Assembly: GCF_019029495.1 (NCBI RefSeq)
Contig: NZ_JAERQM010000007.1
Location: 124,001 to 188,000, forward strand
Direction: 5' to 3'
DNA length: 64,000 nucleotides
From: Falsiroseomonas oleicola
GTDB lineage: Bacteria; Pseudomonadota; Alphaproteobacteria; Acetobacterales; Acetobacteraceae
The translations under genes were made by a program, and so were the position numbers. The notes beneath the pieces were generated by a model. The model ran no database searches and was not told where the DNA came from. It worked only from the letters and a program-made list of their open reading frames with translations. Shown piece by piece: positions 1 through 64,000 of the stretch (its first letter is position 1; each line of letters starts with the position of its first letter).

Positions 1-630
1 GCCGAGGCAGAACAGCGCCAGCGGCGGCGCCGCGCCGCCGAGCAATTCCAGCGTCCGCCGCACCACGCCTGGCACCGGCAGCCCGAAGGTCACCCAGATG
101 AAGGCGGCGATGACGGAGAGCACCACCGGATTCTTCAGGATGCCCTGCGCCGATGAGGTCAGCACCCGCCGCCAGGGCGCATTGGCATGCAGCCCGACCT
201 CCGTGACGATGGTGGCGAGCCCCAGCAGGATCATGGTCTGAAGCGCCAGGATGCCAAGCATCGGCGGCACGCCCGGCGCGCCATAGGCGGCGACGATGAT
301 CGGCACGCCCATCATCACGGAATTGCCGAAGACGCAGGCCAGGGCGAACAGCGCCGCCTCCGCCAGCGTCACGCCAAAAATCCGCCGGGCGCCGACCACC
401 ACCAGCCCATACATCAGGATCGAGGCTGTCAGGATCGCCAGCGCGCCGCCGCCCGAACCCTCATGCGGCTGGGTGCCGCCGGCGAACAGCAGGGCCGGCG
501 CGGCCAGGCCGAAGACGAAAAGGGTCATGCCCTTCAGCGCCTCGTCCCCCACCATCTTTCGCTTCACCGCCGCATAGCCCAGGGCGATCAGGGCGAAGAC
601 CGGCAATACGACCTCCACCACCCCACCCAT
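1..630 (-). CDS. AEC family transporter, C-terminus cut by window edge
   Basis: The reverse strand from the ATG at 628-630 stays open to base 1, giving 210 codons without a stop, so the C-terminal end lies outside the window. The protein opens MGGVVEVVLPVFALIALGYA and continues as alternating hydrophobic segments. It contains FGNSVMMGVPI and later GILKNPVVLSVIAAF, both typical of the auxin efflux carrier family of secondary transporters (malate, malonate or other organic anions in bacteria). The start codon is 8 bases past the gmk stop codon, so the two may be co-transcribed. Substrate cannot be told from sequence. Confidence 0.85.
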   Translation of the reverse strand, partial: MGGVVEVVLPVFALIALGYAAVKRKMVGDEALKGMTLFVFGLAAPALLFAGGTQPHEGSGGGALAILTASILMYGLVVVGARRIFGVTLAEAALFALACVFGNSVMMGVPIIVAAYGAPGVPPMLGILALQTMILLGLATIVTEVGLHANAPWRRVLTSSAQGILKNPVVLSVIAAFIWVTFGLPVPGVVRRTLELLGGAAPPLALFCLG

Positions 631-638
631 CCGGCGCG

Positions 639-1277
639 CTACTCCCCGATCAGCCCGGCGATGAAGTCCGGCAGCCAGGGCTGCCTTGCGCGGGTGTTGC
701 GGGCAGCGTGCAGGATGGCGCGCACTTCCGCCACCGTGCGGTCGAAATCCCGGTTCACCAGCACGTGGTCGAAATCCGCCCAATGGGCGATCTCGTCCTT
801 CGCGGCGATCAGGCGGCGCGCGATCTCCGCCTCGCTGTCCTGGGCGCGGCCGCGCAGGCGGCGTTCCAACTCCGCCATGCTGGGCGGCAGCAGGCAGACA
901 CCGACGACATCGCCGGGCAGCCTTTCCCGCAACTGGCGGTGGCCCTGCCACTCGATATCGAACAGCACATCCCGCCCGGCGGCGAGGCTGGCCTCCACCG
1001 CCGCGCGCGGCGTGCCGTAGGACCGGCCGATGAACTTGGCGTATTCCAGAAACTCACCGGCCTCGACCATGGCGTCGAATTGTTCGGGCGTGCGGAAGAA
1101 GTAGTGCACCCCCTCCAGCTCCCCGGGCCGGGGCGCGCGGGTGGTGGCGCTGACCGACAGCGCCAGCTCCGGCTCCATCTCCAGCAGGGCGCGGGAGACG
1201 CTGGTCTTGCCGACGCCGGGGGCGGAGGCCAGCACCAGGCAGACGCCGCGACGGGGGGCGTGCGAAGGGTCGGTCAT
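639..1277 (-). CDS. gmk: Guanylate kinase
   Basis: Cytoplasmic enzyme that phosphorylates GMP to GDP with ATP. The 212-residue protein has a P-loop near the N-terminus (SAPGVGKTS), the nucleotide-binding stretch SVSATTRAPRPGE, then the GMP-binding region VHYFF...EFLEYAKFIGRSYGTP, all in family order and at the family's usual length. A longer open frame extends upstream, but the ATG at 1275-1277 starts right at the family N-terminus. It overlaps the yicC stop codon by 4 bases, the normal translational coupling for this pair in proteobacteria. The first glycine of the P-loop is alanine, a tolerated variation. Confidence 0.95.
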   Translation of the reverse strand: MTDPSHAPRRGVCLVLASAPGVGKTSVSRALLEMEPELALSVSATTRAPRPGELEGVHYFFRTPEQFDAMVEAGEFLEYAKFIGRSYGTPRAAVEASLAAGRDVLFDIEWQGHRQLRERLPGDVVGVCLLPPSMAELERRLRGRAQDSEAEIARRLIAAKDEIAHWADFDHVLVNRDFDRTVAEVRAILHAARNTRARQPWLPDFIAGLIGE

Positions 1278-2179
1278 TCGACGTTCGCCGCCTGCTCCCG
1301 CAACCGCTCGATCGCCGCCTTCAGCTCCAGCCCGACCCGCGTCAGCGCCACACTGGCTGACTTGCTGCACAGCGTATTGGCCTCCCGGACGAATTCCTGG
1401 GTCAGGAATTCCAGCTTGCGGCCAATCGCGTCGCCGGAGGCCAGCAGGGTGCGAGCCTCCGTGATATGCGCCGAAAGCCGGTCCAGCTCCTCCCGCACAT
1501 CGGAACGCTGGGCGAGCATGGCCACTTCCTGGGCCAGCCGCTCCTCCGGCACCCGGGCGCGGACATCGCCCTCGCCGAGCAGATTCGCTAGGTTTTCCAG
1601 CAGCCGGGCGCGCTGGGCGGCTGGCTGGCCGGCGGCCTCCACGGCCGCGGCCTCCCGCAACGCCGCGATCTCGCCCAGCAGCGTCTCCAGGATTTTTTGC
1701 AATTGCGCGCCTTCGCGGGCGCGGGAGTCGACCAGCCCATCCAGCGCCACGGTGAAGGAGGCGGCCAAAGCGGCGCGCTTGGCTGCCTCATCGGCCTCGT
1801 CGATTTCGGACACCTCCGCCCGCAGCACGCCAGGCAGCGACAGCACGGCCTCCGCGCTCGGCACCGGGGCGCCGGGCAGGCGGGCCGAAACCTCCAGCAC
1901 CAGGGCGATGGCAGCTTCCAGCGCTACCGGGTCCGGCGTCAGCCGCGGCGCCCGATCCTCGCGCTTCAGGGTCAGATTGGCGGAAAGATTGCCGCGCTTC
2001 AGGCGCTTGCCCACCGCCTCCCGCAAAGGCGCTTCCAGCACATCCAGCCCGGGCGGCAGGCGCAGCCGCACATCCAGGCCGCGGCCGTTGACGCTGCGCA
2101 ACTCCCAGACGAAGGAGGAGCCATCCGGCAGCGAACCGCTGTCGCGGGCGAAACCGGTCATCGAGGCGAGGGTGCTCAT
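1274..2179 (-). CDS. yicC: YicC family endoribonuclease
   Basis: 301 residues opening MSTLASMTGFARDSG; the MTGFAR block is the hallmark N-terminus of the YicC family. The C-terminal half (DVREELDRLSAHI, GRKLEFLTQEFVREANTL) matches the conserved DUF1732 end. E. coli YicC is an RNase that affects small-RNA turnover, so that role is carried over from the family. The gene is directly upstream of gmk with a 4-base overlap, the usual neighbourhood. It diverges from the SDR gene across only 38 bases. Confidence 0.93.
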   Translation of the reverse strand: MSTLASMTGFARDSGSLPDGSSFVWELRSVNGRGLDVRLRLPPGLDVLEAPLREAVGKRLKRGNLSANLTLKREDRAPRLTPDPVALEAAIALVLEVSARLPGAPVPSAEAVLSLPGVLRAEVSEIDEADEAAKRAALAASFTVALDGLVDSRAREGAQLQKILETLLGEIAALREAAAVEAAGQPAAQRARLLENLANLLGEGDVRARVPEERLAQEVAMLAQRSDVREELDRLSAHITEARTLLASGDAIGRKLEFLTQEFVREANTLCSKSASVALTRVGLELKAAIERLREQAANVE

Positions 2180-2217
2180 GCGCGCCTTGTCCTCCGGGCC
2201 GTGACGGAGGGCAAGGC

Positions 2218-3003
2218 ATGCGGAGCGATTCCTGGCAGGGCGTGCTCATCACCGGCGCTTCCTCCGGCCTGGGCCGGGCGCTGGCGGAGGCCTGCGCCGC
2301 GCCGGGCGTGACCCTGCACCTGTCCGGCCGCGATGCCGGGCGGCTGGAGGATGTCGCGGCCGCCTGCACGGCGAAGGGCGCCGCGGTGCGGCCCGTGGTG
2401 CTGGACGTGACCGATGCGGCGGCGATGGCGGGCTGGATCGGCGGGGCGGGGCGGCTCGACCTGGTGATCGCCAATGCCGGCATCTCGGGCGGCACCGGCG
2501 ATGCGACGGAGCCGCCGGCGCAGGCCGCCCGCGTCTTCGCCACCAATATCACCGGCGTGCTGAACACCGCTTTGCCGGCGCTGGAGAAGATGGCCGGGCA
2601 GGAGGCGGGGCCGGATGGGCTGCGCGGGCGGGTGGCGGTGGTGGCGAGCCTCGCCGCCTTCGTCGCCGCGCCGGGCGCGCCGGCCTATTGCGCCAGCAAA
2701 TCCGCGGTGCAGCGCTGGGCGGAGGCGACGGATGGGTCGCAGCGGAAGCTCGGCATCCGCCTGCATGCCATCTGCCCCGGCTATATCCGCACTCCGATGA
2801 CTTCGAAGAACCCGTTCCCCATGCCCTGGCTGATGACGCCGGAACAGGCCGCGGCGCGGACCCTGGCCGGCATCGCGGCGGGGAAGGTCCGCGTGGTCTA
2901 TCCGCGCCGGCTCTATGCCCTGGCGCGGATCATCGGTGCCCTGCCGCCGGCCTGGCGCAACCGCCTGATGTCCCAGGTGCCGGCCAAGCCGCGGGAGGGC
3001 TGA
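2218..3003 (+). CDS. SDR family NAD(P)-dependent oxidoreductase
   Basis: 261-residue short-chain dehydrogenase/reductase. A Rossmann nucleotide-binding motif (TGASSGLG) is at the N-terminus, IANAGIS follows in mid-domain, and the catalytic Tyr and Lys are in YCASK. The C-terminal PGYIRTPMT is also typical. Short classical SDRs of this kind reduce ketones or oxidise alcohols with NAD(P)H; the substrate is not predictable. It diverges from yicC and its stop codon is 2 bases from that of the convergent DMT exporter, so it is a single-gene unit. Confidence 0.88.
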   Translation: MRSDSWQGVLITGASSGLGRALAEACAAPGVTLHLSGRDAGRLEDVAAACTAKGAAVRPVVLDVTDAAAMAGWIGGAGRLDLVIANAGISGGTGDATEPPAQAARVFATNITGVLNTALPALEKMAGQEAGPDGLRGRVAVVASLAAFVAAPGAPAYCASKSAVQRWAEATDGSQRKLGIRLHAICPGYIRTPMTSKNPFPMPWLMTPEQAAARTLAGIAAGKVRVVYPRRLYALARIIGALPPAWRNRLMSQVPAKPREG

Positions 3004-3005
3004 CC

Positions 3006-3890
3006 TCAGCGGCGGGAGGTGGCGAGCCACACCCCGGCCAGCACGATGGCGCCGCCCACCAGCACCAGCGGCGAGGGCCATTCCCCCAGCAGCAGCGCCC
3101 CCACCCCGGCGGCGAAGGGCGGCTGGATATAGCCGACCATGGAGGCATCGGTGACGCGCGCCCGGGCCAGCAGCCGCAGGAACATGGTCAGCGGCAAGGC
3201 GGAGGTGACGACGCCCAGCAGCGCCAGCACGCCATAGACCCAGGCCGGCTGGGCGTAGGATTCGACCCCGCCGAGCGGCAGCGACAGCCCGCCCGCCACC
3301 AGCCCCGCCACCACCTGCTGCCCCAGCACGATCTGCGGCGCCGCGCCGATCCGCGCCTTGCGGGCATAGACGGTGCCCAGCGCGTAGAAGACGCCGGAGA
3401 CGACGATCATCAGCCCGCCGGTGAAGCTCGCCCCGCCCGCCAGCGCATCCGGCCCCAGGATCACCGCGATGCCGCCAAAGCCCAGCAGCAACCCCGCCAG
3501 GCCGCGCGGCCCAGGCCGTTCCTCCCGCAGCACCACGAAGGCGATCAGCGCCACCAGCAGCGGCGTGCCGGCATGGATCAGCGCCGCCGGCGCCGCCTGG
3601 ATATGACCCAGCGCGAAGGCGGTCAGCAGGTTGGGCACCCAGCCATTGCAGGTGCCCAGCACCAGCGCCGGGATCGCATAGCGCCGGATCGGACCCTTCA
3701 ACTGTCCGCTGGCCGCCAGGAAGGCCAGCACCGCGAGCGCCGCGAAGCCGCCCCGCACGGCGGCCAGGGCAAAGGGCGACATCTCCGCCGCGATCAGCCG
3801 CAGCAGCGGGAAGGAACTGCCCCAGAGCCCGCCGATCACCAGCAGCCGCCACCACAGGGCCGGGCCGCTGAGCAGCGCCGGGGGGTTCAT
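3006..3890 (-). CDS. DMT (EamA) family transporter
   Basis: 294-residue inner-membrane protein with about ten hydrophobic segments and two repeated EamA halves. It starts GSSFPLLRLIAAEMSPFALAAVRG, the classic first-repeat signature, and ends in GGAIVLAGVWLATSRR. The ATG at 3888-3890 overlaps the mltG stop codon by 4 bases, so I prefer it to an upstream in-frame ATG inside mltG. It is probably the last gene of the fab/mltG transcript. The family exports amino acids or other small metabolites; the substrate is unknown. Confidence 0.88.
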   Translation of the reverse strand: MNPPALLSGPALWWRLLVIGGLWGSSFPLLRLIAAEMSPFALAAVRGGFAALAVLAFLAASGQLKGPIRRYAIPALVLGTCNGWVPNLLTAFALGHIQAAPAALIHAGTPLLVALIAFVVLREERPGPRGLAGLLLGFGGIAVILGPDALAGGASFTGGLMIVVSGVFYALGTVYARKARIGAAPQIVLGQQVVAGLVAGGLSLPLGGVESYAQPAWVYGVLALLGVVTSALPLTMFLRLLARARVTDASMVGYIQPPFAAGVGALLLGEWPSPLVLVGGAIVLAGVWLATSRR

Positions 3891-4864
3891 CGCTGGGGCG
3901 CGCGGGACCTCTCGATCTCCCGCCACCGCGCCACGTTGCGGTTGTGCTCCTCCAGCGTGCGGCCGAAGGCGTGGCCGCCGGTGCCGTCGGCGACGAAATA
4001 CAGGTAGTCCGTGGCTTCCGGCCGCATCACGGCGCGCAGCGCGGCCAATCCCGGGCTGGCGATGGGCGCCGGCGGCAGGCCGCGGATGCGGTAGGTGTTG
4101 AAGGGATGGTCGCGGTCCAGGTCGGCCCGGGTCAGCGCCCGGTCCAGCACCCCGCCATCGGCGGCGGCATAGGCCGCGGTGGGGTCGGATTGCAGCGGCA
4201 TGCCGCGGCGCAGGCGGTTGATGAAGACGCCGGCGACGCGGGCGCGTTCCTCCCGCTGGCCGGTTTCACGCTCGACGATGCTGGCCAGGATCAGGGCTTC
4301 CCGTGGCGATTGCAGGGGCAGGTTGGGTGCGCGCGCGGCCCAGGCCTCGGCCAGGGCCTGGTCCATGGCCTGCTTCGCCCGGCGCAGCAGGGCGCCGCGA
4401 TTGTCACCCCATTGATAGGCGTAGGTCTCGGGCAGGATCTCGCCCTCGGCGAAGGTGGGCAGGTCGCCAACCAGGCCCTCCGCCTGCTCCACCAGCCGGG
4501 CGATCTGCTGCGCGGTCAGGCCTTCCGGAATGGTCAGGCGTCGCTGCACCGGGCGACCGTCGCGCAGCACGTTCAGCACATCGCGCAGGCTGGCGCGGGC
4601 GGGAAACTGGAATTCGGCGGCGCGCAGCGGCCCCTCGGTCCGGGTCAGCCAGGTGGCGGCGAGGAAATACAGCGGCTGGGCGATGACGCCGCGTTCCGCC
4701 AGAGCCTCGGCGATGGCCGTCGTGCCGCCGCGCGGCACCACGATCTGGGCCGGGGCGGCGAGGGGGCCGGGCGCCTCCCATTGCTGCCGGGCATACCAGA
4801 AGGCTCCCCCGGCGCCAGCGCCGAGGATGAGCAGGAGAAGCAGAAGGGCGATGAGACGGCGCAT
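3887..4864 (-). CDS. mltG: Endolytic murein transglycosylase MltG
   Basis: Membrane-anchored lytic transglycosylase that cleaves nascent glycan strands and so sets peptidoglycan strand length. The 325-residue protein has an N-terminal transmembrane anchor (MRRLIALLLLLLILGAGAGG), then the LysM-like region and the YceG domain. The catalytic Glu lies in LASIVERETG, followed by AGVFINRLRRGMPLQSDPT, the most conserved family block. It follows fabF on the same strand, the standard alphaproteobacterial order, but a strong hairpin separates the two. Confidence 0.95.
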   Translation of the reverse strand: MRRLIALLLLLLILGAGAGGAFWYARQQWEAPGPLAAPAQIVVPRGGTTAIAEALAERGVIAQPLYFLAATWLTRTEGPLRAAEFQFPARASLRDVLNVLRDGRPVQRRLTIPEGLTAQQIARLVEQAEGLVGDLPTFAEGEILPETYAYQWGDNRGALLRRAKQAMDQALAEAWAARAPNLPLQSPREALILASIVERETGQREERARVAGVFINRLRRGMPLQSDPTAAYAAADGGVLDRALTRADLDRDHPFNTYRIRGLPPAPIASPGLAALRAVMRPEATDYLYFVADGTGGHAFGRTLEEHNRNVARWREIERSRAPQR

Positions 4865-4880
4865 GGCCTATGACTGGCCT

Positions 4881-4910
4881 CGCCAGCCGCCCATGGCAAG
4901 GCGGCTGGCG
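4881..4910. terminator. 11-bp hairpin between fabF and mltG
   Basis: Arms CGCCAGCCGCC (4881-4891) and GGCGGCTGGCG (4900-4910) pair perfectly around an 8-base loop. The hairpin fills most of the 52-base gap downstream of the fabF stop codon on the minus strand. No clear U-run follows it, so it could be a partial terminator, an attenuator between the two genes, or an mRNA-stabilising stem. Confidence 0.5.
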
Positions 4911-4916
4911 GGGTGT

Positions 4917-6206
4917 TCAGCCCGCCCGGCGGAAGATGATGCTGGCGTTGGTGCCGCCGAACCCAAAACTGTTGGAGAGCACCGTGTCGATCTTCCGCGG
5001 CTGCGCTTCCAGCGCCACCCGGTCGATCGCGCTTTCGCGGGAGGGGTTGTGCAGGTTCAGGGTCGGCGGCGCGACGCCGTCGCGGATCGCCAGGATGGAG
5101 AAAATCCCTTCCACTGCGCCCGCCGCGCCCAGCAGATGGCCGATGGCGGACTTGGTGGAGGACATGGCGAGGTTCTTCGCCTCATCCCCCCACAGCCGCT
5201 CCACCGCCTGCAGTTCCAGGTCGTCGCCCATCGGCGTGGAGGTGCCATGCGCGTTGACGTACTGGATGTCGGCCGGGGTCAGGCTGGCGGATTTCAGCGC
5301 GGCGCGCATGGCGCGGAAGGCGCCGTCGCCATCCTCGGTCGGTGCCGTGATGTGATAGGCGTCGCCCGACATGCCGTAGCCGATCACCTCGGCATAGATC
5401 TTGGCGCCGCGCGCCTTGGCATGTTCCAGCTCCTCCAGCACCACCACGCCGGCACCCTCGCCCATGACGAAGCCGTCGCGGTCGCGGTCCCAGGGGCGGC
5501 TGCCCTTGGTCGGGTCGTCGTTGAAGGCGGTGGACAAGGCACGGGAGGCGCAGAAGCCCGCCATGCCGATCTCCGCCACCGCGGCCTCGGCGCCGCCGGC
5601 GACCATGACATCGGCGTCATTCAGCGCGATCAGCCGCGCCGCATCGCCCAGCGCATGCACGCCGGTGGCGCAGGCCGTGACCACGGCGTGGTTCGGACCC
5701 TTGAAGCCGTATTTGATGGAGACATGGCCGGAGGCCAGGTTGATCAGCGCGGAGGGGATGAAGAAGGGCGAGATCCGCCGCGTCTTGCCCTGCTGGATCA
5801 GCATGGAGGCTTCGTAGATGGTCGGCAGGCCGCCAATGCCGGAGCCGATCATCACGCCGGTGCGGCAGCGCTCCTCCTCCTGGTCCTCGCCAGGATTCCA
5901 GCCGCTGTCCTCGACCGCGTCCGTGGCCGCCACCAGCGCGAGCTGGATGAAGCGGTCCATCTTCTTCTGGTCCTTGACCGGGATCCACTCATTGATGTCG
6001 AGCTTGCCCTCGGCCCTGGTGCCGACGGGCACCTGGCCCGCGATCTTGGCCGGAAGCGCGCTGACATCGAAATTCTGGATCGCCGCCAGCCCGCTTTCGC
6101 CGGCGAGCATGCGCTTCCAGACGTTTTCGACGCCAACTCCCAGCGGGCACGCGATACCCATGCCCGTGACGACAACGCGCCGCGGCGCAACGAGATGACC
6201 GAACAC
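4917..6206 (-). CDS. fabF: Beta-ketoacyl-ACP synthase II (FabF)
   Basis: Condensing enzyme of type II fatty acid synthesis that elongates acyl-ACP with malonyl-ACP. The 429-residue protein starts near VVVTGMGIACPLG. It carries the nucleophile Cys179 in VVTACATGVHALG, the first His in YVNAHGTSTPMGD and the second in KSAIGHLLGAAG, completing the Cys-His-His triad. It ends with SFGFGGTNASIIF. The gene sits just downstream of acpP (36 bases), in a fabD-fabG-acpP-fabF cluster that codes for most of the elongation machinery. Confidence 0.97.
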   Translation of the reverse strand: MFGHLVAPRRVVVTGMGIACPLGVGVENVWKRMLAGESGLAAIQNFDVSALPAKIAGQVPVGTRAEGKLDINEWIPVKDQKKMDRFIQLALVAATDAVEDSGWNPGEDQEEERCRTGVMIGSGIGGLPTIYEASMLIQQGKTRRISPFFIPSALINLASGHVSIKYGFKGPNHAVVTACATGVHALGDAARLIALNDADVMVAGGAEAAVAEIGMAGFCASRALSTAFNDDPTKGSRPWDRDRDGFVMGEGAGVVVLEELEHAKARGAKIYAEVIGYGMSGDAYHITAPTEDGDGAFRAMRAALKSASLTPADIQYVNAHGTSTPMGDDLELQAVERLWGDEAKNLAMSSTKSAIGHLLGAAGAVEGIFSILAIRDGVAPPTLNLHNPSRESAIDRVALEAQPRKIDTVLSNSFGFGGTNASIIFRRAG

Positions 6207-6242
6207 CGCTGCTTCCCCTATCTACTCGTCAATCCGTCGAAA

Positions 6243-6482
6243 TCAGGCGGATTTCTGCTTCTCGATGTAGTCGATCGCGTCCTTGACGGTCGTGATCTTC
6301 TCGGCGGCGTCGTCCGGGATCTCGACCCCGAAGGCTTCCTCGAAGGCCATCACCAGCTCGACCGTGTCCAGGCTGTCCGCGCCCAGATCGTCGATGAACG
6401 ACGCCTCGGTGGTCACCTTGGATTCCTCGACGCCGAGGTGCTCCACAACGATCTTCTTCACCTTGTCGGCGGTGTCGCTCAT
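6243..6482 (-). CDS. acpP: Acyl carrier protein
   Basis: 79-residue acidic carrier protein of fatty acid synthesis. The phosphopantetheine attachment site is Ser37 in [17 protein letters not shown], the canonical DSL motif. Length, charge and the three-helix pattern fit AcpP. It sits between fabG and fabF with longer spacers than the other fab genes (221 bases upstream), which suggests that it may have its own promoter for high expression; I could not pick a convincing -35/-10 pair. Confidence 0.97.
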
Positions 6483-6703
6483 CCCGCGATGTCTCCTGCT
6501 GGTCGTGCCGTGCGTGTCTGGCCGCCCGGAGCCTGGAATCCCGTGATTTCGGGTCCGGGGCGGCGCGGCTTAACATGGAAGCGTCACTTGGCCTAGGCGC
6601 CGCCGCCGCGCAAGCCGCGCGAAGCGCCCAGGGGCGATTTTCACCGGTTTGCGGCGCCAAGGTCGCAACCCGAGGTCGCAACCCAGGGCCGCAACCCGGC
6701 CGG
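6483..6703. other. Intergenic region between acpP and fabG
   Basis: 221 bases with no supportable gene. It holds a short tandem repeat next to the fabG stop codon (listed separately) and the presumed acpP 5' leader. The stretch around 6535-6560 has a self-complementary look (GGAATCCCGTGATTTCGGGTCC, split here as an imperfect hairpin). Confidence 0.4.
6661..6697. repeat. Three-copy 13-bp tandem repeat
   Basis: GGTCGCAACCC occurs at 6661-6671 and 6674-6684, and GGCCGCAACCC at 6687-6697, with an exact 13-base period. It lies 7 bases beyond the fabG stop codon at 6704. No coding frame uses it. It may be a slippage-derived microsatellite or a protein-binding site. Confidence 0.75.
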
Positions 6704-7441
6704 TCAGATCATCGCCATCCCGCCATTCACATGGATGGTCTGGCCGGTGACCCAGGCGGCCTCGGCGCTGGCGAGATAGGCGACCGCGCCGGCCACATCC
6801 TCCGGCGTGCCCATGCGCTGCGTCGGGATGCGGGTCAGCAGCGCGGTGCGGGCCGCCTCCGGCAGGGCATCGGTCATCGCCGTCTTCACGAAGCCTGGCG
6901 CCACCACATTCACCGTCACGCCGCGCGTCGCCACTTCCTGGGCGAGCGACTTGCTCATGCCGATCAGCCCGGCCTTGGCGGCGGCGTAATTGGCCTGGCC
7001 GGCATTGCCCGTCACGCCGACGATGCTGGCGATGGAGATGATTCGCCCCGATCGGCGCTTCATCATCCCCCGCAGCGCGGCGCGGGCCAGGCGGAAGGGG
7101 GCCGTCAGGTCCACCTCCAGCACCGCGTTCCAGTCGGCATCGCCCATGCGCAGCGCCAGCATGTCGCGCGTGAAGCCGGCATTGTTCACCAGGATGTCGA
7201 AGCCGCCGAGCCCGGCCTCCACCGTCTCGATCAGCGCCGCGGGCGCCGCCGGGTCGGCGAGGTCGGCCGGGGCGACCAGCACCCGGTCCCCGAGCGTCCC
7301 GGCCAGGGCGGCCAGCTCCGCCTCCCGCCGCCCGGAGATGGCCACCTTGGCGCCTTGCGCATGCAGGGCGGTGGCGATGGCGGCGCCGATGCCGCCGGTG
7401 GCGCCGGTGACGAGGGCCACCTTGCCGGTGAGGTCGAACAT
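6704..7441 (-). CDS. fabG: 3-oxoacyl-ACP reductase FabG
   Basis: NADPH-dependent reductase of beta-ketoacyl-ACP in fatty acid elongation. The 245-residue SDR has TGATGGIG for cofactor binding, LVNNAGFTRD in mid-domain, the catalytic YAAAK, and NVVAPGFVKTAMTD. The NAGxTRD and VAPGF signatures, with its place next to acpP, favour FabG over a generic SDR. Its start codon shares one base with the stop codon of the GNAT gene upstream, so translation is likely coupled. Confidence 0.95.
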   Translation of the reverse strand: MFDLTGKVALVTGATGGIGAAIATALHAQGAKVAISGRREAELAALAGTLGDRVLVAPADLADPAAPAALIETVEAGLGGFDILVNNAGFTRDMLALRMGDADWNAVLEVDLTAPFRLARAALRGMMKRRSGRIISIASIVGVTGNAGQANYAAAKAGLIGMSKSLAQEVATRGVTVNVVAPGFVKTAMTDALPEAARTALLTRIPTQRMGTPEDVAGAVAYLASAEAAWVTGQTIHVNGGMAMI

Positions 7442-8340
7442 CAGGCTTCTCCGTCCGTGAGGCGCTTCATGAGGTAGTGCCGGCTATGGCCGGGCGGGCA
7501 GTCATCGAGGCTGCCGAAGACCCGGTAGCCGAGGGATTCGTAGAAAGGCCGCGCCTGGAAGCTGAGGGTGTCCAGCCAGATGCCGGTGCAGCCGCGGGCG
7601 CGGGCCGCCGCTTCCGCTTGCCGCATCAGGGCACGGCCGAGGCCCTGGCCACGCAGCGCTTCCGGCAGGTGGAACAGGTTGATGTACATCCAGCCGTAGA
7701 AAAAGCTGCCATTCAGCCCGCCGACCGGCGCGGCGTCCCCGGGCAGGCGCACCACCAGATTGAAGTTCTCGGGGGTGGACCGGCCGGCATGCGGCGCGGC
7801 ATGGGCGGTCAGGCCGGCGACCAGCACCGGGATCACCGGATCGGCCTGCGCCGTGGTTTCCGTGATGGTCACGCGCGGCGTGCTCGCGTCCGGCCAGGGC
7901 GTGGCGAGCGGCTCGGGTCGATCCAGCCGCTTGGTCATGGTGAAGCGGGTATGCCCCGGCGGGCAGTCCTCGATCTGGCCGACGACGCCAAAGCCAAGCT
8001 TCTCGTAGAAGCCACGTGCCTGAAAAGTATAGGTATCGAGCCGGATACCGGTGCAGCCACGCCGCCGGGCCTCGGCCTCCGCCGCGCCCATCAGCCTGCT
8101 TCCCCAGCCGGCGCCCCGCAGCGGCGGCGGGACCGCCAGGTTCTCGACATAGAGCCAGCCCCAGCCGGTGGCGCCCACCAGCCCGCCGACCACCTGCCCG
8201 GTCGCATCCCGCAGCAGCACCGAAAGCCCCTTGCGGTCCCGCGGATAGCCGGCCTCGCCGTTATGCGCCCAGAGGGCATCCCGCGCCGCCTTCTCCTCCT
8301 CCGCGCTGGGCTGGGAGGTGAGGTCGAACCAGTGGGTCAC
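7441..8340 (-). CDS. Tandem GNAT N-acetyltransferase (duplicated domain)
   Basis: 299 residues made of two homologous acetyltransferase halves. Half one contains RRRGCTGIRLDTYTFQA, RGFYEKLGFGVVGQIEDCP and PPGHTRFTMTKRL. Half two contains RARGCTGIWLDTLSFQARP, FYESLGYRVFGSLDDCP and PPGHSRHYLMKRL. Each half has an acetyl-CoA loop (LRGAGWGSRLMGAA; LRGQGLGRALMRQA). The start is taken as the GTG at 8338-8340, which overlaps the fabD stop codon in a GTGA junction; the open frame extends further upstream but lies inside fabD. Its acceptor substrate is unknown. Both coupled junctions tie it to fatty acid gene expression. Confidence 0.85.
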   Translation of the reverse strand: MTHWFDLTSQPSAEEEKAARDALWAHNGEAGYPRDRKGLSVLLRDATGQVVGGLVGATGWGWLYVENLAVPPPLRGAGWGSRLMGAAEAEARRRGCTGIRLDTYTFQARGFYEKLGFGVVGQIEDCPPGHTRFTMTKRLDRPEPLATPWPDASTPRVTITETTAQADPVIPVLVAGLTAHAAPHAGRSTPENFNLVVRLPGDAAPVGGLNGSFFYGWMYINLFHLPEALRGQGLGRALMRQAEAAARARGCTGIWLDTLSFQARPFYESLGYRVFGSLDDCPPGHSRHYLMKRLTDGEA

Positions 8341-9296
8341 AGCGACTTCAGGAAGGCTTCGATATCGGAGGGCGTGCCGATGGCGCTGGCCGTGGCCTCG
8401 GGCGCCAGGCGCTTCATCAGCCCGGTGAGGACCTTGCCGGAGCCGATCTCGACAAAGCGGTCGCAGCCCATGCCGGCCATGGCCAGGATGCATTCGCGCC
8501 AGCGCACCGTGCCGGTCACCTGGCGCACCAGCAGGTCGCGGATTTCCACCGGGTCGGTGGCCTTGGCGGCGGAGACATTGGCCACCAGGGGGACCAGCGG
8601 CGCCCGCATGGTGGCCGCGCCCAGGGCCTCCGCCATCACATCGGCGGCCGGGGCCATCAGGGCGGAGTGGAAGGGGGCGGAGACCGGCAGCTTCATGGCG
8701 CGCTTCACGCCGGCCGCCTTCGACGCCTCCATGGCGCGTTCCACCGCGCCGGCATGGCCGGAGATCACGATCTGGCCGCCGCCATTGTCATTGGCGATCT
8801 GCACCACCTCCCGCGCCTTGGTCAGCGGGTCCTCGGCGGCGGCGTCGCAGATCGCCTGCGCCTGCTCGGGCTCCGCGCCCAGCAGGGCGGCCATGGCGCC
8901 GATGCCGGCGGGCACCGCCTGCTGCATCGAATCGCCGCGCAGCCGCAGCAGCCGGGCGGTGGTCGACAGGTCGAAGGCGCCGGCGGCGGCGAGCGCGGCG
9001 TACTCGCCGAGCGAATGGCCGGCCACCAGGGCGACGCGGTCCTTCAGCACGAAGCCGCCCTCGACCTCCAGCACCCGCAGCACGGCCAGCGACACGGCCA
9101 TCAGCGCCGGCTGGGCATTGGTGGTCAGGGTCAGGTCTTCCGCTGGACCTTCGAACATCAGCTTCGACAGCTTCTGCTTCAGGGTCTCGTCCACCTCCTG
9201 GAACACTTCGCGGGCCGCGGGGAAGGCCGCTGCGAGGTCGCGGCCCATGCCGGGGGCCTGGCTACCCTGGCCGGGGAAGGTGAAGGCGAGCGCCAT
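8337..9296 (-). CDS. fabD: Malonyl-CoA:ACP transacylase
   Basis: Transfers malonyl from CoA to ACP to supply the elongation cycle. The 319-residue protein begins MALAFTFPGQGSQAPGMG, carries the nucleophile Ser95 in GHSLGEYAAL, and has the catalytic His in LPVSAPFHSALM. These are the three family landmarks at the usual positions. It heads the fab cluster and diverges from the rpsF operon across a 238-base region that must hold both promoters. Confidence 0.96.
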   Translation of the reverse strand: MALAFTFPGQGSQAPGMGRDLAAAFPAAREVFQEVDETLKQKLSKLMFEGPAEDLTLTTNAQPALMAVSLAVLRVLEVEGGFVLKDRVALVAGHSLGEYAALAAAGAFDLSTTARLLRLRGDSMQQAVPAGIGAMAALLGAEPEQAQAICDAAAEDPLTKAREVVQIANDNGGGQIVISGHAGAVERAMEASKAAGVKRAMKLPVSAPFHSALMAPAADVMAEALGAATMRAPLVPLVANVSAAKATDPVEIRDLLVRQVTGTVRWRECILAMAGMGCDRFVEIGSGKVLTGLMKRLAPEATASAIGTPSDIEAFLKSL

Positions 9297-9509
9297 TTTT
9301 TTGGGTCCGTGCGATTCTGTCTGTGGCGGTCGGGCGGCCTAGGGCGGTCGCGGGTCGGGCGTCAAGGGTCCAGCGCCGCCCGCCGCTGAATCCGCTTGCC
9401 CCCACACCCCCCGCCGTGCTTTACGCCGCGCTCCCCTGCCGGGACCCGAGGCATCGGTCCTGGCTATGCCCGTTCGTGCGTGTTCCAGGCATGGTGCCCG
9501 GGGCCGCTG

Positions 9510-9522
9510 GGCTGAGACAGCC
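9510..9522 (+). promoter_or_regulatory. Hairpin before the rpsF ribosome-binding site
   Basis: GGCTG and CAGCC pair around an AGA loop, followed at once by the Shine-Dalgarno-like GGAGGG (9523-9528) and the rpsF ATG at 9535. A stem abutting the ribosome-binding site with a following CCG is reminiscent of autogenous S6:S18 mRNA sites, but I cannot establish that match. The rest of 9297-9509 must hold the divergent fabD and rpsF promoters; I see no unambiguous -35/-10 pair. Confidence 0.35.
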
Positions 9523-9534
9523 GGAGGGAACCGG

Positions 9535-10014
9535 ATGCCCTTGTATGAATGCGTGCTGTTGGCACGCAGTGACATCACGCAGGCCCAGGTCGAGGCGATC
9601 GCCGACCAGGTGCAGGCGACCCTCACTGAAATGAGCGGCGGCGAGATCAAGAAGCGGGAATATTGGGGCCTCCGTGGCCTCGCCTACCGCATCAAGAAGA
9701 ACCGCAAGGCCCACTACATGCTGCTGGGCCTGGATTCGACCCCCACCGCCCTGCTTGAGGTCGAGCGCCAGCTTGGCCTGAACGAGGACGTGCTGCGCAG
9801 CCTGACGCTGCGCATCGAGGCGATCGACGACGCGCCGTCGGCCATCCTGGCCCGCCGCTCCGACGACCGTGAGCGTGAGCGCGGCTTCCGCGGCCCGCGC
9901 CCGGCCGGCCGCTTCAGCTCCGGCCGCACCGGTGGCCGCGAGCGTGACGACCGCGAGGAATTCCGCGCCCGTCCGCGCGACGAACTCGATATGGGCCCCG
10001 GGGGCGAGGAGTAA
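9535..10014 (+). CDS. rpsF: 30S ribosomal protein S6
   Basis: 159-residue ribosomal protein starting MPLYECVLLARSDITQAQ, with EYWGLRGLAYRIKKNRKAHYM in the core, the classic S6 strand. The start at 9535 is chosen over an upstream in-frame ATG because it matches the family N-terminus and has GGAGGG before it. The C-terminal 45 or so residues are a long Arg/Gly/Asp-rich tail (RERERGFRGPRPAGR), longer than in E. coli but common in alphaproteobacteria. First gene of rpsF-rpsR-DUF2232-rplI. Confidence 0.97.
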   Translation: MPLYECVLLARSDITQAQVEAIADQVQATLTEMSGGEIKKREYWGLRGLAYRIKKNRKAHYMLLGLDSTPTALLEVERQLGLNEDVLRSLTLRIEAIDDAPSAILARRSDDRERERGFRGPRPAGRFSSGRTGGRERDDREEFRARPRDELDMGPGGEE

Positions 10015-10020
10015 TCCATC

Positions 10021-10308
10021 ATGTCCGACCGTAACGAAGACGTCGCCCTGAACCCCGCCCAGCGCCGCCCCGCCGTGGGCGCGCGCCGGCCGTTCTACCG
10101 CCGCCGCAAGTCCTGCCCCTTCTCCGGCCCGAACGCGCCGAAGATCGACTACAAGGACGTGCGCCTGCTGTCCCGCTTCCTGAGCGAGCGCGGCAAGATC
10201 GTGCCGAGCCGCATCACGGCGGTCTCCGCCAAGAAGCAGCGCGAACTGGCGAATGCCATCAAGCGCGCCCGCTTCCTTGCGCTGCTGCCCTACGTCATCA
10301 ACGACTGA
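10021..10308 (+). CDS. rpsR: 30S ribosomal protein S18
   Basis: 95-residue small-subunit protein that pairs with S6 on the 30S platform. It contains [28 protein letters not shown] and [21 protein letters not shown], the full S18 signature. It follows rpsF after 6 bases. The single Cys in KSCPF is the usual zinc-type paralogue position, but only one Cys is present. Confidence 0.97.
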
Positions 10309-10327
10309 CAAGGGCGCGGGACACAGG

Positions 10328-11266
10328 ATGATGGCGGACGGCCTGGATCGCGGGATGGGGGAGGGTCGCGGCATCGCCGCCGATCCGCGCCTGCTCGCGG
10401 CCGGCGCGGCGGGCCTGGCGTCAGCGGTGCTGGCGCTCTGGGCCTTTCGCGGGCTACCGGGCGGGGCCTTCGCGCTCTGGCTCACCGCCATGCCCCTGTT
10501 CCTGGCCGGCATCGGCTTTGGCGCCTTCGCGGCGCTGGCGGCGCTGGCCGTGGCCAGCCTGGTCCTGCTGGTGCTGGGCAACTCGCTCGGCCTTGGCCTG
10601 TTCCTGGCGCTGTTCGGCGTTCCCGCCGCAGCGCTGGTGCTGGCCCGGGGACATGACGGCCGGCTGGACCTGCCCTTCGCGCTGCTCGGCGTGATCCCGG
10701 CCATCGGCGTGCTGATGGCGGCCTTCCTGCTGGGCGATGCGCCCGGCGGGCTGGAAGGGGCCATGCGACAGGCGGCGGAGGTCGGGCTGCAACGCATGGG
10801 CCTGCCGGCGCATGACGGGCTGGTCGAGGAACTGGTGCGGATCAAGGCCGCGGCGATTGGCTTCTGGGTGGCGCTGGCGCTGCTGGTGAATGCCGCCGCC
10901 GCCGCCTCCCTGCTGGTGCGGGCCAAGGTCATCGCCGCCGCGCCATCCTGGCGCGAGGCCCGGCTGCCGGGCTGGTACCCCATCCTGCCGGCGGTCGCCG
11001 CCGGCTTCTGGCTGGCGGCGGAGGAAGGCGGCGATGCCGTCACCCTCTCCGTGCTGCTGGTGCTGCTGGTGCCGGTCTTCCTGCACGGGCTCGCCGGCCT
11101 GCATCGCGCCAGCGTGGCGCTGCGGGGCCGCGCCTTCCTGCTGGGTGGCGCCTATGCGGCGCTGCTGATTCTGTCCGTGCCAGTGGCGCTTGGCGTCGCG
11201 GGCTACGGCTTCTACGACATTCTCAATGGAACACGGGCCCGGCGCGCTGCGCCCCCCCGAAGCTGA
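10328..11266 (+). CDS. DUF2232 (YybS-like) membrane protein
   Basis: 312 residues with about eight hydrophobic segments, from RLLAAGAAGLASAVLALWAF to GAYAALLILSVPVALGVAGYGF. Position between rpsR and rplI plus the membrane profile identifies the alphaproteobacterial DUF2232 family. Its function is not known. Two adjacent ATGs (10328 and 10331) could start it; both follow GGGACACAGG. An open frame extends 75 bases further upstream but overlaps rpsR and lacks family similarity. Confidence 0.85.
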   Translation: MMADGLDRGMGEGRGIAADPRLLAAGAAGLASAVLALWAFRGLPGGAFALWLTAMPLFLAGIGFGAFAALAALAVASLVLLVLGNSLGLGLFLALFGVPAAALVLARGHDGRLDLPFALLGVIPAIGVLMAAFLLGDAPGGLEGAMRQAAEVGLQRMGLPAHDGLVEELVRIKAAAIGFWVALALLVNAAAAASLLVRAKVIAAAPSWREARLPGWYPILPAVAAGFWLAAEEGGDAVTLSVLLVLLVPVFLHGLAGLHRASVALRGRAFLLGGAYAALLILSVPVALGVAGYGFYDILNGTRARRAAPPRS

Positions 11267-11277
11267 ACGGTGCAGCC

Positions 11278-11850
11278 ATGATCGAAGTCATCCTGATGCA
11301 GCGGGTCGAAAAGCTTGGCCAGATGGGCGAGCTGGTCACGGTCCGCCCCGGCTATGCGCGCAATTTCCTGCTGCCCCAGGGCAAGGCGATCCGCGCGAAC
11401 AAGGACAACCTCGCGCGTTTCGAGCGTGAGCGCGTCCAGCTCGAAGCCCAGAACCTGAAGCGCCGCGAGGAAGCGGAGCGGGTGGCCGAGCGCGTGCACG
11501 GCCTGACCGTCGTCATCATCCGCTCGGCGGGCGAAAGCGGCGGCCTCTACGGCTCCGTCTCCGGCCGCGACATCGCCGACGCCTGCAAGGGCAGCGGCCT
11601 GACGCTGGAGCGCAACCAGATCCTGCTGGAACAGCCGATCAAGCTGCTCGGCCTGACCCCGGTGCGCGTCGCGCTGCATCCGGAAGTCGTGATCGAGGTC
11701 GGCGTGAACGTCGCCCGCTCGGTCGAGGAAGCCGAGAAGCAGGCCCGCGGCGAAGACCTGCGCGCCGCCGACCAGGCCGAGGAAGAAAGCCTGGAAGCCG
11801 AACTGGCCGCCGAACTGGCCGAACTCGGCGCCGCCGCCGACCGCGACTGA
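11278..11850 (+). CDS. rplI: 50S ribosomal protein L9
   Basis: 190-residue large-subunit protein that binds 23S rRNA. It starts MIEVILMQRVEKLGQMGELV and contains PGYARNFLLPQGKAIRA, the L9 signature. The C-terminal domain (GLYGSVSGRDIADA, VALHPEVVIEVGVNV) is followed by an acidic Glu/Ala-rich tail of about 35 residues beyond the E. coli length, frequent in Rhodospirillales. Last gene of the ribosomal operon; strong hairpins follow it. Confidence 0.97.
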   Translation: MIEVILMQRVEKLGQMGELVTVRPGYARNFLLPQGKAIRANKDNLARFERERVQLEAQNLKRREEAERVAERVHGLTVVIIRSAGESGGLYGSVSGRDIADACKGSGLTLERNQILLEQPIKLLGLTPVRVALHPEVVIEVGVNVARSVEEAEKQARGEDLRAADQAEEESLEAELAAELAELGAAADRD

Positions 11851-11904
11851 AGACCCCACCGCGGGTTACGGGGGCGGCTTCGGCCGGGGAGGTCCGGGCG
11901 ATTT

Positions 11905-12112
11905 GCAGAGGGGCTTTGCCCCCCTGCACCCCCCACCAGGAGGCAGTGGCCTCCTGGACCACGGGACCTTGAGTGGAAATGGAGAGGGGGCCAGCAGGAC
12001 CGCTGAACAAGCGGCTCCTCTGGCCCCCTCTCCATTTCCACTCATGAATCAATGGGTTCCAAGGGGCCACTGCCCCTTGGCGGGTGGGGTGCGGGGAGGG
12101 CGGAGCCCTCCC
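11905..12112. repeat. 208-bp nested palindromic intergenic element
   Basis: This element fills most of the 366-base gap between rplI and dnaB, which has no gene. Outer hairpins: 11905-11927 (GCAGAGGGGC/GCCCCCCTGC, one mismatch) and 12094-12112 (GGGAGGGC/GCCCTCCC). Inner hairpins: 11936-11957 (CCAGGAGGC/GCCTCCTGG, loop AGTG) and 12059-12080 (CCAAGGGGC/GCCCCTTGG, loop CACT). Centre: perfect 25-bp arms at 11970-11994 and 12020-12044 around a 25-base loop. The whole is symmetric about base 12008, and even the inner loops and the C-rich and G-rich spacers are complementary. It looks like a REPIN or MITE-type unit; it may also terminate rplI transcription. Confidence 0.85.
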
Positions 12113-12150
12113 TGCCAACGCCAGACACCCCGGCTGGAAAACCACCCCCG

Positions 12151-12169
12151 TTATCCACAGTGATCCACA
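12151..12169 (+). promoter_or_regulatory. Two DnaA-box-like sites upstream of dnaB
   Basis: TTATCCACA at 12151-12159 is a perfect match to the bacterial DnaA box consensus. TGATCCACA follows at 12161-12169 in the same direction, 10 bases on, with one change. They lie 48 bases before the dnaB start codon. A pair of co-oriented boxes suggests DnaA control of dnaB or a local DnaA-binding site. Only two boxes and no AT-rich unwinding region are present, so this is not an origin. Confidence 0.5.
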
Positions 12170-12216
12170 GGCTGGTGGGGGCGCGCGCGACTCGGGGGGC
12201 GGGGTAGGATGGGGGG

Positions 12217-13752
12217 ATGAACACGTTCGGCTCGGTTTCCGCCTCCCCCTCCGCCGGCTTTGGTGGTGAGGGTCTTCTTGGTCTCTCGCAGCGGCTGCCG
12301 CCTGCCAATCTGGAGGCCGAGCAGGCGCTGCTCGGCGCGTTGCTCGCCAACAACAAGGCCTATGAGCGGGTTTCCGAGTTCCTGGCGGCCGACCATTTCG
12401 CCGATGCGGTGCATGGCCGCATCTTCACCGCCATCCAGCGGCGCATCGAGGCCGGGCAGTTGGCCGATGCGGTGACGCTGCGGGCGGAGTTCGAGCATTC
12501 GGGCCTGCTGGATGATGTCGGTGGCCCGGCCTATCTGGGCCAGTTGTTGACCGCGATGGTCGGCATCATCAATGCCGGTGAGTATGGCCGCGTCATTCAC
12601 GACGCCTGGTTGCGCCGGCAGTTGCTGGACCTGGGCGAGGTGATGGTGAACCGCGCCTTCGGGGCGGATTCGGACCTCGACGGCAAGCTTCAGATGGAAA
12701 GCGCCGAGCAGGCGCTGTTCGACTTGTCGCGGGCCGGCGAATCCGGCGGCGGCTTTGTCTCCTTCGAACGCGCCTTGTCGACGGCCGTGCAGCATGCGGA
12801 GAAGGCGTTCTCCAATCCGGGCGGCGTGGCCGGCCTGCCGACCGGGCTGCGGGATGTGGACGCCAAGCTCGGCGGCTTGCACCCTTCGGACCTTCTGATC
12901 CTCGCGGGCCGACCCGGCATGGGCAAGACGGCGCTGGCGGTGAAGCTGGCCTTCGGCGCTGCCCGGGCTGTGTTGCGGGAGGCGCGGGAGAAGGACCCCA
13001 ACGCCATCCCGCGCGGCGGCGTCGCCATCTTCTCGCTGGAAATGTCCTGCGACCAGCTCGCCACGCGTCTGCTGTCGGAGGAAAGCCGGATCTCGGGCGA
13101 CCGCATCCGCCGCGGCGAGATCAGCCAGCGCGACTTCGACAAGTTCCTGGAGGTCAGCCGGGAATTGCAGGCGCTGCCGCTCTATATCGACGACACGCCG
13201 GCCATCACCATCTCGGCGCTGCGGACCCGGTGCCGGCGCTTGCAGCGGACCAAGGGTCTGAACCTCATCATCGTCGACTACCTCCAGCTCATGCGGCCCG
13301 CGGCGGGCAGCAAGCCGGAGAACCGGGTGCAGGAAATCAGCCAGATCACTCAGGGGCTGAAGGCCATCGCCAAGGAATTGTCGGTGCCGGTCATCGCCTT
13401 GTCCCAGCTCTCCCGCGCCGTGGAGCAGCGGGAGGACAAGCGGCCGCAGTTGTCGGACCTGCGCGAATCCGGCTCGATCGAGCAGGATGCCGACGTGGTC
13501 ATGTTCATCTATCGCGACGAATACTACCTGCAGCAGCGGCAGCCGAAGGAGCTCAGCTTCGACAACCCGCAGAAATTCACCGAGGCGATGGAGAAGTGGC
13601 AGAAGGATATGGAGGACGCCCATAACAAGGCGGAACTCATCATCGCCAAGCAGCGCCACGGCCCCACCGGCACAATCCGCCTGTTCTTCGAGGCCGAGTT
13701 CACCCGGTTCGGCGACCTGGATACCCATTACGACGCCGGCTATGGGGACTGA
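12217..13752 (+). CDS. dnaB: Replicative DNA helicase DnaB
   Basis: Hexameric helicase that unwinds DNA at the replication fork. The 511-residue protein begins its primase-interacting N-terminal domain at LPPANLEAEQALLGALLANN. The RecA-like domain has Walker A GRPGMGKTALAVKLAFGAA near residue 231, Walker B LIIVDYLQLM, and ALSQLSRAVEQREDKRPQLSD with DLRESGSIEQDADVVMF. A 21-residue insertion-like segment (FGAARAVLREAREKDPNAIPRGG, interrupted here) after Walker A is common in alphaproteobacteria. It overlaps the next gene by 11 bases. Confidence 0.97.
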   Translation: MNTFGSVSASPSAGFGGEGLLGLSQRLPPANLEAEQALLGALLANNKAYERVSEFLAADHFADAVHGRIFTAIQRRIEAGQLADAVTLRAEFEHSGLLDDVGGPAYLGQLLTAMVGIINAGEYGRVIHDAWLRRQLLDLGEVMVNRAFGADSDLDGKLQMESAEQALFDLSRAGESGGGFVSFERALSTAVQHAEKAFSNPGGVAGLPTGLRDVDAKLGGLHPSDLLILAGRPGMGKTALAVKLAFGAARAVLREAREKDPNAIPRGGVAIFSLEMSCDQLATRLLSEESRISGDRIRRGEISQRDFDKFLEVSRELQALPLYIDDTPAITISALRTRCRRLQRTKGLNLIIVDYLQLMRPAAGSKPENRVQEISQITQGLKAIAKELSVPVIALSQLSRAVEQREDKRPQLSDLRESGSIEQDADVVMFIYRDEYYLQQRQPKELSFDNPQKFTEAMEKWQKDMEDAHNKAELIIAKQRHGPTGTIRLFFEAEFTRFGDLDTHYDAGYGD

Positions 13753-14206
13753 ACCCCTGCTGGTCCGGCCCGCGGCGCCGGGGGATTTTGCCCAGTGGCT
13801 GCCGTTGTGGGAGGGTTACAACGCCTTCTACGGCAGGGCCGGGGATACCGCTCCGGCGGCCGCCGTCACCGAACTGGCCTGGGCGCGCTTCTTCGACGGG
13901 CTGGAGCCGATGGAGGCGCTGGTGGCGGAGCTGGACGGCCGTCTGGTCGGGCTGGCCCATCTCATCTTCCACCGCAACACCGGCATGCCGGGCGCCACCT
14001 GCTACCTCCAGGACCTGTTCGCCGCGCCGGACATCCGGGGCCGGGGCATCGGCCGGGCGTTGATCGAGGGCGTCTATGCCCGCGCGCGGGCCGCCGGGGC
14101 GCGGCGGGTCTATTGGCACACGCATGAGACCAATGCGGTCGCCATGCGGCTGTATGACCAGGTGGCGGAACGCTCGGGCTTCATCGTCTATCGGCAGGAT
14201 CTGTGA
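13742..14206 (+). CDS. GNAT family N-acetyltransferase
   Basis: 154-residue acetyltransferase. The acetyl-CoA-binding signature is DIRGRGIGRALIEGVYARA, preceded by TCYLQDLFAAP and followed by YWHTHETNAVAMRLYDQVA, as in the single-domain GNAT family. The ATG at 13742 overlaps the end of dnaB by 11 bases and gives a full GNAT N-terminus (LLVRPAAPGDFAQWLPLWEGY). It sits in an operon-like run dnaB-GNAT-alr. Acceptor is unknown. Confidence 0.88.
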   Translation: MGTEPLLVRPAAPGDFAQWLPLWEGYNAFYGRAGDTAPAAAVTELAWARFFDGLEPMEALVAELDGRLVGLAHLIFHRNTGMPGATCYLQDLFAAPDIRGRGIGRALIEGVYARARAAGARRVYWHTHETNAVAMRLYDQVAERSGFIVYRQDL

Positions 14207-14208
14207 AC

Positions 14209-15303
14209 ATGGGCGAGGCGGCGGCCGGGCAGGGGGTGCTGCGCATCGAGCTGGATGCGATCGTGGCGAATTGGCGCGACCTTGGCGCCCGGCACGGCGC
14301 CCCCTGCGCCGGGGTGGTGAAGGCCGATGGCTATGGGCTGGGTGCGGTGCCGGTGGCCCGCGCGCTGCTGGCGGCCGGCTGCCGGACCTTCTTCGTGGCG
14401 CATCTGACGGAGGGGTTTGTGCTGCGGGCCGGCCTCGGCGCCGGGCCGGAGATCATCGTGCTGAACGGCTTTCCGCCCGGCGCCGATGAACAGGCCGGGC
14501 TGATGCCGGTGCTGAACAGCCTGGGCGATGTCGCGGCCCATGCGGCGGCCGGCCGCGCCGAGGGTAGGCCGCGCCCGGCGCTGCTGCATCTCGACACGGG
14601 CATGTCCCGCCTCGGGCTGGATGCGGCGGAACAGGCGGCGCTGGCGGCCGACCGTTCGCGCCTCACGGGCCTCGACCTGCGCTTCGTGATGACCCACCTG
14701 GCCTGCGCCGATGAGCCGGCGCATCCGCTGAACGCCGCCCAGGCCGCGCGCTTCGCCGAGGCGGCCGCCCGTATCGCGCCGGGCGTGCCGCGCAGCTTCG
14801 CCAATTCCTCCGGGCTTTTTCTTGGCCCGGCCTATCGCTCCGACCTCGCCCGGCCGGGCTGCGCGCTTTATGGCATCAACCCGACGCCGGGGGTGGCGAA
14901 CCCGATGCGGCAGGTGGTGACGCTGGAGGTGCCGGTGCTCCAGATCCGGGAGATCGCGGCCGGCACCACGGTGGGTTACGGCGCCGGTTACACTGCGCAC
15001 GGCAGGTTGCGGGTCGCCACCGTTGCGGCGGGCTATGCCGATGGCTACCTTCGCAGCCTGTCCGGCCGGTCCCTGGCGCTTTTCCAGGGCCGAGCCGTGC
15101 CGCTCATAGGCCGGATCTCGATGGATTTGACAACGTTCGACGCGACCGAGTTTCCTGAAATGCGCCCTGGCGACCGGCTGATGCTGGTCGGCGGGCCGGG
15201 CAATACGCCTGACGATATCGCCGCGCGCTGCGGCACCATCGGCTATGAGGTGCTGACCGCCCTTGGCCCGCGCTATCTGCGCGCCCATGTCGGCGGCGCC
15301 TGA
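14209..15303 (+). CDS. alr: Alanine racemase
   Basis: PLP enzyme that makes D-alanine for peptidoglycan. The cofactor Lys38 is in AGVVKADGYGLGAVPVARA, the opposite catalytic Tyr in VGYGAGYTAHGRLRVATVAAGY. PGCALYGINPTP and PLIGRISMDLTTFD are further family landmarks. Length (364 residues) is normal. The ATG at 14209 follows the previous stop codon by 2 bases; a GTG at 14203 overlapping that stop in a GTGA junction is an equally possible start. Confidence 0.95.
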   Translation: MGEAAAGQGVLRIELDAIVANWRDLGARHGAPCAGVVKADGYGLGAVPVARALLAAGCRTFFVAHLTEGFVLRAGLGAGPEIIVLNGFPPGADEQAGLMPVLNSLGDVAAHAAAGRAEGRPRPALLHLDTGMSRLGLDAAEQAALAADRSRLTGLDLRFVMTHLACADEPAHPLNAAQAARFAEAAARIAPGVPRSFANSSGLFLGPAYRSDLARPGCALYGINPTPGVANPMRQVVTLEVPVLQIREIAAGTTVGYGAGYTAHGRLRVATVAAGYADGYLRSLSGRSLALFQGRAVPLIGRISMDLTTFDATEFPEMRPGDRLMLVGGPGNTPDDIAARCGTIGYEVLTALGPRYLRAHVGGA

Positions 15304-16108
15304 GGCCTTGGCCAGCACCTTGGTGGACCGCCTCCTCGATCCCGTCGCCGCGCTCGGCCGGGCCGTGCTCGGCCTGTTGCGCAGCGTCGGCGCCATCGCG
15401 CTCTTCGCGGCGGAGGCGATCAGCCATCTGCTGCGGCCGCCCTTCTATGGCCGGCTGTTCCTGAAGGCCTTCATCGAGATCGCCTGGTTCAGCCTGCCCG
15501 TGGTGGCGCTGACCGCGGTCTTCACCGGCATGGTGCTGGCCCTGCAATCCTATACCGGTTTTGCGCGATTCAATGCGGAGGGCGCGGTGGCGAATGTGGT
15601 GGTGCTGTCCATCACCCGCGAACTCGGCCCGGTGCTGGCCGGTCTGATGGTGGCCGGGCGCATCGGCGCGGCCTTCGCCGCCGAAATCGGCACGATGCGG
15701 GTGACGGACCAGATCGACGCGCTCTCCACCCTGTCCACCAACCCGATGAAATACCTGGTGGCGCCGCGGCTGCTGGCCGGCACGCTGGCGCTGCCGTTGC
15801 TGGTGATCGTGGCGGATACGTTGGGCGTGATGGGCGGCTGGCTGATCGGCACGCAGCAACTCGGCTTCGGCTCGGGCGCCTATCTCAAGGCCACCTTCGA
15901 CTTCCTCCAGGTGGCGGATGTGGTCTCCGGCCTCATCAAGGCGGCGGTCTTCGGCTTCGTCATCACGCTGATGGGCTGCTGGTCCGGCTATCAGTCGGGC
16001 GGCGGGGCGCAGGGCGTGGGGCGGGCCACGACCTCGGCCGTCGTCGCCTCCTCCATCCTGATCCTGGCGCTGGACTATGTGCTGACCGCGGTGTTGTTCA
16101 GCCGATGA
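15287..16108 (+). CDS. mlaE: MlaE family lipid ABC transporter permease
   Basis: 273-residue inner-membrane permease of the Mla-type phospholipid transporter that maintains outer-membrane lipid asymmetry. Features: FTGMVLALQSYTGFARFNAE, SITRELGPVLAGLMVAGRIGAAFAAEIGTMRVTDQIDAL, the most conserved MlaE block (quoted in pieces: ITRELGPVL, GRIGAAFAAEIG, TDQIDAL). The ATG at 15287 overlaps alr by 17 bases. It is coupled to mlaF by a 4-base overlap. No MlaD substrate-binding gene follows; it must be encoded elsewhere if the system is complete. Confidence 0.92.
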   Translation: MSAAPEALASTLVDRLLDPVAALGRAVLGLLRSVGAIALFAAEAISHLLRPPFYGRLFLKAFIEIAWFSLPVVALTAVFTGMVLALQSYTGFARFNAEGAVANVVVLSITRELGPVLAGLMVAGRIGAAFAAEIGTMRVTDQIDALSTLSTNPMKYLVAPRLLAGTLALPLLVIVADTLGVMGGWLIGTQQLGFGSGAYLKATFDFLQVADVVSGLIKAAVFGFVITLMGCWSGYQSGGGAQGVGRATTSAVVASSILILALDYVLTAVLFSR

Positions 16109-16902
16109 GTGACGCACAGCCCGCTGTGACGAGCGACGTTCCGAAGATCCGCCTGCGAGGCCTGCGCAAGGCCTTTGGCGCGAAGCAGGTGCTGGATGGC
16201 GTGGACCTGGATATCCGGGCCGGCCATTCCATGGTGATCCTGGGCGGGTCGGGCTCCGGCAAGTCCGTCACGCTGAAATGCATCCTGGGGCTGATCCCGC
16301 CCGATGCGGGGCTGATCGAGATCGACGGCCGGAATGTCGCAACCCTCTCCAGGCGGGAGCGGGAACTCGTCAACGACCGCATCGGCATGCTGTTCCAGAA
16401 TGGCGCGCTGTTCGACAGCCTGCCGGTCTGGGAGAATGTCTGCTTCAAGCTGCTCGCCCAGAACCGCATCAGCCGCCGCGCCGCCCGCGACAAGGCGGCG
16501 GAGGTGCTGGCCCAGGTGGGCCTGGCCGCCAGCGTCGGCGACCTGTCGCCGGCCGAGCTTTCGGGCGGCATGCAGAAGCGCGTCGGCCTGGCGCGGGCCA
16601 TCGCCGCCGAGCCTGACATCATCTTCTTCGACGAGCCGACCACGGGCCTCGACCCGATCATGGGCGCGGTGATCGACGGGCTGATCGTGGACTGCGTGAA
16701 GCGCCTGGGCGCCACGGCGGTCAGCATCACGCATGACATGGCCAGCGCACGGCGCATCGGCGACGACGCGGCGATGATCCATAAGGGCCAGATCATCTGG
16801 CGCGGTGGGGCGCAGAGCCTGGGCGATACAGGCAATGCCATGGTGGACCAGTTCGCGCGCGGGGAGCGTGAGGGGCCGATCCAGATGGAGTTGCGGCGGT
16901 AG
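16105..16902 (+). CDS. mlaF: Mla-type ABC transporter ATP-binding protein
   Basis: 265-residue ATPase subunit that powers the MlaE permease. Walker A is GGSGSGKSVTLKC, the Q-loop lies in GMLFQNGALFDSLPVWENV (the FQNGALFDSL form is specific to MlaF-type ATPases), the signature is LSGGMQKRVGLARA, Walker B IIFFDEPTTGLDP, and the switch His is in SITHDMASA. Start ATG overlaps the mlaE stop codon by 4 bases. Confidence 0.95.
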   Translation: MSDAQPAVTSDVPKIRLRGLRKAFGAKQVLDGVDLDIRAGHSMVILGGSGSGKSVTLKCILGLIPPDAGLIEIDGRNVATLSRRERELVNDRIGMLFQNGALFDSLPVWENVCFKLLAQNRISRRAARDKAAEVLAQVGLAASVGDLSPAELSGGMQKRVGLARAIAAEPDIIFFDEPTTGLDPIMGAVIDGLIVDCVKRLGATAVSITHDMASARRIGDDAAMIHKGQIIWRGGAQSLGDTGNAMVDQFARGEREGPIQMELRR

Positions 16903-16962
16903 TCGGTCGTCCCGGGAACAAAACTTGAATATCGCCCCATCTGGTGCCATCTTCGGCATCAG

Positions 16963-17400
16963 ATGGAGCCAGCCATGCAGATCCTGCCTTTCATCCCATC
17001 CCCGCCCATCCCGCCGGGTTTCGCCACGGAGGCGGAGCGGGGGCGTTTCACCCCCGTCGCCCTGAAGGCGCTGCTGCGTCTGGCGGAGGCCTGGGGGCTG
17101 ACGGGGCAGGAAGCGGCGGCGCTGCTCGGCGTCTCCACCACCACCTGGGACCGGATGCGGGCCGGGCGCTGGGCGAGCACGCTATCGCAGGACCAGCTCA
17201 CCCGCGCCTCCGCCCTGATCGGCGTGTTCAAGGCGCTGCACCTGCTCTTTGCGGATGGCATGGCGGATCGCTGGCCGCGCCTGCCCAACCGCAACCCGCT
17301 GTTTGGCGGGCTCTCGCCGGTCGCCGCCATGATCGAGGGCGGCATCCCCCGTCTGATCGAGGTACGGCGCCATGTGGACGCCATGCGCGGCGGCTTGTGA
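16963..17400 (+). CDS. Xre/MbcA/ParS-type antitoxin of a RES-Xre pair
   Basis: 145-residue protein. Its N-terminal half holds a helix-turn-helix of the Xre type (LTGQEAAALLGVSTTTWDRMRAG). The C-terminal half (ALIGVFKALHLLFADGMADRW, RNPLFGGLSPVAAMIEGG) is the MbcA/ParS toxin-binding domain; the NPLFGG and MIEGG blocks are diagnostic. Antitoxins of this type bind and neutralise a RES-domain NAD-degrading toxin and repress their own operon. The toxin gene follows in a GTGA overlap. The 60-base gap after mlaF (16903-16962) would have to hold its promoter. Confidence 0.9.
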   Translation: MEPAMQILPFIPSPPIPPGFATEAERGRFTPVALKALLRLAEAWGLTGQEAAALLGVSTTTWDRMRAGRWASTLSQDQLTRASALIGVFKALHLLFADGMADRWPRLPNRNPLFGGLSPVAAMIEGGIPRLIEVRRHVDAMRGGL

Positions 17401-18089
17401 CGGGCTTTCCGGTCCGCACGGAGGCCCTGCCGCGCACCATCCGCCTGGTCACCACGGCCCGGCTGCGGGAATCCGTGCTGCGCGCCCTGGTCGATACGGC
17501 GGAGGAGCTGGACCTGCTGGCCGCGCTGGAAGGCGCGACCAGCGCCCGGCAGCAGGCCGCCATGGGCCTGCGTCCGGGTCTGCCGCCGGAGGATCTGGTG
17601 GCGCGCGTGCCGCATGCCGCCTTCGTCAATGCCGCCTTCGCCTATGCGCGGCCGCGCGGGCTGAACCGCTTCAACGGGCCGGAACGCGGCGCCTGGTATG
17701 CGGCGCTTGCCGTCCGCACCGCGCTGGCGGAGGTGACGCATCATCTGACCGGCCATCTGGCCGAAACCGGGGTCTTTGAAGCGGAGGTGGATTACGTGGA
17801 GATGCATGCGGCCTTCGCCGGCGCCTTCCTCGACCTGCGGGAGGCGACACCCCCGCCGGCCTGCCTGCACCCGGACCCGGCCATCGGCTACCCGGCCGGC
17901 AATGCGCTCGCGGCCGCCGTGATGGCGGAAGGGCATAACGGCATCCTCTACCCCTCCGTGCGCGATGCCGGCGGCACCTGCCTGGTGGCGCTCTGGCCGC
18001 ATGCGGTGCAGTCCCCGGCGCAGGGGGCGGTCTGGCGGCTGCGCTGGTCGGGGCGTCCCGCCCCGTCGGTTTCCCAGGTCGCGGGCTGA
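17397..18089 (+). CDS. RES family NAD+ phosphorylase toxin
   Basis: 230-residue RES-domain protein. The domain begins at ARPRGLNRFNGPERGAWYAA, with the conserved Arg and Glu-like positions of the NAD-binding pocket and ALAEVTHHL; ends with GHNGILYPSVRDAGGTCLVA. The family kills or stalls cells by phosphorolysis of NAD+. I place the start at the GTG at 17397, which overlaps the antitoxin stop codon. An N-terminal extension of about 70 residues precedes the RES core. Arrangement antitoxin first, toxin second is canonical. Confidence 0.88.
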   Translation: MTGFPVRTEALPRTIRLVTTARLRESVLRALVDTAEELDLLAALEGATSARQQAAMGLRPGLPPEDLVARVPHAAFVNAAFAYARPRGLNRFNGPERGAWYAALAVRTALAEVTHHLTGHLAETGVFEAEVDYVEMHAAFAGAFLDLREATPPPACLHPDPAIGYPAGNALAAAVMAEGHNGILYPSVRDAGGTCLVALWPHAVQSPAQGAVWRLRWSGRPAPSVSQVAG

Positions 18090-18092
18090 CCC

Positions 18093-19520
18093 ATGGCCAA
18101 GCCCGTCACCCGCTTCGTCTGCCAGGCCTGCGGCGCCGCCTTCCCGAAATGGCAGGGCCGCTGCGATGGCTGCGGCGAATGGAACACCCTGTCCGAGGAA
18201 GTCGCCGAGGCCCGCGGCCCCGGCCCGGCCGCCAAGGCGGTGGGGGGGCGGCGGGTGGAATTCGTCGGCCTCAAGGGCAAGTCGGCCCCGCCGGCGCGCA
18301 TCCTGACCGGCATCGCGGAGCTGGATCGCGTGCTGGGCGGCGGGCTGGTGCCGGCCTCCGCCGTGCTGGTCGGCGGTGATCCGGGCATCGGCAAGTCCAC
18401 CATCCTGCTCCAGGCCGCGGCCCGCATCGCCAGCACCGGCCGCCGCAGCCTGTACATCTCCGGCGAGGAGGCGGTGGAGCAGGTGCGGCTGCGCGCCGCG
18501 CGCCTCGGCCTGACCGACAGCCCCATGGGCCTCGCCGCCGCCACCAGCCTGCGCGACATCGTCGCCAGCCTGGAGGGGGAGGGCGATGTCGCCCTGGTCA
18601 TCATCGATTCCATCCAGACCGTCTGGCTCGATGCGCTGGATTCCGCGCCCGGCACCGTCAGCCAGGTGCGCGCCTGCGCGGCGGAGCTGATTCGCCTGGC
18701 CAAGGCGCGCGGCTTCGCCATCGTGCTGGTTGGCCATGTGACGAAGGAAGGCACGCTGGCCGGCCCCCGGGTGCTGGAACACATGGTCGACGCCACGCTG
18801 TATTTCGAAGGCGATCGTGGCCACCAGTTCCGCATCTTGCGGGCGGTGAAGAACCGCTACGGCGCCACCGATGAGATCGGCGTCTTCGAGATGACGGAGC
18901 GCGGATTGGTGGAGGTGGCCAACCCCTCCGCTCTGTTCCTGGCGGAACGCCGCGGCAATGTCTCGGGCAGCGCGGTCTTCGCCGGAATCGAGGGCACGCG
19001 GCCGGTGCTGGTGGAGGTGCAGTGCCTGCTCTCGCCCAGTGCCGGCGGCAGTCCCAGGCGGCAGGTGGTGGGCTGGGATTCCGGCCGGCTGGCGATGCTG
19101 CTGGCGGTGCTGGAAACGCGCTGCGGCATGGGGGTCGGCATGAACGACGTCTATCTGAACGTCGCCGGCGGGCTGCGCATCGTCGAGCCCGCCGCGGACC
19201 TGGCCGTGGCCGCCGCCCTGATCTCCGCCGCCACCGACCGGCCGACCGACCCGGGCGCCGTCTATTTCGGCGAGGTCGGCCTCTCCGGTGAGGTGCGCCA
19301 GGTCAGCCAGGCGGAAACGCGGCTGCGGGAGGCCCAGAAGCTCGGCTTCACCGCCGCCACCCTGCCGCGGCGCGTGGCGCGTGGCAGCGCCACGCCCCCC
19401 GCCATCCCCGGCCTGAAGCTGGAGGAAACCGGCCATCTGGCCGATCTGGTCGCCGGCTTCGCGGCGCGCACGGTCAAGCGCGGCCCGAAGAATGATCCGG
19501 AACGCACCGGCGAGGCTTGA
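18093..19520 (+). CDS. radA: DNA repair protein RadA
   Basis: RecA-like branch-migration ATPase acting in recombination. The 475-residue protein has an N-terminal four-Cys zinc finger (FVCQACGAAFPKWQGRCDGC), Walker A GGDPGIGKSTILLQ, the RadA-specific KNRYG in RAVKNRYGATDEIG, and a C-terminal Lon-protease-like domain (YLNVAGGLRIVEPAADLAVA). All landmarks are intact. It starts 3 bases after the RES toxin stop codon, so read-through from the toxin-antitoxin pair is likely. Confidence 0.96.
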   Translation: MAKPVTRFVCQACGAAFPKWQGRCDGCGEWNTLSEEVAEARGPGPAAKAVGGRRVEFVGLKGKSAPPARILTGIAELDRVLGGGLVPASAVLVGGDPGIGKSTILLQAAARIASTGRRSLYISGEEAVEQVRLRAARLGLTDSPMGLAAATSLRDIVASLEGEGDVALVIIDSIQTVWLDALDSAPGTVSQVRACAAELIRLAKARGFAIVLVGHVTKEGTLAGPRVLEHMVDATLYFEGDRGHQFRILRAVKNRYGATDEIGVFEMTERGLVEVANPSALFLAERRGNVSGSAVFAGIEGTRPVLVEVQCLLSPSAGGSPRRQVVGWDSGRLAMLLAVLETRCGMGVGMNDVYLNVAGGLRIVEPAADLAVAAALISAATDRPTDPGAVYFGEVGLSGEVRQVSQAETRLREAQKLGFTAATLPRRVARGSATPPAIPGLKLEETGHLADLVAGFAARTVKRGPKNDPERTGEA

Positions 19521-19573
19521 CGGCACCCGCCAAGACGCGCGGTAACCAGCTTTTGGCAGGGAACAGGGACCGG

Positions 19574-20548
19574 ATGACGATCCTCGTCACGGGCGTCGCG
19601 GGCTTCGTCGGGTCGCATGTGGCGGCGGCGCTGCTGGCGCGCGGGGAACGCGTAGTGGGCGTGGACAACGTCAACAGCTACTACAGTGTGGCGTTGAAGG
19701 AGGCGCGGCTGGCCCGGCTGAGGCTGTCGCCCGATTTCCACTTCCTGCGGCTGGACCTGGCCGACCGGGAGGCGTTCTTCGCCGCCCTGGCGCCGGAATT
19801 CGACGGGATCACGGAGGTGATCCACCTGGCCGCCCAGGCCGGGGTTCGGTATTCCATGGTCGATCCCTATGCCTATGTCGCCTCCAACGTCATGGGGCAT
19901 GTGGTGATGCTGGAAGCGGCGCGGCGCATGCCGAAGCTGCGCCATCTGGTCTATGCCTCCTCCTCCTCCGTCTATGGCGGCAATACCCGGCTGCCGTTCC
20001 GGGAGACGGATGCGGTGGAACTGCCGGTCTCCCTCTACGCCGCGACCAAGCGGGCGGATGAGCTGATCGGCCAGGCCTATAGCCATCTCTACGGCCTGCC
20101 GCAGACCGGGCTGCGCTTCTTCACCGTCTATGGCCCCTGGGGCCGGCCGGACATGGCCTATTACAGTTTTGCCAAGGCGATCGCGGCGGGCGAGCCCATC
20201 ACGCTGTATGAGGGCGGGGAGCTCAAGCGCGACTTCACCTATGTCGACGATATCGTGCAGGGCGTGATCGGCTGCCTGCCGCATCCGCCCGGGGCGGGGG
20301 ACCGCGCCCGCCTGCTGAACATCGGCAACCATCGGTCGGAACGGGTGATGACCCTGGTGCGGCTGCTGGAGGAAGGGCTCGGCCGCCGCGCGACCATCAT
20401 CGACGCGCCGCGCCCGGTGGCGGATGTGGAGGAGACCTTCGCCGATATCTCCGCCATCCAGGCCCTGTGCGGCTTCGCCCCGACCACGCCGCTTTCCGTG
20501 GGCATTCCGAAATTCGTCACCTGGTTCCGGGAATGGAACGGGGTGTGA
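19574..20548 (+). CDS. NAD-dependent sugar epimerase, UDP-glucuronate 4-epimerase-like
   Basis: 324-residue extended SDR. Cofactor motif TGVAGFVGSHVA; VDNVNSYYSVALKEARLARL is the region that marks UDP-glucuronate 4-epimerases (LpsL/CapI type). Catalytic Ser in YASSSSVYGGNT and Tyr/Lys in YAATK; then GRPDMAYYSFAKAI and RDFTYVDDIV. It likely makes UDP-galacturonate for capsule or lipopolysaccharide. The ATG at 19574 fits the family start; the frame is open upstream to the radA stop. It interrupts the usual radA-cvpA-purF order. Confidence 0.87.
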   Translation: MTILVTGVAGFVGSHVAAALLARGERVVGVDNVNSYYSVALKEARLARLRLSPDFHFLRLDLADREAFFAALAPEFDGITEVIHLAAQAGVRYSMVDPYAYVASNVMGHVVMLEAARRMPKLRHLVYASSSSVYGGNTRLPFRETDAVELPVSLYAATKRADELIGQAYSHLYGLPQTGLRFFTVYGPWGRPDMAYYSFAKAIAAGEPITLYEGGELKRDFTYVDDIVQGVIGCLPHPPGAGDRARLLNIGNHRSERVMTLVRLLEEGLGRRATIIDAPRPVADVEETFADISAIQALCGFAPTTPLSVGIPKFVTWFREWNGV

Positions 20549-20569
20549 TGTGCGGCCCGGGTTGGGCGC

Positions 20570-20598
20570 ATGACACCCGCCGCCTTGCCCGCTATAGG
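20570..20598 (+). promoter_or_regulatory. Candidate sigma-70 promoter for cvpA-purF
   Basis: ATGACA (20570-20575) and TATAGG (20593-20598) are separated by 17 bases, matching five of six and four of six consensus positions. Transcription would begin around 20605, only about two bases before the cvpA ATG at 20607, and no Shine-Dalgarno sequence precedes that ATG. The mRNA would then be leaderless. Confidence 0.4.
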
Positions 20599-20606
20599 CT
20601 CCGCCA

Positions 20607-21167
20607 ATGACCTGGGTCGATGCCATCATCCTCGCGCTGCTGCTGCTCTCGGCAGTGCTGGCGTATTTTCGTGGCCTGGTGCGGGAAGTGCTGGGCGTGG
20701 GCGCCTGGGCCGGCGCCATCGTGCTGGCCATAATGGCGGAGCCGCAGGTGACGCCGCTGATCGCCGAGCATGTCGATCCACCCTGGCTTGCCACGGGCCT
20801 CGCGGTGGGTGGCGTGTTCCTGGTGGTGCTGGTGGTCCTGAAGCTGCTGATCGCCTGGCTGGCCGGCCATGTGCAGCGCTCGGCCCTGGGTGGCGTGGAT
20901 CGCGTGCTTGGGTTGGTCTTCGGCCTCGCGCGGGGTGCTTTCGTGGTTGTGATCGCCTATATCGTGGCAGGCCTGGTGTTGCCGGACAGTGATCGCTGGC
21001 CGGATCCGGTTCGTCAGGCCCGTTCCCTGCCCCTCGCGGCGCAGGGGGCGGCCTGGATTGTGGCTCAATTGCCCGAGGAGTTCCGCCCGCGTCTGCCGGA
21101 AGGCGCGGGACGTCAGGAACCGAGCATGGACCAGCTGCTTCGCCCCCCCGCGCGCAGCCGGATCTGA
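20607..21167 (+). CDS. cvpA: CvpA family membrane protein
   Basis: 186-residue inner-membrane protein with four hydrophobic segments. The start TWVDAIILALLLLSAVLAYFRGLVREVL is the CvpA signature (quoted within limits: VDAIILALLLLSAVLAYFRG). GVDRVLGLVFGLARGAFVV is the second conserved block. The family is needed for colicin V production in E. coli and has been linked to envelope homeostasis. It lies 3 bases before purF, the conserved pair. Confidence 0.92.
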   Translation: MTWVDAIILALLLLSAVLAYFRGLVREVLGVGAWAGAIVLAIMAEPQVTPLIAEHVDPPWLATGLAVGGVFLVVLVVLKLLIAWLAGHVQRSALGGVDRVLGLVFGLARGAFVVVIAYIVAGLVLPDSDRWPDPVRQARSLPLAAQGAAWIVAQLPEEFRPRLPEGAGRQEPSMDQLLRPPARSRI

Positions 21168-21170
21168 AGG

Positions 21171-22658
21171 ATGCGCATGGATCAGGCCCCGTTTGCCAGC
21201 CAGTGGGACATTGGCGACGACGACCACCCGCATGAGGAATGCGGAGTCGTCGGCGTTTGGGGCAGCAGCGATGCAGCAGCCCTCACGGCGCTCGGCCTGC
21301 ACGCCTTGCAGCACCGGGGGCAGGAGGCGGCGGGCATCGTCTCCCTCGCCGCCCAGGGTCAGTTCCACGCCCATAAGGGTCGCGGGCTGGTCGGCGACAA
21401 TTTTGGCGACGCGGCGGTGATCGCGGCCCTGCCCGGCCATGCCGCGCTGGGCCACAACCGCTACGCCACCACCGGCGAGACGGCACTGCGCAATGTGCAG
21501 CCGCTCTATGCCGATTTCGAATTCGGCGGCTTCGCCGTGGCGCATAACGGCAACCTGACCAATGCCCATGTGCTGAAACGCGCCCTGGTGCGCCGTGGCT
21601 GCCTGTTCCAGTCCACCACGGACTCCGAGGTGTTCATCCATCTCATCGCCATCTCGCTCTACTCGACGGTGATGGACCGGCTGATCGATGCACTGAAGCA
21701 GGTGCAGGGCGCCTATTCCCTGGTGGCGCTGCACAATGGCGCGCTGATCGGCGCGCGGGACCCGCTGGGCGTGCGGCCGCTGGTGCTGGGCAAGCTCGCC
21801 ACCGGCGGCTTCGTGCTGGCCAGCGAGACCTGTGGGTTGGACATCGTCGGCGCCGATTTCGTCCGCGACGTCGAGCCCGGGGAGATCGTGCTGATCGACG
21901 ATGCCGGCGTGCGTTCCGTTCGCCCCTTCGCGCGGCCGTCCAGCCCGCGTTTCTGCATCTTCGAATACATCTACTTCGCCCGGCCGGATTCCATCGTGGA
22001 GGGCACGCCGGTCTATGACACGCGCAAGCGCATCGGCGCCGAACTCGCCCGGGAATCGGGCGTCGAGGCGGATGTCATCGTGCCCGTGCCGGACAGCGGC
22101 GTGCCGGCGGCGATGGGCTATGCCTCGGAGGCCGGGGTCCCCTTCGAACTCGGCATCATCCGCAACCATTATGTCGGCCGCACCTTCATCGAGCCGACGG
22201 ACCAGATCCGCAATCTCGGCGTGAAGCTGAAGCACAGCGCCAATCGCAGCATGATCGAGGGCAAGCGCGTCGTGCTGGTGGACGATTCCATCGTCCGCGG
22301 GACCACGAGCCGCAAGATCGTGGAAATGGTGCGGCAGGCCGGGGCGACGGAGGTGCATATGCGCATCTCCTCTCCTCCGACGACGCATTCCTGCTTCTAC
22401 GGCATCGACACGCCGGAGCGTTCCAAGCTGCTGGCCGCCAATCACGACGTGGCGGAGATGGCGCGCATCATCGGCGCCGACAGCCTGGCCTTCATCTCCC
22501 TCGATGGGTTGTACCGGGCCCTGGGGCGCGAGGGTCGCGACCCCAAGGCGCCGGCCTATTGCGACGCCTGCTTCACCGGCGACTACGCCATCGCGCTGAC
22601 CGACCAGGGCGACCCTTCCGAACGGCCGCTGCCGCTGCTGCAGGTCGCCAACCGGTAG
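21171..22658 (+). CDS. purF: Amidophosphoribosyltransferase
   Basis: First committed step of purine synthesis: PRPP plus glutamine to phosphoribosylamine. The 495-residue protein has the N-terminal nucleophile region ECGVVGVWGSS (Cys24), so a propeptide of about 23 residues would be removed. GLHALQHRGQEAAGIVS follows. The PRPP loop is VVLVDDSIVRGTTSRKI. A second in-frame ATG at 21177 is a possible start. Its stop codon almost touches that of the convergent hydrolase. Confidence 0.96.
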   Translation: MRMDQAPFASQWDIGDDDHPHEECGVVGVWGSSDAAALTALGLHALQHRGQEAAGIVSLAAQGQFHAHKGRGLVGDNFGDAAVIAALPGHAALGHNRYATTGETALRNVQPLYADFEFGGFAVAHNGNLTNAHVLKRALVRRGCLFQSTTDSEVFIHLIAISLYSTVMDRLIDALKQVQGAYSLVALHNGALIGARDPLGVRPLVLGKLATGGFVLASETCGLDIVGADFVRDVEPGEIVLIDDAGVRSVRPFARPSSPRFCIFEYIYFARPDSIVEGTPVYDTRKRIGAELARESGVEADVIVPVPDSGVPAAMGYASEAGVPFELGIIRNHYVGRTFIEPTDQIRNLGVKLKHSANRSMIEGKRVVLVDDSIVRGTTSRKIVEMVRQAGATEVHMRISSPPTTHSCFYGIDTPERSKLLAANHDVAEMARIIGADSLAFISLDGLYRALGREGRDPKAPAYCDACFTGDYAIALTDQGDPSERPLPLLQVANR

Positions 22659-22659
22659 G

Positions 22660-23592
22660 TTACCGCATCAGGAAGTCGCGCAGCGGGACCAGCGTTTCCC
22701 GCGGCGCTTCCTCCTGCGGCACATGTCCGATGCCGGGCAGCGTCACCAGCGTCGCATCCGGCAGGGCCGCCAGATAGTCCTGGGCATTGGTCACCGGGAT
22801 CATCCCATCCCGCTCGCCCCAGAGCAGCAGCGTCGGCGCGGTGATCCGGCCGAGCAGCGGCACCGGGTCCGGCAGCACATGCCCTGCCATGCGGTCCAGC
22901 ACCGCCTGGCGCACGCCGGGTGCCAGCATCAGCTCGTAGCTGCGCTGTTCCACCTCCGCCGTCATGCGGGCGGGGTCGGCATAGGCGGCGGCGAGCGTCC
23001 CCCGCAGCATCCCCCGTGGCAGCGTATAGGGCAGCACCCGCATCAGCAGCGGCACCGAGGCGCGCCTGCCATAGTCCGAGCCCGGCGAGGCGAAACCATC
23101 CGGCGAGACCAGCACCAGCTTCGCCACCCGGTCCGGATGCGCGGCGGCAAAGCCCCAGGCGATCCGCCCGCCCATGGAACTGCCGATCAGCGTCGCGCGC
23201 GGCAGGCCGAGGCGGTCGAGCAGCGCCAGCAGCACCGCATGGGCGCGGGCGTCGCTGTAGTCGCCGCTTGGATCGGCGCCGGTCAGGCCGAAGCCGGGCA
23301 GGTCGATGCGGATCACGCGGTAATCCGCCTCCAGCCCCGCCGCCCAATCCTCCCATGTGTGCAGGCTGGCGCCGAAGCCGTGCAGCATCAGCAGGGCGGG
23401 CGCATCGCGCGGGCCGGTGTCGCGCAGATGCAGGCGCAGGCCGGCGACATCCAGGAAAGCGGAGGGTGGCGTGGCATAGGCCGCCTCCAGCGCCGCGCGC
23501 GGCCGGTCGGGCGTGTAGAGCCAGGCGCCGGCGCCCAGGATCAGGACGAGGAGCAGCCCGGCGAGGATCATCATGGCACGCCTCATTCCCAT
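22660..23592 (-). CDS. Alpha/beta hydrolase, membrane-anchored or secreted
   Basis: 310 residues. The N-terminus MGMRRAMMILAGLLLVLILG is a signal anchor, so the catalytic domain is probably periplasmic. The oxyanion motif is HGFGASLHTW, the nucleophile Ser is in GSSMGGRIAWG, the acid in LLLWGERDGMIP, and the His in GIGHVPQEEAP, a complete triad. Other in-frame ATGs at 23586 and 23574 could start it. Substrate is unknown (esterase or lipase-like). It diverges from the SDR gene across 103 bases. Confidence 0.87.
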   Translation of the reverse strand: MGMRRAMMILAGLLLVLILGAGAWLYTPDRPRAALEAAYATPPSAFLDVAGLRLHLRDTGPRDAPALLMLHGFGASLHTWEDWAAGLEADYRVIRIDLPGFGLTGADPSGDYSDARAHAVLLALLDRLGLPRATLIGSSMGGRIAWGFAAAHPDRVAKLVLVSPDGFASPGSDYGRRASVPLLMRVLPYTLPRGMLRGTLAAAYADPARMTAEVEQRSYELMLAPGVRQAVLDRMAGHVLPDPVPLLGRITAPTLLLWGERDGMIPVTNAQDYLAALPDATLVTLPGIGHVPQEEAPRETLVPLRDFLMR

Positions 23593-23695
23593 CGTCCCCA
23601 CGGCCCGGCATCGGCGCCCTTGTTGAAGCCGATATGCGCGGTCGGCGCCACTTGTCACCCGATGGATTGACGCGCGGCCCCGGGACGGGGAGGAG

Positions 23696-24472
23696 ATGGC
23701 CAGCAACGCCATGCCATCCCAGCAGCAGGACATCGCCGTGAGCCTTCCCCTCCAAGACCGTGTTGCCCTGGTCACCGGCGCGTCCCGCGGCATCGGCGCC
23801 GCGCTGGCGGTGGAACTGGCCCGGATGGGTGCGCAGCTCGTCCTCATCGCCCGCACCCAGGGCGGGCTGGAGGAGACGGATGACGCGGTCCGCGCCGTCT
23901 CCGGCCGCGGCGCCACGCTGCTGCCGCTCGATCTGCACAAGGATGCCGAGAAGCAGCTCGACCTGATCGGGCCTTCGATCATGGAACGCTTCGGGCGGCT
24001 GGATATCCTGGTGCACAATGCCGGGGTGCTGAACAAGCTGACCCCGGTGGCGCATATCGACCCGAAGGACTGGGCGCAGACCGTGGGCGTGAACCTCACT
24101 GCCGCCTGGCGCCTGATCCGGTCCTGCGATCCGCCGCTGCGGGCGGCGGAGGCCGGCCGTGCCGTCTTCGTCACAACCGGCCGGGTGCTGCGGCCCAAGG
24201 CCTATTGGGGCATGTACGGCGCCACCAAGGCCGGCATGGAGCATCTGGTGCAGAGCTGGGCGCAGGAAGTGGCCAATACCCCGCTGCGGGTGAACCTCTT
24301 CGACCCGGACATCGTCGCCACCAGGCTGCGCGCCCAGGCCATGCCGGGCGAGGACGCTTCGCAACTGACCCAGCCGGCGGAGGTGGCGCCGGCCCTGGCC
24401 GCGCTCTGCCTGCCAAGCGAGACGCGGCATGGCGAGAGGGTGCTTTTCGCGCCCGCGCAGCCGACGCATTGA
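23696..24472 (+). CDS. SDR family NAD(P)-dependent oxidoreductase
   Basis: 258 residues. Cofactor motif TGASRGIGAALAVELARMGA; LVHNAGVLN; catalytic YGATK in YWGMYGATKAGMEHL. The NHAG-type and GMYGATK blocks resemble the YciK-like subfamily of short-chain dehydrogenases. GGGGAGGAG sits just before the ATG at 23696. The Ser of the usual catalytic triad is replaced by a Thr-Thr pair (VFVTTGRVLR). Next gene starts 7 bases beyond the stop codon. Confidence 0.86.
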   Translation: MASNAMPSQQQDIAVSLPLQDRVALVTGASRGIGAALAVELARMGAQLVLIARTQGGLEETDDAVRAVSGRGATLLPLDLHKDAEKQLDLIGPSIMERFGRLDILVHNAGVLNKLTPVAHIDPKDWAQTVGVNLTAAWRLIRSCDPPLRAAEAGRAVFVTTGRVLRPKAYWGMYGATKAGMEHLVQSWAQEVANTPLRVNLFDPDIVATRLRAQAMPGEDASQLTQPAEVAPALAALCLPSETRHGERVLFAPAQPTH

Positions 24473-24479
24473 TCGCCGG

Positions 24480-25223
24480 ATGACGGCCCTCCTCCCGCGC
24501 CGCGGCCTGGTCGCCGCCGCGCTGGCCCTGCCGGGGCTGGCGCGGGCCGACGCGCCGCTGGAGGTGGTGACCTCCGACATCCGGCCGCTCTCCTTCCCGG
24601 GCACCGACCCCTCCGGCTCAGGGCGGCGCGGCATCACCCTGGACATCCTGGCCGAGGCCATCACGGCCATCGGGCGCACGCCACGCTTCACCTTCCTCAC
24701 CTTCGGCGAGGGGGTGGACCGCACGCGGAGCACCCCCGGCACGCTGCTCTGCCCGATCGGCCGCACCCCGGCGCGGGAGGCGCAGTTTCGCTGGGTGGCG
24801 CAGGTGGTGGAGGTGCCGCAGGCGATGGGCACCCTGGCCGACCGGCCCGCGGTGGATCTGGCGGGCGCCCGCGCTTTGTCCCGCATCGGCGTGGTGCGCA
24901 ACGGGCTGCAGGAGGTCTTCCTACGCCAGAACGGCTTCGACAACCTGGTCGTGCTGGAGACGGGACGGGACCTGGCGCTGGCCCTGGCCGAGGGCCGGAT
25001 CGCTGCCTGGTACGCGACGGAGCCCGAGATCATCCAGCAATTCGCCGCCATCGGCCGCTCCGGCGGTGTCCGCACCGGACCGGCCTTGCAGACCATTGCC
25101 GCCTGGCTCGCCGCCCATCCGGACCCCCGCGACCTGCCCATCGTGGAATTGCAGGCGGCGATGGCGCGGCTGGAGGCGGATGGCACGGCCGCGCGCATCT
25201 ACCGGAGCTACGTCACGGGCTGA
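24480..25223 (+). CDS. Periplasmic substrate-binding protein (SBP family 3-like)
   Basis: 247 residues starting MTALLPRRGLVAAALALPGLARADA, a signal peptide with probable cleavage after ARA. The mature part (LEVVTSDIRPLSF, GITLDILAEAITAIGRTPRF, LLCPIGRTPAREAQFRWVAQ, IGVVRNGLQEVF) matches the amino-acid-type extracellular solute-binding fold. No permease or ATPase is adjacent, so it is an orphan receptor. Such orphans often act in tyrosine-protein-kinase-like or chemosensory sensing; the ligand is unknown. The ATG at 24480 has GATCGCCGG before it. Confidence 0.82.
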   Translation: MTALLPRRGLVAAALALPGLARADAPLEVVTSDIRPLSFPGTDPSGSGRRGITLDILAEAITAIGRTPRFTFLTFGEGVDRTRSTPGTLLCPIGRTPAREAQFRWVAQVVEVPQAMGTLADRPAVDLAGARALSRIGVVRNGLQEVFLRQNGFDNLVVLETGRDLALALAEGRIAAWYATEPEIIQQFAAIGRSGGVRTGPALQTIAAWLAAHPDPRDLPIVELQAAMARLEADGTAARIYRSYVTG

Positions 25224-25238
25224 TGCCAGAAACAAAAT

Positions 25239-25282
25239 GACAAAATCTGTCTATTGTTATTCGTCAGGGTGCGATCTATCTG
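25239..25282 (+). promoter_or_regulatory. AT-rich promoter and possible operator for the AKR-tetR operon
   Basis: TTGTTA (25254-25259) and TATCTG (25277-25282) with a 17-base spacer form a plausible sigma-70 promoter in a locally AT-rich patch. Just upstream the inverted repeat GACA-N5-TGTC (25239-25251) could be the operator of the TetR-type regulator encoded downstream. Confidence 0.4.
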
Positions 25283-25312
25283 CCCGTCACACCAAGTGAC
25301 GGAGCGACCCCC

Positions 25313-26302
25313 ATGGACTACCGCAACCTCGGCCCCAACGGCCCCCGCATCTCCGCCCTCGGCCTCGGCTGCATGGGCATGTCCGACTTCTATGGCCCGG
25401 CCGACGAGGCGACCTCCATCGCCACCATCCGTGCGGCGCAGGAGGCCGGGATCACCTGGCTCGACACCGGCGATTTCTACGGCATGGGCCATAACGAGAT
25501 GCTGCTGCGCGAGGCGCTGAAGGGCGGCCGCCGCGACCGCGCCTTCCTGGCGGTGAAGTTCGGCGCCCAGCGCGACCCGACCGGTGCCTTCATCGGCTTC
25601 GACACTCGCCCGGCCGCGGTGAAGACCGCGCTGGCCTATACGCTGAAGCGCCTCGGCACCGACCATATCGACCTGTACCAGCCCGCCCGCCTCGATCCCG
25701 CCGTGCCGATCGAGGAGACGGTGGGCGCGATCGCGGAGCTGGTGGCCGCCGGCTATGTCCGCCACATCGGCCTGTCCGAGATGGGTCCGGCCACCATCCG
25801 CCGCGCGCATGCCACCCACCCCATCGCGGCGCTGCAGATCGAATATTCGCTGATGTCGCGCGGGCCGGAGGCGGAGATCATGCCGGTGCTGGCCGAGCTC
25901 GGCATCGCGCTCAATCCCTATGGCGTGCTGGCACGCGGGCTGCTGGGCGGCACCACCCCGGGCCGTGGCGACTTCCGCGCCCATTCGCCGCGCTTCCAGG
26001 GCGCGAATTACGTTCGCAACCAGGCCCTGGCCGCGGCGCTGGCCGGCGTCGCCGAGGAACGCGGCGCGACGCCGGCGCAACTCGCCATCGCCTGGGTGCT
26101 GGCGCAGGGGCCGCACATCATCCCGCTGGTGGGTGCCCGCACGCCGACCCGCCTGGCCGAATCGCTGGGCGCGCTGGCGCTGCGGCTGACGCCGGAGGAC
26201 CTGGCCGCGCTGGAGGCGGCGGTGCCGGCGGAGGCCGTCGCCGGCACCCGCTACGCCGCGGAGCATATGGCCATGCTGGACAGCGAGCGCCCTGCCGCAT
26301 GA
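25313..26302 (+). CDS. Aldo/keto reductase
   Basis: 329-residue (alpha/beta)8-barrel oxidoreductase of the AKR family. It begins MDYRNLGPNGPRISALGLGCMGMSDF, with the catalytic Asp and Tyr in WLDTGDFYGMGHNE, the Lys in FLAVKFGAQ, and the C-terminal cofactor motif IIPLVGARTPTRLAESL. The usual catalytic His of the DLYYQHR block is replaced: here it reads DLYQPARLDP. This PAR variant occurs in a known AKR subgroup and may change catalysis. It forms an operon with tetR 10 bases downstream. Confidence 0.9.
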   Translation: MDYRNLGPNGPRISALGLGCMGMSDFYGPADEATSIATIRAAQEAGITWLDTGDFYGMGHNEMLLREALKGGRRDRAFLAVKFGAQRDPTGAFIGFDTRPAAVKTALAYTLKRLGTDHIDLYQPARLDPAVPIEETVGAIAELVAAGYVRHIGLSEMGPATIRRAHATHPIAALQIEYSLMSRGPEAEIMPVLAELGIALNPYGVLARGLLGGTTPGRGDFRAHSPRFQGANYVRNQALAAALAGVAEERGATPAQLAIAWVLAQGPHIIPLVGARTPTRLAESLGALALRLTPEDLAALEAAVPAEAVAGTRYAAEHMAMLDSERPAA

Positions 26303-26312
26303 CAAGGATGGG

Positions 26313-26912
26313 ATGACCGACTCCACCACCCTCGACCCCGCCGCGCTGCGCATGCTCGATGCGGCGGAGGCGTTGATCCGCCGGCACGGCCCGGCCAAGG
26401 CCACGGTGGTGGATGTCGCCCGCGCCCTGGGCATGAGCCATGGCAATGTCTACCGCCACTTCCCCAGCAAGGCGGCGCTGCGGGAGGCGGTGGTGGCGCG
26501 CTGGCTGCATGCGGTGGTGGTGCCGCTGGAGCCGATCGTCGCCAGCCCAGACCCGGCCCCTGCGCGGCTGGCCCGCTACATCCGCACCCTGGCCGGGCTG
26601 AAGCGCCAGAAGGTGCTGGGCGACCCCGAGTTGTTCGCCGCCTACCACCTTCTGGCGGAGGAACACCGGGACGCGGTGGCCGCCCATGTCGCGACGTTGC
26701 GCGGCCATGTCGCCACCATCCTGCGCCAGGGCGCGGCGGCGGGGGATTGGCAGGTGGCCGACCCCGACGCCACGGCCGTGCTGCTGCTGGAGGCCACCAT
26801 GCGCTTCCACCACCCGCACCATGTCCGGGACCAGGCCGCCGATGAAACCGCGCCCGCGCGGCTGGACGCGGTGCTGGACCTGCTGGTGAAGGGCCTCGGC
26901 ACGGCCCGCTGA
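26313..26912 (+). CDS. TetR family transcriptional regulator
   Basis: 199 residues with an N-terminal helix-turn-helix: KATVVDVARALGMSHGNVYRHFPSKAALREAV (key core ALGMSHGNVYRHFPSK), the TetR signature with HVYRHFxSK. The C-terminal ligand domain is variable. It is co-transcribed with the aldo/keto reductase and probably represses that operon; the inverted repeat before it is a candidate operator. Confidence 0.92.
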   Translation: MTDSTTLDPAALRMLDAAEALIRRHGPAKATVVDVARALGMSHGNVYRHFPSKAALREAVVARWLHAVVVPLEPIVASPDPAPARLARYIRTLAGLKRQKVLGDPELFAAYHLLAEEHRDAVAAHVATLRGHVATILRQGAAAGDWQVADPDATAVLLLEATMRFHHPHHVRDQAADETAPARLDAVLDLLVKGLGTAR

Positions 26913-26940
26913 AGGCCGGCCGGCAGGCCCGCCTTCAGCG
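26907..26940. terminator. Bidirectional hairpin between tetR and phoX
   Basis: Ten-base perfect arms CGCTGAAGGC (26907-26916) and GCCTTCAGCG (26931-26940) enclose a 14-base loop that is itself GC-rich. It spans the tetR stop codon and lies 12 bases from the stop codon of the convergent phoX gene, the place expected for a shared terminator. Confidence 0.65.
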
Positions 26941-26952
26941 TCGGTGGCACCA

Positions 26953-28989
26953 TCAGGTGCCGATGATGCCGCCGTCGTTCTTCGTGATGACCAGCGTCGC
27001 GGAGAGCGGCACGCCGCCGGTCAGGAAGCTGGTGTTCACCTTGCCCGCCGCCCAATCCGCCGCGCTGGTGGTGGCGCCCGGATGCTGGAGGTTCACGAAC
27101 ATGGTCCGGCGGTCCGGCGTGGTCACCACGCCGGTCACTTCCTGGCCGTTCGGGCCGGTCAGGAAGCGGCGGGTTTCGCCGGTGATCGGGTTGGCGCAGA
27201 GCATCGCATTGTTGCCGAAGGTGGCCAGATCGCCGCGCAACTGCTGCCCCTCGCCGATATCGGTCTGGATCCAGAGCCGGCCATCGGCGTCGAACCACAA
27301 CCCGTCCGGGCAGGCCAGGATATTGTCGGCGGTCAGGTTGCCATTGCCGGCGACGCGGCTGTCGGACTCGGGGCCGGCGATCAGGAACAGGTCCCAGGCG
27401 AAGCGCGTCGCCGCGTGGTCGTCATTCGCCTCGCGCCAGCGGATGATCTGGCCGAACTGGTTTCGCGCGCGCGGGTTGGCGGCATCGACCTGTTCGGCCG
27501 TGCGGCGGGTGTTGTTGGTCAGGGTGAAATAGACCCGGCCATCGCGCGGATCGACGGCGCCCCATTCCGGGCGGTCCATCCTGGTGGCGCCCAGCGCATC
27601 CGCCGCGAGGCGGGTGTTCACCAGCACCTCGCCCTGGTCGGCGAAGCCATTGGCCGCGGTCAGCGGACCCTGGCCCTGCACCAGCGGCAGCCATTCGCCG
27701 CTGCCATCGGCGTTGAACTTCGCGACGTAGAGCGTGCCCTCATCCAGCAACCCGCCATTCGCGGTGGCGCGGGCGAAGGGGCGGGCCGAGACGAATTTGT
27801 AGATGTACTCGTTGACCGAGTCGTCGCCGGCATAGGCAACCACCGGGCGGCCTTCGCGGGCCGGGCCGAAGACCACGCCCTCATGCGCGAAGCGGCCGAG
27901 GCTGGTGCGCTTCACCGGCGTGCTGTCCGGGTTCCAGGGGTCGATCTCGACAACCCAGCCGAAGGCATTGACCTCGTTGCGATAGTCCTGCGTCGCATCG
28001 GCCCCGGTCGTGGAGACATTGAAGCGGGCGAATTCATCGCCGCCACCGCGCACTTGGTCCCAGTTGTAGCGGCCCTGGCCGGTCGGCACGCCGTAGCGGG
28101 CATGTTCGCGCGGCAGGTTCGGCTTCTGGTCCTGCTGGTCCTCGTTGCGGAAATAGCCGGCCCAGTTCTCCTCGGCGGCCAGGTAGGTGTTCCAGGGCGT
28201 CACGCCATGCGCGCAATTGTTCAGCGTGCCGCGCACCCGCGTGCCATCCGGGCTGTACTGGGTGCGGACCAGCGCATGCCCGCGCACCGGCCCGGCGATC
28301 TCCATCGGCGTCGCGCCGGTGATGCGGCGGTTGCGCGGATCGGCCTTCACCGCCCAGGCGCCATCGGCACCCCTGGCGATGCGGACGATCGACACGCCAT
28401 GCGCGTTGATTTCCTTCCGCGCCTCATCCGCATCGCGGCCGCCATCGACCAGCGGCATGCGGCCGCTGCCGATGGACATGCCGGCAGCGCGGGCATGCAG
28501 GAAGCGCGGCTCGATGTATTCGTGGTTCAGCACCAGGAAGCCGTCGGAGCTGCTCCCCTGATCCGGCTCGCGCCCCTCGATGGGGAAGAAATGCATGCCG
28601 TCATGATGCGCGCCGACGGCCGCAGCCTGTTCGGCGGCGGTCATCTCGCCGAGGCTCTTGCCGGCCGGCTGGCCGCTGAGCGGCGTGCCCTGCGGGATGA
28701 TGACCTGCACGGAATAGCCTTCCGGCACCACGACGGTGTCGTTCGGGCTGATCGGCACCGGTTTGAAGCCGATGACCGGGCCCTGCGCGGCGCCCTGGGC
28801 CGCGGCCGGGCGGGCGGCGCCAGCGCCGATGAAGCCGGTGAGGGCGGCGCCGAGGCTGCCCATCAGCATCCCGCGGCGGCCGAGGCGCGCCTCGGCGATT
28901 TCGGTGAAATGCGGGTTGGCGGAGGTGTTGGAGGGGATCTCGTCGCCCGCCTCGAGGTCGTAGGGCAGGTTGGGAAGGGTGTCCGGCAT
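26953..28989 (-). CDS. phoX: PhoX family phosphatase
   Basis: 678-residue member of the PhoX (DUF839) family of calcium- and iron-dependent secreted phosphatases that release phosphate from organic esters. The N-terminus has a twin-arginine-type signal (ARLGRRGMLMGSLGAALTG) after about 36 residues, as in other PhoX proteins. Family blocks include NHEYIEPRF, NNCAHGVTPWNTYLAAEENW, GWVVEIDPWNP, RFAHEGVVF and CPDGLWFDADGRLWIQTD. The ATG at 28989 matches the family N-terminus; the frame is open further upstream. A Pho-box-like site lies upstream. Confidence 0.92.
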   Translation of the reverse strand: MPDTLPNLPYDLEAGDEIPSNTSANPHFTEIAEARLGRRGMLMGSLGAALTGFIGAGAARPAAAQGAAQGPVIGFKPVPISPNDTVVVPEGYSVQVIIPQGTPLSGQPAGKSLGEMTAAEQAAAVGAHHDGMHFFPIEGREPDQGSSSDGFLVLNHEYIEPRFLHARAAGMSIGSGRMPLVDGGRDADEARKEINAHGVSIVRIARGADGAWAVKADPRNRRITGATPMEIAGPVRGHALVRTQYSPDGTRVRGTLNNCAHGVTPWNTYLAAEENWAGYFRNEDQQDQKPNLPREHARYGVPTGQGRYNWDQVRGGGDEFARFNVSTTGADATQDYRNEVNAFGWVVEIDPWNPDSTPVKRTSLGRFAHEGVVFGPAREGRPVVAYAGDDSVNEYIYKFVSARPFARATANGGLLDEGTLYVAKFNADGSGEWLPLVQGQGPLTAANGFADQGEVLVNTRLAADALGATRMDRPEWGAVDPRDGRVYFTLTNNTRRTAEQVDAANPRARNQFGQIIRWREANDDHAATRFAWDLFLIAGPESDSRVAGNGNLTADNILACPDGLWFDADGRLWIQTDIGEGQQLRGDLATFGNNAMLCANPITGETRRFLTGPNGQEVTGVVTTPDRRTMFVNLQHPGATTSAADWAAGKVNTSFLTGGVPLSATLVITKNDGGIIGT

Positions 28990-29061
28990 GATGCGGCATC
29001 CTGGCTGTTGGCTCGGTTGCCGCCTTCTAGCGAAGGCGCGCGAAAGCCCGGCGGCAGGCCG

Positions 29062-29079
29062 GTTGCAGCGAGGTGACAG
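29062..29079 (-). promoter_or_regulatory. Possible Pho box upstream of phoX
   Basis: On the minus strand the sequence reads CTGTCAC-CTCG-CTGCAAC, two 7-base elements 11 bases apart, as in PhoB sites (CTGTCAT direct repeats). The first element matches six of seven bases, the second four of seven. It lies about 73 bases upstream of the phoX ATG. I see no clear -10 at the right distance. Confidence 0.3.
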
Positions 29080-29217
29080 TTGTGCGGCCGGGCCGCCGAA
29101 CCGACGGGCATGGAGCCAACCGCCCGCTGCCGCGTTGAGGCTGTGAGCCAGCGGGCAACAGCCCCTGGCGGCGCCCGTCACCCGGCGCGATGCGGCCCTT
29201 GCGGCCCAGGAGATGTC

Positions 29218-29622
29218 ATGCAGCTTCCGAACAACGCCTATGTCGCCGTCGTCGACGGTGAAAAGCTGAACCTGTTCATGAACACCGGCGATGCCGGTGC
29301 GCTGGAACTGACCGAGATGCAGCCGCCAGAGGTGGACAGCGACCACAAGGGCTCGGGCGGCCGCCATGCCAGCAGCTCTGCCAACCCCTCCGACAGCCAG
29401 CAGGATGAGGACGGCTTCGCGGCCGGGGTTGCCGACATGCTGAACAAGCAGGTCATGGCCGGCCATGTGGGGGGCCTGGTCATCATCGCCGCACCGCGCA
29501 CCCTGGGGGAGCTGCGCAAGCACTACCACAAGACGCTGTCGGCCAAGCTGCTGGGCGAGATCCCGAAGGACCTGACAGGCCATCCCCTGAAGGACATCGA
29601 GGCCGCGATCACCGCGGCCTGA
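29218..29622 (+). CDS. Host attachment family protein
   Basis: 134 residues. The start MQLPNNAYVAVVDGEKLNLF, ELTEMQPPEVD and the C-terminal block KELRKHYHKTL-like (LGELRKHYHKTLSAKLLGEI) with IPKDLTGHPLKDIEAAI match the PF10116 family, first described as proteins required for Agrobacterium attachment and now thought to be related to release-factor-like folds. The ATG at 29218 has CCAGGAGATGTC before it. The frame is open upstream but without family similarity. It is convergent with the Rieske gene (7 bases). Confidence 0.88.
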   Translation: MQLPNNAYVAVVDGEKLNLFMNTGDAGALELTEMQPPEVDSDHKGSGGRHASSSANPSDSQQDEDGFAAGVADMLNKQVMAGHVGGLVIIAAPRTLGELRKHYHKTLSAKLLGEIPKDLTGHPLKDIEAAITAA

Positions 29623-29629
29623 AGAAGGG

Positions 29630-30688
29630 TCAGGCCGCCTCGACCGCCAGCGTATCCGGCGCGGCCAGCTCCGCCGCCGCCAGATGGGCGTTGGGGTCAT
29701 GCTCCCGCAGCAGGCGGCGGAGCGTCTGGCGCATGACCAGGCTGGGGCGGTCCAGGATCATATGGGCCTCCGCCTTCGGGTCCAGCGGGAAGTCGGCGGG
29801 GCAGGATTCCAGCAGCCGCCGGTCCTCGCTGCCGACCCGGCGGTCGAAGGCGGCGATATCCGCGCCCGGCGCATCCGCCTCCGTATCGCTGCGATAGACG
29901 AACTGGATGCGGCGGCAGGTGTGGTCATCAATCGGCGTGGCGAAGCCGCAGATCGCGTGGATCAGGCCGTTCGGATAGGTGAAGTGCAGGGTGAAGGCGC
30001 CCGGCATCAGCCATTTGATATCGACGGTCCGCACCGTCTCCTCCTCCGCGATGCGGAGGTTGCGCTGCTGGTCGCTGCGGTTGGCAACGGGCAGGTGGCA
30101 CCGAAAGTTCACACCATTGGCCATCGGCACAAGGGTCAGCCGCGGCATGGTGGGCTTGCTGTCGTCGCCGATGGTGGCGCGGTGGACGAAGGCGACATGG
30201 CCGACATCCAGCGCATTCTCCGCGACGCGCAGGAAGTTGGCGTCCCAGTCTTCGGCATATTCGAAGATCTGGCGGAAGCCGGGATCCTCCGCGTGCGGCA
30301 GGTCCGGGATCGGCAGCAAGGGGTCCTCATCCAGGCAGACCCAGGCGAAGCCGTAGCGGGCGACGCAGGCATAGGCCTTGGCGGCGCTGCGCGCCCCCGC
30401 CCGCAATTCCGGCATCTGCGGCACGAACAGGCAGGTGCCGCTGCTGCCGAACTGCCAGCCGTGATAGCCGCAGGCCAGGGCGCCGTTCACCACCTGGCTG
30501 TCGACGGAGAGCTTGGCGGAGCGGTGCGGGCAGCGGTCCTGGAGACAGGCTGGCGCACCCTCCGCATCCAGCCAGAGCACGATATCCTCCCCCAGCAGCC
30601 GGAAGCCGCGCGGCCCCTCCGCGAGCTCGGTCAGTTGGAAGATGGGGTACCAGAAGCGGCGGAAGACGGGGTGCTGCGTGGCGAGCAT
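29630..30688 (-). CDS. Rieske-type ring-hydroxylating oxygenase, alpha subunit
   Basis: 352-residue oxygenase. The N-terminal Rieske domain has both ligand pairs: CPHRSAKLS and CGYHGWQFGSSG. The C-terminal catalytic domain has the mononuclear-iron ligands in AENALDVGHVAFVHRATIG. Such single-component alpha subunits need a separate reductase, which is not nearby. WLMPGAFTLHFTYPNG suggests the vanillate demethylase or phthalate dioxygenase-like branch; substrate is unknown. The ATG at 30688 fits the family N-terminus. Confidence 0.88.
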   Translation of the reverse strand: MLATQHPVFRRFWYPIFQLTELAEGPRGFRLLGEDIVLWLDAEGAPACLQDRCPHRSAKLSVDSQVVNGALACGYHGWQFGSSGTCLFVPQMPELRAGARSAAKAYACVARYGFAWVCLDEDPLLPIPDLPHAEDPGFRQIFEYAEDWDANFLRVAENALDVGHVAFVHRATIGDDSKPTMPRLTLVPMANGVNFRCHLPVANRSDQQRNLRIAEEETVRTVDIKWLMPGAFTLHFTYPNGLIHAICGFATPIDDHTCRRIQFVYRSDTEADAPGADIAAFDRRVGSEDRRLLESCPADFPLDPKAEAHMILDRPSLVMRQTLRRLLREHDPNAHLAAAELAAPDTLAVEAA

Positions 30689-30741
30689 GCTGGCCTCTCC
30701 GGCGGGGTCCGCCGAAAGGCAAGCATGCCCCGTGCCAGTGG

Positions 30742-32076
30742 CTACTCTTCCTCGCCGTAGGGGTTCTCCGTCCCCCGCAGATGCAGCCGGATCGGCACGC
30801 CCGGCATGTCGAACTTCTCCCGGAAGCTGTTCACCAGGTAGCGGCGATAGTCCTCGGGCAGCTGCTCGGCGCGGGTGCCGAAGACGGTGATGGTGGGCGG
30901 GCGCGCCTTCGGCATGGTGGCGTAGCGCAGCTTGATGCGCTTGCCCTCCACCAGCGGCGGCTGGTGGCGTTCCTTCATCGTCTCGAACCAGCGGTTCAGC
31001 TCGCCCGTCGGCACGCGGCGGTTCCAAAGATCATAGACGGTGCGCACCGTCGGCATCAGCTTTTCCAGGCCGCGCCCATTGGCGGCGGAAATTGGCACCA
31101 CCGAAATGCCCTTCATCTGGGCAAAGCTGCTCAGCAGCGTGTCTTCCAGCTTTCGCCGGGTCGCCGTGCGGTCTTCCACCGCGTCCCATTTGTTGAAGGC
31201 GATCACCAAGGCGCGGCCCTCGCGCTCCGCCAGGCGGCCGATGCGCAGGTCCTGCTCATCCATGCCCTGAAGGGCGTCGACCACCAGGATCACCACCTCC
31301 GCCTCCTTCAGCGCGGCGATGCTGGCCTCGGTGGACATCTTTTCGAGCAGCTTCTCGATCCGCGCCTTCTTGCGCAGGCCAGCGGTGTCCACCAGCCGGA
31401 TCGGGCCCTCGGCGTCGCGGAAATCGACGGCGATGGAATCGCGCGTCAGGCCCGGCTCCGGCCCGGTGATCATGCGTTCCTCGCCCACCAGGGCGTTCAG
31501 CAGGGTGGATTTCCCGGCATTGGGGCGCCCGAGGATGGCCAGCCGCAGCGGCCTCTCCCGGTCTTCCTTGCCCCGCCGCGGATCGGCGTGCAGGCGATCC
31601 CGCACCTCGTCATGCAAATTCCCGAAACCGTCGCCATGCTCGGCGGAGACGGCGATGGGGTCGCCGAGGCCGAGTTCATAGGCCTCCATGGCGGATTGCA
31701 TGCCCAGCCGGCCCTCGGCCTTGTTGGCCACCAGCAGCACCGGGCAGGGCGCCTTGCGCAGCCAGTCGGCAAAGGCGCGGTCGGCGGCGGTGAGCCCGGT
31801 GCGGACATCGACCACGAACAGCACCAGGTCGGCCTGGCGCAGCGCGCCCTCGCTGCTCGCGGTCATCCGCCCGGCCAGCGTGTCCGGCGCCGCTTCCTCC
31901 AGCCCCGCCGTGTCGATCAGCATGACAGGCACGCCGCCGATCTCGGCTTCCACCTGCTTGCGGTCGCGGGTGACGCCAGGGGTGTCGTCCACGAGCGCGA
32001 TCTTCCGCCCGGCCAGGCGGTTGAACAGCGAGGATTTGCCCACATTGGGCCGGCCGAGAATGGCAACGGTCTGCAT
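30742..32076 (-). CDS. der: Ribosome biogenesis GTPase Der
   Basis: 444-residue GTPase with two tandem G domains, required for 50S assembly. First P-loop GRPNVGKSSLFNRLAG, second GRPNAGKSTLLNALVGEE; the two switch motifs are DTPGVTRD and DTAGL; NKWD in AFNKWDAVE; and a C-terminal KH-like domain ending LRGTENPYG. The ATG at 32076 starts one residue before the first strand. It lies downstream of bamB and yfgM, an order conserved in gamma- and alphaproteobacteria. Confidence 0.96.
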   Translation of the reverse strand: MQTVAILGRPNVGKSSLFNRLAGRKIALVDDTPGVTRDRKQVEAEIGGVPVMLIDTAGLEEAAPDTLAGRMTASSEGALRQADLVLFVVDVRTGLTAADRAFADWLRKAPCPVLLVANKAEGRLGMQSAMEAYELGLGDPIAVSAEHGDGFGNLHDEVRDRLHADPRRGKEDRERPLRLAILGRPNAGKSTLLNALVGEERMITGPEPGLTRDSIAVDFRDAEGPIRLVDTAGLRKKARIEKLLEKMSTEASIAALKEAEVVILVVDALQGMDEQDLRIGRLAEREGRALVIAFNKWDAVEDRTATRRKLEDTLLSSFAQMKGISVVPISAANGRGLEKLMPTVRTVYDLWNRRVPTGELNRWFETMKERHQPPLVEGKRIKLRYATMPKARPPTITVFGTRAEQLPEDYRRYLVNSFREKFDMPGVPIRLHLRGTENPYGEEE

Positions 32077-32187
32077 GGTATTCCAAAGGTCCCGGCCCCG
32101 CGGTGCGCGCGGCCGTGCCCCTCTTAGCACCACGCGCGCCGGATGGCGCGCGCTTGCCGCGAATAGCCGGGTCCCGGCCCGCTGGCG

Positions 32188-33516
32188 CTACCGCAGCGCC
32201 ATCAGCGTCCCGTCATCGCCCAGCAGCACCAGCGTGCCCTGCGCCAGCGCCACCGGCAGGGTCACGCCGGACGACAGCGGGATGCGCCCGGCGATGGTGC
32301 CATCGGCAGGGGCCAGCAGGATCAGTTCCGACCGGCTGGAGGGGATCATCACGAAGCCACCGGCCAGGATCGGCGGGCCGAAGCGCGCCGCGTCGCGGCG
32401 GCGGCCGCCTTCCGGGGTGGGGTCCAGCTCGGCGACCCAGCGGATGCGCCCATCCTCCCGCCCCACCGCCACCGCATCGCCGGCGCGGGTGACGGAGAAA
32501 ACATAGTCGCCGGCCGAGGCCACGCCGGTGCCGCCGCCGAAGGTGCGTTCCCACAGCCGCCGGCCGCTGCGCAGATCGACGGCGATGGTGGTATTGCCGA
32601 GGCCGGTGGCCAGCACCCGGCCACGGTCGATCACCGGCAGGCCGGTGATGCCGACGATATCGGCCAGGCTGGTGGCGCCGGTGGTGCCCAGGCCCTCGGA
32701 CCACAGCACGCGGCCATCGGTGACGCGGGCGGCCACCATCTCCCCGGTGCCGAAGCCGGCCACCACGGCCTCCCCCTCCACCGCCGGGGCGGGCAGGCCA
32801 AGCGGCAGGGTGTTCTGTGCCCCGCCGCGATGCGTCCACAGCCGGCGGCCATCCTCGACGGACAGGGCGAGCAGATGGTTTTCCAGCGTGGTGACGAAAA
32901 TCCGTCCGCCCGCCACCGTCGGGGCGCCACGGGTGGGGGAGGGGGTGCGGACGCGCCAGCGCACCGCGCCATCCTCCGGCGACAGGGCCAGAACCTCCGC
33001 CATGCCGGTCGCGACATAGAGCACGCCATCGGCGAAGGCGGCGCCGCCGCCCACCGTGCCGGCACTCTCATCCTCCGGCGTCGTCTCCACCCGCCAGCGG
33101 CGGGCGCCATCGGCCAGTGCGAAGGCGGAAACCTGGCCGGAGGCATCGACGGCATAGACCGTGTCGCCGGCGATCACCGGCCCGGCGGTGAGCTGCTGGC
33201 GGTAGCCGGAGCCGCCGCCGATCGAGGCGCGCCAGGCCTGGCGCGGCTCCGTGGTGAAGGCGGCATGGCCGGGCGCATGGCTCGGCGGGCCGCCGGCCTG
33301 CGGCCATTCGGAGATGGTCTCTGGCGGCGGCAGCGCGACGGTGCCGGAGGCCCCGGTATCGGCAGCCAGGGGCGGGTCGGCGCGCAGCACGCTGCGGCGC
33401 TCGCCCGGCAGCGGCGTCTTGCTGCTGCCGAACAGGTTGTCGAGGCTGGAACAGCCGGAGAGCAGGGCGGCGGCGCCGAGCAGGCCGGCACGGCGGGAGA
33501 GGTTCTTGTGCATCAT
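32188..33516 (-). CDS. bamB: BamB-like outer-membrane assembly lipoprotein
   Basis: 442-residue PQQ-type beta-propeller lipoprotein of the BAM complex that inserts outer-membrane proteins. The signal peptide ends in a lipobox (ALLSGCSS, Cys near residue 22). Repeats such as GDTVYAVDASGQVSAFALADG, DGVLYVATGMAEVLAL, GGRIFVTTLENHLLALSVEDG and GFVMIPSSRSELILL are propeller blades. ATG 33516 overlaps the yfgM stop codon by 4 bases. Context yfgM-bamB-der supports the identity. Confidence 0.9.
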   Translation of the reverse strand: MMHKNLSRRAGLLGAAALLSGCSSLDNLFGSSKTPLPGERRSVLRADPPLAADTGASGTVALPPPETISEWPQAGGPPSHAPGHAAFTTEPRQAWRASIGGGSGYRQQLTAGPVIAGDTVYAVDASGQVSAFALADGARRWRVETTPEDESAGTVGGGAAFADGVLYVATGMAEVLALSPEDGAVRWRVRTPSPTRGAPTVAGGRIFVTTLENHLLALSVEDGRRLWTHRGGAQNTLPLGLPAPAVEGEAVVAGFGTGEMVAARVTDGRVLWSEGLGTTGATSLADIVGITGLPVIDRGRVLATGLGNTTIAVDLRSGRRLWERTFGGGTGVASAGDYVFSVTRAGDAVAVGREDGRIRWVAELDPTPEGGRRRDAARFGPPILAGGFVMIPSSRSELILLAPADGTIAGRIPLSSGVTLPVALAQGTLVLLGDDGTLMALR

Positions 33517-34199
33517 GAGCCGAGCCCCGCGGCGAGGCGCTGCGCGCGTTCGCGCAGCCCGGGTGTGGCGGCCGTATCGGCGGCCAGGGCCTGCAATTGC
33601 TGCCGCGCCGCGGCATTGTCGCCACGGCGGATGGCGACCAGGGCGGACAATTCCCGCGCCGGGGCCTGCCAGGCATTGCCGGATTCGGTCAGCGGCGCGA
33701 TGCGGCTGGCGAGCTGGGCGGGATCGCCGCTGTCCAGCGCATGGCCGACATACAGAAGGCTGGCGAGGTCGCGATACAGCCGGTCGGCCTCATTGTCCTG
33801 GGCCACCTGGTCCCACAGCGCCAGCGCGGCGTCGCGGTCCCCGGTTTCCGCCTTCAGCGCCGCGGCGCGCAGCCGGGCCAGGGTGCGGTAGCCGGCGGGC
33901 GATTCGCGGGACAGCGCGGCGAAGCCATTGGCCACGGCCGGCAGGTCGGCGCCCTGGGCTTCGGCATTGCGGTGCAGGGTGAGGAAGGTATTGGCGACCG
34001 TCGCGGCATCCCGCGCCTGCTGCCAACGCCAGGCCTGCACGCCGCCGGCCCCGGCCAGGGCCAGCAGGACCACGCCAAGGGCCAGCCCGCCCCAGCGCTT
34101 CGCCATGCGGCGGGCGCGGTCGGCGCGGAGGTCCTCTTCGATCTCGTCGAAGATATCGGGCAAGGTCTGTCCTTCAGAACCGTCAGGGAGCCGGACCAT
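33513..34199 (-). CDS. YfgM-like tetratricopeptide membrane protein
   Basis: 228 residues: an N-terminal cytoplasmic segment (LPDIFDEIEEDLRADRARRM), one transmembrane helix (GLALGVVLLALAGAGGVQA), and a periplasmic TPR-like domain (ARLRAAALKAETGDRDAALALWDQVA). YfgM in E. coli is an ancillary SecYEG subunit linked to periplasmic chaperones. The family usually begins at the PDIFDEI block, so a TTG start at 34163 (216 residues) is an alternative to the ATG at 34199. It overlaps bamB by 4 bases. Confidence 0.82.
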   Translation of the reverse strand: MVRLPDGSEGQTLPDIFDEIEEDLRADRARRMAKRWGGLALGVVLLALAGAGGVQAWRWQQARDAATVANTFLTLHRNAEAQGADLPAVANGFAALSRESPAGYRTLARLRAAALKAETGDRDAALALWDQVAQDNEADRLYRDLASLLYVGHALDSGDPAQLASRIAPLTESGNAWQAPARELSALVAIRRGDNAAARQQLQALAADTAATPGLRERAQRLAAGLGS

Positions 34200-34246
34200 A
34201 GCCGCGCGGTGAGGCCGCGTTAAGCCCGAGCGGTTAGCTTACCGCC

Positions 34247-34624
34247 ATGCCCCGGCCCGATCCCCGCAAAACCGCGATCTTCGTCCGCTCTCCGATGGCC
34301 GTGCTTGGCCTGGTCCTGACCCTGCCGGCGCTGGCGGGCTGTCAGATAGGGCCCACCGTGGCCGCCACCTCCGGCCCCATCCTGGTGGCCAGCGGTGCGT
34401 CGCTGGTGCTGACCGGGCGAACGCCGATCGACCATGTGGCCAGCCTGGTGACGGGGCGGGACTGTTCCCTGGTGCATGTGGAGCGGCGGGAGCCGTGGTG
34501 CGCGCCGCTGGCCACGCCGCCAGCCCCGCAAGCCTTCTGCACCCGCTCCCTCGGCGCGGTGGATTGCTGGACCGCGCCGCCCTCCGGCGCCGCCCGCCCG
34601 GTCGCGGATCCGCCACTGCACTGA
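34247..34624 (+). CDS. Small conserved lipoprotein of unknown function
   Basis: 125 residues. A signal peptide (VLGLVLTLPALAGCQ) with lipobox LAGC predicts a lipid-anchored envelope protein with its Cys at about residue 32. The mature part contains GRTPIDHVASLVTGRDCSLVHVERREPWC and a second Cys pair near the C-terminus (FCTRSLGAVDCW). No function is known; proteins of this pattern occur in Acetobacteraceae next to housekeeping genes. It diverges from yfgM across 47 bases and ends at a clear hairpin. Confidence 0.72.
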   Translation: MPRPDPRKTAIFVRSPMAVLGLVLTLPALAGCQIGPTVAATSGPILVASGASLVLTGRTPIDHVASLVTGRDCSLVHVERREPWCAPLATPPAPQAFCTRSLGAVDCWTAPPSGAARPVADPPLH

Positions 34625-34628
34625 AAGC

Positions 34629-34648
34629 CCTGGCGGGGTTCCGCCAGG
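34629..34648. terminator. Perfect 8-bp hairpin between convergent genes
   Basis: CCTGGCGG (34629-34636), loop GGTT, CCGCCAGG (34641-34648). It lies 5 bases after the lipoprotein stop codon and 15 bases before the stop codon of the convergent proline-rich gene, so it may end both transcripts. Confidence 0.65.
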
Positions 34649-34663
34649 ACCCCGGACGTCGGA

Positions 34664-36193
34664 TCAGGCCAGGGGTCCGCGCCAGATCTGCACGCCGGCC
34701 TTGTTCGAGGTGTCTGGGCGGGTGAGGCGTATCGCCGCCGGGCGCTCCGCCCGAAGGGTCCACCCGTTCCGTCCCAGCACGCGGACGGCGGCGGCCTCCT
34801 CCCCGCGATTGATGGGGGCCACGGCCAGCCAGCGCACCCTTTCCGTCAGCAGCGGCACGGCATGGGTCAGCAATTGGCCGACGACCTTGGCGGTGCCGAT
34901 GCGCAGAAGGTCCCAGCTCTCCTGCGCTTCGATCAGGCCCTGAGCCAGGGCGCCGCGGGGCGGCAGGCGCGCCTCATCGGCGCCGATCACGGCCTGGAGC
35001 AGCATGGTGTCCTCATCCGCCAGCCCCTCGGCCTCCACGGCGGCCTGAAGCTGGCCGAACAGGCCGGGATGCGCCTCCGCCACATGCAGCACAGGCGTCA
35101 GGCCGGCGCGCCGGGCCGCGCCTGCGCCGGCGGTGGCCAGATCGGCGGGGCCGGCACCGATGAACAGCGCCCGCCAATGGCCGCGCGCCTGCTCCAGGCT
35201 CAGCGCCACGGCCAGCCAGTCCGCCCCCATGGCCGCCCCCATCGCCGCCTGGGCCTCGGCCATTGGCATGGGCAGGCCGCGCACCGCGAGATAGGCGGCG
35301 GCGATGCTCGCCTGGCCCAGCGGATCCGCGAGCCGATCGGCGGCGGCCGCGGAGGGATCGGCCGCGACCTGCGGCGCCACGGCTTCGCCCTCGGACCCTG
35401 CCGCGACGGCAGGTGCGGCCTTCGGCTCCGCGACAGGCGCGGCCTCAGGCTCGGCGTCGGGCGCGGCCTCCGGCTCGGCGACAGGCGCGGTCTCCGGCTC
35501 GGCGACAGGCGCGGCCTCCGGCGCGACGGTCGGTCCGGCCGGCGCCTCGGCCAGATGCGCTGGCGCGGCCAGGATATCCACCGTGGTTGTCGTGGCGGGC
35601 GGCGTCACGGGCGGGAAGGGCGCGCTTTCGGGGGTGTGCCGCGCCTGCGTCGCCGCGCCGGGGCCGGCCGCCGCCAGCATCGGGAAGCGGTCTTCGAGGG
35701 TCTCGGCCTCCGGCCTGGCCGGCGGTTCCGCCTCCGGCGCCAGCGGGGCCGGCACGAGCATGGGGAACTGCGCTTCGAGGGCCTCCACCGGGGCCTCCGG
35801 CACCGCCTCGGCGGCAGCGGGCATGGGGGTGGGGGGCATCACGGCCAGGGACGGGCCGCGGGCGCCCAGCATGGCCAGCAAGGGGCTGTCCGGTGCCGGG
35901 GCGGGCTGCAATGGCCCGGGGATGATGGTGGCGAGCAGGCTGAAATGATCGGAAGCCGGTGCTGCCTGCGCGGCGGCCGTCGCATCGAGGGAGGCATCCT
36001 CGGGCGGCGTGCCGGCGGGTGCCTCGCTCGACAAGGTCGTGCCGGGACCCTCCTCGGCGGGACTCGCCGCGGCAGCGTCTGGTTCGGCGGGCGGCGGCGC
36101 CTCGGCCGATGGGGCAGCCATTGGCACTGCCGCCGGTACCAGGGCCGCGCGCAGCCGGGCCCCCCAATCCCCCGCCTTGTCCTGCTTCGCCAT
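34664..36193 (-). CDS. Proline/alanine-rich protein with a degenerate FkbM-type methyltransferase-like C-terminus
   Basis: 509 residues. Residues 1-300 or so are low-complexity Pro/Ala/Glu sequence with an octapeptide repeat (AAPVAEPE type) and repeated EALEAQFPML and ETLEDRFPML blocks. The C-terminal 200 residues look globular: ALFIGAGPADLATAGAGAA, a run of strand-helix units, WDLLRIGTAKVVGQLL and VRWLAVAPINRGEEAAAVRV. The order resembles FkbM methyltransferases (IGAxxG, then DLLKIDVEG), but the SAM-binding glycines and the acidic residue are replaced. I could not assign a function. The ATG at 36193 was chosen because the upstream frame reads as non-coding. Confidence 0.65.
   Translation of the reverse strand: MAKQDKAGDWGARLRAALVPAAVPMAAPSAEAPPPAEPDAAAASPAEEGPGTTLSSEAPAGTPPEDASLDATAAAQAAPASDHFSLLATIIPGPLQPAPAPDSPLLAMLGARGPSLAVMPPTPMPAAAEAVPEAPVEALEAQFPMLVPAPLAPEAEPPARPEAETLEDRFPMLAAAGPGAATQARHTPESAPFPPVTPPATTTTVDILAAPAHLAEAPAGPTVAPEAAPVAEPETAPVAEPEAAPDAEPEAAPVAEPKAAPAVAAGSEGEAVAPQVAADPSAAAADRLADPLGQASIAAAYLAVRGLPMPMAEAQAAMGAAMGADWLAVALSLEQARGHWRALFIGAGPADLATAGAGAARRAGLTPVLHVAEAHPGLFGQLQAAVEAEGLADEDTMLLQAVIGADEARLPPRGALAQGLIEAQESWDLLRIGTAKVVGQLLTHAVPLLTERVRWLAVAPINRGEEAAAVRVLGRNGWTLRAERPAAIRLTRPDTSNKAGVQIWRGPLA
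35421..35516. repeat. Four copies of a 24-bp in-frame repeat
   Basis: Units begin at 35421, 35445, 35469 and 35493 with the common core CGGCTC-GGCGACAGGCGCGG. On the minus strand each encodes an eight-residue Pro/Ala/Glu unit in the linker of the proline-rich protein. Copy number could vary by slippage. Confidence 0.85.
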
Positions 36194-36269
36194 CCTGAGC
36201 CTCCGCATCCCTGTCCCGGCTCTACCAGCCGCGCCGGGACGTCTCAACCGCCGATGCGGCCGGCGGGCT

Positions 36270-37592
36270 TCAGGGGGCGAAACGCGCCGGGGTGCCGATG
36301 GGGGCGCCCAGCACCGCATCCTCCCGCATCACCGCCTGGCCACGGATGATGGTCATCACCGGCCAGCCGGTGCAGCGATGCCCGGCGAAGGGGGTCCAGC
36401 CGCAGGGGGAGGCGATCCAGCTTTCCTCGATGCTGCGGGTCTTCTTCATGTCCACCAGGGTGAAGTCGGCGTCGTATCCGGCCGCGAGCCGCCCCTTGCC
36501 GACCAGACCGAAGACCCGCGCCGGGCCGGCATTCAGCAGGTCCACCAGCCGGGGCAGGGAAAGCCGCCCGGCGCTGACATGGTCCAGCATCACCGGCACG
36601 AGGGTCTGCACGCCCGTCAGCCCGGCGCCGCATTCCGGCCAGGGCTTCTCCTTCGAGGCGCGGCTGTGCGGCGCGTGGTCGGAGCCGATGGAATCCACCG
36701 TGCCATTGGCCACCGCCTCCCACGCCGCTGCCATGTGGCGGGCGTCGCGGATCGGCGGATTCATCACCGCATAGCCGCCGAGGCGGTCATAGGCCTCGTC
36801 CGTCTGGGTCAGGTGGTTCAGCAGCACCTCCACCGTGCAGACATCCCGGTAATCCTTGAGGTAGGCGAGTTCCTCCGCCGTGGAGACGTGCAGGATATGC
36901 GCCGGGCGGCCGGTCTTGCGGGCGATCGCCATCAGCCGGCGGGTGCCGAGGAAGGCGCATTCCACGTCGCGCCATTCGGCATGCATCCGGTGCGGCATGC
37001 CCGTGGTGTAGGCGCCCTTACGCGCCTGCAACCGGTACTCATCCTCGGAATGGTAGCTGATGCGCCGCCGGCCGCTGCGCATCACCGCCTCCAGGCTGGC
37101 ATCATCCTCCACCAGCAGGTCGCCGGTGGAGCTACCCGCAAAAACCTTCACGCCGCAGACATTGGGCTCGGCCTCCAGCGCGGCCAATTCGGCGATGTTG
37201 GACTTCGCGGCGCCGACATAGAAGCCGATATCGGTCCAGGCGCGGCCGGCGACGAAGTCCCGCTTCCAGTCCAGCTTTTCGCGGTTGGTGATGGAGGGGT
37301 TGGTGTTCGGCATGTCGAAGACGGTGGTGATGCCGCCCAGCACGGCGGCCCTGGTGCCGGTCTCGATCGTTTCCACGGCCGGGTCGCCGGGCTCGCGCAG
37401 ATGCACATGGCTGTCGATCAGCCCGGGCAGCACATGCAGGCCGGTGCAGTCGATCACCTCGGCCGCCGTTGCCAGGCGCAGGTCGCCGATGGCGGCGATG
37501 CGGCCGGCGCGCACGCCCACCTCCGTCGCCTCCATCCCCCAGGGCAGGACCACGGTGCCGCCGCGCAGGATCAGGTCGTAGGTCTGGGTCAT
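36270..37592 (-). CDS. pyrC: Dihydroorotase
   Basis: Cyclises carbamoyl aspartate to dihydroorotate in pyrimidine synthesis. The 440-residue amidohydrolase has metal ligands HVH in LPGLIDSHVHLREPGD, the candidate bridging Lys in CGVKVFAGSSTGDLL, metal His in RRISYHSEDE and PAHILHVSTAEE, and the catalytic Asp in IGSDHAPHSRASKEKPW. This is the long class I type. A 76-base gap separates it from the proline-rich gene downstream. pyrD lies 2.5 kb away on the same strand. Confidence 0.93.
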   Translation of the reverse strand: MTQTYDLILRGGTVVLPWGMEATEVGVRAGRIAAIGDLRLATAAEVIDCTGLHVLPGLIDSHVHLREPGDPAVETIETGTRAAVLGGITTVFDMPNTNPSITNREKLDWKRDFVAGRAWTDIGFYVGAAKSNIAELAALEAEPNVCGVKVFAGSSTGDLLVEDDASLEAVMRSGRRRISYHSEDEYRLQARKGAYTTGMPHRMHAEWRDVECAFLGTRRLMAIARKTGRPAHILHVSTAEELAYLKDYRDVCTVEVLLNHLTQTDEAYDRLGGYAVMNPPIRDARHMAAAWEAVANGTVDSIGSDHAPHSRASKEKPWPECGAGLTGVQTLVPVMLDHVSAGRLSLPRLVDLLNAGPARVFGLVGKGRLAAGYDADFTLVDMKKTRSIEESWIASPCGWTPFAGHRCTGWPVMTIIRGQAVMREDAVLGAPIGTPARFAP

Positions 37593-37691
37593 GGCGGGGC
37601 GTTCCTCATCTGGCTGTGCCAGCTTCCTATAATCCGCGGACGAGGGGCGATATAGCCTTGGGCTGTGCGGGCATGGGACGAGGCAGAGGCG

Positions 37692-37901
37692 CTACCGGCC
37701 CCGCGCCTTGTTCGTCCCCACATTCTCGTTCCATTCCACCGGCAGCCCGTCCCAACTCGTCGGCGGCTTGCCCGGCCACTTCTTCCGCACGAACACCCGG
37801 AAGCCGTCCGCGGTCGCCTCCACATAGCCGGATTTGCCATCCGTCAGCCGAAGATGCTGCGCCAGCGCCTCGGCCTGTTCCTGCATGTAGCTGTCGCTCA
37901 T
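37692..37901 (-). CDS. Small hypothetical protein, 69 residues
   Basis: Starts MSDSYMQEQAEALAQHLRLT and contains SGYVEATADGFRVFVRKKWPGKPPTSW (pieces FRVFVRKKWPG and SWDGLPVEWNENVG). It has no signal or membrane segment. The frame is open further upstream into the MFS gene, but the ATG at 37899-37901 lies right after the MFS stop codon on the same strand and matches a compact protein. I recognise no family. Probably expressed with the MFS gene. Confidence 0.6.
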   Translation of the reverse strand: MSDSYMQEQAEALAQHLRLTDGKSGYVEATADGFRVFVRKKWPGKPPTSWDGLPVEWNENVGTNKARGR

Positions 37902-37921
37902 CGCCGCCCCTTCCCTTTGCC

Positions 37922-39163
37922 TCAGCCACCCGCACGCCGCGCCCCGCGCAACGCCATCAGGCACGCCACGCCGGTTGCCGCCATGGTGAGGGAGGTGCCG
38001 ATGCCGCTGCCGAATTCCACCAGGCCCACGATGAAGGTCATCAGCGCACCGAAGCCCATCTGCAAGGCGCCGACCAGGGCGGAGGCGGTGCCGGCCAGTT
38101 GCGGACGGGCGCTGAGTGCGCCGGCGATGGCATTGGGCTGGGTCATCCCGTTGCCCACCGCCACCGCCGCCATCGGCACGAAGAACACCAGGATATGCGG
38201 CGGGAACACCACCATGGCGACCGCCGCGCCGACCGCGCCCAGCGTGGCGATCATGGTGCCCACGCCCAGCATCCGCAGGATGCCGAGCCGGCGCGAAAGC
38301 CGCCCCGCCAGCCAGTTGCCGGCGGCGAAGAAGACCGAGATGGCGGCGAAGGCCAGGGCGAACTGCACCGGCGAATAGCCCATGCCCTGCACCACCACAT
38401 AGGGCGCGCCACCCAGGAAGGCGAAGAAGATGCCGGTGGCGCAGGCCGTCAGCGCGGCATAGGCCCGGAAGGACGGGATCGCCCACAGGCTGCGATAGGC
38501 GCGCAGGATGGCGCCGAGCCCGGGCAGCGGCTGCGGCGCGGGCAGGGTTTCCTCCAGCCGCAGCCAGGCGACCAGCGCCAGCGGCAGGCCGAAGCCGAGG
38601 CAGGCCACCATGCTCGCCCGCCAGCCGAAATTCTGTTCCAGCAGGCTGCCGAGGATGGGCGCGACCATGGGCGCGATGGTCATGCCCATGGTGACATAGC
38701 CGAGCACGCTCGCCGCCTCGTCCCGCGCCCAGACGTCGCGGATCACCGCCCGCACCAGCACCACCCCGGCACAGGCGCCGACCGCCTGCGCCACCCGCGC
38801 CACCAGCAATTCCCCGATCCCCGGCGCCAGCGCCGCCGCCAGGCTCGCCACGGCATAGAGCGCGAGGCCCCCCATCAGCAGCGGCCGCCGCCCGAAGCGG
38901 TCCGACAGCGGGCCATAGATCAACTGCCCCGCACCCACCCCCAGCAGGTACAGCGTGACGGTCAGCTGGACGGTGGAGGTGCTGGCGCCGAGGTCCCGCC
39001 CCATGGCGGGCAGGGAGGGCACGAGCACCTGCATGGTGAAAGGGCCGATGCCGATGATCGCGACCAGCAGCCAGATCGGCGGGCGGGGAGGGGCGGCGCG
39101 CGGCACGGGCGCGGCCCCGGTCAATGCATGAGGTTCCACGATATGGGAGTTTACGCCCCCCAT
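37922..39163 (-). CDS. Bcr/CflA family MFS multidrug exporter
   Basis: 413-residue inner-membrane transporter with about 12 hydrophobic segments. The motif A loop is GPLSDRFGRRPLLMGGL, the first helix LLVAIIGIGPFTMQVLVPSLPAMGRDL is the DHA1 Bcr/CflA start (LVPSLPAMGRDLGAS), and RVAQAVGACAGVVLVRAVIRD is the motif C-type block. The Bcr group exports chloramphenicol, bicyclomycin or sulfonamides, or amino acid derivatives; no substrate can be fixed. Start ATG 39163; a later start would remove only the cytoplasmic tail. Confidence 0.9.
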   Translation of the reverse strand: MGGVNSHIVEPHALTGAAPVPRAAPPRPPIWLLVAIIGIGPFTMQVLVPSLPAMGRDLGASTSTVQLTVTLYLLGVGAGQLIYGPLSDRFGRRPLLMGGLALYAVASLAAALAPGIGELLVARVAQAVGACAGVVLVRAVIRDVWARDEAASVLGYVTMGMTIAPMVAPILGSLLEQNFGWRASMVACLGFGLPLALVAWLRLEETLPAPQPLPGLGAILRAYRSLWAIPSFRAYAALTACATGIFFAFLGGAPYVVVQGMGYSPVQFALAFAAISVFFAAGNWLAGRLSRRLGILRMLGVGTMIATLGAVGAAVAMVVFPPHILVFFVPMAAVAVGNGMTQPNAIAGALSARPQLAGTASALVGALQMGFGALMTFIVGLVEFGSGIGTSLTMAATGVACLMALRGARRAGG

Positions 39164-39224
39164 CCGGGCGCGGGACAGCCCCGCCGCCCGCAACCCGCCC
39201 CCGCGCCCACCGCGCGGGGCTGTC

Positions 39225-40088
39225 CTACCAGCGCAGCCCCAGCAGCGCGGCGACCGGGCGCACGCCCTCGGTCGCCGCCACCTGGGCCAGAACCTCGGGG
39301 TCCGGCGACGCCCCATGGGCATGGGCGGCGAGGCCGGTCAGCGCCCAGACCGCGTCGATGCCGGCGGATTGCGCGCCGGCGAGGTCCGTATGCGGGCTGT
39401 CGCCGATGGCCACCACGCGGCTGCGATCGGTCAGCCCGAGCAGTTCCAGCACCGGCGGGTAGCAGGCCGGGTCGGGCTTGCCGATCTCGATCGCCGTCGG
39501 CCCGCCCAGTTCCCGGTAGAGATCGGCCAGCGCCCCGGCGCAGAGCACCCGCTCATCCCCCACCATCACATGACGGTCCGGATTGACGCAGAGCATCGGC
39601 AATTGCCGCGCGGCGCAGGCGGCCAGCGCCTCGCGGTAGGGGGCGATGTCGGTATTGCCCCGCGCCGGCTCCGGCCCGGTGTTCAGCACGAAATCCGCCT
39701 CCGCCGCCGTGGCCACCAGCACCACATCGGTCTCCGCCGGCACCGAAAGGTCCCGCTCCGGCCCGATATGCAGGGCCCTGGTGCCAAGTGCGGCAAAGTC
39801 CGGCCGGTCGCGGTGTTTCAGATGCCGCCAGGCCAGCTCGCCGGAGGTCATGGTGCCGTCCCACAGCGCGCGGTCCAGGCCCATGCCGGTCAGCAGCGCA
39901 TCCACCACGAAGGACCGGCGCGGGGCGTTGGACAGGAAGGCGATGCGCTTGCCGCGGGCCTTCAGCCGGCCCAGCGCGTCCGCCACGCCCGGATAGGGCT
40001 TGCGGCCGTCATGCACCACGCCCCAGAGGTCCAGGATGAAGCCGTCATAGCGGTCCGCCAGGCTCGCAACCCCGTCCAGCATCATCAT
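39225..40088 (-). CDS. TIGR01459 family HAD-type hydrolase
   Basis: 287-residue HAD phosphatase. The nucleophile Asp is in FILDLWGVVHDGRKPYPG, motif II Ser or Thr in AFLSNAPRR, motif III Lys in IEIGKPDPACYPP, and the acidic motif IV in VVAIGDSPHTDLAGAQSAGI. The DLWGVVHDG form is characteristic of the alphaproteobacterial TIGR01459 subgroup, related to NagD sugar-phosphate phosphatases. It overlaps pyrD by 4 bases, so it may handle nucleotide or other sugar phosphates, but this is only context. Confidence 0.88.
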   Translation of the reverse strand: MMMLDGVASLADRYDGFILDLWGVVHDGRKPYPGVADALGRLKARGKRIAFLSNAPRRSFVVDALLTGMGLDRALWDGTMTSGELAWRHLKHRDRPDFAALGTRALHIGPERDLSVPAETDVVLVATAAEADFVLNTGPEPARGNTDIAPYREALAACAARQLPMLCVNPDRHVMVGDERVLCAGALADLYRELGGPTAIEIGKPDPACYPPVLELLGLTDRSRVVAIGDSPHTDLAGAQSAGIDAVWALTGLAAHAHGASPDPEVLAQVAATEGVRPVAALLGLRW

Positions 40089-41152
40089 CGCGCGTCTACC
40101 CCGATGGCCTCGGCCACGTTCCTGAACCCGTCCCGCCGCAGCGCCGCCGCCAATTCCCGCTTGATGCGGGGGATCAGCGCCGGCCCGTCATAGGCAAACG
40201 CCGCATAGAGCTGCACCAGCGCGGCCCCGGCGCGAATTTTTTCCAGCGCCTCCGCCCCGTTGGAGACGCCGCCGCAGCCGATCAGCACCAGGTCGCGCCC
40301 CGCCGCCAGCCGCGCCACGCGGCGCAGCATCTCGGTCGCCGCCGCCCGCAGGGGCGGGCCGGAGAGGCCGCCGGCCTGGGACTTCAGCGCGGAGCGCAGC
40401 GGCGCCGGGCGGGCGATGGTGGTGTTGGAGACGATCAGCCCCTGCATCCCCTGCGCCACCGCGGCCTCGACAATCGGCTCCACCGCCGCCGGCGACAGGT
40501 CCGGCGCGATTTTTATCAATACCGGCGGGCGGGGGCCGGTGAGGCCGGCGCGGGTCTCGGCCAGGGCGGCCAGGATGTCCCGCAGCATCGCCTCCCCCTG
40601 CAGATCCCGCAGGCCGGGGGTGTTGGGGGAGGAGATGTTGATGGCGACATAGGCCGCATGCGGCGCCACCGCGGCATAGAGCGCCGGATAGTCCCGCAGC
40701 GGCGCCGCGCCATCCTTGTTGATGGCGATGTTCACGCCCAGCACGGCCGGCCGCGCCGCAGGCAACTGCGCGATCCGCGCCAGGAAGGCCGGCAGGCCGC
40801 CATTGTTCATGCCCATGCGGTTGATCACCGCCCGGTCCTCCGCCAGCCGGAACAGGCGGGGCTTCGGATTGCCGAATTGCGGCTTCGGGGTGACCGATCC
40901 GGCCTCCACGAAGCCGAAGCCCAGCCGCATCAGCGGCAGGATGGCCATCGCCGACTTGTCGAAGCCGGCGGCGAGGCCGATGGGGTTGCGGAAGTCGCAG
41001 CCCAGGGCGCGCGTGGCCAGGATCGGGTCGTCCGCGCTGCGATCCGCGCCGGCGAGGCCGAATCGGAGGGCGCGCAACGCGAGGTCATGGGCGCGTTCGG
41101 GGTCCATGCCGCGCATCAGCGGCATCAGGACGGAGGCGAGTTGGGGGGTCAT
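40085..41152 (-). CDS. pyrD: Dihydroorotate dehydrogenase (quinone), class 2
   Basis: 355-residue FMN enzyme that oxidises dihydroorotate and reduces quinone at the membrane. The N-terminal amphipathic membrane-binding helices precede NPIGLAAGFDKSA. SVTPKPQFGNPKPRLFRL and NRMGMNNGG are FMN contacts; the catalytic Ser is in INISSPNTPGLRDLQ, which marks class 2; the distal end is IGCGGVSNGAEALEKIRAGA. The start ATG at 41152 fits the family; the frame is open upstream with no similarity. Confidence 0.95.
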   Translation of the reverse strand: MTPQLASVLMPLMRGMDPERAHDLALRALRFGLAGADRSADDPILATRALGCDFRNPIGLAAGFDKSAMAILPLMRLGFGFVEAGSVTPKPQFGNPKPRLFRLAEDRAVINRMGMNNGGLPAFLARIAQLPAARPAVLGVNIAINKDGAAPLRDYPALYAAVAPHAAYVAINISSPNTPGLRDLQGEAMLRDILAALAETRAGLTGPRPPVLIKIAPDLSPAAVEPIVEAAVAQGMQGLIVSNTTIARPAPLRSALKSQAGGLSGPPLRAAATEMLRRVARLAAGRDLVLIGCGGVSNGAEALEKIRAGAALVQLYAAFAYDGPALIPRIKRELAAALRRDGFRNVAEAIGVDAR

Positions 41153-41321
41153 GGCGCGCGGCTTGTGCCCTGTCTCGGCGTCCCTGGGAAGCTTTCCCGC
41201 GATCCGGGGCCGGAGCAGGGGCCGCAAAGCTGCCATGCGCGGCGCCCCGCATGGACTTCGCCCTGTGTCGCGGGCCATATCCCGCGCGCCATAGTTGTCG
41301 GGTTCCGGGGGGGAGGGTGAT

Positions 41322-42188
41322 GTGCGCGGTCCCGCGCTGATGCTGGCCGGGATCGGCCTGTTCGGCCTGCTCGACGCCAACAGCAAGTTGCTGTCCGCGG
41401 GGCATGAGGTCTGGCAGGTGCTGCTGGTGCGCTTCGCCACGCTGCTGCTGGTGGTCTTCACCATCCGCGCTTTGGTCCCCGGCTGGGGCGGCGCGCTGAC
41501 CACCCGATTCCCGCGGCTGCACGCCGCGCGGTCCCTGGTGATGCTGGGCAGCGCCATCTGCTTCTTCCAGGCGTTCCGGCTGCTGCCGCTGGCGGAGGGC
41601 TACCTGGTGTTCTTCACCTCCCCCTTCCTGGTGCTGGCGCTGTCCGCCTGGCTGTTGAAGGAGGCGCCGCCGCCCGTAGCCTGGGCCTGGTGCGCGGTGG
41701 GTTTTGCGGGGGTGGCGATCGGGCTGGCGCCGGGGCTGCTGGGGGGCGGGGAGGCTGGCGGCGCGCCGCTGCTCGGCTACCTCTACGCCCTGGGCGGCAC
41801 CTTCTGCTATTCGGCGGTCTTCACCCTGAACCGGCAACTGCGCGCCGAGCCCGGGATTGGCCGCGTGCTGGTCTGGCCGTCGCTGCTCGGCTTCGCGGTG
41901 ATGCTGCCGCTGGGGCTGACCCACTGGTCGCCGCCCAGCGCGCTGACCCTGGCGCAGATGGCGGGCAATGGCGTGATCGTCGGCATCGCCACGGTCTGCC
42001 TGGCCGAGGCGTTTCGCCACGCCACCGCCAGCCGCCTGGCGCCCTTCGGCTATTCCGGCCTGGTCTGGAGCCTGACCTGGGATTTCGCCTTCTGGGGCCG
42101 CGTGCCGCCGCTGGCCATGCTGGCCGGCGCCGCCGTGGTGGTCTTCGCCTGCATCATGAGCGAACGCGCGGCGGCGCGCCGGCCGTAA
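41322..42188 (+). CDS. DMT (EamA) family transporter
   Basis: 288-residue protein with ten hydrophobic segments in two EamA halves, beginning LMLAGIGLFGLLDANSKLLS and ending GAAVVVFACIMSERA. I take GTG 41322 as the start because GGGAGGG (41311-41317) is at the right distance; a TTG at 41295 in the same frame is possible. It resembles S-adenosylmethionine or riboflavin-type DMT carriers, but the substrate is unknown. It is oriented away from pyrD. Confidence 0.85.
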   Translation: MRGPALMLAGIGLFGLLDANSKLLSAGHEVWQVLLVRFATLLLVVFTIRALVPGWGGALTTRFPRLHAARSLVMLGSAICFFQAFRLLPLAEGYLVFFTSPFLVLALSAWLLKEAPPPVAWAWCAVGFAGVAIGLAPGLLGGGEAGGAPLLGYLYALGGTFCYSAVFTLNRQLRAEPGIGRVLVWPSLLGFAVMLPLGLTHWSPPSALTLAQMAGNGVIVGIATVCLAEAFRHATASRLAPFGYSGLVWSLTWDFAFWGRVPPLAMLAGAAVVVFACIMSERAAARRP

Positions 42189-42232
42189 GGTACCCCTTTG
42201 CCCGCAAGAGCCCTCTCCCCCTGACAGGGGGG

Positions 42233-42250
42233 TTGGACGCATGCGTCCAA
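42233..42250. repeat. Perfect 18-bp palindrome in a REP-like element
   Basis: TTGGACGCATGCGTCCAA is fully self-complementary. It is flanked by CCCTCTCCCCC on the left and GAGGGGGTC on the right, which also pair in part. It fills the 121-base gap between two genes with converging stop codons and may act as a terminator as well as a repetitive extragenic element. Confidence 0.8.
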
Positions 42251-42309
42251 CGGTTGGGTGAGGGGGTCTTCGCCGCCCAGACCACCGCTCCCTGACGAAA
42301 GCGCCCCCC

Positions 42310-42969
42310 CTACCGCGGCAAAAACGGATTCCCCCGCCGCTCCTCCCCGAACGTCCCCCCCGGCCCATGCCCGCACAGGAACCGCATCTCGTCCCCCAGC
42401 GGCAGCAGCTTGGTGACGATGGCCTGGATCAGCGCCTCATGATCCCCATAGGGAAAATCCGTGCGCCCGATGGAGCCGCGGAACAGCACATCCCCCACCA
42501 CCGCGAAGCCCAGCGCCTGGTTCACGAACACCACATGCCCCGGCGCATGGCCCGGGCAATGCAGCACGCCAAAAGGCTGGCCGGCGATGGAGACGCTTTC
42601 ACCCTCCGCCAGGAAGCGGTCGGGCGTGGCATTCTCCAGCCCCTCGATGCCGTATTGCCGGCTCTGGGCGGCGATGCCCGCCAGCAGGAAGGCATCCGCC
42701 TCATGCGGCCCCTCCACCTGCACCGGCGCGCCCTGCTGCGCGGTGAGCGCGGCGCGCAGCGCATCGGCGCCGCCGGCATGGTCCAGATGGCCATGGGTGA
42801 GCAGGATATTCTCCACCGCTACCCCCGCCTTGGCGATGGCGGCCAGGATGCGCGGCACGTCGCCGCCCGGGTCGATGACCGTGCCGCGCAGACTCTCCGC
42901 ATCCCAGATCAGGGCGCAGTTCTGCTGGAAGGGGGTGACGGGGATCTGGGCAGCTTGGAGCTTGGGCAT
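42310..42969 (-). CDS. MBL fold metallohydrolase (YcbL / glyoxalase II-like)
   Basis: 219 residues. Zinc-binding motif HxHxDH in LLTHGHLDHAGGAD, then the third His in HCPGHAPGHVVF and the Asp in AVVGDVLFRGSIGRTDFPYG, with a final His in CGHGPGGTFGEE. The GRTDFPYGD block identifies the YcbL-type family, which hydrolyses thioesters such as S-D-lactoylglutathione. The ATG at 42969 fits; an upstream in-frame stretch extends over the AT-rich boundary. It is the last normal-GC gene before the island. Confidence 0.9.
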   Translation of the reverse strand: MPKLQAAQIPVTPFQQNCALIWDAESLRGTVIDPGGDVPRILAAIAKAGVAVENILLTHGHLDHAGGADALRAALTAQQGAPVQVEGPHEADAFLLAGIAAQSRQYGIEGLENATPDRFLAEGESVSIAGQPFGVLHCPGHAPGHVVFVNQALGFAVVGDVLFRGSIGRTDFPYGDHEALIQAIVTKLLPLGDEMRFLCGHGPGGTFGEERRGNPFLPR

Positions 42970-43001
42970 GGGGGAAGTGGTGGAGGGCGGGGGACGGGGA
43001 G

Positions 43002-43934
43002 TCAATTCCTTGGCGTAGGGACCGAACAGAGAAAGGTCTTCAGGCAATCAGGAAGCGTCGCGAGCACCGTCAGTGCGCGAATTGCATCATTCAGGGGGCT
43101 GAACGTCATTTTGGCGCGCCTCATAAATAATTTCGGATTTTTTGAGCCGCGATCCATTTTTAAATGCACAAGAAAATCCACAAAAATACGCAGCAAAAAC
43201 TTCCCGCGCCAGTCTTTTACTGGATCAAGTTTGTGAAAATCAACATAGGTCTTTTCTAGATCCAGAACAGATAGCGAAGATAGCTTTGGTACGCCTTCGT
43301 AAAAAAACACATCGTCTGCGTCTAGTTTAAGTGCGCCGCTAACGAGTGAAATTCTTGAGGCAATAAGATCATCAATCGAGTGTGTTGGGATAGAATTCCG
43401 CACACAATGAAAAAGGCATAGATTGGGGGTTTTCATTTTTTCGCGATAGGATAAAATTAATTCATCGAATAGGTCGCAGATTTTTGAGACCTCCTCATCA
43501 CCTTCAGGTCCGTGGCACCTATATTCGGCGACCAGTAGTGCCTCAAGAACTTGGCGCGACACCAGGAGATTTTCAAAAGCGTAAGTTGGCGTCACCCAAA
43601 GTTGCGTATCTGCCTGCCGGCCGCGCAAGCCATCAAAATCACGATCAATAAAAAACCAAACACTCGATATCGACAATTGCTTGCTTTCTCGGATTAAACT
43701 AATTAAATCGAGGGCGTTTTGTTTTCCTCGACAATTAAAAAAGGAAATATGACTAAAAATGGTGGAATTAATTATTGCGGTTGCTGTTTGCACAAAAGTT
43801 ACATCATCGTTGCCTTCTACGACAAAAATATAAGGCTTTGCTGTTTTTCCTCGAAATTTGATGTAGCTTAGAAGTATCACCTCGGCAGTATTTGCGGCCG
43901 CTGCCAATTTGTCGACTCTGTTTTGATCGGTCAT
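43002..43934 (-). CDS. ariB: DUF4435 TOPRIM-like effector of a PARIS-type anti-phage system (AriB-like)
   Basis: 310 residues. The TOPRIM-like landmarks are visible: the acidic strand YIFVVEGNDDVTFV with Glu39, and the DxD motif in VWFFIDRDFDG (Asp96, Asp98, Asp100). This matches the DUF4435 family, whose member AriB is the toxic nuclease of PARIS, cutting host tRNA-Lys when triggered by phage anti-restriction proteins (established for E. coli PARIS). It starts 9 bases after the ATPase stop codon and has the same AT-rich codon use. The stop codon is next to the GC-rich border. That this protein is active is an inference. Confidence 0.75.
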   Translation of the reverse strand: MTDQNRVDKLAAAANTAEVILLSYIKFRGKTAKPYIFVVEGNDDVTFVQTATAIINSTIFSHISFFNCRGKQNALDLISLIRESKQLSISSVWFFIDRDFDGLRGRQADTQLWVTPTYAFENLLVSRQVLEALLVAEYRCHGPEGDEEVSKICDLFDELILSYREKMKTPNLCLFHCVRNSIPTHSIDDLIASRISLVSGALKLDADDVFFYEGVPKLSSLSVLDLEKTYVDFHKLDPVKDWRGKFLLRIFVDFLVHLKMDRGSKNPKLFMRRAKMTFSPLNDAIRALTVLATLPDCLKTFLCSVPTPRN

Positions 43935-43943
43935 TTTCCGAAA

Positions 43944-45371
43944 TCACTCCGCGGAAGTTATTTTGTGTCGGCGGACGGTAATTGGCCCTGCATACAAACG
44001 AAGTTCGTTCTGGAAAATAAATGGGGAGTGGGTTATTGCAATAAGCTGGCAAAAACTTGGCGAGCGGGCTATGTCGGGTAAGAATTTTTGTTGCCATTCC
44101 ATCGAAAGTGATAGTTCTGGCTCATCAATCAATACAATAATCTTTTTGTCTGACTCGAGGTATAGGCGTGCAAATGTGCTGACAATTTGTTTTTCGCCAG
44201 AAGATAGTGCATCCAAAGGTAACGTCTTGTCTGTGTAAGAGTTGATGACTCGCGCTTCAGCTGAGGTTTTGTCAAAGATAAACCGCTTTTCGCTATCATC
44301 CTCACCCCAATAAGAGTTGACAACCTCAATGAAATTTTCAATACGAGCTTCTCGACCTTGAGTGGATGCATATGTTTGCATTAGCTGATTGAGAAAGCTT
44401 TTTAGATATATGTTTTCTTCATTATTAATTTCTCCGCTGGTTATTAGGCGCTCAATTCGGTCTTTCATGTCAGCGGTATCGCGACCGAGTCGACCAAGAA
44501 CAACCTGAAGTGAATTCGGGTCTATTGGACTCGTGTTCTCAACGTTTGTTTTGTAGTGGCCGAATATTAGATCGTCCAGAGTTCTAGCATTTATCGACGA
44601 AAACGCCCTCACCGTGGAGCGTCGAATTTCCTCGGCCATTTCAGTCAATTTAGTCTCAACATCTTGAAGCCCAAAATGAATGAGCTGATCTCCAGACCAG
44701 TCATTTTTATAGTTTGGTCTCGGTCGCTGGGCTGATGGGCGGTACTGATACTCAGGTAGCGAAGTTTCGATGCGGCGGTATGTTGGAAGATAAAGAACGG
44801 TGTAGCCAGCGAGGGCGCGGGCTACCTCAGAAGAGAAAGCCAAAAATTTTTCCCGCTTTCTCTTGAAGCTATTTATTATTTCTTTATCAATGATTCCCGT
44901 CAAAACCTCTTTCACATATTGATAAGGAGCGTGATAAATAATTGTCTCCCTAGAAAAATATTTTGTCTTTCGAATATCACTTTCTTCGCCGCTCGCCACG
45001 GCGGCGATTAGTTCTTCGGCCTCCAGTCTCGATGGTTCTGGCAAATCAAGTCTCGACCAGCGAGGCGCCTTAAATATTTTATCAAACTCTCTTCGCGGAA
45101 CGGCGAATTCTTCCCTCTTCTTTGTCCAGGTATTCTCAGAAATCTCAAGATGCAATGAAGAGAATTCAATTGAAATTAAAGCGCTATGGTTTCCGGTTAA
45201 AACTGCATGAAGCGCATTCAGCAGCGTTGTTTTTCCTGCGCCGTTCTCGGCCACAAGAATTTGTATGGGGAGATTGGTGTGAAGTTCTATATCCTTGTAT
45301 CCATTGGCTAGTTCGAGAGAAAATCTCCGAATTGGCGGACTTTGGCTAAATTCTTGGAAATTTTCTGTCAT
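43944..45371 (-). CDS. ariA: ABC/AAA15-type ATPase of a PARIS-type system (AriA-like)
   Basis: 475 residues. Walker A is AENGAGKTT (41-49), the ABC signature LSSGEKQIVS is near 389, Walker B IIVLIDEPELSLSMEW near 411-425, and the switch His in ITHSPFIF at about 448. This layout, with a long helical insertion between, is that of AAA15/OLD-like ATPases. In PARIS, AriA sequesters AriB in a large assembly until a phage trigger appears. Gene order and length match the family. ATG 45371 is preceded by AAGGAG 7 bases upstream; the open frame further upstream runs into BLUF and is not used. Two-gene operon with ariB. Confidence 0.75.
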   Translation of the reverse strand: MTENFQEFSQSPPIRRFSLELANGYKDIELHTNLPIQILVAENGAGKTTLLNALHAVLTGNHSALISIEFSSLHLEISENTWTKKREEFAVPRREFDKIFKAPRWSRLDLPEPSRLEAEELIAAVASGEESDIRKTKYFSRETIIYHAPYQYVKEVLTGIIDKEIINSFKRKREKFLAFSSEVARALAGYTVLYLPTYRRIETSLPEYQYRPSAQRPRPNYKNDWSGDQLIHFGLQDVETKLTEMAEEIRRSTVRAFSSINARTLDDLIFGHYKTNVENTSPIDPNSLQVVLGRLGRDTADMKDRIERLITSGEINNEENIYLKSFLNQLMQTYASTQGREARIENFIEVVNSYWGEDDSEKRFIFDKTSAEARVINSYTDKTLPLDALSSGEKQIVSTFARLYLESDKKIIVLIDEPELSLSMEWQQKFLPDIARSPSFCQLIAITHSPFIFQNELRLYAGPITVRRHKITSAE

Positions 45372-45423
45372 AATTTGGCTCCTTGTCGGAATGAAAAGAC
45401 AACAATTCGACTTTTTGATTGTG

Positions 45424-45915
45424 TCAGAATTTAGTGCCCGTCGGATGTCGTCGAGGTATTTCAATATTCATGGGGGTCTGAGTAGCCACCTCCCCCGCCA
45501 CCCTCTGAAACACCGCCCTGGCCTCCGCCGCCGAGGCCCGTCCCATCGCCCCGTCCCGCACCGCCTCCCGGCTCCACATCCAGCTCCGCGCCGGGTCGTC
45601 CAGCATGTCCCAGTCCGGAAACAGCCGGGCCGGCGCGTCGCCCACCCAGATCAGCCCCACCTCCATATGCCGGTCATCCCGCAGGATGCGCCCGAAGGTC
45701 GCGGTCACCTTCTCCCGGGGGCCTTCCAGCCATTGCAGAAACAGGTCGGCGCGGCAGACCAGGGCGCCGGTCAGCCCGTCACGCTTATTGTTCCGGCGCG
45801 CCGCCATCAGGATGTCGTCCAGCATGTCGCCCGAGAATCCGAAGGGGCGGGAGGCATAGATCAACTGAGTCAGCGGCCCGGCGGTGGGTACCGGTGCGGA
45901 GAGGGGGGCGGACAT
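45424..45915 (-). CDS. BLUF domain blue-light photoreceptor
   Basis: 163 residues. The flavin-binding BLUF fold spans residues 14-110: the photoactive Tyr20 in TQLIYASRPFG, Asn43 in RRNNKRDGLTGAL, Gln61 in LFLQWLEG, and Trp in LFPDWDM, the residues needed for BLUF photochemistry. A short C-terminal helical tail follows. Small BLUF proteins usually act by protein contact with regulators or cyclases; no partner is next door. The last 15 codons (MNIEIPRRHPTGTKF) lie in the AT-rich island side, so the original end may be altered. Confidence 0.88.
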   Translation of the reverse strand: MSAPLSAPVPTAGPLTQLIYASRPFGFSGDMLDDILMAARRNNKRDGLTGALVCRADLFLQWLEGPREKVTATFGRILRDDRHMEVGLIWVGDAPARLFPDWDMLDDPARSWMWSREAVRDGAMGRASAAEARAVFQRVAGEVATQTPMNIEIPRRHPTGTKF

Positions 45916-45957
45916 GGACGGAAGCTCCCGGATTCGTTGCGCCGAGCTTACCCAGCT

Positions 45958-47763
45958 TCACCGCCGCCCGAACAGCTTCTCCAGCTCCGCCTTGCCGAAA
46001 CGCAGCACCGTCGGCCGCCCATGCGAACAGGTGGCCGCGCGCGGCGTCGCCTCCATCTGGCGCAGCAGCGCCGCCATCTCGGCGCCGGCCAGCCGCCGCC
46101 CGGCGCGGATCGAACCATGGCAGGCCAGGCGGGCCACCGCCGCATCCAGCCGCGCCTCCAGCGCCAGCGCCTCATCCATCTCGGCCAGCTCCGCCGCCAG
46201 GTCGCGCAGCAGCGGCGCCGGGTCGGGGGCGCCGAGCAAGGCGGGCAAGGCGCGCACGAGGATCGCGCCGGGGCCGCCAAAGCCCTCGATCTCCAGGCCG
46301 AGCCGCGCCAGCGCCGGCGCCTGGTCCAGCAGCCGCGCCGCGTCGCCGGCGGGCAGTTCCACCACCGCCGGCAGCAGCAGCGGCTGGGCGCGGACGCCGC
46401 CTTCCACAAGCTGCGCGCGCAGCGCCTCATGCGTCAGGCGTTCGTGGGCCGCATGCTGGTCCACCAGCACCAGCGACCCGTCCGGCGCCTCCGCCAGCAC
46501 ATAGGTGTCGAGGATCTGGCCGAGCGGCCGCCCCAGCGGGCCTTCCTCCGCGAAATCGGGCAGGGGTTGCGGCGGCGGCGGCGGGGCGAAGCCGAGCGGC
46601 AGGGAAGCGCCGCGCGGCCGCTGCGGCAGCGGCCCGCTCGGCGGGCGCCAGCCGGGGAAGGCGGGGGCGGCCTCGGCGAAACCCTCCAGGCCCGGCGCCT
46701 CGGCGGGGCCGCGCATCGGCCAGGGGGCGAGGGCCGGGGTGGTGGCGAGGCCTTCGGGCGCCGCGCCGCTCGCGCCCACGGCCAAGGCGCGGTGCAAGGC
46801 GGAAATCATCAGCCCGCGCACCCCCGGCGCATCCCGGAAGCGCAGCTCGGTCTTCATCGGGTGGACGTTCACATCCACCGCCTCCGGCGGCACGTCGAGG
46901 AACAGGGCGGCGACGGGGAAGCGCTTGGCCGGCACCATGTCGCGGTAGGCGACGCGCAGCGCCGTGCGCAGCAGCGGGTCCCGCACCGGGCGGCGGTTCA
47001 CCACCAGGTGCTGCGCCGCGCCCGTGGCCGTGTGATGCGTCGGCAGGCCGGCGAGGCCGGTCAGCGCCACGCCATCGCGCAGCGCCTCCAGCGGCACCGC
47101 CGCCCCGGCGAAATCGGCGCCGAGCAAGGCGGCGATGCGGCCCTCGCGTGTGGCGGGCGGCAGGTCGAGCACCTTGCGACCCTCCACCTCCACCCGGAAG
47201 GCGACCTCCGGCCAGGCCATGGCGAGGCGCCGCACCGCCTCCACCGCCTGTTCGGCCTCATGGCGCGGGGTGCGGAGGAAGGCGCGGCGGGCCGGGGTGG
47301 CGAAGAACAGGTCGCGCACCTCGACGCGCGTGCCCGGCGCGCCGGCCGCCGGCCCCACGGCGGATTTGCGCCCGCCCTCCACGCTGATGGCATGCGCGGT
47401 GCCGTCCACAAGCCGGGAGGTGAGGGTGAGGCGGGAGACCGCGCCGATGGAGGGCAGCGCCTCCCCCCGGAAGCCCAGGGTCGCGATGCGGAACAGCATC
47501 GCTTCCTCGGCGAGCTTGGAGGTGGCGTGGCGTTCGAGGGCGAGGGACAGGTCCTCGGCGCCCATGCCATGGCCGTCATCCTCCACCAGGATGCGGCCGA
47601 TGCCGCCTTCCTCCAGGGATACGGCGATGCGGCGGGCGCCGGCATCCAGCGCGTTCTCCACCAGCTCCTTCACCGCGGCGGCCGGGCGCTCGACCACCTC
47701 GCCGGCCGCGATGCGGTTGGAGGTGGTCTCGGAGAGAAGGCGAATCCGGGGCGCGGGGGCCAT
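45958..47763 (-). CDS. mutL: DNA mismatch repair protein MutL
   Basis: 601-residue mismatch repair ATPase. N-terminal GHKL motifs: VVERPAAAVKELVENALDAG, VEDDGHGMG, ATLGFRGEALPSI. The C-terminal nuclease motif DQHAAHERLTHE fits DQHA(X)2E(X)4E exactly, and ATCSHGRPTVLRF near the end is the second metal-binding block, so this MutL is predicted to be a nicking endonuclease, unlike E. coli MutL. The linker is Pro-rich and variable. It is 42 bases from the BLUF start. Confidence 0.95.
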   Translation of the reverse strand: MAPAPRIRLLSETTSNRIAAGEVVERPAAAVKELVENALDAGARRIAVSLEEGGIGRILVEDDGHGMGAEDLSLALERHATSKLAEEAMLFRIATLGFRGEALPSIGAVSRLTLTSRLVDGTAHAISVEGGRKSAVGPAAGAPGTRVEVRDLFFATPARRAFLRTPRHEAEQAVEAVRRLAMAWPEVAFRVEVEGRKVLDLPPATREGRIAALLGADFAGAAVPLEALRDGVALTGLAGLPTHHTATGAAQHLVVNRRPVRDPLLRTALRVAYRDMVPAKRFPVAALFLDVPPEAVDVNVHPMKTELRFRDAPGVRGLMISALHRALAVGASGAAPEGLATTPALAPWPMRGPAEAPGLEGFAEAAPAFPGWRPPSGPLPQRPRGASLPLGFAPPPPPQPLPDFAEEGPLGRPLGQILDTYVLAEAPDGSLVLVDQHAAHERLTHEALRAQLVEGGVRAQPLLLPAVVELPAGDAARLLDQAPALARLGLEIEGFGGPGAILVRALPALLGAPDPAPLLRDLAAELAEMDEALALEARLDAAVARLACHGSIRAGRRLAGAEMAALLRQMEATPRAATCSHGRPTVLRFGKAELEKLFGRR

Positions 47764-47861
47764 GCGGAGGATGTGCGGCGGCGGCGCTGGGATGTCCAGC
47801 GCCCTCGATTCTGGTTCGCGTGATTCAGACTTTTCGGCGATTCCGCCTCAAGTCATCACGC

Positions 47862-48722
47862 TCAGCCGCCGAGGAAATCCCGGATCGCCGAATCATAGTC
47901 GCCATCGCGCTGCCAGCGCTTGGTCGTGGCGGCATCGGGCAGGCCCGCCAGGTCCGTCGGCGCGGTGCCGTCCCGCAGCGCCTTCAGCGTGGCATGCACC
48001 GCCTGCATCGCCGCCGGGAAGGTGGCATGGCCCTGCAGCGCCACGCGGGCGCCGTGCTGCGCCAGGGTCGCGGCACCGCCAATCCCCGCCTTGGCGCTGC
48101 CCACCAGGATCGGCAGGCCGGTCGCCGCCCGCAATGCGTCGAGCTGGGCGAGGTCAGTGAGGCCGGTCACGAAGATGCCGTCCGCCCCGGCCTTGGCATA
48201 GGCTGTGGCCCGGGCCACCGCATCCTCCGTGCTGGTGACCGAGAGGGCGGAGGTGCGGGCGATGATGACGAGCGACGGATCACTCCGCGCCGCCAGCGCC
48301 GCGCGGATCTTGCCGAGGCCTTCCTCCGGCGACAGCAGCGCGGTCTTCTCCGGCCCATAGGGGCGGGGCAGCAGCGTGTCCTCGATGGTCAGGGCAGCGA
48401 CACCGGCCGTCTCCAGCTCCTCCACCGTCCGCATGACGGAGAGGGCATTGCCATAGCCGTGGTCGGCATCGACCAGCAGCGGCGGGGCGCCGGCCCGGGT
48501 GATGCGGCGGATGAGGTCGGCGAATTCGGTCAGCGTCAGGATGATATGGTCCGGCGCGCCGAGCACGGCGAGCGAGGCGACGGAGCCGCCGAGGATCGCC
48601 GTCTCGAAGCCCAGATCGGCGGCGATGCGGCCGGAAATGGCATCGAAGACGCTGGCCGGATGCACGCAGGCCGCGCCTTCCAGCACCGCCCGGAAGGCCT
48701 TTCGCCGTTCTGTCGCCGTCAT
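47862..48722 (-). CDS. ICL/PEP mutase family, oxaloacetate decarboxylase-like
   Basis: 286 residues of the isocitrate lyase/PEP mutase superfamily. Features: FDAISGRIAADLGFETAILGG, the metal-binding DADHGYGNALSVMRTVEELE, IEDTLLPRPYG and IIARTSALSV. The DADHGYGNA and EDTLLP blocks match the Pseudomonas oxaloacetate decarboxylase branch rather than methylisocitrate lyase, which would have a KKCGH-type Cys. It would then give pyruvate and CO2. The ATG at 48722 fits; upstream frame is not family-like. The 98 bases between mutL and this gene hold nothing clear. Confidence 0.85.
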   Translation of the reverse strand: MTATERRKAFRAVLEGAACVHPASVFDAISGRIAADLGFETAILGGSVASLAVLGAPDHIILTLTEFADLIRRITRAGAPPLLVDADHGYGNALSVMRTVEELETAGVAALTIEDTLLPRPYGPEKTALLSPEEGLGKIRAALAARSDPSLVIIARTSALSVTSTEDAVARATAYAKAGADGIFVTGLTDLAQLDALRAATGLPILVGSAKAGIGGAATLAQHGARVALQGHATFPAAMQAVHATLKALRDGTAPTDLAGLPDAATTKRWQRDGDYDSAIRDFLGG

Positions 48723-48955
48723 TCCCTGGGTCCCCCGGTCGTTTCCGGGGGAAGGGTAGCGCGTCGCCGGGTGGCTGACAGCCCACCCGGCGGCGCCTTT
48801 CCACCCGGCCGCGCCAATGGGGGGCGCGCCGGCCGGGCAGGTCACACGAGCGGGCCGGTCTCTTGGCCGGCCCGAGCGGCCGAACGGCCGCCGCCGCCTA
48901 TGCGGCGAGCCAAGCCGCCGGAGGCGGCGCCCGGCGCTTGAGGGCGGCCCTGCTA
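48723..48955. other. Intergenic region with hairpin
   Basis: 233 bases with no gene. It includes the presumed promoter of the decarboxylase gene on the minus strand and, at 48851-48874, a perfect 8-bp stem (CGGGCCGG/CCGGCCCG) with an 8-base loop, which on the minus strand lies about 80 bases past the degP stop codon and could terminate degP. Further GGCGGC-rich palindromic pieces lie at 48877-48955. Confidence 0.5.
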
Positions 48956-50479
48956 TTATCCCTCGCCGGCCAGCGGCAGGGCGACGAAGGCGCCGCCACC
49001 TTCCCGCGAGAGCTGGAGCGCGATGGCCGGGCGTCCCTCGCGCCGGGCGGCGGCCACCGCCTCCGCCACGTCATTCGGGCTGCGGACCTCGCGGTCGCCG
49101 GCGCGCAGGATGATGTCGCCGGGCCGCATGCCGCGCGTCGCCGCGACGCTGCCCGGCACCACCGATGCCACCCGCGCGCCCTGGGCCGCATCCTGCGCCT
49201 GGCCCTTGCCGCGCGGGGCATTGGCGGGCGCGAGCTCCAGGCCCAGCGTGCCGGGCCGCGTCGCCGCATCCGGCCGCGCCTCCGCCTGCTGCTGCGCCGG
49301 GGGCTCGCGCTGGCCGAGCGTCACCGCCTGTTCCATCCGCGCGCCGTCCCGCAGCACGGCCAGGGTGGCGCGGCTGTCGGGGGCCATCTCGGCCACCGCC
49401 AAAGCCAGGTCGCGCGGGGTCGCGACCTCCCGCCCCTCCAGCCCGATCACCACGTCGCCGGGGCGCAGGCCGGCGCGGGCGGCGGGGCTGTCCGGCTCGA
49501 CATTCGCCACCAGGGCGCCACGCGGATTGGGCAGGCGCAGGGCCTGGGCCATCTCCTCGTTGATCGGCTGCATCGCCACCCCGAGCCAACCGCGGGAGAC
49601 GGTGCCGTCGCGCTTCAGATCCTCGATCACATGCCGCGCCATGCGGGCCGGCACGGCGAAGCCGATGCCGACATTGCCGCCGCCGCCAGGGGCGTAGATG
49701 GCGGTGTTGATGCCCACCACCTCGCCATTGCCGTTGAACAGCGGGCCACCGGAATTACCCGGATTGATCGGCGCATCGGTCTGGATGAAGTCGTCATAGG
49801 GGCCGGCGCCGATCTGCCGCCCGCGGGCGGAGACGATGCCGGCGGTCACCGATCCGCCGAGGCCGAAGGGATTGCCCATGGCCACCACCCAGTCGCCGAC
49901 GCGCAGCGTGTCGCTGTCGCCCCATGTCAGCGTCGCCAGCGGGCCGCCGGCCTCCACCTTCAGCAGCGCCAGGTCGGTCTGCTGGTCGCGGCCGACCACG
50001 CGGGCCGGCAGGTCGCGGCCATCGGCGAGTTCCACCCGCACCTGCGCCGCATCGCCCACCACATGGTTGTTGGTGACGATATAGCCCTCCGCATCGATCA
50101 CGAAGCCGCTGCCCTGGCCCATCCGGGCGCGGCCCTGGGGGGCGCCCGGGCGGGGCTGGCCACGGCGGAAGAAGGGCTCCAGCGGCGAGCCGCGCAGCTC
50201 CGGCGGCACCTGGGCCTGGGCGGCGGCCGGCGCCTCCCCGGTCACGGTCACGCGCACCACGGCGGGGGCGACGCGGGCGGCGAGGTCGCCGAAGCCCGCG
50301 GGGCCGGCCTGGCGCGGCAGGGTGATGGCGGCGCCCGGCTGGGCCGGCACCGTCTCCGCCTGGCCGGAGAAGGGCAGGGTGGTCAGGGCCGTGGTGCCCA
50401 GGGCGAGCGCCAGCAGCCCGGCGGCGAAAAGCTTGCGCACCGGCTTGCGCGGGGTGGTGGTCTCGGGGGAGTTGCTCAT
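48956..50479 (-). CDS. degP: Do family periplasmic serine protease/chaperone
   Basis: 507 residues. N-terminal signal anchor KLFAAGLLALALGTTAL; trypsin-like domain with His139 in IVTNNHVVG, Asp169 in QQTDLALLKVE and Ser243 in NPGNSGGPLFN; then two PDZ domains (RGALVANVEPDSPAARAGLRPGD; VASVVPGSVAATRGMRPGDI). This is the DegP/HtrA layout for quality control of envelope proteins. The gene diverges from a two-component system across 118 bases, a frequent arrangement in Rhodospirillales where the system may control it. Confidence 0.95.
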   Translation of the reverse strand: MSNSPETTTPRKPVRKLFAAGLLALALGTTALTTLPFSGQAETVPAQPGAAITLPRQAGPAGFGDLAARVAPAVVRVTVTGEAPAAAQAQVPPELRGSPLEPFFRRGQPRPGAPQGRARMGQGSGFVIDAEGYIVTNNHVVGDAAQVRVELADGRDLPARVVGRDQQTDLALLKVEAGGPLATLTWGDSDTLRVGDWVVAMGNPFGLGGSVTAGIVSARGRQIGAGPYDDFIQTDAPINPGNSGGPLFNGNGEVVGINTAIYAPGGGGNVGIGFAVPARMARHVIEDLKRDGTVSRGWLGVAMQPINEEMAQALRLPNPRGALVANVEPDSPAARAGLRPGDVVIGLEGREVATPRDLALAVAEMAPDSRATLAVLRDGARMEQAVTLGQREPPAQQQAEARPDAATRPGTLGLELAPANAPRGKGQAQDAAQGARVASVVPGSVAATRGMRPGDIILRAGDREVRSPNDVAEAVAAARREGRPAIALQLSREGGGAFVALPLAGEG

Positions 50480-50597
50480 TGCTGGCGTCCTTGTCTAGCG
50501 GCATGCCATCCGGGATGGCCCAATGCGGTATCTGGGGCGCCAGCCTCACAGCCGCTTCGCGGCCAGTCTACGATTTCGTAAGGTTGAGGAGGCCCGC

Positions 50598-51269
50598 TTG
50601 CGCATCCTGCTGGTCGAGGACGATGCCGGCACGGCGGCGGAGGTGGCGCGCGGCCTGAGCGGGGCCGGGCATCTGGTGAACCATGTGGCGGACGGCAAGG
50701 CCGGGCTGATGGAGGCGATCGGCGGCGGCTATGACGTGCTGGTGGTGGACCGGATGCTCCCCGGCCTGGATGGCCTCGGCCTGATCCGCGCCCTGCGCGC
50801 CGCCGGGGTGGCGACGCCGGCCTTGATGCTGACCGCCCGCGCCGGACTCGGCGACCGGGTGGAGGGGCTGGATTCCGGCGCCGACGACTACCTGGCCAAG
50901 CCCTTCGCCTTTTCCGAGCTGCTGGCGCGGGTGCATGCGCTGGGCCGCCGCCCCGCCCTGCATGCCGAGCCCAGCGTCTTGCGCCTGGCCGACCTGGAGA
51001 TGGACCTGCTGCGCCGCAGCGTCACCCGCGCCGGCCAGCGCATCGACCTGCAGCCCCGCGAATTCCGCCTGCTGGAGGTGCTGCTGCGCCAGGCCGGGCG
51101 GGTGGTGACGCGCAACATGCTGCTGGAACAGGTCTGGGAAATCCATTTCGACCCGCGCACCAGCGTGGTGGAGACGCATATCAGCCGGCTGCGCGCCAAG
51201 CTGGGCGAACCCAGCCTGATCCACACCCTGCGCGGTTCCGGCTATGTGGCGCGAGCGCCCGATGCGTGA
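50598..51269 (+). CDS. OmpR-family response regulator
   Basis: 223 residues. Receiver domain: acidic pocket LLVEDDAG, phosphoacceptor Asp in VLVVDRMLPGLDG, Thr/Ser in LMLTARAG and Lys in DDYLAKPFAF. The winged-helix DNA-binding domain ends VETHISRLRAKLGEPSLIHTLRGSGYVA. The TTG at 50598 is used because GAGGAGG lies 5 bases before it and it begins exactly at LRILLVEDD; there is no ATG at this spot. The stop codon overlaps the kinase start. Confidence 0.93.
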   Translation: MRILLVEDDAGTAAEVARGLSGAGHLVNHVADGKAGLMEAIGGGYDVLVVDRMLPGLDGLGLIRALRAAGVATPALMLTARAGLGDRVEGLDSGADDYLAKPFAFSELLARVHALGRRPALHAEPSVLRLADLEMDLLRRSVTRAGQRIDLQPREFRLLEVLLRQAGRVVTRNMLLEQVWEIHFDPRTSVVETHISRLRAKLGEPSLIHTLRGSGYVARAPDA

Positions 51270-52596
51270 AGAGGCGCCGGCGCGCTGGTGGGCCACCACC
51301 GGCTTCCGCATCACGCTGCTGCATCTGGCGCTGACCCTGGCGGGCACGGCGCTGCTGGCCGGCATCGGCTTCTTCACCGCCTCCCGCTTCGCGACGCAGC
51401 AGATCCAGGCGGAGATCGAGCGCGATGTCGGCGTGCTGCTGAATGCCGGGCGGCTCGGCGGCGTGACCTCCCTCGCTTTGTCGATCGAGGCGCGGATCGC
51501 CGCGGATCGCAGCGGCACGCAGTATTTCCTGCTGACAGGGCCGGGGGCCGGGCGCATCGCCGGCAACCTGGCGGAGGCGCCGCTGCGGCCCGGCTGGGCG
51601 AGCATGGCGCTGGATGCCGCGCAGGCCGAAAGCGCGCTGCTCGCCTATGGCACGCCGCTGCCGGCCGGGCATTTCCTGCTGGTCGGCCGCGACCTCGGCC
51701 CGGTGCAGGCGCTGGAGGCGCAGTTGCTGGCCAGCGCCGGCTGGGTCGGCGGCGCGGCGCTGCTGCTGGCGCTGGGTGGTGGGCTGGTGGTGGGGCGCAG
51801 CGTGGTGCGCCGCGCTGCCCAGATGGAGCGCGCCCTGGCGGAGGTGGAGGCCGGGCGGCTGGACACCCGCCTTCTCACCCGCCCCGGCGGCGACGAATTC
51901 GACCGGCTGGCGCGGCGGGTGAATGCGACGCTGGACCGCCTGCAGGGCACCATGGCGGCGCTGCGCCAGGTGACGGACGACATCGCCCACGACCTGCGCA
52001 CCCCCCTGACCCGGCTGCGCGGCCGGCTGGAATCCCTGGCCGAGGCGACGCCGGAGGCCGAGGCTGCGGTGGCGGAATGCGACCGCATCCTGGAGGTCTT
52101 CGCCGCGCTGCTGCGCATCGCCCAGGTCGAAAGCGGCGCCCGCCGTGCCGCCTTCGCCGAGGTGAACCTGACCCAGGTGATGGAGACGGTGGCGGAGCTC
52201 TATGGCAGCGCGGCCGCCGAGCGAGGCCAGACGCTCGCCACCGACCTCGCCCCTGGCGTGACCTTCCGGGGGGACCGGGATCTGCTGACGCAGATGCTGG
52301 CCAATCTGGTGGAGAACGCCATCCGCCATGGGCGGGAGGGTGGCCTTGTGTCGCTTGCGCTGCGGCCGGGGCCGGAGATCACCGTGGCGGATGACGGGCC
52401 GGGCATTCCGGCGGCCGACAAGCCCCTGGTCTTCCGCCGCTTCCACCGGCTGGACCAGGCGCGTGCCACGCCGGGGGCCGGGCTGGGCCTGGCGCTGGTG
52501 GCGGCAGTGGCGGAACTGCATGGGCTGACGGTGACGCTGGAGGATGCGGGGGGTGGCCCGATGCCGGGGCTGCGCGTGCGGCTAAACGCGGGCTGA
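51262..52596 (+). CDS. Sensor histidine kinase
   Basis: 444 residues: two transmembrane helices (about 25-45 and 160-180), a HAMP domain (VVRRAAQMERALAEVEAGRLDTRL), H-box DDIAHDLRTPLTRLRG with the phosphoacceptor His, and the ATP-binding domain with N-box NLVENAIRHG, G1 ADDGPGIP and G2 GAGLGLALVAA. It pairs with the OmpR regulator just upstream, whose stop codon it overlaps by 8 bases. The periplasmic sensor of about 100 residues has no recognisable fold. Its 3' end overlaps that of the convergent LysR gene by 15 bases. Confidence 0.93.
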   Translation: MREEAPARWWATTGFRITLLHLALTLAGTALLAGIGFFTASRFATQQIQAEIERDVGVLLNAGRLGGVTSLALSIEARIAADRSGTQYFLLTGPGAGRIAGNLAEAPLRPGWASMALDAAQAESALLAYGTPLPAGHFLLVGRDLGPVQALEAQLLASAGWVGGAALLLALGGGLVVGRSVVRRAAQMERALAEVEAGRLDTRLLTRPGGDEFDRLARRVNATLDRLQGTMAALRQVTDDIAHDLRTPLTRLRGRLESLAEATPEAEAAVAECDRILEVFAALLRIAQVESGARRAAFAEVNLTQVMETVAELYGSAAAERGQTLATDLAPGVTFRGDRDLLTQMLANLVENAIRHGREGGLVSLALRPGPEITVADDGPGIPAADKPLVFRRFHRLDQARATPGAGLGLALVAAVAELHGLTVTLEDAGGGPMPGLRVRLNAG

Positions 52597-53484
52597 CTCT
52601 CCCATCGCGGCGTTCAGCCATTCGCAAAACGCCTGCACGGTGGAGCGGCGGGCGGCCATTTCGGTCATCACCAGGTGGTAGCCGGTGCCGTCATCCAGCG
52701 CCTGCGGGAAGGGCCGCACCAGCCGCCCCGAAGCCAGCGCATCCGCCACCAGCACGCGCCAGCCCACCGCGATGCCCTGGCGGGCCTCGGCCGCGGCCAG
52801 GGTCAGGGCGGTTTCGTCGAAGCGGGGGCCGGCCGTCGCCAAGGCCGGGTCCAGACCGGCGGCGATCGCCCAGTCCCGCCAATGCGGCCGTTCCGCGTAA
52901 TGCAGCAGGGTGGCGCGGGCCAAAACCTCCGACGGGGGCAGGCCCTCGGGCAGGTAGCCCGGGGCGCAGACCGGAAACAGCACCTCCTTCGTCAGCGGCT
53001 GCACCACATGGCCGGGCCAATCGCCATCGCCCGCGCGGATCGCCACATCCACATCGGCGCCGTGCAACTGCGCGAAATAGCGATGCGTCTCCAGCCGCAG
53101 GGCGATCCAGGGATGGGCGCGGGCGAAATCGGCGATGCGCGGGGCCAGCACCCGCATGGCGAAGGTGCGCGCGGCATTCACCACCAGGGTGGTGCGGCTG
53201 CGCGGCTGGCCGATGCGGAACAGCCCGGCCTCCAACTGCTCCAGCCCCCGCCGCACGTAATCCGCCAGCAGGTCCCCGGCCTCGGTGAGTTTCAACCCGC
53301 GCGGGCCGCGCTTGAACAGGGTTTCGGCCAATTGGCCCTCCAGCGACTTGATCTGCCGGCTGATGGCGCCCTGGGTCACGCCCAGCTCCTCCGCCGCACG
53401 GGCCATGTTGAGGTGGCGTGCGGCGGCATCGAAGGCGCGCAGCGCCTGGAGGGGGAGGGCGGATACGCCTTGAGGCAGGCTCAT
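52582..53484 (-). CDS. LysR family transcriptional regulator (GcvA-like)
   Basis: 300 residues. Helix-turn-helix NMARAAEELGVTQGAISRQIKSLEGQL, the first residues LPLQALRAFDAAARHLN being the GcvA-like start. The C-terminal effector domain includes IALRLETHRYFAQLHGADVDVAIRAG. It diverges from the five-gene hydantoinase operon over 83 bases, so it most likely controls that operon. The inducer is unknown. Confidence 0.9.
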   Translation of the reverse strand: MSLPQGVSALPLQALRAFDAAARHLNMARAAEELGVTQGAISRQIKSLEGQLAETLFKRGPRGLKLTEAGDLLADYVRRGLEQLEAGLFRIGQPRSRTTLVVNAARTFAMRVLAPRIADFARAHPWIALRLETHRYFAQLHGADVDVAIRAGDGDWPGHVVQPLTKEVLFPVCAPGYLPEGLPPSEVLARATLLHYAERPHWRDWAIAAGLDPALATAGPRFDETALTLAAAEARQGIAVGWRVLVADALASGRLVRPFPQALDDGTGYHLVMTEMAARRSTVQAFCEWLNAAMGESARV

Positions 53485-53567
53485 GGCGGAACACCTTAAA
53501 CACGCGCTACCGGCAGGGCCAGGGTGGGGGCACCCTGCGGCGAACCCTCCGGGAGTCCTCCGCCCCC

Positions 53568-55211
53568 ATGTCCGCCCGCTTCGATCCCGTCACGCTGCAG
53601 ATCCTCTGGAGCCGGCTGATCTCGATCGCCGATGAGGCGGCGGCGGCGCTGCTGCGCACCTCCTTCTCCACCATCGTTCGCGAATCCAACGATTTCGCCA
53701 CCGTGCTGATGGATGCGGAGGGCAACAGCCTGGCGGAGAACTCCATCGGCATCCCGAGTTTTGTCGGCCTGCTGCCGCGCACGCTCAAGCACATGCTGGC
53801 CGAATATCCGCTGGAGGAGCTGCGGCCGGGGGACGTGCTGATGACCAATGATCCCTGGATGGGGACCGGGCATCTGCTGGACATCACCACGGCCATGCCG
53901 GTGTTTCATCAAGGCAAGCTGGTGGCTTTTGCGGGCGCGACCTCGCACATGCCGGATATCGGCGGCACGCTGTGGTCGGCCGATTGCACGGAGGTCTTCG
54001 AGGAAGGCCTTCGTATCCCGCCGACGAAATTCCTGGTCGAGGGCCAGGAGAACCGGGAGGTGGTGCGCTTCATCCGCGGCAATGTGCGCGTGCCCGACCA
54101 GGTGATGGGCGACATCCAGGCGCAGATCACGGCCATCACCGTCTGCGCCCGGCGGGTGGTGGAATTCCTCGGGGATACCGGCCTCGCCGATCTGACGGCG
54201 CTGTCCGCCACCCTGCAGGCGCGTGCCGATGCGGCGATGCGCCAGGCGATCGCGGCGCTGCCGGACGGCACCTGGCACGGCACTGTCTTCGCCGATGGCT
54301 ATGAGGAGGCGGAGACGCGCATCCAATGCGCGGTGACCATCGCCGGCGACAGCCTCAGCGTGGACTATGCCGGCACCTCCCCGCAGATCGCGCGCGGGCT
54401 GAACAGCGTGATGAACTACACCTACGCCTATACCGTCTATCCGCTGAAATGCGCGCTGGACCCGATGACGCCGCGCAATGAGGGCAGCTACCGCGCCATC
54501 GGCGTGACGGCGCCGGAAGGCAGCATCCTGAACCCGCGCTGGCCGGCGGCGGTGAATGCGCGGCACCTGACCGGGCTGTTCCTGTCCGGCGCGCTTTACA
54601 AATGCCTGGCGCAGATCGCACCGCAGCTGGTGGTGGCGGACAGCGCCTCCCCGGCGCCGCGTCCCGTCACCACGGGGCTGGATAGGCGGGGAGAGCGGTT
54701 CAGCCAGGTGCTGTTCGGCAGCGGCGGCATGGGCGCGACGCAGGGGCGCGACGGGCTGAACACCACGGCCTTCCCGACCAATAGCGGCTCCGGCTCCATC
54801 GAGGCCTTCGAGGCCTCCGCCCCCATCCTGGTCTGGCGCAAGGACCTGCTGCCGGACAGCGGCGGTCCCGGCCAGTTCCGCGGCGGGCTGGGCCAGGAGA
54901 TCGAGCTGGAGGTGATGACCGACCAGCCGGTGCGGCTTTCCATGGTCTCCGACCGTATGAAGCATCCGGCCGGCGGGCTGGATGGCGGCGGGGCGGGGGC
55001 GCCGGCGCTGGTGCAGCTGCAGGATGGCCGCAAGCCGCATCCGAAATCGCGCAGCATGCTGGCGCCGGGGGATCGGCTGACCCTGCATCTGGGCGGTGGC
55101 GGCGGCTATGGCGACCCGGCGGCGCGGGACCCGATGGCGCTGCAGCGGGACATCGCGGATGGTTACGTCACGCCCGAGGGGGCGCAACGCGACTACCGGA
55201 GGAAACAATGA
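53568..55211 (+). CDS. Hydantoinase B/oxoprolinase family protein
   Basis: 547 residues of the HyuB/oxoprolinase C-half family. Signature blocks: SFSTIVRESNDFATVLMDAEGN, GDVLMTNDPWMGTGHLLDIT (metal-binding), MPDIGGTLW and PTNSGSGSIEAFE. Members form heteromers with a HyuA-type ATP-dependent subunit to open cyclic amides (hydantoins, 5-oxoproline) or to activate ketones (acetone carboxylase-like). Substrate is unresolved. The ATG at 53568 fits the family start. First gene of the operon; overlaps the Bug gene by 4 bases. Confidence 0.9.
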   Translation: MSARFDPVTLQILWSRLISIADEAAAALLRTSFSTIVRESNDFATVLMDAEGNSLAENSIGIPSFVGLLPRTLKHMLAEYPLEELRPGDVLMTNDPWMGTGHLLDITTAMPVFHQGKLVAFAGATSHMPDIGGTLWSADCTEVFEEGLRIPPTKFLVEGQENREVVRFIRGNVRVPDQVMGDIQAQITAITVCARRVVEFLGDTGLADLTALSATLQARADAAMRQAIAALPDGTWHGTVFADGYEEAETRIQCAVTIAGDSLSVDYAGTSPQIARGLNSVMNYTYAYTVYPLKCALDPMTPRNEGSYRAIGVTAPEGSILNPRWPAAVNARHLTGLFLSGALYKCLAQIAPQLVVADSASPAPRPVTTGLDRRGERFSQVLFGSGGMGATQGRDGLNTTAFPTNSGSGSIEAFEASAPILVWRKDLLPDSGGPGQFRGGLGQEIELEVMTDQPVRLSMVSDRMKHPAGGLDGGGAGAPALVQLQDGRKPHPKSRSMLAPGDRLTLHLGGGGGYGDPAARDPMALQRDIADGYVTPEGAQRDYRRKQ

Positions 55212-56188
55212 CCCATAAGATCACCCGCCGCGCATTGGCGGCGGCGATGGCGGCTGTCCCATTCGCGGCGGGCGCCCAGGCGCCCTGGCCGACCCGGCCG
55301 TTGCGCATGATCGTGCCCTTCGCGCCAGGGGGCGGTTCCGACACGCTGGGCCGGCTGCTGGCGACGCCGCTGGGCGCGGAGCTGGGCCAGCCGGTGGTGG
55401 TGGAGAACCGCGCCGGCGCCGGCAGCCAGATCGGCGCGGAGGCGGTGATGCGCAGCCCGCCGGATGGGCTGACCCTGCTGCTGGGCGACACGCCGCTGGC
55501 GACGATCCCGGCGGTGCAGGCGGCGACCGGCCAGCCGGTGGCCTTCGACACCGGGCGCGATTTCACCGCCATTGCCACGCTGGGCGTCGCCCCGGCGCTG
55601 CTGGTGGTCGCCAGCAGCTCCCCCTTTCGCACGACGCGCGATCTGCTGGAAGCGGCGCGGGCGCGGCCGGAGGCGGTGAACGTGGCTTCCGGCGGCACCG
55701 CCACCAGCACGCATCTGATGATCGAGCTGTTGCAGATGCGCAGCGGCGTGAAGGTGACGCATGTGCCCTATCGCGGCACCGGCGCGGCGCTGCCGGATGT
55801 GCTGAACGGCACGGTGCAGGCGATGATCCAGGCGATGGCCACGGCCGCGCCGCTGGTGGCCTCCGGGCAGATGCGGGTGATTGGCGTGGCGGCGGAACAG
55901 CGCCTGCCGGCGATGCCGGATGTGCCGACGCTGCGCGAACAGGGCGTGGACCTGGTGGCCGGCTTCTGGTGGGGCGTGCTCGGCCCGGCCGGCATCCCGG
56001 CCCCGATCGTGGCGCGGCTGCGGGAGGCGATCGACAAGTCGATGGCGACGGAAGCGGTGCAGGCACGGCTGCCGGCGCTGGGGCTGGAACGCCTGCAGCT
56101 CGGCCCGGACGCGTTTCGGACGATGCTGGTGAGCGAGACGGCGCGCTGGCGCGAGGTGGTGACGACGGCGGGGATCAAGCCTGAATGA
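55208..56188 (+). CDS. Bug family (TTT) periplasmic substrate-binding protein
   Basis: 326 residues. Signal peptide MTHKITRRALAAAMAAVPFAAGA; mature part begins PTRPLRMIVPFAPGGGSDTLGRLL, the Bug start, with GGAxGGxDxxAR-type GGGSDTLGR. It has VKVTHVPYRGTGAALPDVLNG and KVMPDVPTL-type MPDVPTLREQG. Ligands are carboxylates or amides. No TctA/TctB permease genes accompany it, so it is an orphan receptor. Its place between hyuB and hyuA suggests that it senses or binds the pathway's substrate. Confidence 0.9.
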   Translation: MTHKITRRALAAAMAAVPFAAGAQAPWPTRPLRMIVPFAPGGGSDTLGRLLATPLGAELGQPVVVENRAGAGSQIGAEAVMRSPPDGLTLLLGDTPLATIPAVQAATGQPVAFDTGRDFTAIATLGVAPALLVVASSSPFRTTRDLLEAARARPEAVNVASGGTATSTHLMIELLQMRSGVKVTHVPYRGTGAALPDVLNGTVQAMIQAMATAAPLVASGQMRVIGVAAEQRLPAMPDVPTLREQGVDLVAGFWWGVLGPAGIPAPIVARLREAIDKSMATEAVQARLPALGLERLQLGPDAFRTMLVSETARWREVVTTAGIKPE

Positions 56189-56269
56189 GCGTGAGCTGCG
56201 GGATGTGCGACGTGCAGCCGGTGCGCTTCGCACCGGCTGGGCGGCAGGCGGGCGCATGAGGGAAGTGGA

Positions 56270-58366
56270 ATGACGGATGCTGCGCGCCCTTACCGCATCG
56301 GGGTCGATGTTGGAGGCACCTTCACCGATTTCGTGCTGGTGGATGATGCCACCGGCCGCGTGCTGACCGGCAAGCGGCTGACCACGCCGGACGATCCCGG
56401 CCGCGCCATCCTGGAAGGCATCACCCGCATTCTATCCGAAGCGGGCGCTTCCATCGGTGATGTGCGCCAGGTGGTGCATGGCACGACGCTGGTGACCAAT
56501 ACGGTCATCGAGCGCAAGGGCGCGCGCATCGGCCTGGTCACCACGCGCGGCTTCCGCGACAGCCTCGAGATGGGGCGGGAGATGCGCTACGATCTCTACG
56601 ACCTGTTCCTCGACAAGCCGGAGCCACTGGTGCCGCGCCCGCGCCGCCATGCGGTGACGCAGCGCCACGATGCGCAGGGACGGGAACTGGTGGCGCTGGT
56701 GGAATCGGAGGTGCGCGACGCCGCGCGCGCCCTGCGCGCCGATGGGGTGGAGGCGGTGGCGGTGTGCCTGCTGCACAGCTATCGCGACCCGTCGCATGAA
56801 CGGCGCGTCGGCGCGATCCTGGCGGAGGAAATGCCGGGCGTGCCCGTCACGCTTTCCTCTGATGTGGCGCCGGAGATTCGCGAATACGAGCGCGCGAATA
56901 CCGCCTGTGTGAACGCCTATGTGCTGCCGCTGATGGACCGCTATCTGGCGAGCCTGGAGGCGGAGCTGCGGCAGCGTGGGCTTGGCGGGCCGCTGCATCT
57001 GATGCTCTCGGCGGGCGGCATCGCCTCCGTGGGTTACGCGCGCGCCAACCCCGTGCAGCTGATCGAAAGCGGCCCTGCTGCCGGCGCCACCGCCGCCATG
57101 CATTACGGCCGCATCGCCGGCGTCGCCGACATGATCTCCTTCGACATGGGCGGCACAACCGCCAAGATGTGCCTGATCGAGAAGGGGGAGGCGGAGCATG
57201 CCTCGACCTTCGAGGCGGCGCGGGTGCGGCGTTTCCGTAAGGGGTCCGGGCTGCCGCTGAAGGTGCCGGTGATCGACCTGATCGAGATCGGCGCTGGCGG
57301 CGGCTCCATCGCCCATGTGAATGCGATGGGGTTGCTGAATGTGGGGCCGGAGAGCGCGGGCTCCGTGCCCGGTCCGGTCTGCTACAGGCGCGGCGGCACG
57401 CAGCCGACGGTGACGGATGCGGACCTGCTGCTGGGCTATCTCTCGCCCGAGTATTTTCTCGGCGGCGAAATGGCGCTGGACCGCGCGGCGGTGGAAGGCG
57501 CGATGCAGGCGCATCTCGGCCGGAAGCTCGGCATGACGGCGCTGGAAGTGGCGGCGGGCATCCACAGCATCGTCAACGAGAACATGGCCGCCGCCACGCG
57601 GATGTATGTGGCGGAGAAGGGGCGCGATCCGCGCCGCTACGCCATGCTCGCCTTCGGCGGCGCCGGTCCCGTGCATGCCTATGGATTGGCGAAACTGCTG
57701 AAACTGTCACGGGTGATCGTGCCGCAGGGCGCGGGTGTCGCCTCCGCATTGGGCTTCCTCGTTGCCGCGCCGGCGATCGACCTGGTGCGGTCCGGTGTGC
57801 AGCGGCTGACGGCCGTGGATTGGGACGGCGTGGCCCAAAAGTTTGTGGAGATGGAAGCGGAGGCGCGCGCGATGCTGCTGGATGCCGGCGCCGCGCCCGG
57901 CGACGTGCAGTTCCGCCGCAGCGTCGACATGCGCTATGCTGGCCAGGGCTTCGACATCAGCGTGCCGATCCCCGAGGCGGCGGATGCCGCGACCGTGGAA
58001 GCCGCCTTCCGCGACACCTACTTTGGGCTGTTCGACCGCCGCATCACCGGTGTGGCGATGGAAGTGCTCTCCTGGCGCCTGCACGCCACCGCCAGCCGCC
58101 CCAAGGTGCCGGAGAGCTTCACGTCACCGCCGGGCGAGGGTGCCGCGCTGAAGGGCCATCGCGACGTGTGGTTCGCGGAGACGGGCCTCGCCCCCTGCGC
58201 CGTCTATGACCGCTACCGCCTGCCCGTGGGCCAGCGCATCGCCGGCCCTGCCGTGGTGGAGGAACGCGAATCCACCGTCGTGCTCGGCCCCGACGCGCAT
58301 GTGACCCGCGACATCCACGGCAATCTGCTGATCGACATCACCTATCCGGAGGATACAACCCCATGA
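56270..58366 (+). CDS. Hydantoinase/oxoprolinase family protein, A subunit
   Basis: 698 residues of the HyuA family with an acetate-kinase-type ATPase fold. It begins RIGVDVGGTFTDFVLVDDATG, followed by VVHGTTLVTNTVIERKGARI and ISFDMGGTTAKMCLIEKG, the second phosphate loop. LAFGGAGPVHAYGLAK and GAGVASALGFLVA are late landmarks. Partner of the B subunit encoded upstream. It is separated from the Bug gene by 81 bases and overlaps the aminotransferase gene by 4. Confidence 0.92.
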   Translation: MTDAARPYRIGVDVGGTFTDFVLVDDATGRVLTGKRLTTPDDPGRAILEGITRILSEAGASIGDVRQVVHGTTLVTNTVIERKGARIGLVTTRGFRDSLEMGREMRYDLYDLFLDKPEPLVPRPRRHAVTQRHDAQGRELVALVESEVRDAARALRADGVEAVAVCLLHSYRDPSHERRVGAILAEEMPGVPVTLSSDVAPEIREYERANTACVNAYVLPLMDRYLASLEAELRQRGLGGPLHLMLSAGGIASVGYARANPVQLIESGPAAGATAAMHYGRIAGVADMISFDMGGTTAKMCLIEKGEAEHASTFEAARVRRFRKGSGLPLKVPVIDLIEIGAGGGSIAHVNAMGLLNVGPESAGSVPGPVCYRRGGTQPTVTDADLLLGYLSPEYFLGGEMALDRAAVEGAMQAHLGRKLGMTALEVAAGIHSIVNENMAAATRMYVAEKGRDPRRYAMLAFGGAGPVHAYGLAKLLKLSRVIVPQGAGVASALGFLVAAPAIDLVRSGVQRLTAVDWDGVAQKFVEMEAEARAMLLDAGAAPGDVQFRRSVDMRYAGQGFDISVPIPEAADAATVEAAFRDTYFGLFDRRITGVAMEVLSWRLHATASRPKVPESFTSPPGEGAALKGHRDVWFAETGLAPCAVYDRYRLPVGQRIAGPAVVEERESTVVLGPDAHVTRDIHGNLLIDITYPEDTTP

Positions 58367-59319
58367 GCAAGACGGCGGATTACGCCTGGCTCGACGGCAA
58401 GCTGGTGCCCTGGGCCAATGCCACCATGCACATCTCCACCGAATGCGTGCTGCGCGGGGAGAATGTGTTCGAGGGCATCCGTGCCTATTGGAACGAGGAG
58501 CAGCAGGAGCTTTTCACCTTCCGTCACGCCGACCACATCGCCCGGCTGCGCCAGGGCGCGCGAATCATGCGCATGACGATTCCGTATTCCGATGCGGAGA
58601 TCGAGGCGGCGAGCCTGGAACTCATCCGCGCCTGCAACTACCGGGAGACGATCCACTACCGCCCCGTGGTCTACTTCGCCGAGGGCGAGCTGACGCATTA
58701 CCTGCCCAGCGAAATCCGCACCGGCTTCTTCATCCTCGCCTTCTCCATGCCGTCCAAGAAGGTGCAGGAGACCGGCGTGAAAAGCGCCATCAGCACCTGG
58801 CGCCGCAACAGCGACCTGGCCTCCCCGTCGCGCATCAAGTCCGGCGCGAACTACCACAACTCGCGCCTCGCCTATATCGAGGCGCGGATGAACGGCATGG
58901 GCCCGCCGGTGATGCTGAACGCCGCCGGCAAGGTGGCGGAAGGCCCCGGCGCCTGCGTGATGATCGTCCGGCACGGCAAGCTCATCACGCCGCCTGTGAC
59001 CGCCGACATCCTCGAATCCATCACGCGCGAGACTCTGATGGAGCTGGCGCGGGAGGAGCTTGGCATGGAGGTTGTGGAGCGCGATGTCGACCGCTCCGAG
59101 CTCTACGTCGCCGACGAGGCTTTCTTCTGCGGCAGCGGCGCGGAGGTGCTGCCGATGGTCTCGATCGACCACTACGACATCGGCGACGGCACGCCGGGCG
59201 AGGTCACCCGCAGACTGCAGACGCTCTACAACGATGCGGTGCGCGGTCGCCTCGAAAAATACCGGCACTGGCTGACGCCGGTCTGGCGCGGCAATGCGAC
59301 GAAGGCGGCCGCGGAATGA
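58363..59319 (+). CDS. Class IV PLP aminotransferase, branched-chain type
   Basis: 318 residues of the fold-type IV aminotransferases. The cofactor Lys159 is in SPSRIKSGANYHNSRLAYIEA; the start ADYAWLDGKLVPWANATMHI and GENVFEGIRAYWNEEQQEL are typical of IlvE-like enzymes; GKVAEGPGACVMIVRHGKL and CGSGAEVLPM bind cofactor phosphate. Its place inside the hydantoinase operon suggests that it works on an amino acid released by that system rather than general branched-chain synthesis. Confidence 0.9.
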   Translation: MSKTADYAWLDGKLVPWANATMHISTECVLRGENVFEGIRAYWNEEQQELFTFRHADHIARLRQGARIMRMTIPYSDAEIEAASLELIRACNYRETIHYRPVVYFAEGELTHYLPSEIRTGFFILAFSMPSKKVQETGVKSAISTWRRNSDLASPSRIKSGANYHNSRLAYIEARMNGMGPPVMLNAAGKVAEGPGACVMIVRHGKLITPPVTADILESITRETLMELAREELGMEVVERDVDRSELYVADEAFFCGSGAEVLPMVSIDHYDIGDGTPGEVTRRLQTLYNDAVRGRLEKYRHWLTPVWRGNATKAAAE

Positions 59320-60980
59320 CGCGCAGCGTTGGAAGGCTGGTCGCCGAAAGCCTCGCCGCGCATGGCGTGGATTTGTTGTTCTGCGTGCCGGGCGAGAGTT
59401 TTCTCGGGCTGACGGATGCGCTGGTGGATGTGCCGGCGCTGAAACTCGTCGTCTGCCGGCATGAAGGCGGCGCGGCCTATATGGCCGCCGCCGATGGCCG
59501 CATGCGCGCCGGGCGCGCGGGCGTCTGCATGGTCTCGCGCGGCCCGGGCGTCTCCAACGCCATGATCGGCCTGCACACGGCCTTTCACGACGCCATCCCT
59601 ATGGTGCTTTTGATCGGCCAGGTGGAACGCCGCGACCGTGGCCGCGGCGCTCTTCAGGAGCAGAATTACGAAAAGTACCTGGCGGATACGGTGAAGGCCG
59701 TGATCCCGGTGGACATGGCATCGCAGGCCAGCGAGGCCATCGCCCGTGCCTTCCACCTCGCCGAATCCGGCACGCCCGGCCCTGTGGCGGTGGTGCTGCC
59801 GGAGGATGTGCTGGACGACGACGCCAGCGAAATCCCACTCGCAAAACCCCGCATCCGCGCCACCCCCGGCCCGGCACCCTCACAGGTGGAGGAATTGGCA
59901 AAACGCCTGGCCGCCGCGCAGCGCCCGGTGGTGCTGGTCGGTGGCGCCATGGATGGCCCGCCGGAGGCGCTGGCCGCGCTGAAGCGCCTGGCCGAGGAAT
60001 GGTCGCTGCCCGTCGCGCCGACGCATCGCCGCCCGCATCTGTTCGACAGCCACCACCCCAACTATGCCGGCTATATCGGCAACCGCGTGCAGCCGCCGCT
60101 GATGGCGGCGCTGCGGGAGGCGGACCTGCTGGTGGCGCTGGGCGAGCGGATGACCGATGTGGTCAGCCAGTCCTACACCTGGCCCACGGCGCCCGATCCG
60201 CAGATCCCGCTGGTGCATGTCTGGCCCGATCCCTCGGAGCTCAACCGCGTTTTCCGCGCCGACCTGCCCATGGCCTGTGACCCGGCCTTGCTGGTGGAGG
60301 CGCTGCTCGCCCGCAAGACTCCGCCGACGCCCCCCGGCCGCGCCGCCTGGATCGCCCGGCTGCACGGCTTGCACCGCGACCTGACCGCGCCGCGCCACGA
60401 ACCGGCGCCGGACGGCGTGAATTTCTCCGCCGTCTGCATCGCCGTGGCGGCGCGGATGACGGCGGATGCTGTGCTGACCACGGATGCCGGCAATTTCACG
60501 AGTTTCGTGCACCGCCACATCCCGTTCCGCCCGGGCCAGATGTTCCTGGGCTCCGCCGTCGGCGGCATGGGCGCCGGGATGCCGATGGCGGTCGCGGCCA
60601 GCATCCGGCATCCGGGGCGGCAGGTGATTGCCGTCACGGGCGATGGCGGCGCGCTGATGACCGGCAACGAGATCGCCACGGCCATGCGCCACGGCGCCGC
60701 GCCGGTGCTGCTGATCTCCGACAACCGCACCTATGGCTCGATCGGCATGCACCACGCCAATCGCTATCCGGGCCGCAATTTTTCAAGCGCGGCGGATCTG
60801 GTGAATCCGGACTTCGCTGCCTGGGGCCGGGCCTTCGGGGCGGAGGGATTCACCATCGCCACGGAGGACGACATCGCACCGGTGCTCGACGCCGCCCTGG
60901 CGCCGCGCCGGGTGCCGGCGGTGGTGCATGTGCACGCCTCCGCGCTCCAGGTCACGGCCTGGAAGCGGCTGAAGGGCTAG
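59316..60980 (+). CDS. Thiamine diphosphate-dependent enzyme, acetolactate synthase-like
   Basis: 554 residues. The catalytic Glu is in CRHEGGAAYMAAADGRMRAG, and the ThDP-Mg motif GDGGALMTGNEIATAMRHGA ends near LISDNRTYGSIG. The three domains (PYR, middle, PP) are in order. It resembles the large subunit of acetolactate synthase and related 2-oxoacid decarboxylases. Being last in an operon with an aminotransferase, it may decarboxylate or condense the 2-oxoacid produced there. Overlaps the aminotransferase gene by 4 bases and the convergent HxlR gene by 4. Confidence 0.9.
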   Translation: MTRSVGRLVAESLAAHGVDLLFCVPGESFLGLTDALVDVPALKLVVCRHEGGAAYMAAADGRMRAGRAGVCMVSRGPGVSNAMIGLHTAFHDAIPMVLLIGQVERRDRGRGALQEQNYEKYLADTVKAVIPVDMASQASEAIARAFHLAESGTPGPVAVVLPEDVLDDDASEIPLAKPRIRATPGPAPSQVEELAKRLAAAQRPVVLVGGAMDGPPEALAALKRLAEEWSLPVAPTHRRPHLFDSHHPNYAGYIGNRVQPPLMAALREADLLVALGERMTDVVSQSYTWPTAPDPQIPLVHVWPDPSELNRVFRADLPMACDPALLVEALLARKTPPTPPGRAAWIARLHGLHRDLTAPRHEPAPDGVNFSAVCIAVAARMTADAVLTTDAGNFTSFVHRHIPFRPGQMFLGSAVGGMGAGMPMAVAASIRHPGRQVIAVTGDGGALMTGNEIATAMRHGAAPVLLISDNRTYGSIGMHHANRYPGRNFSSAADLVNPDFAAWGRAFGAEGFTIATEDDIAPVLDAALAPRRVPAVVHVHASALQVTAWKRLKG

Positions 60981-61360
60981 GCGGGCGCAGGCTGGGCGGG
61001 CCGTCGGGCCGCCCAGTCCAGCAGCGCGTCCAGCACGGGGCACAGCGCTTCCCCCCAGGCTGTCAGCGCATAGTCCACCCGTGGCGGCACCTGGGCGTGC
61101 AGGGTGCGGGTGACGAGCCCGTCACGCTCCAGCTCCCGCAGATGCTGGGTCAGCATCTTCTGCGACACGGCGGGAATCGCCCGCTCCAATTCGGAGAAAC
61201 GCAGCACGCCGCCGCCGAAGAGCTGGAACAGGATTTCCATCTTCCAGCGCCCGTCCAGCAGGCGCAGCGCGGCGTCCACCCCGGCGGCGGCCATTTCGGG
61301 GGTCACATCCGCCAGCTTACCCGTGGGTGAGTAGCTGACCTTCCGGTCGGTTCTGGCCAT
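60977..61360 (-). CDS. HxlR family transcriptional regulator
   Basis: 127 residues, winged helix of the HxlR type: [70 protein letters not shown]. HxlR regulators sense electrophiles or oxidants and control neighbouring genes, so the divergent NTF2-like gene is a possible target. The ATG at 61360 is chosen because it starts the domain; the frame is open upstream. Confidence 0.92.
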
Positions 61361-61415
61361 GCGGCAGCCTACCGCGCATCTCCATGGCCAGCCAATCACC
61401 GGATCGGATCGCGTC

Positions 61416-61745
61416 ATGACCCTCACTTTGCCGGCGACACTCGCCAGCTATTTCGCCGCCAAGAACCGCCACGACACGCCGGCCCTGCTGGGCTGCTTCA
61501 GCGCCCAGGCCAGGGTGCGGGACGAGGGCCAGGACATCACCGGCCTGCCTGCCATCCGCGCCTGGATCGAGCAGACCAGCGCCCGCTACGCCGTGCAGGC
61601 CGAGCCCCTGGATTGCCGCGAGGAGGCGGGGCGCCGCATCGTCCGCGCCAATGTCTCCGGCAACTTCCCCGGCAGCCCGGCCGTGCTGACCTTCCGCTTC
61701 GGCCTCGCCGCCGACGGGCGGATCGACGCGCTGGAGATCGGCTGA
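61416..61745 (+). CDS. NTF2-like (SnoaL-type) small protein
   Basis: 109 residues with the NTF2-like cone fold pattern: [45 protein letters not shown] and RIDALEIG. Such proteins are isomerases, hydrolases or ligand carriers; no catalytic residues are decisive. The ATG at 61416 fits. It diverges from the HxlR gene over 55 bases, a frequent pairing. Confidence 0.85.
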
Positions 61746-61834
61746 ACCGCCTCCAGCCGCCGGTGTCACGCCCACCCCCTCCCCGCCCGCCTCGTTTTGC
61801 CATACCCATGCGGCAAAGCGCCCGAGGGAACAGC

Positions 61835-62938
61835 ATGGACCAGGTGGATTGCGTGGTGGTGGGGGCAGGGGTCGTCGGCCTGGCCGTGGCGCGGGCGCTG
61901 GCCCAGGCGGGGCGGGAAGTGCTGGTGCTGGACGCCGCGGAGGGCATCGGCACCGAGACCTCCTCCCGCAATTCGGAGGTGATCCACGCCGGCATCTACT
62001 ACAAGGCCGGCAGCCTGATGGCGAAGACCTGCGTCGCCGGCAAATGGAAGCTGTATGACTACTGCGACAGCCACGGCGTGCCCTATCGCAACTGCGGCAA
62101 GCTGATCGTCGCCACCAGCGACGCGGAGGCCGAGCAGCTGGAGGGCATCCGCCAGCGCGCCGCCGCCAATGGCGTGGACGACCTGCGCTTCATCTCGGGC
62201 GCGGAGGCGCGGGGCATGGAGGCCTCGCTGTCCTGCACCGCCGCACTGGTCTCGCCTTCCACCGGCATCATCGACAGCCACGCCTATATGCTGGCGCTTC
62301 AGGGCGATGCCGAGGATGCGGGGGCCATGTTCGCCTTTCACGCCCCCGTGCTGCGCGGCCGGGTGGCGGGGGATGCGGTGGAGATCGAGGTCGGCGGGGC
62401 GGAGCCGATGGCGCTGTCCTGCAACCTGCTGGTGAACTCCGCCGGGCTGCATGCCCCGGCCCTGGCGCGCAGGATCGAGGGCATGCCCGCCGCGCACATC
62501 CCCGGCGCCTTCTACGCCAAGGGCAACTACTTCAGCCTGACCGCAAAATCCCCCTTCAGCCGGCTGATCTATCCGGTGCCGGTGCCGGGCGGCCTCGGCA
62601 CGCATCTGACCATCGATCTCGGCGGTCAGGCGCGGTTCGGGCCGGATGTCGAATGGATCGAGGCCATCGACTACAATGTCGATCCGCGGCGCGGGGAGCT
62701 GTTCTACGACTCCATCCGCCGCTGGTGGCCGGAACTGCCGGATGGCGCGCTGGCCCCCGGCTATTCCGGCATTCGCCCGAAGACGGTGCCGAAGGGCGCG
62801 CCGGGGCAGGATTTCGTCATCCAGGGTCCGGCGACGCATGGCGTGCCGGGGCTGGTGAACCTGTTCGGCATCGAGAGCCCCGGCCTGACGGCCTCCCTCG
62901 CCTTGGCGGAGGAGGTGATGGGGGTGGTGCGGGCCTGA
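61835..62938 (+). CDS. lhgO: FAD-dependent oxidoreductase, L-2-hydroxyglutarate dehydrogenase-like
   Basis: 367 residues. FAD-binding start [20 protein letters not shown] and [33 protein letters not shown] (pieces: [15 protein letters not shown]) mark the L2HGDH branch of the DAO family. [35 protein letters not shown] and [20 protein letters not shown] support it. The enzyme oxidises L-2-hydroxyglutarate to 2-oxoglutarate with quinone as acceptor. It ends 138 bases before the CRISPR array. Confidence 0.9.
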
Positions 62939-63032
62939 AATTCCCCCCAATCTGCCCGCCCTAGGCCTGGACGGGCTGCCTTGACCGTGCGCTTGGCCAC
63001 GCTTCAGAGGGTGGTTCAGATCGGTACGTTCG

Positions 63033-63060
63033 TTGACAGATGAATCTGCCAGGATATTCA
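63033..63060 (+). promoter_or_regulatory. CRISPR leader promoter
   Basis: TTGACA (63033-63038) is a perfect -35; TATTCA (63055-63060) follows after 16 bases. Transcription would start about 10 bases before the first repeat (63077) and run along the array. The region 62939-63076 is less GC-rich than its surroundings and fits a leader, without any cas gene upstream of it. Confidence 0.6.
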
Positions 63061-63076
63061 AGGGTATCCAGGAAGA

Positions 63077-64000
63077 GTGTTCCCCGCAGGCGCGGGGATG
63101 AACCGGTCCACCCGCCGAGGCCCTTGGCCACCAGCGAGTGTTCCCCGCAGGCGCGGGGATGAACCGTCGCGGTTCGGGCCGAACACCCGGGCGCTGAAGT
63201 GTTCCCCGCAGGCGCGGGGATGAACCGGGCCGCACGTCCGATCCGGTCGGCGCGCTGCTGTGTTCCCCGCAGGCGCGGGGATGAACCGGTGCCGGCTCCT
63301 ACGGGTGGCTTTACGACGATGTGTTCCCCGCAGGCGCGGGGATGAACCGAAGTGAACCTGCGTGAAACTGCGAACGTCATCGTGTTCCCCGCAGGCGCGG
63401 GGATGAACCGGAAGCTTGGCCCGTGGGAAACCCTGCCGACGCGTGTTCCCCGCAGGCGCGGGGATGAACCGCCGTCCTGGCCGAGCGGCAGCGCATCGCC
63501 GCCGTGTTCCCCGCAGGCGCGGGGATGAACCGGTGACTATGCCGGGCGGCGCGACAATTCCAGAGTGTTCCCCGCAGGCGCGGGGATGAACCGGGCTGGG
63601 CCGCCAGCGCGCAGGCGTTCCGGGTGTGTTCCCCGCAGGCGCGGGGATGAACCGTAGGTGCCGGACACGAGCGGGAGTAGCGCGAAGTGTTCCCCGCAGG
63701 CGCGGGGATGAACCGGATGACAGACGATGCCGGCTGACCGCACGCCCGTGTTCCCCGCAGGCGCGGGGATGAACCGGTGGTAGGCGTCGGCTTCGTCCAC
63801 CAGCTGGCGTGTTCCCCGCAGGCGCGGGGATGAACCGGCCTACCAGATGCCTGACGGCACGCTGGTGATGTGTTCCCCGCAGGCGCGGGGATGAACCGGC
63901 GGGTCCGCCAGGATGAGGCGGTAGTGGCCTGTGTTCCCCGCAGGCGCGGGGATGAACCGGTCTGGCACGACCCGCATGCCGGGCACGGCTCGTGTTCCCC
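63077..64000 (+). CRISPR. Type I-E CRISPR array, continues beyond window edge
   Basis: Fifteen complete 29-bp repeats start at 63077, 63138, 63199, 63260, 63321, 63382, 63443, 63504, 63565, 63626, 63687, 63748, 63809, 63870 and 63931, plus a 16th cut after 9 bases. Period is exactly 61, so every spacer is 32 bp. The repeat is GTGTTCCCCGCAGGC then GCGGGGATGAACCG, with a stem TCCCCGC/GCGGGGA. All copies are identical by eye. Repeat type and spacer length match I-E (Cascade) systems. Spacers all differ. The reverse-strand translation (FIPAPAGNT, SSPRLRGT) is not a protein. No cas genes are in the window. Confidence 0.98.

Follow-up and report, generated by a model that had tools for sequence, protein, structure and literature searches.

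The window, by which we mean the whole stretch of 64,000 nt that was analysed, corresponds to positions 124,001-188,000 (forward strand) of contig NZ_JAERQM010000007.1 of Falsiroseomonas oleicola (GCF_019029495.1), and all positions below follow the numbering of this stretch. A preliminary description had claimed five head-to-tail genes at 53568-60980 diverging from a LysR gene. This order was borne out by the ORF coordinates, as were the 4-base overlaps (hyuB with the receptor gene, hyuA with the aminotransferase gene, and the latter with the gene of the ThDP enzyme) and the one 81-base gap between the receptor gene and hyuA. The features are as follows:

52582-53484, minus strand: LysR-family regulator (PF00126/PF03466), divergent from the operon
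53485-53567, no strand: divergent intergenic region of 83 bases, presumed from the layout to be regulatory
53568-55211, plus strand: hyuB, hydantoinase B or metal-site subunit (PF02538, 506 bits), ATG at 53568
55208-56188, plus strand: orphan Bug or TctC-type periplasmic receptor (PF03401, 197 bits)
56189-56269, plus strand: 81-base gap with a perfect G+C-rich hairpin (56216-56238)
56270-58366, plus strand: hyuA, hydantoinase A or ATP-using subunit of the Lys299 subfamily (PF05378, PF01968 and PF19278)
58363-59319, plus strand: class IV aminotransferase (AT) of the IlvE fold (PF01063, 142.5 bits)
59316-60980, plus strand: ThDP-dependent, acetolactate-synthase-like enzyme (PF02776, PF00205, PF02775)
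60977-61426, minus strand: HxlR-type gene, convergent, which bounds the operon at its 3' end

Of the 11 loci in which hyuB is visible, 8 have a LysR gene at the equivalent position, always divergent and separated from hyuB by approximately 54-92 bases. The regulator of F. oleicola reached 285.6 bits with the GcvA model, just below the cut-off of 288. No sigma-70-like site was detected in the LysR-hyuB intergenic region by a simple scan, and an alignment of the intergenic regions gave no convincing box for a LysR operator. A scan of the G+C-rich DNA, which is uninformative there, returned no promoter-like site and 5 terminator-like sites versus 2.7 expected. We infer from the sequence that the five genes form a catabolic unit under LysR control. 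The 81-base gap was considered as a mobile palindrome and rejected as such, being present in a single copy in the genome with a weak folding z of -1.6; in F. tokyonensis, where each of the five genes overlaps the next, it is absent, and the receptor gene and hyuA overlap by 4 bases.

The active sites of both hydantoinase subunits were compared with solved relatives, as the preliminary description had proposed for HyuA, and the outcome was divided. In HyuB the Asp-His-Asp-His metal site is intact, with D42-H102-D105-H127 aligning with D41-H99-D102-H124 of CapB, and these residues were kept in all 22 AT-linked loci read. In the alignment of HyuA, by comparison, the motif GGTTAK places Lys299 at the position of Asp302 of CapA. 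An Asp occupies this position in all four solved enzymes whose residue was readable, two of which are carboxylases, and HyuA is therefore not assignable to the caprolactamases, the N-methylhydantoinases or the acetone/acetophenone carboxylases. Lys-type HyuA proteins group together with supports of 100/100 and 100/99 in two analyses. Scores with NCBIfam models stayed below the cut-offs: the caprolactamase equivalogs NF050156 and NF050157 require 1000 bits each and were scored with 525 (HyuA) and 246 bits (HyuB), and the cut-offs of ApcA, ApcC and ApcD (1250, 1500 and 1500 bits) compare with scores of 183, 328 and 123 bits. No oxoprolinase model of NCBIfam was among the matches of the operon proteins, and the only compared chain named 5-oxoprolinase was 6yra, i.e., the caprolactamase. 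The best PDB match of both subunits was the N-methylhydantoinase 7hk5 (HyuA 443 bits, HyuB 231 bits). This genome holds 16 hyuB genes, and up to 40 matches were counted in one other genome of the class; to our knowledge, few HyuA/HyuB pairs have a known substrate.

The aminotransferase exceeded the NCBIfam cut-offs of PRK06606 (313.4 over 279 bits) and ilvE_I (TIGR01122, 294.3 over 245.6 bits) and by these models would be named a branched-chain transaminase, which counts against the ring-opening pathway considered below. It carries the motif NVFEGIRAY, its Lys159 is invariant in 10 aligned relatives, its closest solved relative by sequence is 6h65, and it is one of six class IV genes in the genome. 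Just before VFEG the enzyme has an Arg (VLRG) where IlvE of Escherichia coli has a Tyr (LHYG), and given this exchange its substrate range may differ from that of IlvE. As a marker of hyu linkage the Arg was rejected, as it is present in loci L073 and L093, for which no hyu link was seen, and missing in the linked loci L083 and L096; it is a hint about this AT subgroup only. The ThDP enzyme passed PRK08199, a "thiamine pyrophosphate protein" (557.3 over 539 bits), and remained below every acetolactate synthase cut-off among the best 25 of 54 NCBIfam families (TIGR00118, 278.7 of 538; TIGR02418, 248.6 of 551; PRK08322, 257.9 of 509). Its ThDP motifs, Glu50 and GDG 442-444, are invariant in seven operon members including the enzyme itself.

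The receptor, whose PDB relatives are Bug27 (2qpq) and a terephthalate-binding protein, lies between hyuB and hyuA in seven of 11 loci and is missing from that place in the other four, so that we regard it as a dispensable part outside the conserved core. Its position between the two hydantoinase genes and the absence of TctA/TctB had been called odd. Neither is odd in this genome, which contains at least 150 PF03401 genes versus 9 PF01970 (TctA) genes; of the eight ORFs that were scanned between 52582 and 61745 none encodes TctA or TctB, and the nine TctA genes all lie elsewhere. As its position varies among loci and the genome holds so many Bugs, the place of the receptor was rejected as a functional clue.

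Within Falsiroseomonas and its relatives the core hyuB-hyuA-AT-ThDP was present in 12 of 12 loci whose AT is 72-97% identical to the present one, insofar as contig ends allow this to be judged. Since the set is kept at this identity while the flanks mostly differ (genes outside the set are common to only two of the 21 pairs formed by seven closely related neighbourhoods), it is more than a chance arrangement. For a class-level survey, 385 genomes were searched with an AT threshold of E ≤ 1e-75, which 27 ATs outside this genome passed. At least eight of these lie within 6 kb of hyuA/hyuB, compared with 1.2 expected from the 283 hyuB genes of the 24 genomes concerned, and in five of the hyu-linked loci a ThDP gene follows directly after hyuA. 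The same four functions recur, differently ordered, in other families of the Alphaproteobacteria: as tctCBA-AT-hyuB-hyuA-ThDP, the tctC-tctB-tctA genes standing ahead of the AT in three genomes and one MAG (L123, L131, L139, L083), and as hyuB-hyuA-ThDP-SDR-AT, found on plasmids of Antarctobacter and Shinella next to genes for an amino-acid ABC transporter and an aldehyde dehydrogenase. The ThDP enzymes of these sets are 24-28% identical to the present one, while the two other groups share 31-36% identity with each other, and this recurrence of four functions with distantly related enzymes in the same role argues for a real pathway. The set is thus not strain-specific; occurrence in this strain only had been named beforehand as a refuting outcome.

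Several observations count against such a pathway. No hyu link was seen for 12 of the 20 ATs with longer flanks, some of them cut by contig ends, or for any of the seven with flanks of 1.5 kb only. Twelve other Lys-type hyuA loci, four in this genome and eight plasmid-borne, lack the combination of an AT of this family with a ThDP gene. Relatives of the ThDP enzyme at 58-63% identity occur without this AT and without adjacent hyuA/hyuB in all 13 loci read, with hyu genes 6-12 kb away in three of them, so that members of this ThDP family also occur independently of the set. Two observations count for the pathway: a sister hyuBA in the same genome has two Bug genes together with an aminotransferase of class I/II downstream of it, and in locus L129 (also, by size and position, in L138) the AT and hyuA are separated by an Ldh2-type dehydrogenase.

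The operon probably serves the uptake and breakdown of a nitrogen-containing ring compound. The best reading, to which we give about an even chance, is that a cyclic amide is imported and opened at the expense of ATP, with transamination and ThDP chemistry on the 2-oxoacid to follow. The periplasmic receptor would capture a nitrogen-containing ring compound that is small and probably anionic, HyuA would activate this compound with ATP, and HyuB would hydrolyse the ring amide at its metal site to yield an amino acid. From this the IlvE-like AT would remove the amino group, and the ThDP enzyme would decarboxylate the resulting 2-oxoacid to an aldehyde or join it to another aldehyde or oxoacid. 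The order of the steps, proposed in the same form before, fits many partner genes of the relatives, namely three kinds of ThDP enzyme, L- or D-2-hydroxyacid dehydrogenases, aldehyde dehydrogenase and importers of the amino-acid ABC or TTT type. We infer this order, as well as amide hydrolysis and decarboxylation rather than condensation; amide hydrolysis follows family resemblance only, because the four readable solved enzymes have a different residue at the position of Lys299. More speculatively, and rather improbable in full, Lys299 (GGTTAK) HyuA proteins may form a biochemically undescribed ATP-dependent ring-opening class for carboxylated, amino-acid-like lactams, with hyuBA-AT-ThDP as a new catabolic pathway that was assembled on more than one occasion, the ThDP role being filled by a different enzyme each time. 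Doubtful to a greater degree is a specific substrate, which might be a carboxylate-bearing lactam of the 5-oxoproline or 6-oxopipecolate type, the amino acid then being of the glutamate/2-aminoadipate class.

Three other explanations were weighed. It is unlikely that HyuAB is an ATP-dependent carboxylase of the acetone/acetophenone type whose carbonyl substrate, the acceptor of the CO2, is a product or a substrate of the ThDP enzyme and the AT. Both subunits are homologous to such carboxylases and have metal-site residues in common with them. In locus L129 a Ldh2-type dehydrogenase stands between the AT and hyuA-hyuB, an enzyme above the cut-off for 3-oxoadipate:acetyl-CoA acetyltransferase (475 over 350) follows, and a CoA-transferase and a thiolase-like gene precede the set; L138 has a like layout by size and position, including the Ldh2-type gene. 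Such neighbours suggest a keto-acid context, where a carboxylation step would be plausible. However, the operon encodes only two such subunits where solved carboxylases have more, HyuA scores in the order CapA > ApcC > ApcA, and Lys299 is found in neither carboxylase among the four solved enzymes read. A biosynthetic direction, in which the ThDP enzyme condenses to a 2-oxoacid as acetolactate synthase does, the IlvE-like AT aminates it and HyuAB modifies the product, appears less probable again: the AT passes as IlvE and the ThDP enzyme is acetolactate-synthase-like, but the latter stays below the synthase cut-offs given above, no ilvC, ilvD or regulatory subunit lies in the operon, and uptake systems or aldehyde dehydrogenase stand beside the set in some relatives. 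Least probable is a common regulator without a single linear pathway, HyuAB and AT-ThDP serving different substrates of one nutrient mixture, since the same combination was assembled repeatedly in different orders and with distantly related ThDP subfamilies, even though the genome has an AT-ThDP pair elsewhere without nearby hyu genes and the four Lys-type hyu loci without such partners.

As claimed before, no described pathway with this set emerged from a literature search, which gave no paper about the set as judged from titles and abstract openings, the nearest being PMC9477822, and 2-oxoindole-3-acetate was named by none among the matches listed. The conserved partners narrow the chemistry of one whole HyuA/HyuB subfamily and make it testable in cultured Falsiroseomonas, and the Lys299 marker offers a way to sort the HyuA family.

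Among known systems, caprolactam breakdown also has transamination of the ring-opened product as its next step. ATP-dependent lactam opening is carried out by further HyuA/HyuB relatives, the 2-oxoindole-3-acetate hydrolase IaaCE and the OplBA/PrlAB lactamases, to which the present pair is likened by description. CapAB of Pseudomonas jessenii (PDB 6yra) is, like the present enzyme, of the two-subunit HyuA/HyuB type; its Asp11 at the nucleotide site corresponds to Asp13 here, and passages of PMC8453981 describe the metal site of its CapB subunit (Asp41-His99-Asp102-His124) and place Asp302 of CapA, termed conserved, near the phosphoryl-transfer site. Unlike CapAB, the present pair has Lys299 for Asp302 and an operon that also encodes a ThDP enzyme and an aminotransferase of class IV, and its scores amount to roughly half of the equivalog cut-off for the A subunit and roughly a quarter for the B subunit. 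For hyuA/hyuB of Gulosibacter molinativorax, caprolactam opening and a subsequent aminotransferase step were proposed in the text available from PMC9477822, a likeness by description; the aminotransferase proposed there is of the GabT type, is encoded elsewhere and is followed by an aldehyde dehydrogenase, and the words thiamine and acetolactate are absent from that text. N-methylhydantoinase 7hk5 differs as one chain of 1288 residues with GGTSAD for GGTTAK. Acetone carboxylase has more than two subunits, the third, gamma, being encoded with the others, and no gene for it was found among the identified operon ORFs. Acetophenone carboxylase also has more than two, according to an excerpt of PMC5214803. 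These carboxylases (PDB 5m45, 5svb, 5l9w) thus resemble HyuAB in their homologous ATP and metal subunits and differ in their further subunits and in the Asp at the Lys299 position of the subunits read. The AT is like IlvE in its scores and its NVFEGIRAY motif and unlike it in the Arg before VFEG and in its place in this operon, and the receptor belongs to the TctC/Bug family of TctCBA, unlike which it is optional and stands in an operon without TctA/TctB.

Coordinates and Pfam assignments agree with the preliminary description of a five-gene operon consisting of hyuB, a Bug receptor gene, hyuA and the genes of a class IV aminotransferase (AT) and a ThDP enzyme, with a divergent LysR gene upstream. 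Three junctions inside the operon are 4-base overlaps and 81 bases separate the receptor gene from hyuA. The following features were located in the window, which lies within contig 28 of the 5.6 Mb host genome:

52582-53484, minus strand: LysR gene, Pfam-confirmed, divergent from the operon and separated from hyuB by 83 bases
53568-55211, plus strand: hyuB, Pfam-confirmed
55208-56188, plus strand: Bug/TctC receptor gene, Pfam-confirmed
56270-58366, plus strand: hyuA, Pfam-confirmed
58363-59319, plus strand: class IV aminotransferase (AT) gene, Pfam-confirmed
59316-60980, plus strand: ThDP enzyme gene, Pfam-confirmed
60977-61426, minus strand: convergent HxlR-type gene, Pfam-confirmed, downstream boundary of the operon
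63077-64000: CRISPR-like array, at least 15 29-base repeats with a 61-base period (GTGTTCCCCGCAGGCGCGGGGATGAACCG)

The array extends past the window end and has what we take to be a type I-E look. Adjoining the LysR gene, a response regulator and sensor kinase pair was recognized by eye from the translation of 50523-52596. The gap between the receptor gene and hyuA holds a perfect G+C hairpin of 10 base pairs (56216-56238), which is present in a single copy genome-wide and is missing in F. tokyonensis, where all five operon genes, including those of the receptor and HyuA, are joined by 4-base overlaps. Among the NCBIfam models, the AT exceeded the cut-offs for branched-chain transaminases and the ThDP enzyme that of PRK08199 (“thiamine pyrophosphate protein”), the latter being the sole cut-off reached among the best 25 of 54 families. 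HyuA and HyuB reached no NCBIfam cut-off and scored 525 and 246 of 1000 bits, respectively, with the caprolactamase models.

The receptor gene between the two hydantoinase genes had been regarded as odd, and its lack of TctA/TctB had been noted. The genome carries at least 150 PF03401 (Bug/TctC) genes versus nine TctA genes, so that receptors without adjoining TctA/TctB are the norm here. The genome further contains 16 matches each for hyuB and hyuA, and hyuB matches number 40 in one other genome of the class.

A survey of gene neighborhoods, as suggested initially, revealed that the set recurs beyond this strain. The search with the ThDP enzyme covered 395 genomes of the order (E ≤ 1e-120), 105 of which had a match; within the genus, eight genomes with a match (own included) and three without were listed. 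Twenty neighborhoods were fetched, seven with a ThDP identity of 75-96% and 13 with 58-63%. All of the seven share the order hyuA, AT, ThDP, either directly or with one extra Bug gene in between (L044, L046), and hyuB is visible in six, the seventh being interrupted by a contig end. Outside the operon, gene clusters are common to two of the 21 pairs of these loci, L041/L042 with one cluster and L045/L047 with four. In the 13 loci with 58-63% identity neither an AT of the operon’s family nor adjacent hyuA/hyuB were found, which indicates that this ThDP family serves other contexts too. Bug genes often occur nearby there, hyu genes are 6-12 kb distant in L049, L052 and L059, and some of the other neighbors resemble, judged by eye, 2-hydroxyacid dehydrogenases and class II aldolases.

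A scan with an AT alignment, limited to one genome per species, yielded 31 loci: 12 at 72-97% AT identity, including the seven loci with the most similar ThDP enzymes, and 19 at 35-61%. The former derive from Falsiroseomonas, which comprises the nearest named relatives by AT, Roseomonas, Neoroseomonas and an Acetobacteraceae; three are MAGs. As far as contig ends show, the set is present in all 12: hyuA-AT-ThDP in every locus (ThDP interrupted by a contig end in L068) and hyuB in 11, with L061 interrupted. LysR occurs in eight of these 11 and the receptor gene lies between hyuB and hyuA in seven (not in L063, L068, L069 and L070). At 35-61% identity, hyuA/hyuB were found in the fetched DNA of two of the 19 loci, a Rhodobacteraceae MAG (L083) and a deltaproteobacterial MAG (L081).

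Within the class, 25 of 385 genomes matched the AT (E ≤ 1e-75), with 27 ATs besides that of the window. Flanks of 1.5 kb were examined for all 27, and longer ones, some ended by contig ends, for 20. At least eight have hyuA and/or hyuB within about 6 kb (L121, L122, L123, L129, L131, L137, L138, L139), the link in L122 consisting solely of a partial HyuB (33%) at a contig end. This clearly exceeds expectation: for the 283 hyuB genes in the 24 other genomes, random placement of hyuB alone would give 1.2 AT links (P(≥8) about 8e-6, a value which is too small because some of the genomes are related, L137 and L139 being of one family). The ThDP gene directly follows hyuA in five of the eight (L121, L123, L131, L137, L139), and tctC-tctB-tctA precede the AT in L123, L131, L139 and L083; the ThDP-like gene of L083 is on the opposite strand and interrupted by a contig end. 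The phylum search (398 genomes, E ≤ 1e-85) gave six matching genomes besides our own, with one AT hyu-linked within 1.5 kb (L160, TctA-AT-HyuB). Plasmids of Antarctobacter heliothermus and Shinella sp. WSC3-e encode hyuB-hyuA-ThDP-SDR-AT, accompanied by a divergent aldehyde dehydrogenase, an FAD oxidoreductase, an ornithine-cyclodeaminase-family protein and an amino-acid ABC transporter; the set was not among the listed genes of the remaining 11 of 13 plasmid regions examined.

Comparison of the ThDP enzymes separated three groups: the operon’s, Antarctobacter/Shinella/L121 (66-85% identity inside the group) and L123/L131 (45%). The operon’s enzyme is 24-28% identical to the other two, which share 31-36% with each other. 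Judged from these sequences, distant ThDP enzymes appear to fill the same role in different sets. AT and hyuA of L129 flank an Ldh2-type gene, and the gene after hyuB encodes an enzyme above the 3-oxoadipate:acetyl-CoA acetyltransferase cut-off; L138 has the same layout, judged by gene size and position only. A CoA-transferase and a thiolase-like gene precede AT-Ldh2-hyuA-hyuB in L129. L121 also holds a D-2-hydroxyacid dehydrogenase, and a sister operon in our own genome (L168, 5811-13877) combines a LysR-like gene, hyuB (62%), hyuA (56%), two Bug genes and a class I/II aminotransferase. Partners thus commonly include enzymes that act on amino, oxo and hydroxy acids.

The active sites were compared with those of solved relatives. 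HyuB Asp42, His102, Asp105 and His127 align with the CapB metal ligands Asp41, His99, Asp102 and His124 named in PMC8453981. All four residues recur in each of the 22 AT-linked loci read and in eight of eight own-genome loci read (the window’s included, of 16 hyuB in the genome), and since paralogs keep them too, they do not single out the set. The first nucleotide-site Asp is likewise kept (CapA Asp11, HyuA Asp13). HyuA Lys299, by contrast, stands in the place of CapA Asp302, a residue called conserved in the same paper; Asp is found here in N-methylhydantoinase, CapA, acetone carboxylase beta and acetophenone carboxylase gamma. Lys occupies this position in each of the 20 AT-linked HyuA examined. 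Among the 16 HyuA of our own genome there are five with Lys (the window’s included), ten with Asp and one with Glu, so that Lys extends beyond the AT-linked loci. The Lys-type HyuA form one group (100/100 against ten Asp-type rows, 100/99 against four); within this group the sets occupy at least two separate branches (three in the drawn tree), mixed with 12 loci without AT and ThDP. Lys299 may bind an anionic group of the substrate.

According to the best reading, the substrate would be imported, its ring opened at the expense of ATP, the product transaminated and the resulting 2-oxoacid subjected to ThDP chemistry. These steps are supported chiefly by the common occurrence of amino-, oxo- and hydroxy-acid enzymes as partners. 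Two further own-genome Lys-type hyu loci, L170 and L171, do not fit, one being accompanied by an ABC importer and Bugs and the other by a peptidase and amidohydrolase; nor do several plasmid Lys-type hyu loci, whose neighbors are other importers. In three Variovorax and Cupriavidus plasmid regions (L181, L182, L183) Lys-type hyuBA is followed by a gene annotated as phosphoglycerate dehydrogenase, with AtuA in two and DUF4387 in three of them. L165 of our own genome holds, at 6316-9995, a second AT (42%) and, divergent from it, a ThDP enzyme that shares 52% identity with the L083 one; no hyu genes were found in the 20 kb read around this pair. Family membership suggests that HyuAB would hydrolyze an amide, and the transporters together with the aldehyde dehydrogenase of some relatives point to a catabolic direction. 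As a weak guess, the substrate might be a lactam with a carboxylate, considering Lys299, the Arg replacing an IlvE Tyr in the AT subgroup (a replacement not tied to hyu linkage) and the amino-acid and dicarboxylate enzymes encoded close to the relatives.

The set is real and conserved, is probably catabolic and draws on known enzyme families. Within the scope of the search it is also undescribed: in line with the preliminary description, which knew of no pathway with this exact set, no paper on hyuB-hyuA-AT-ThDP was found in titles and abstract openings of the open-access literature, most subscription papers being outside this scope. Caprolactamase CapAB resembles the hydantoinase pair in metal ligands and nucleotide-site Asp and differs at the position of Lys299. 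In PMC9477822, hyuAB are proposed for the opening of caprolactam, the next step being assigned to a GabT-type aminotransferase whose gene lies elsewhere; that route, as presented there, is without a ThDP enzyme, whereas the operon described here carries both AT and ThDP genes beside hyuBA.
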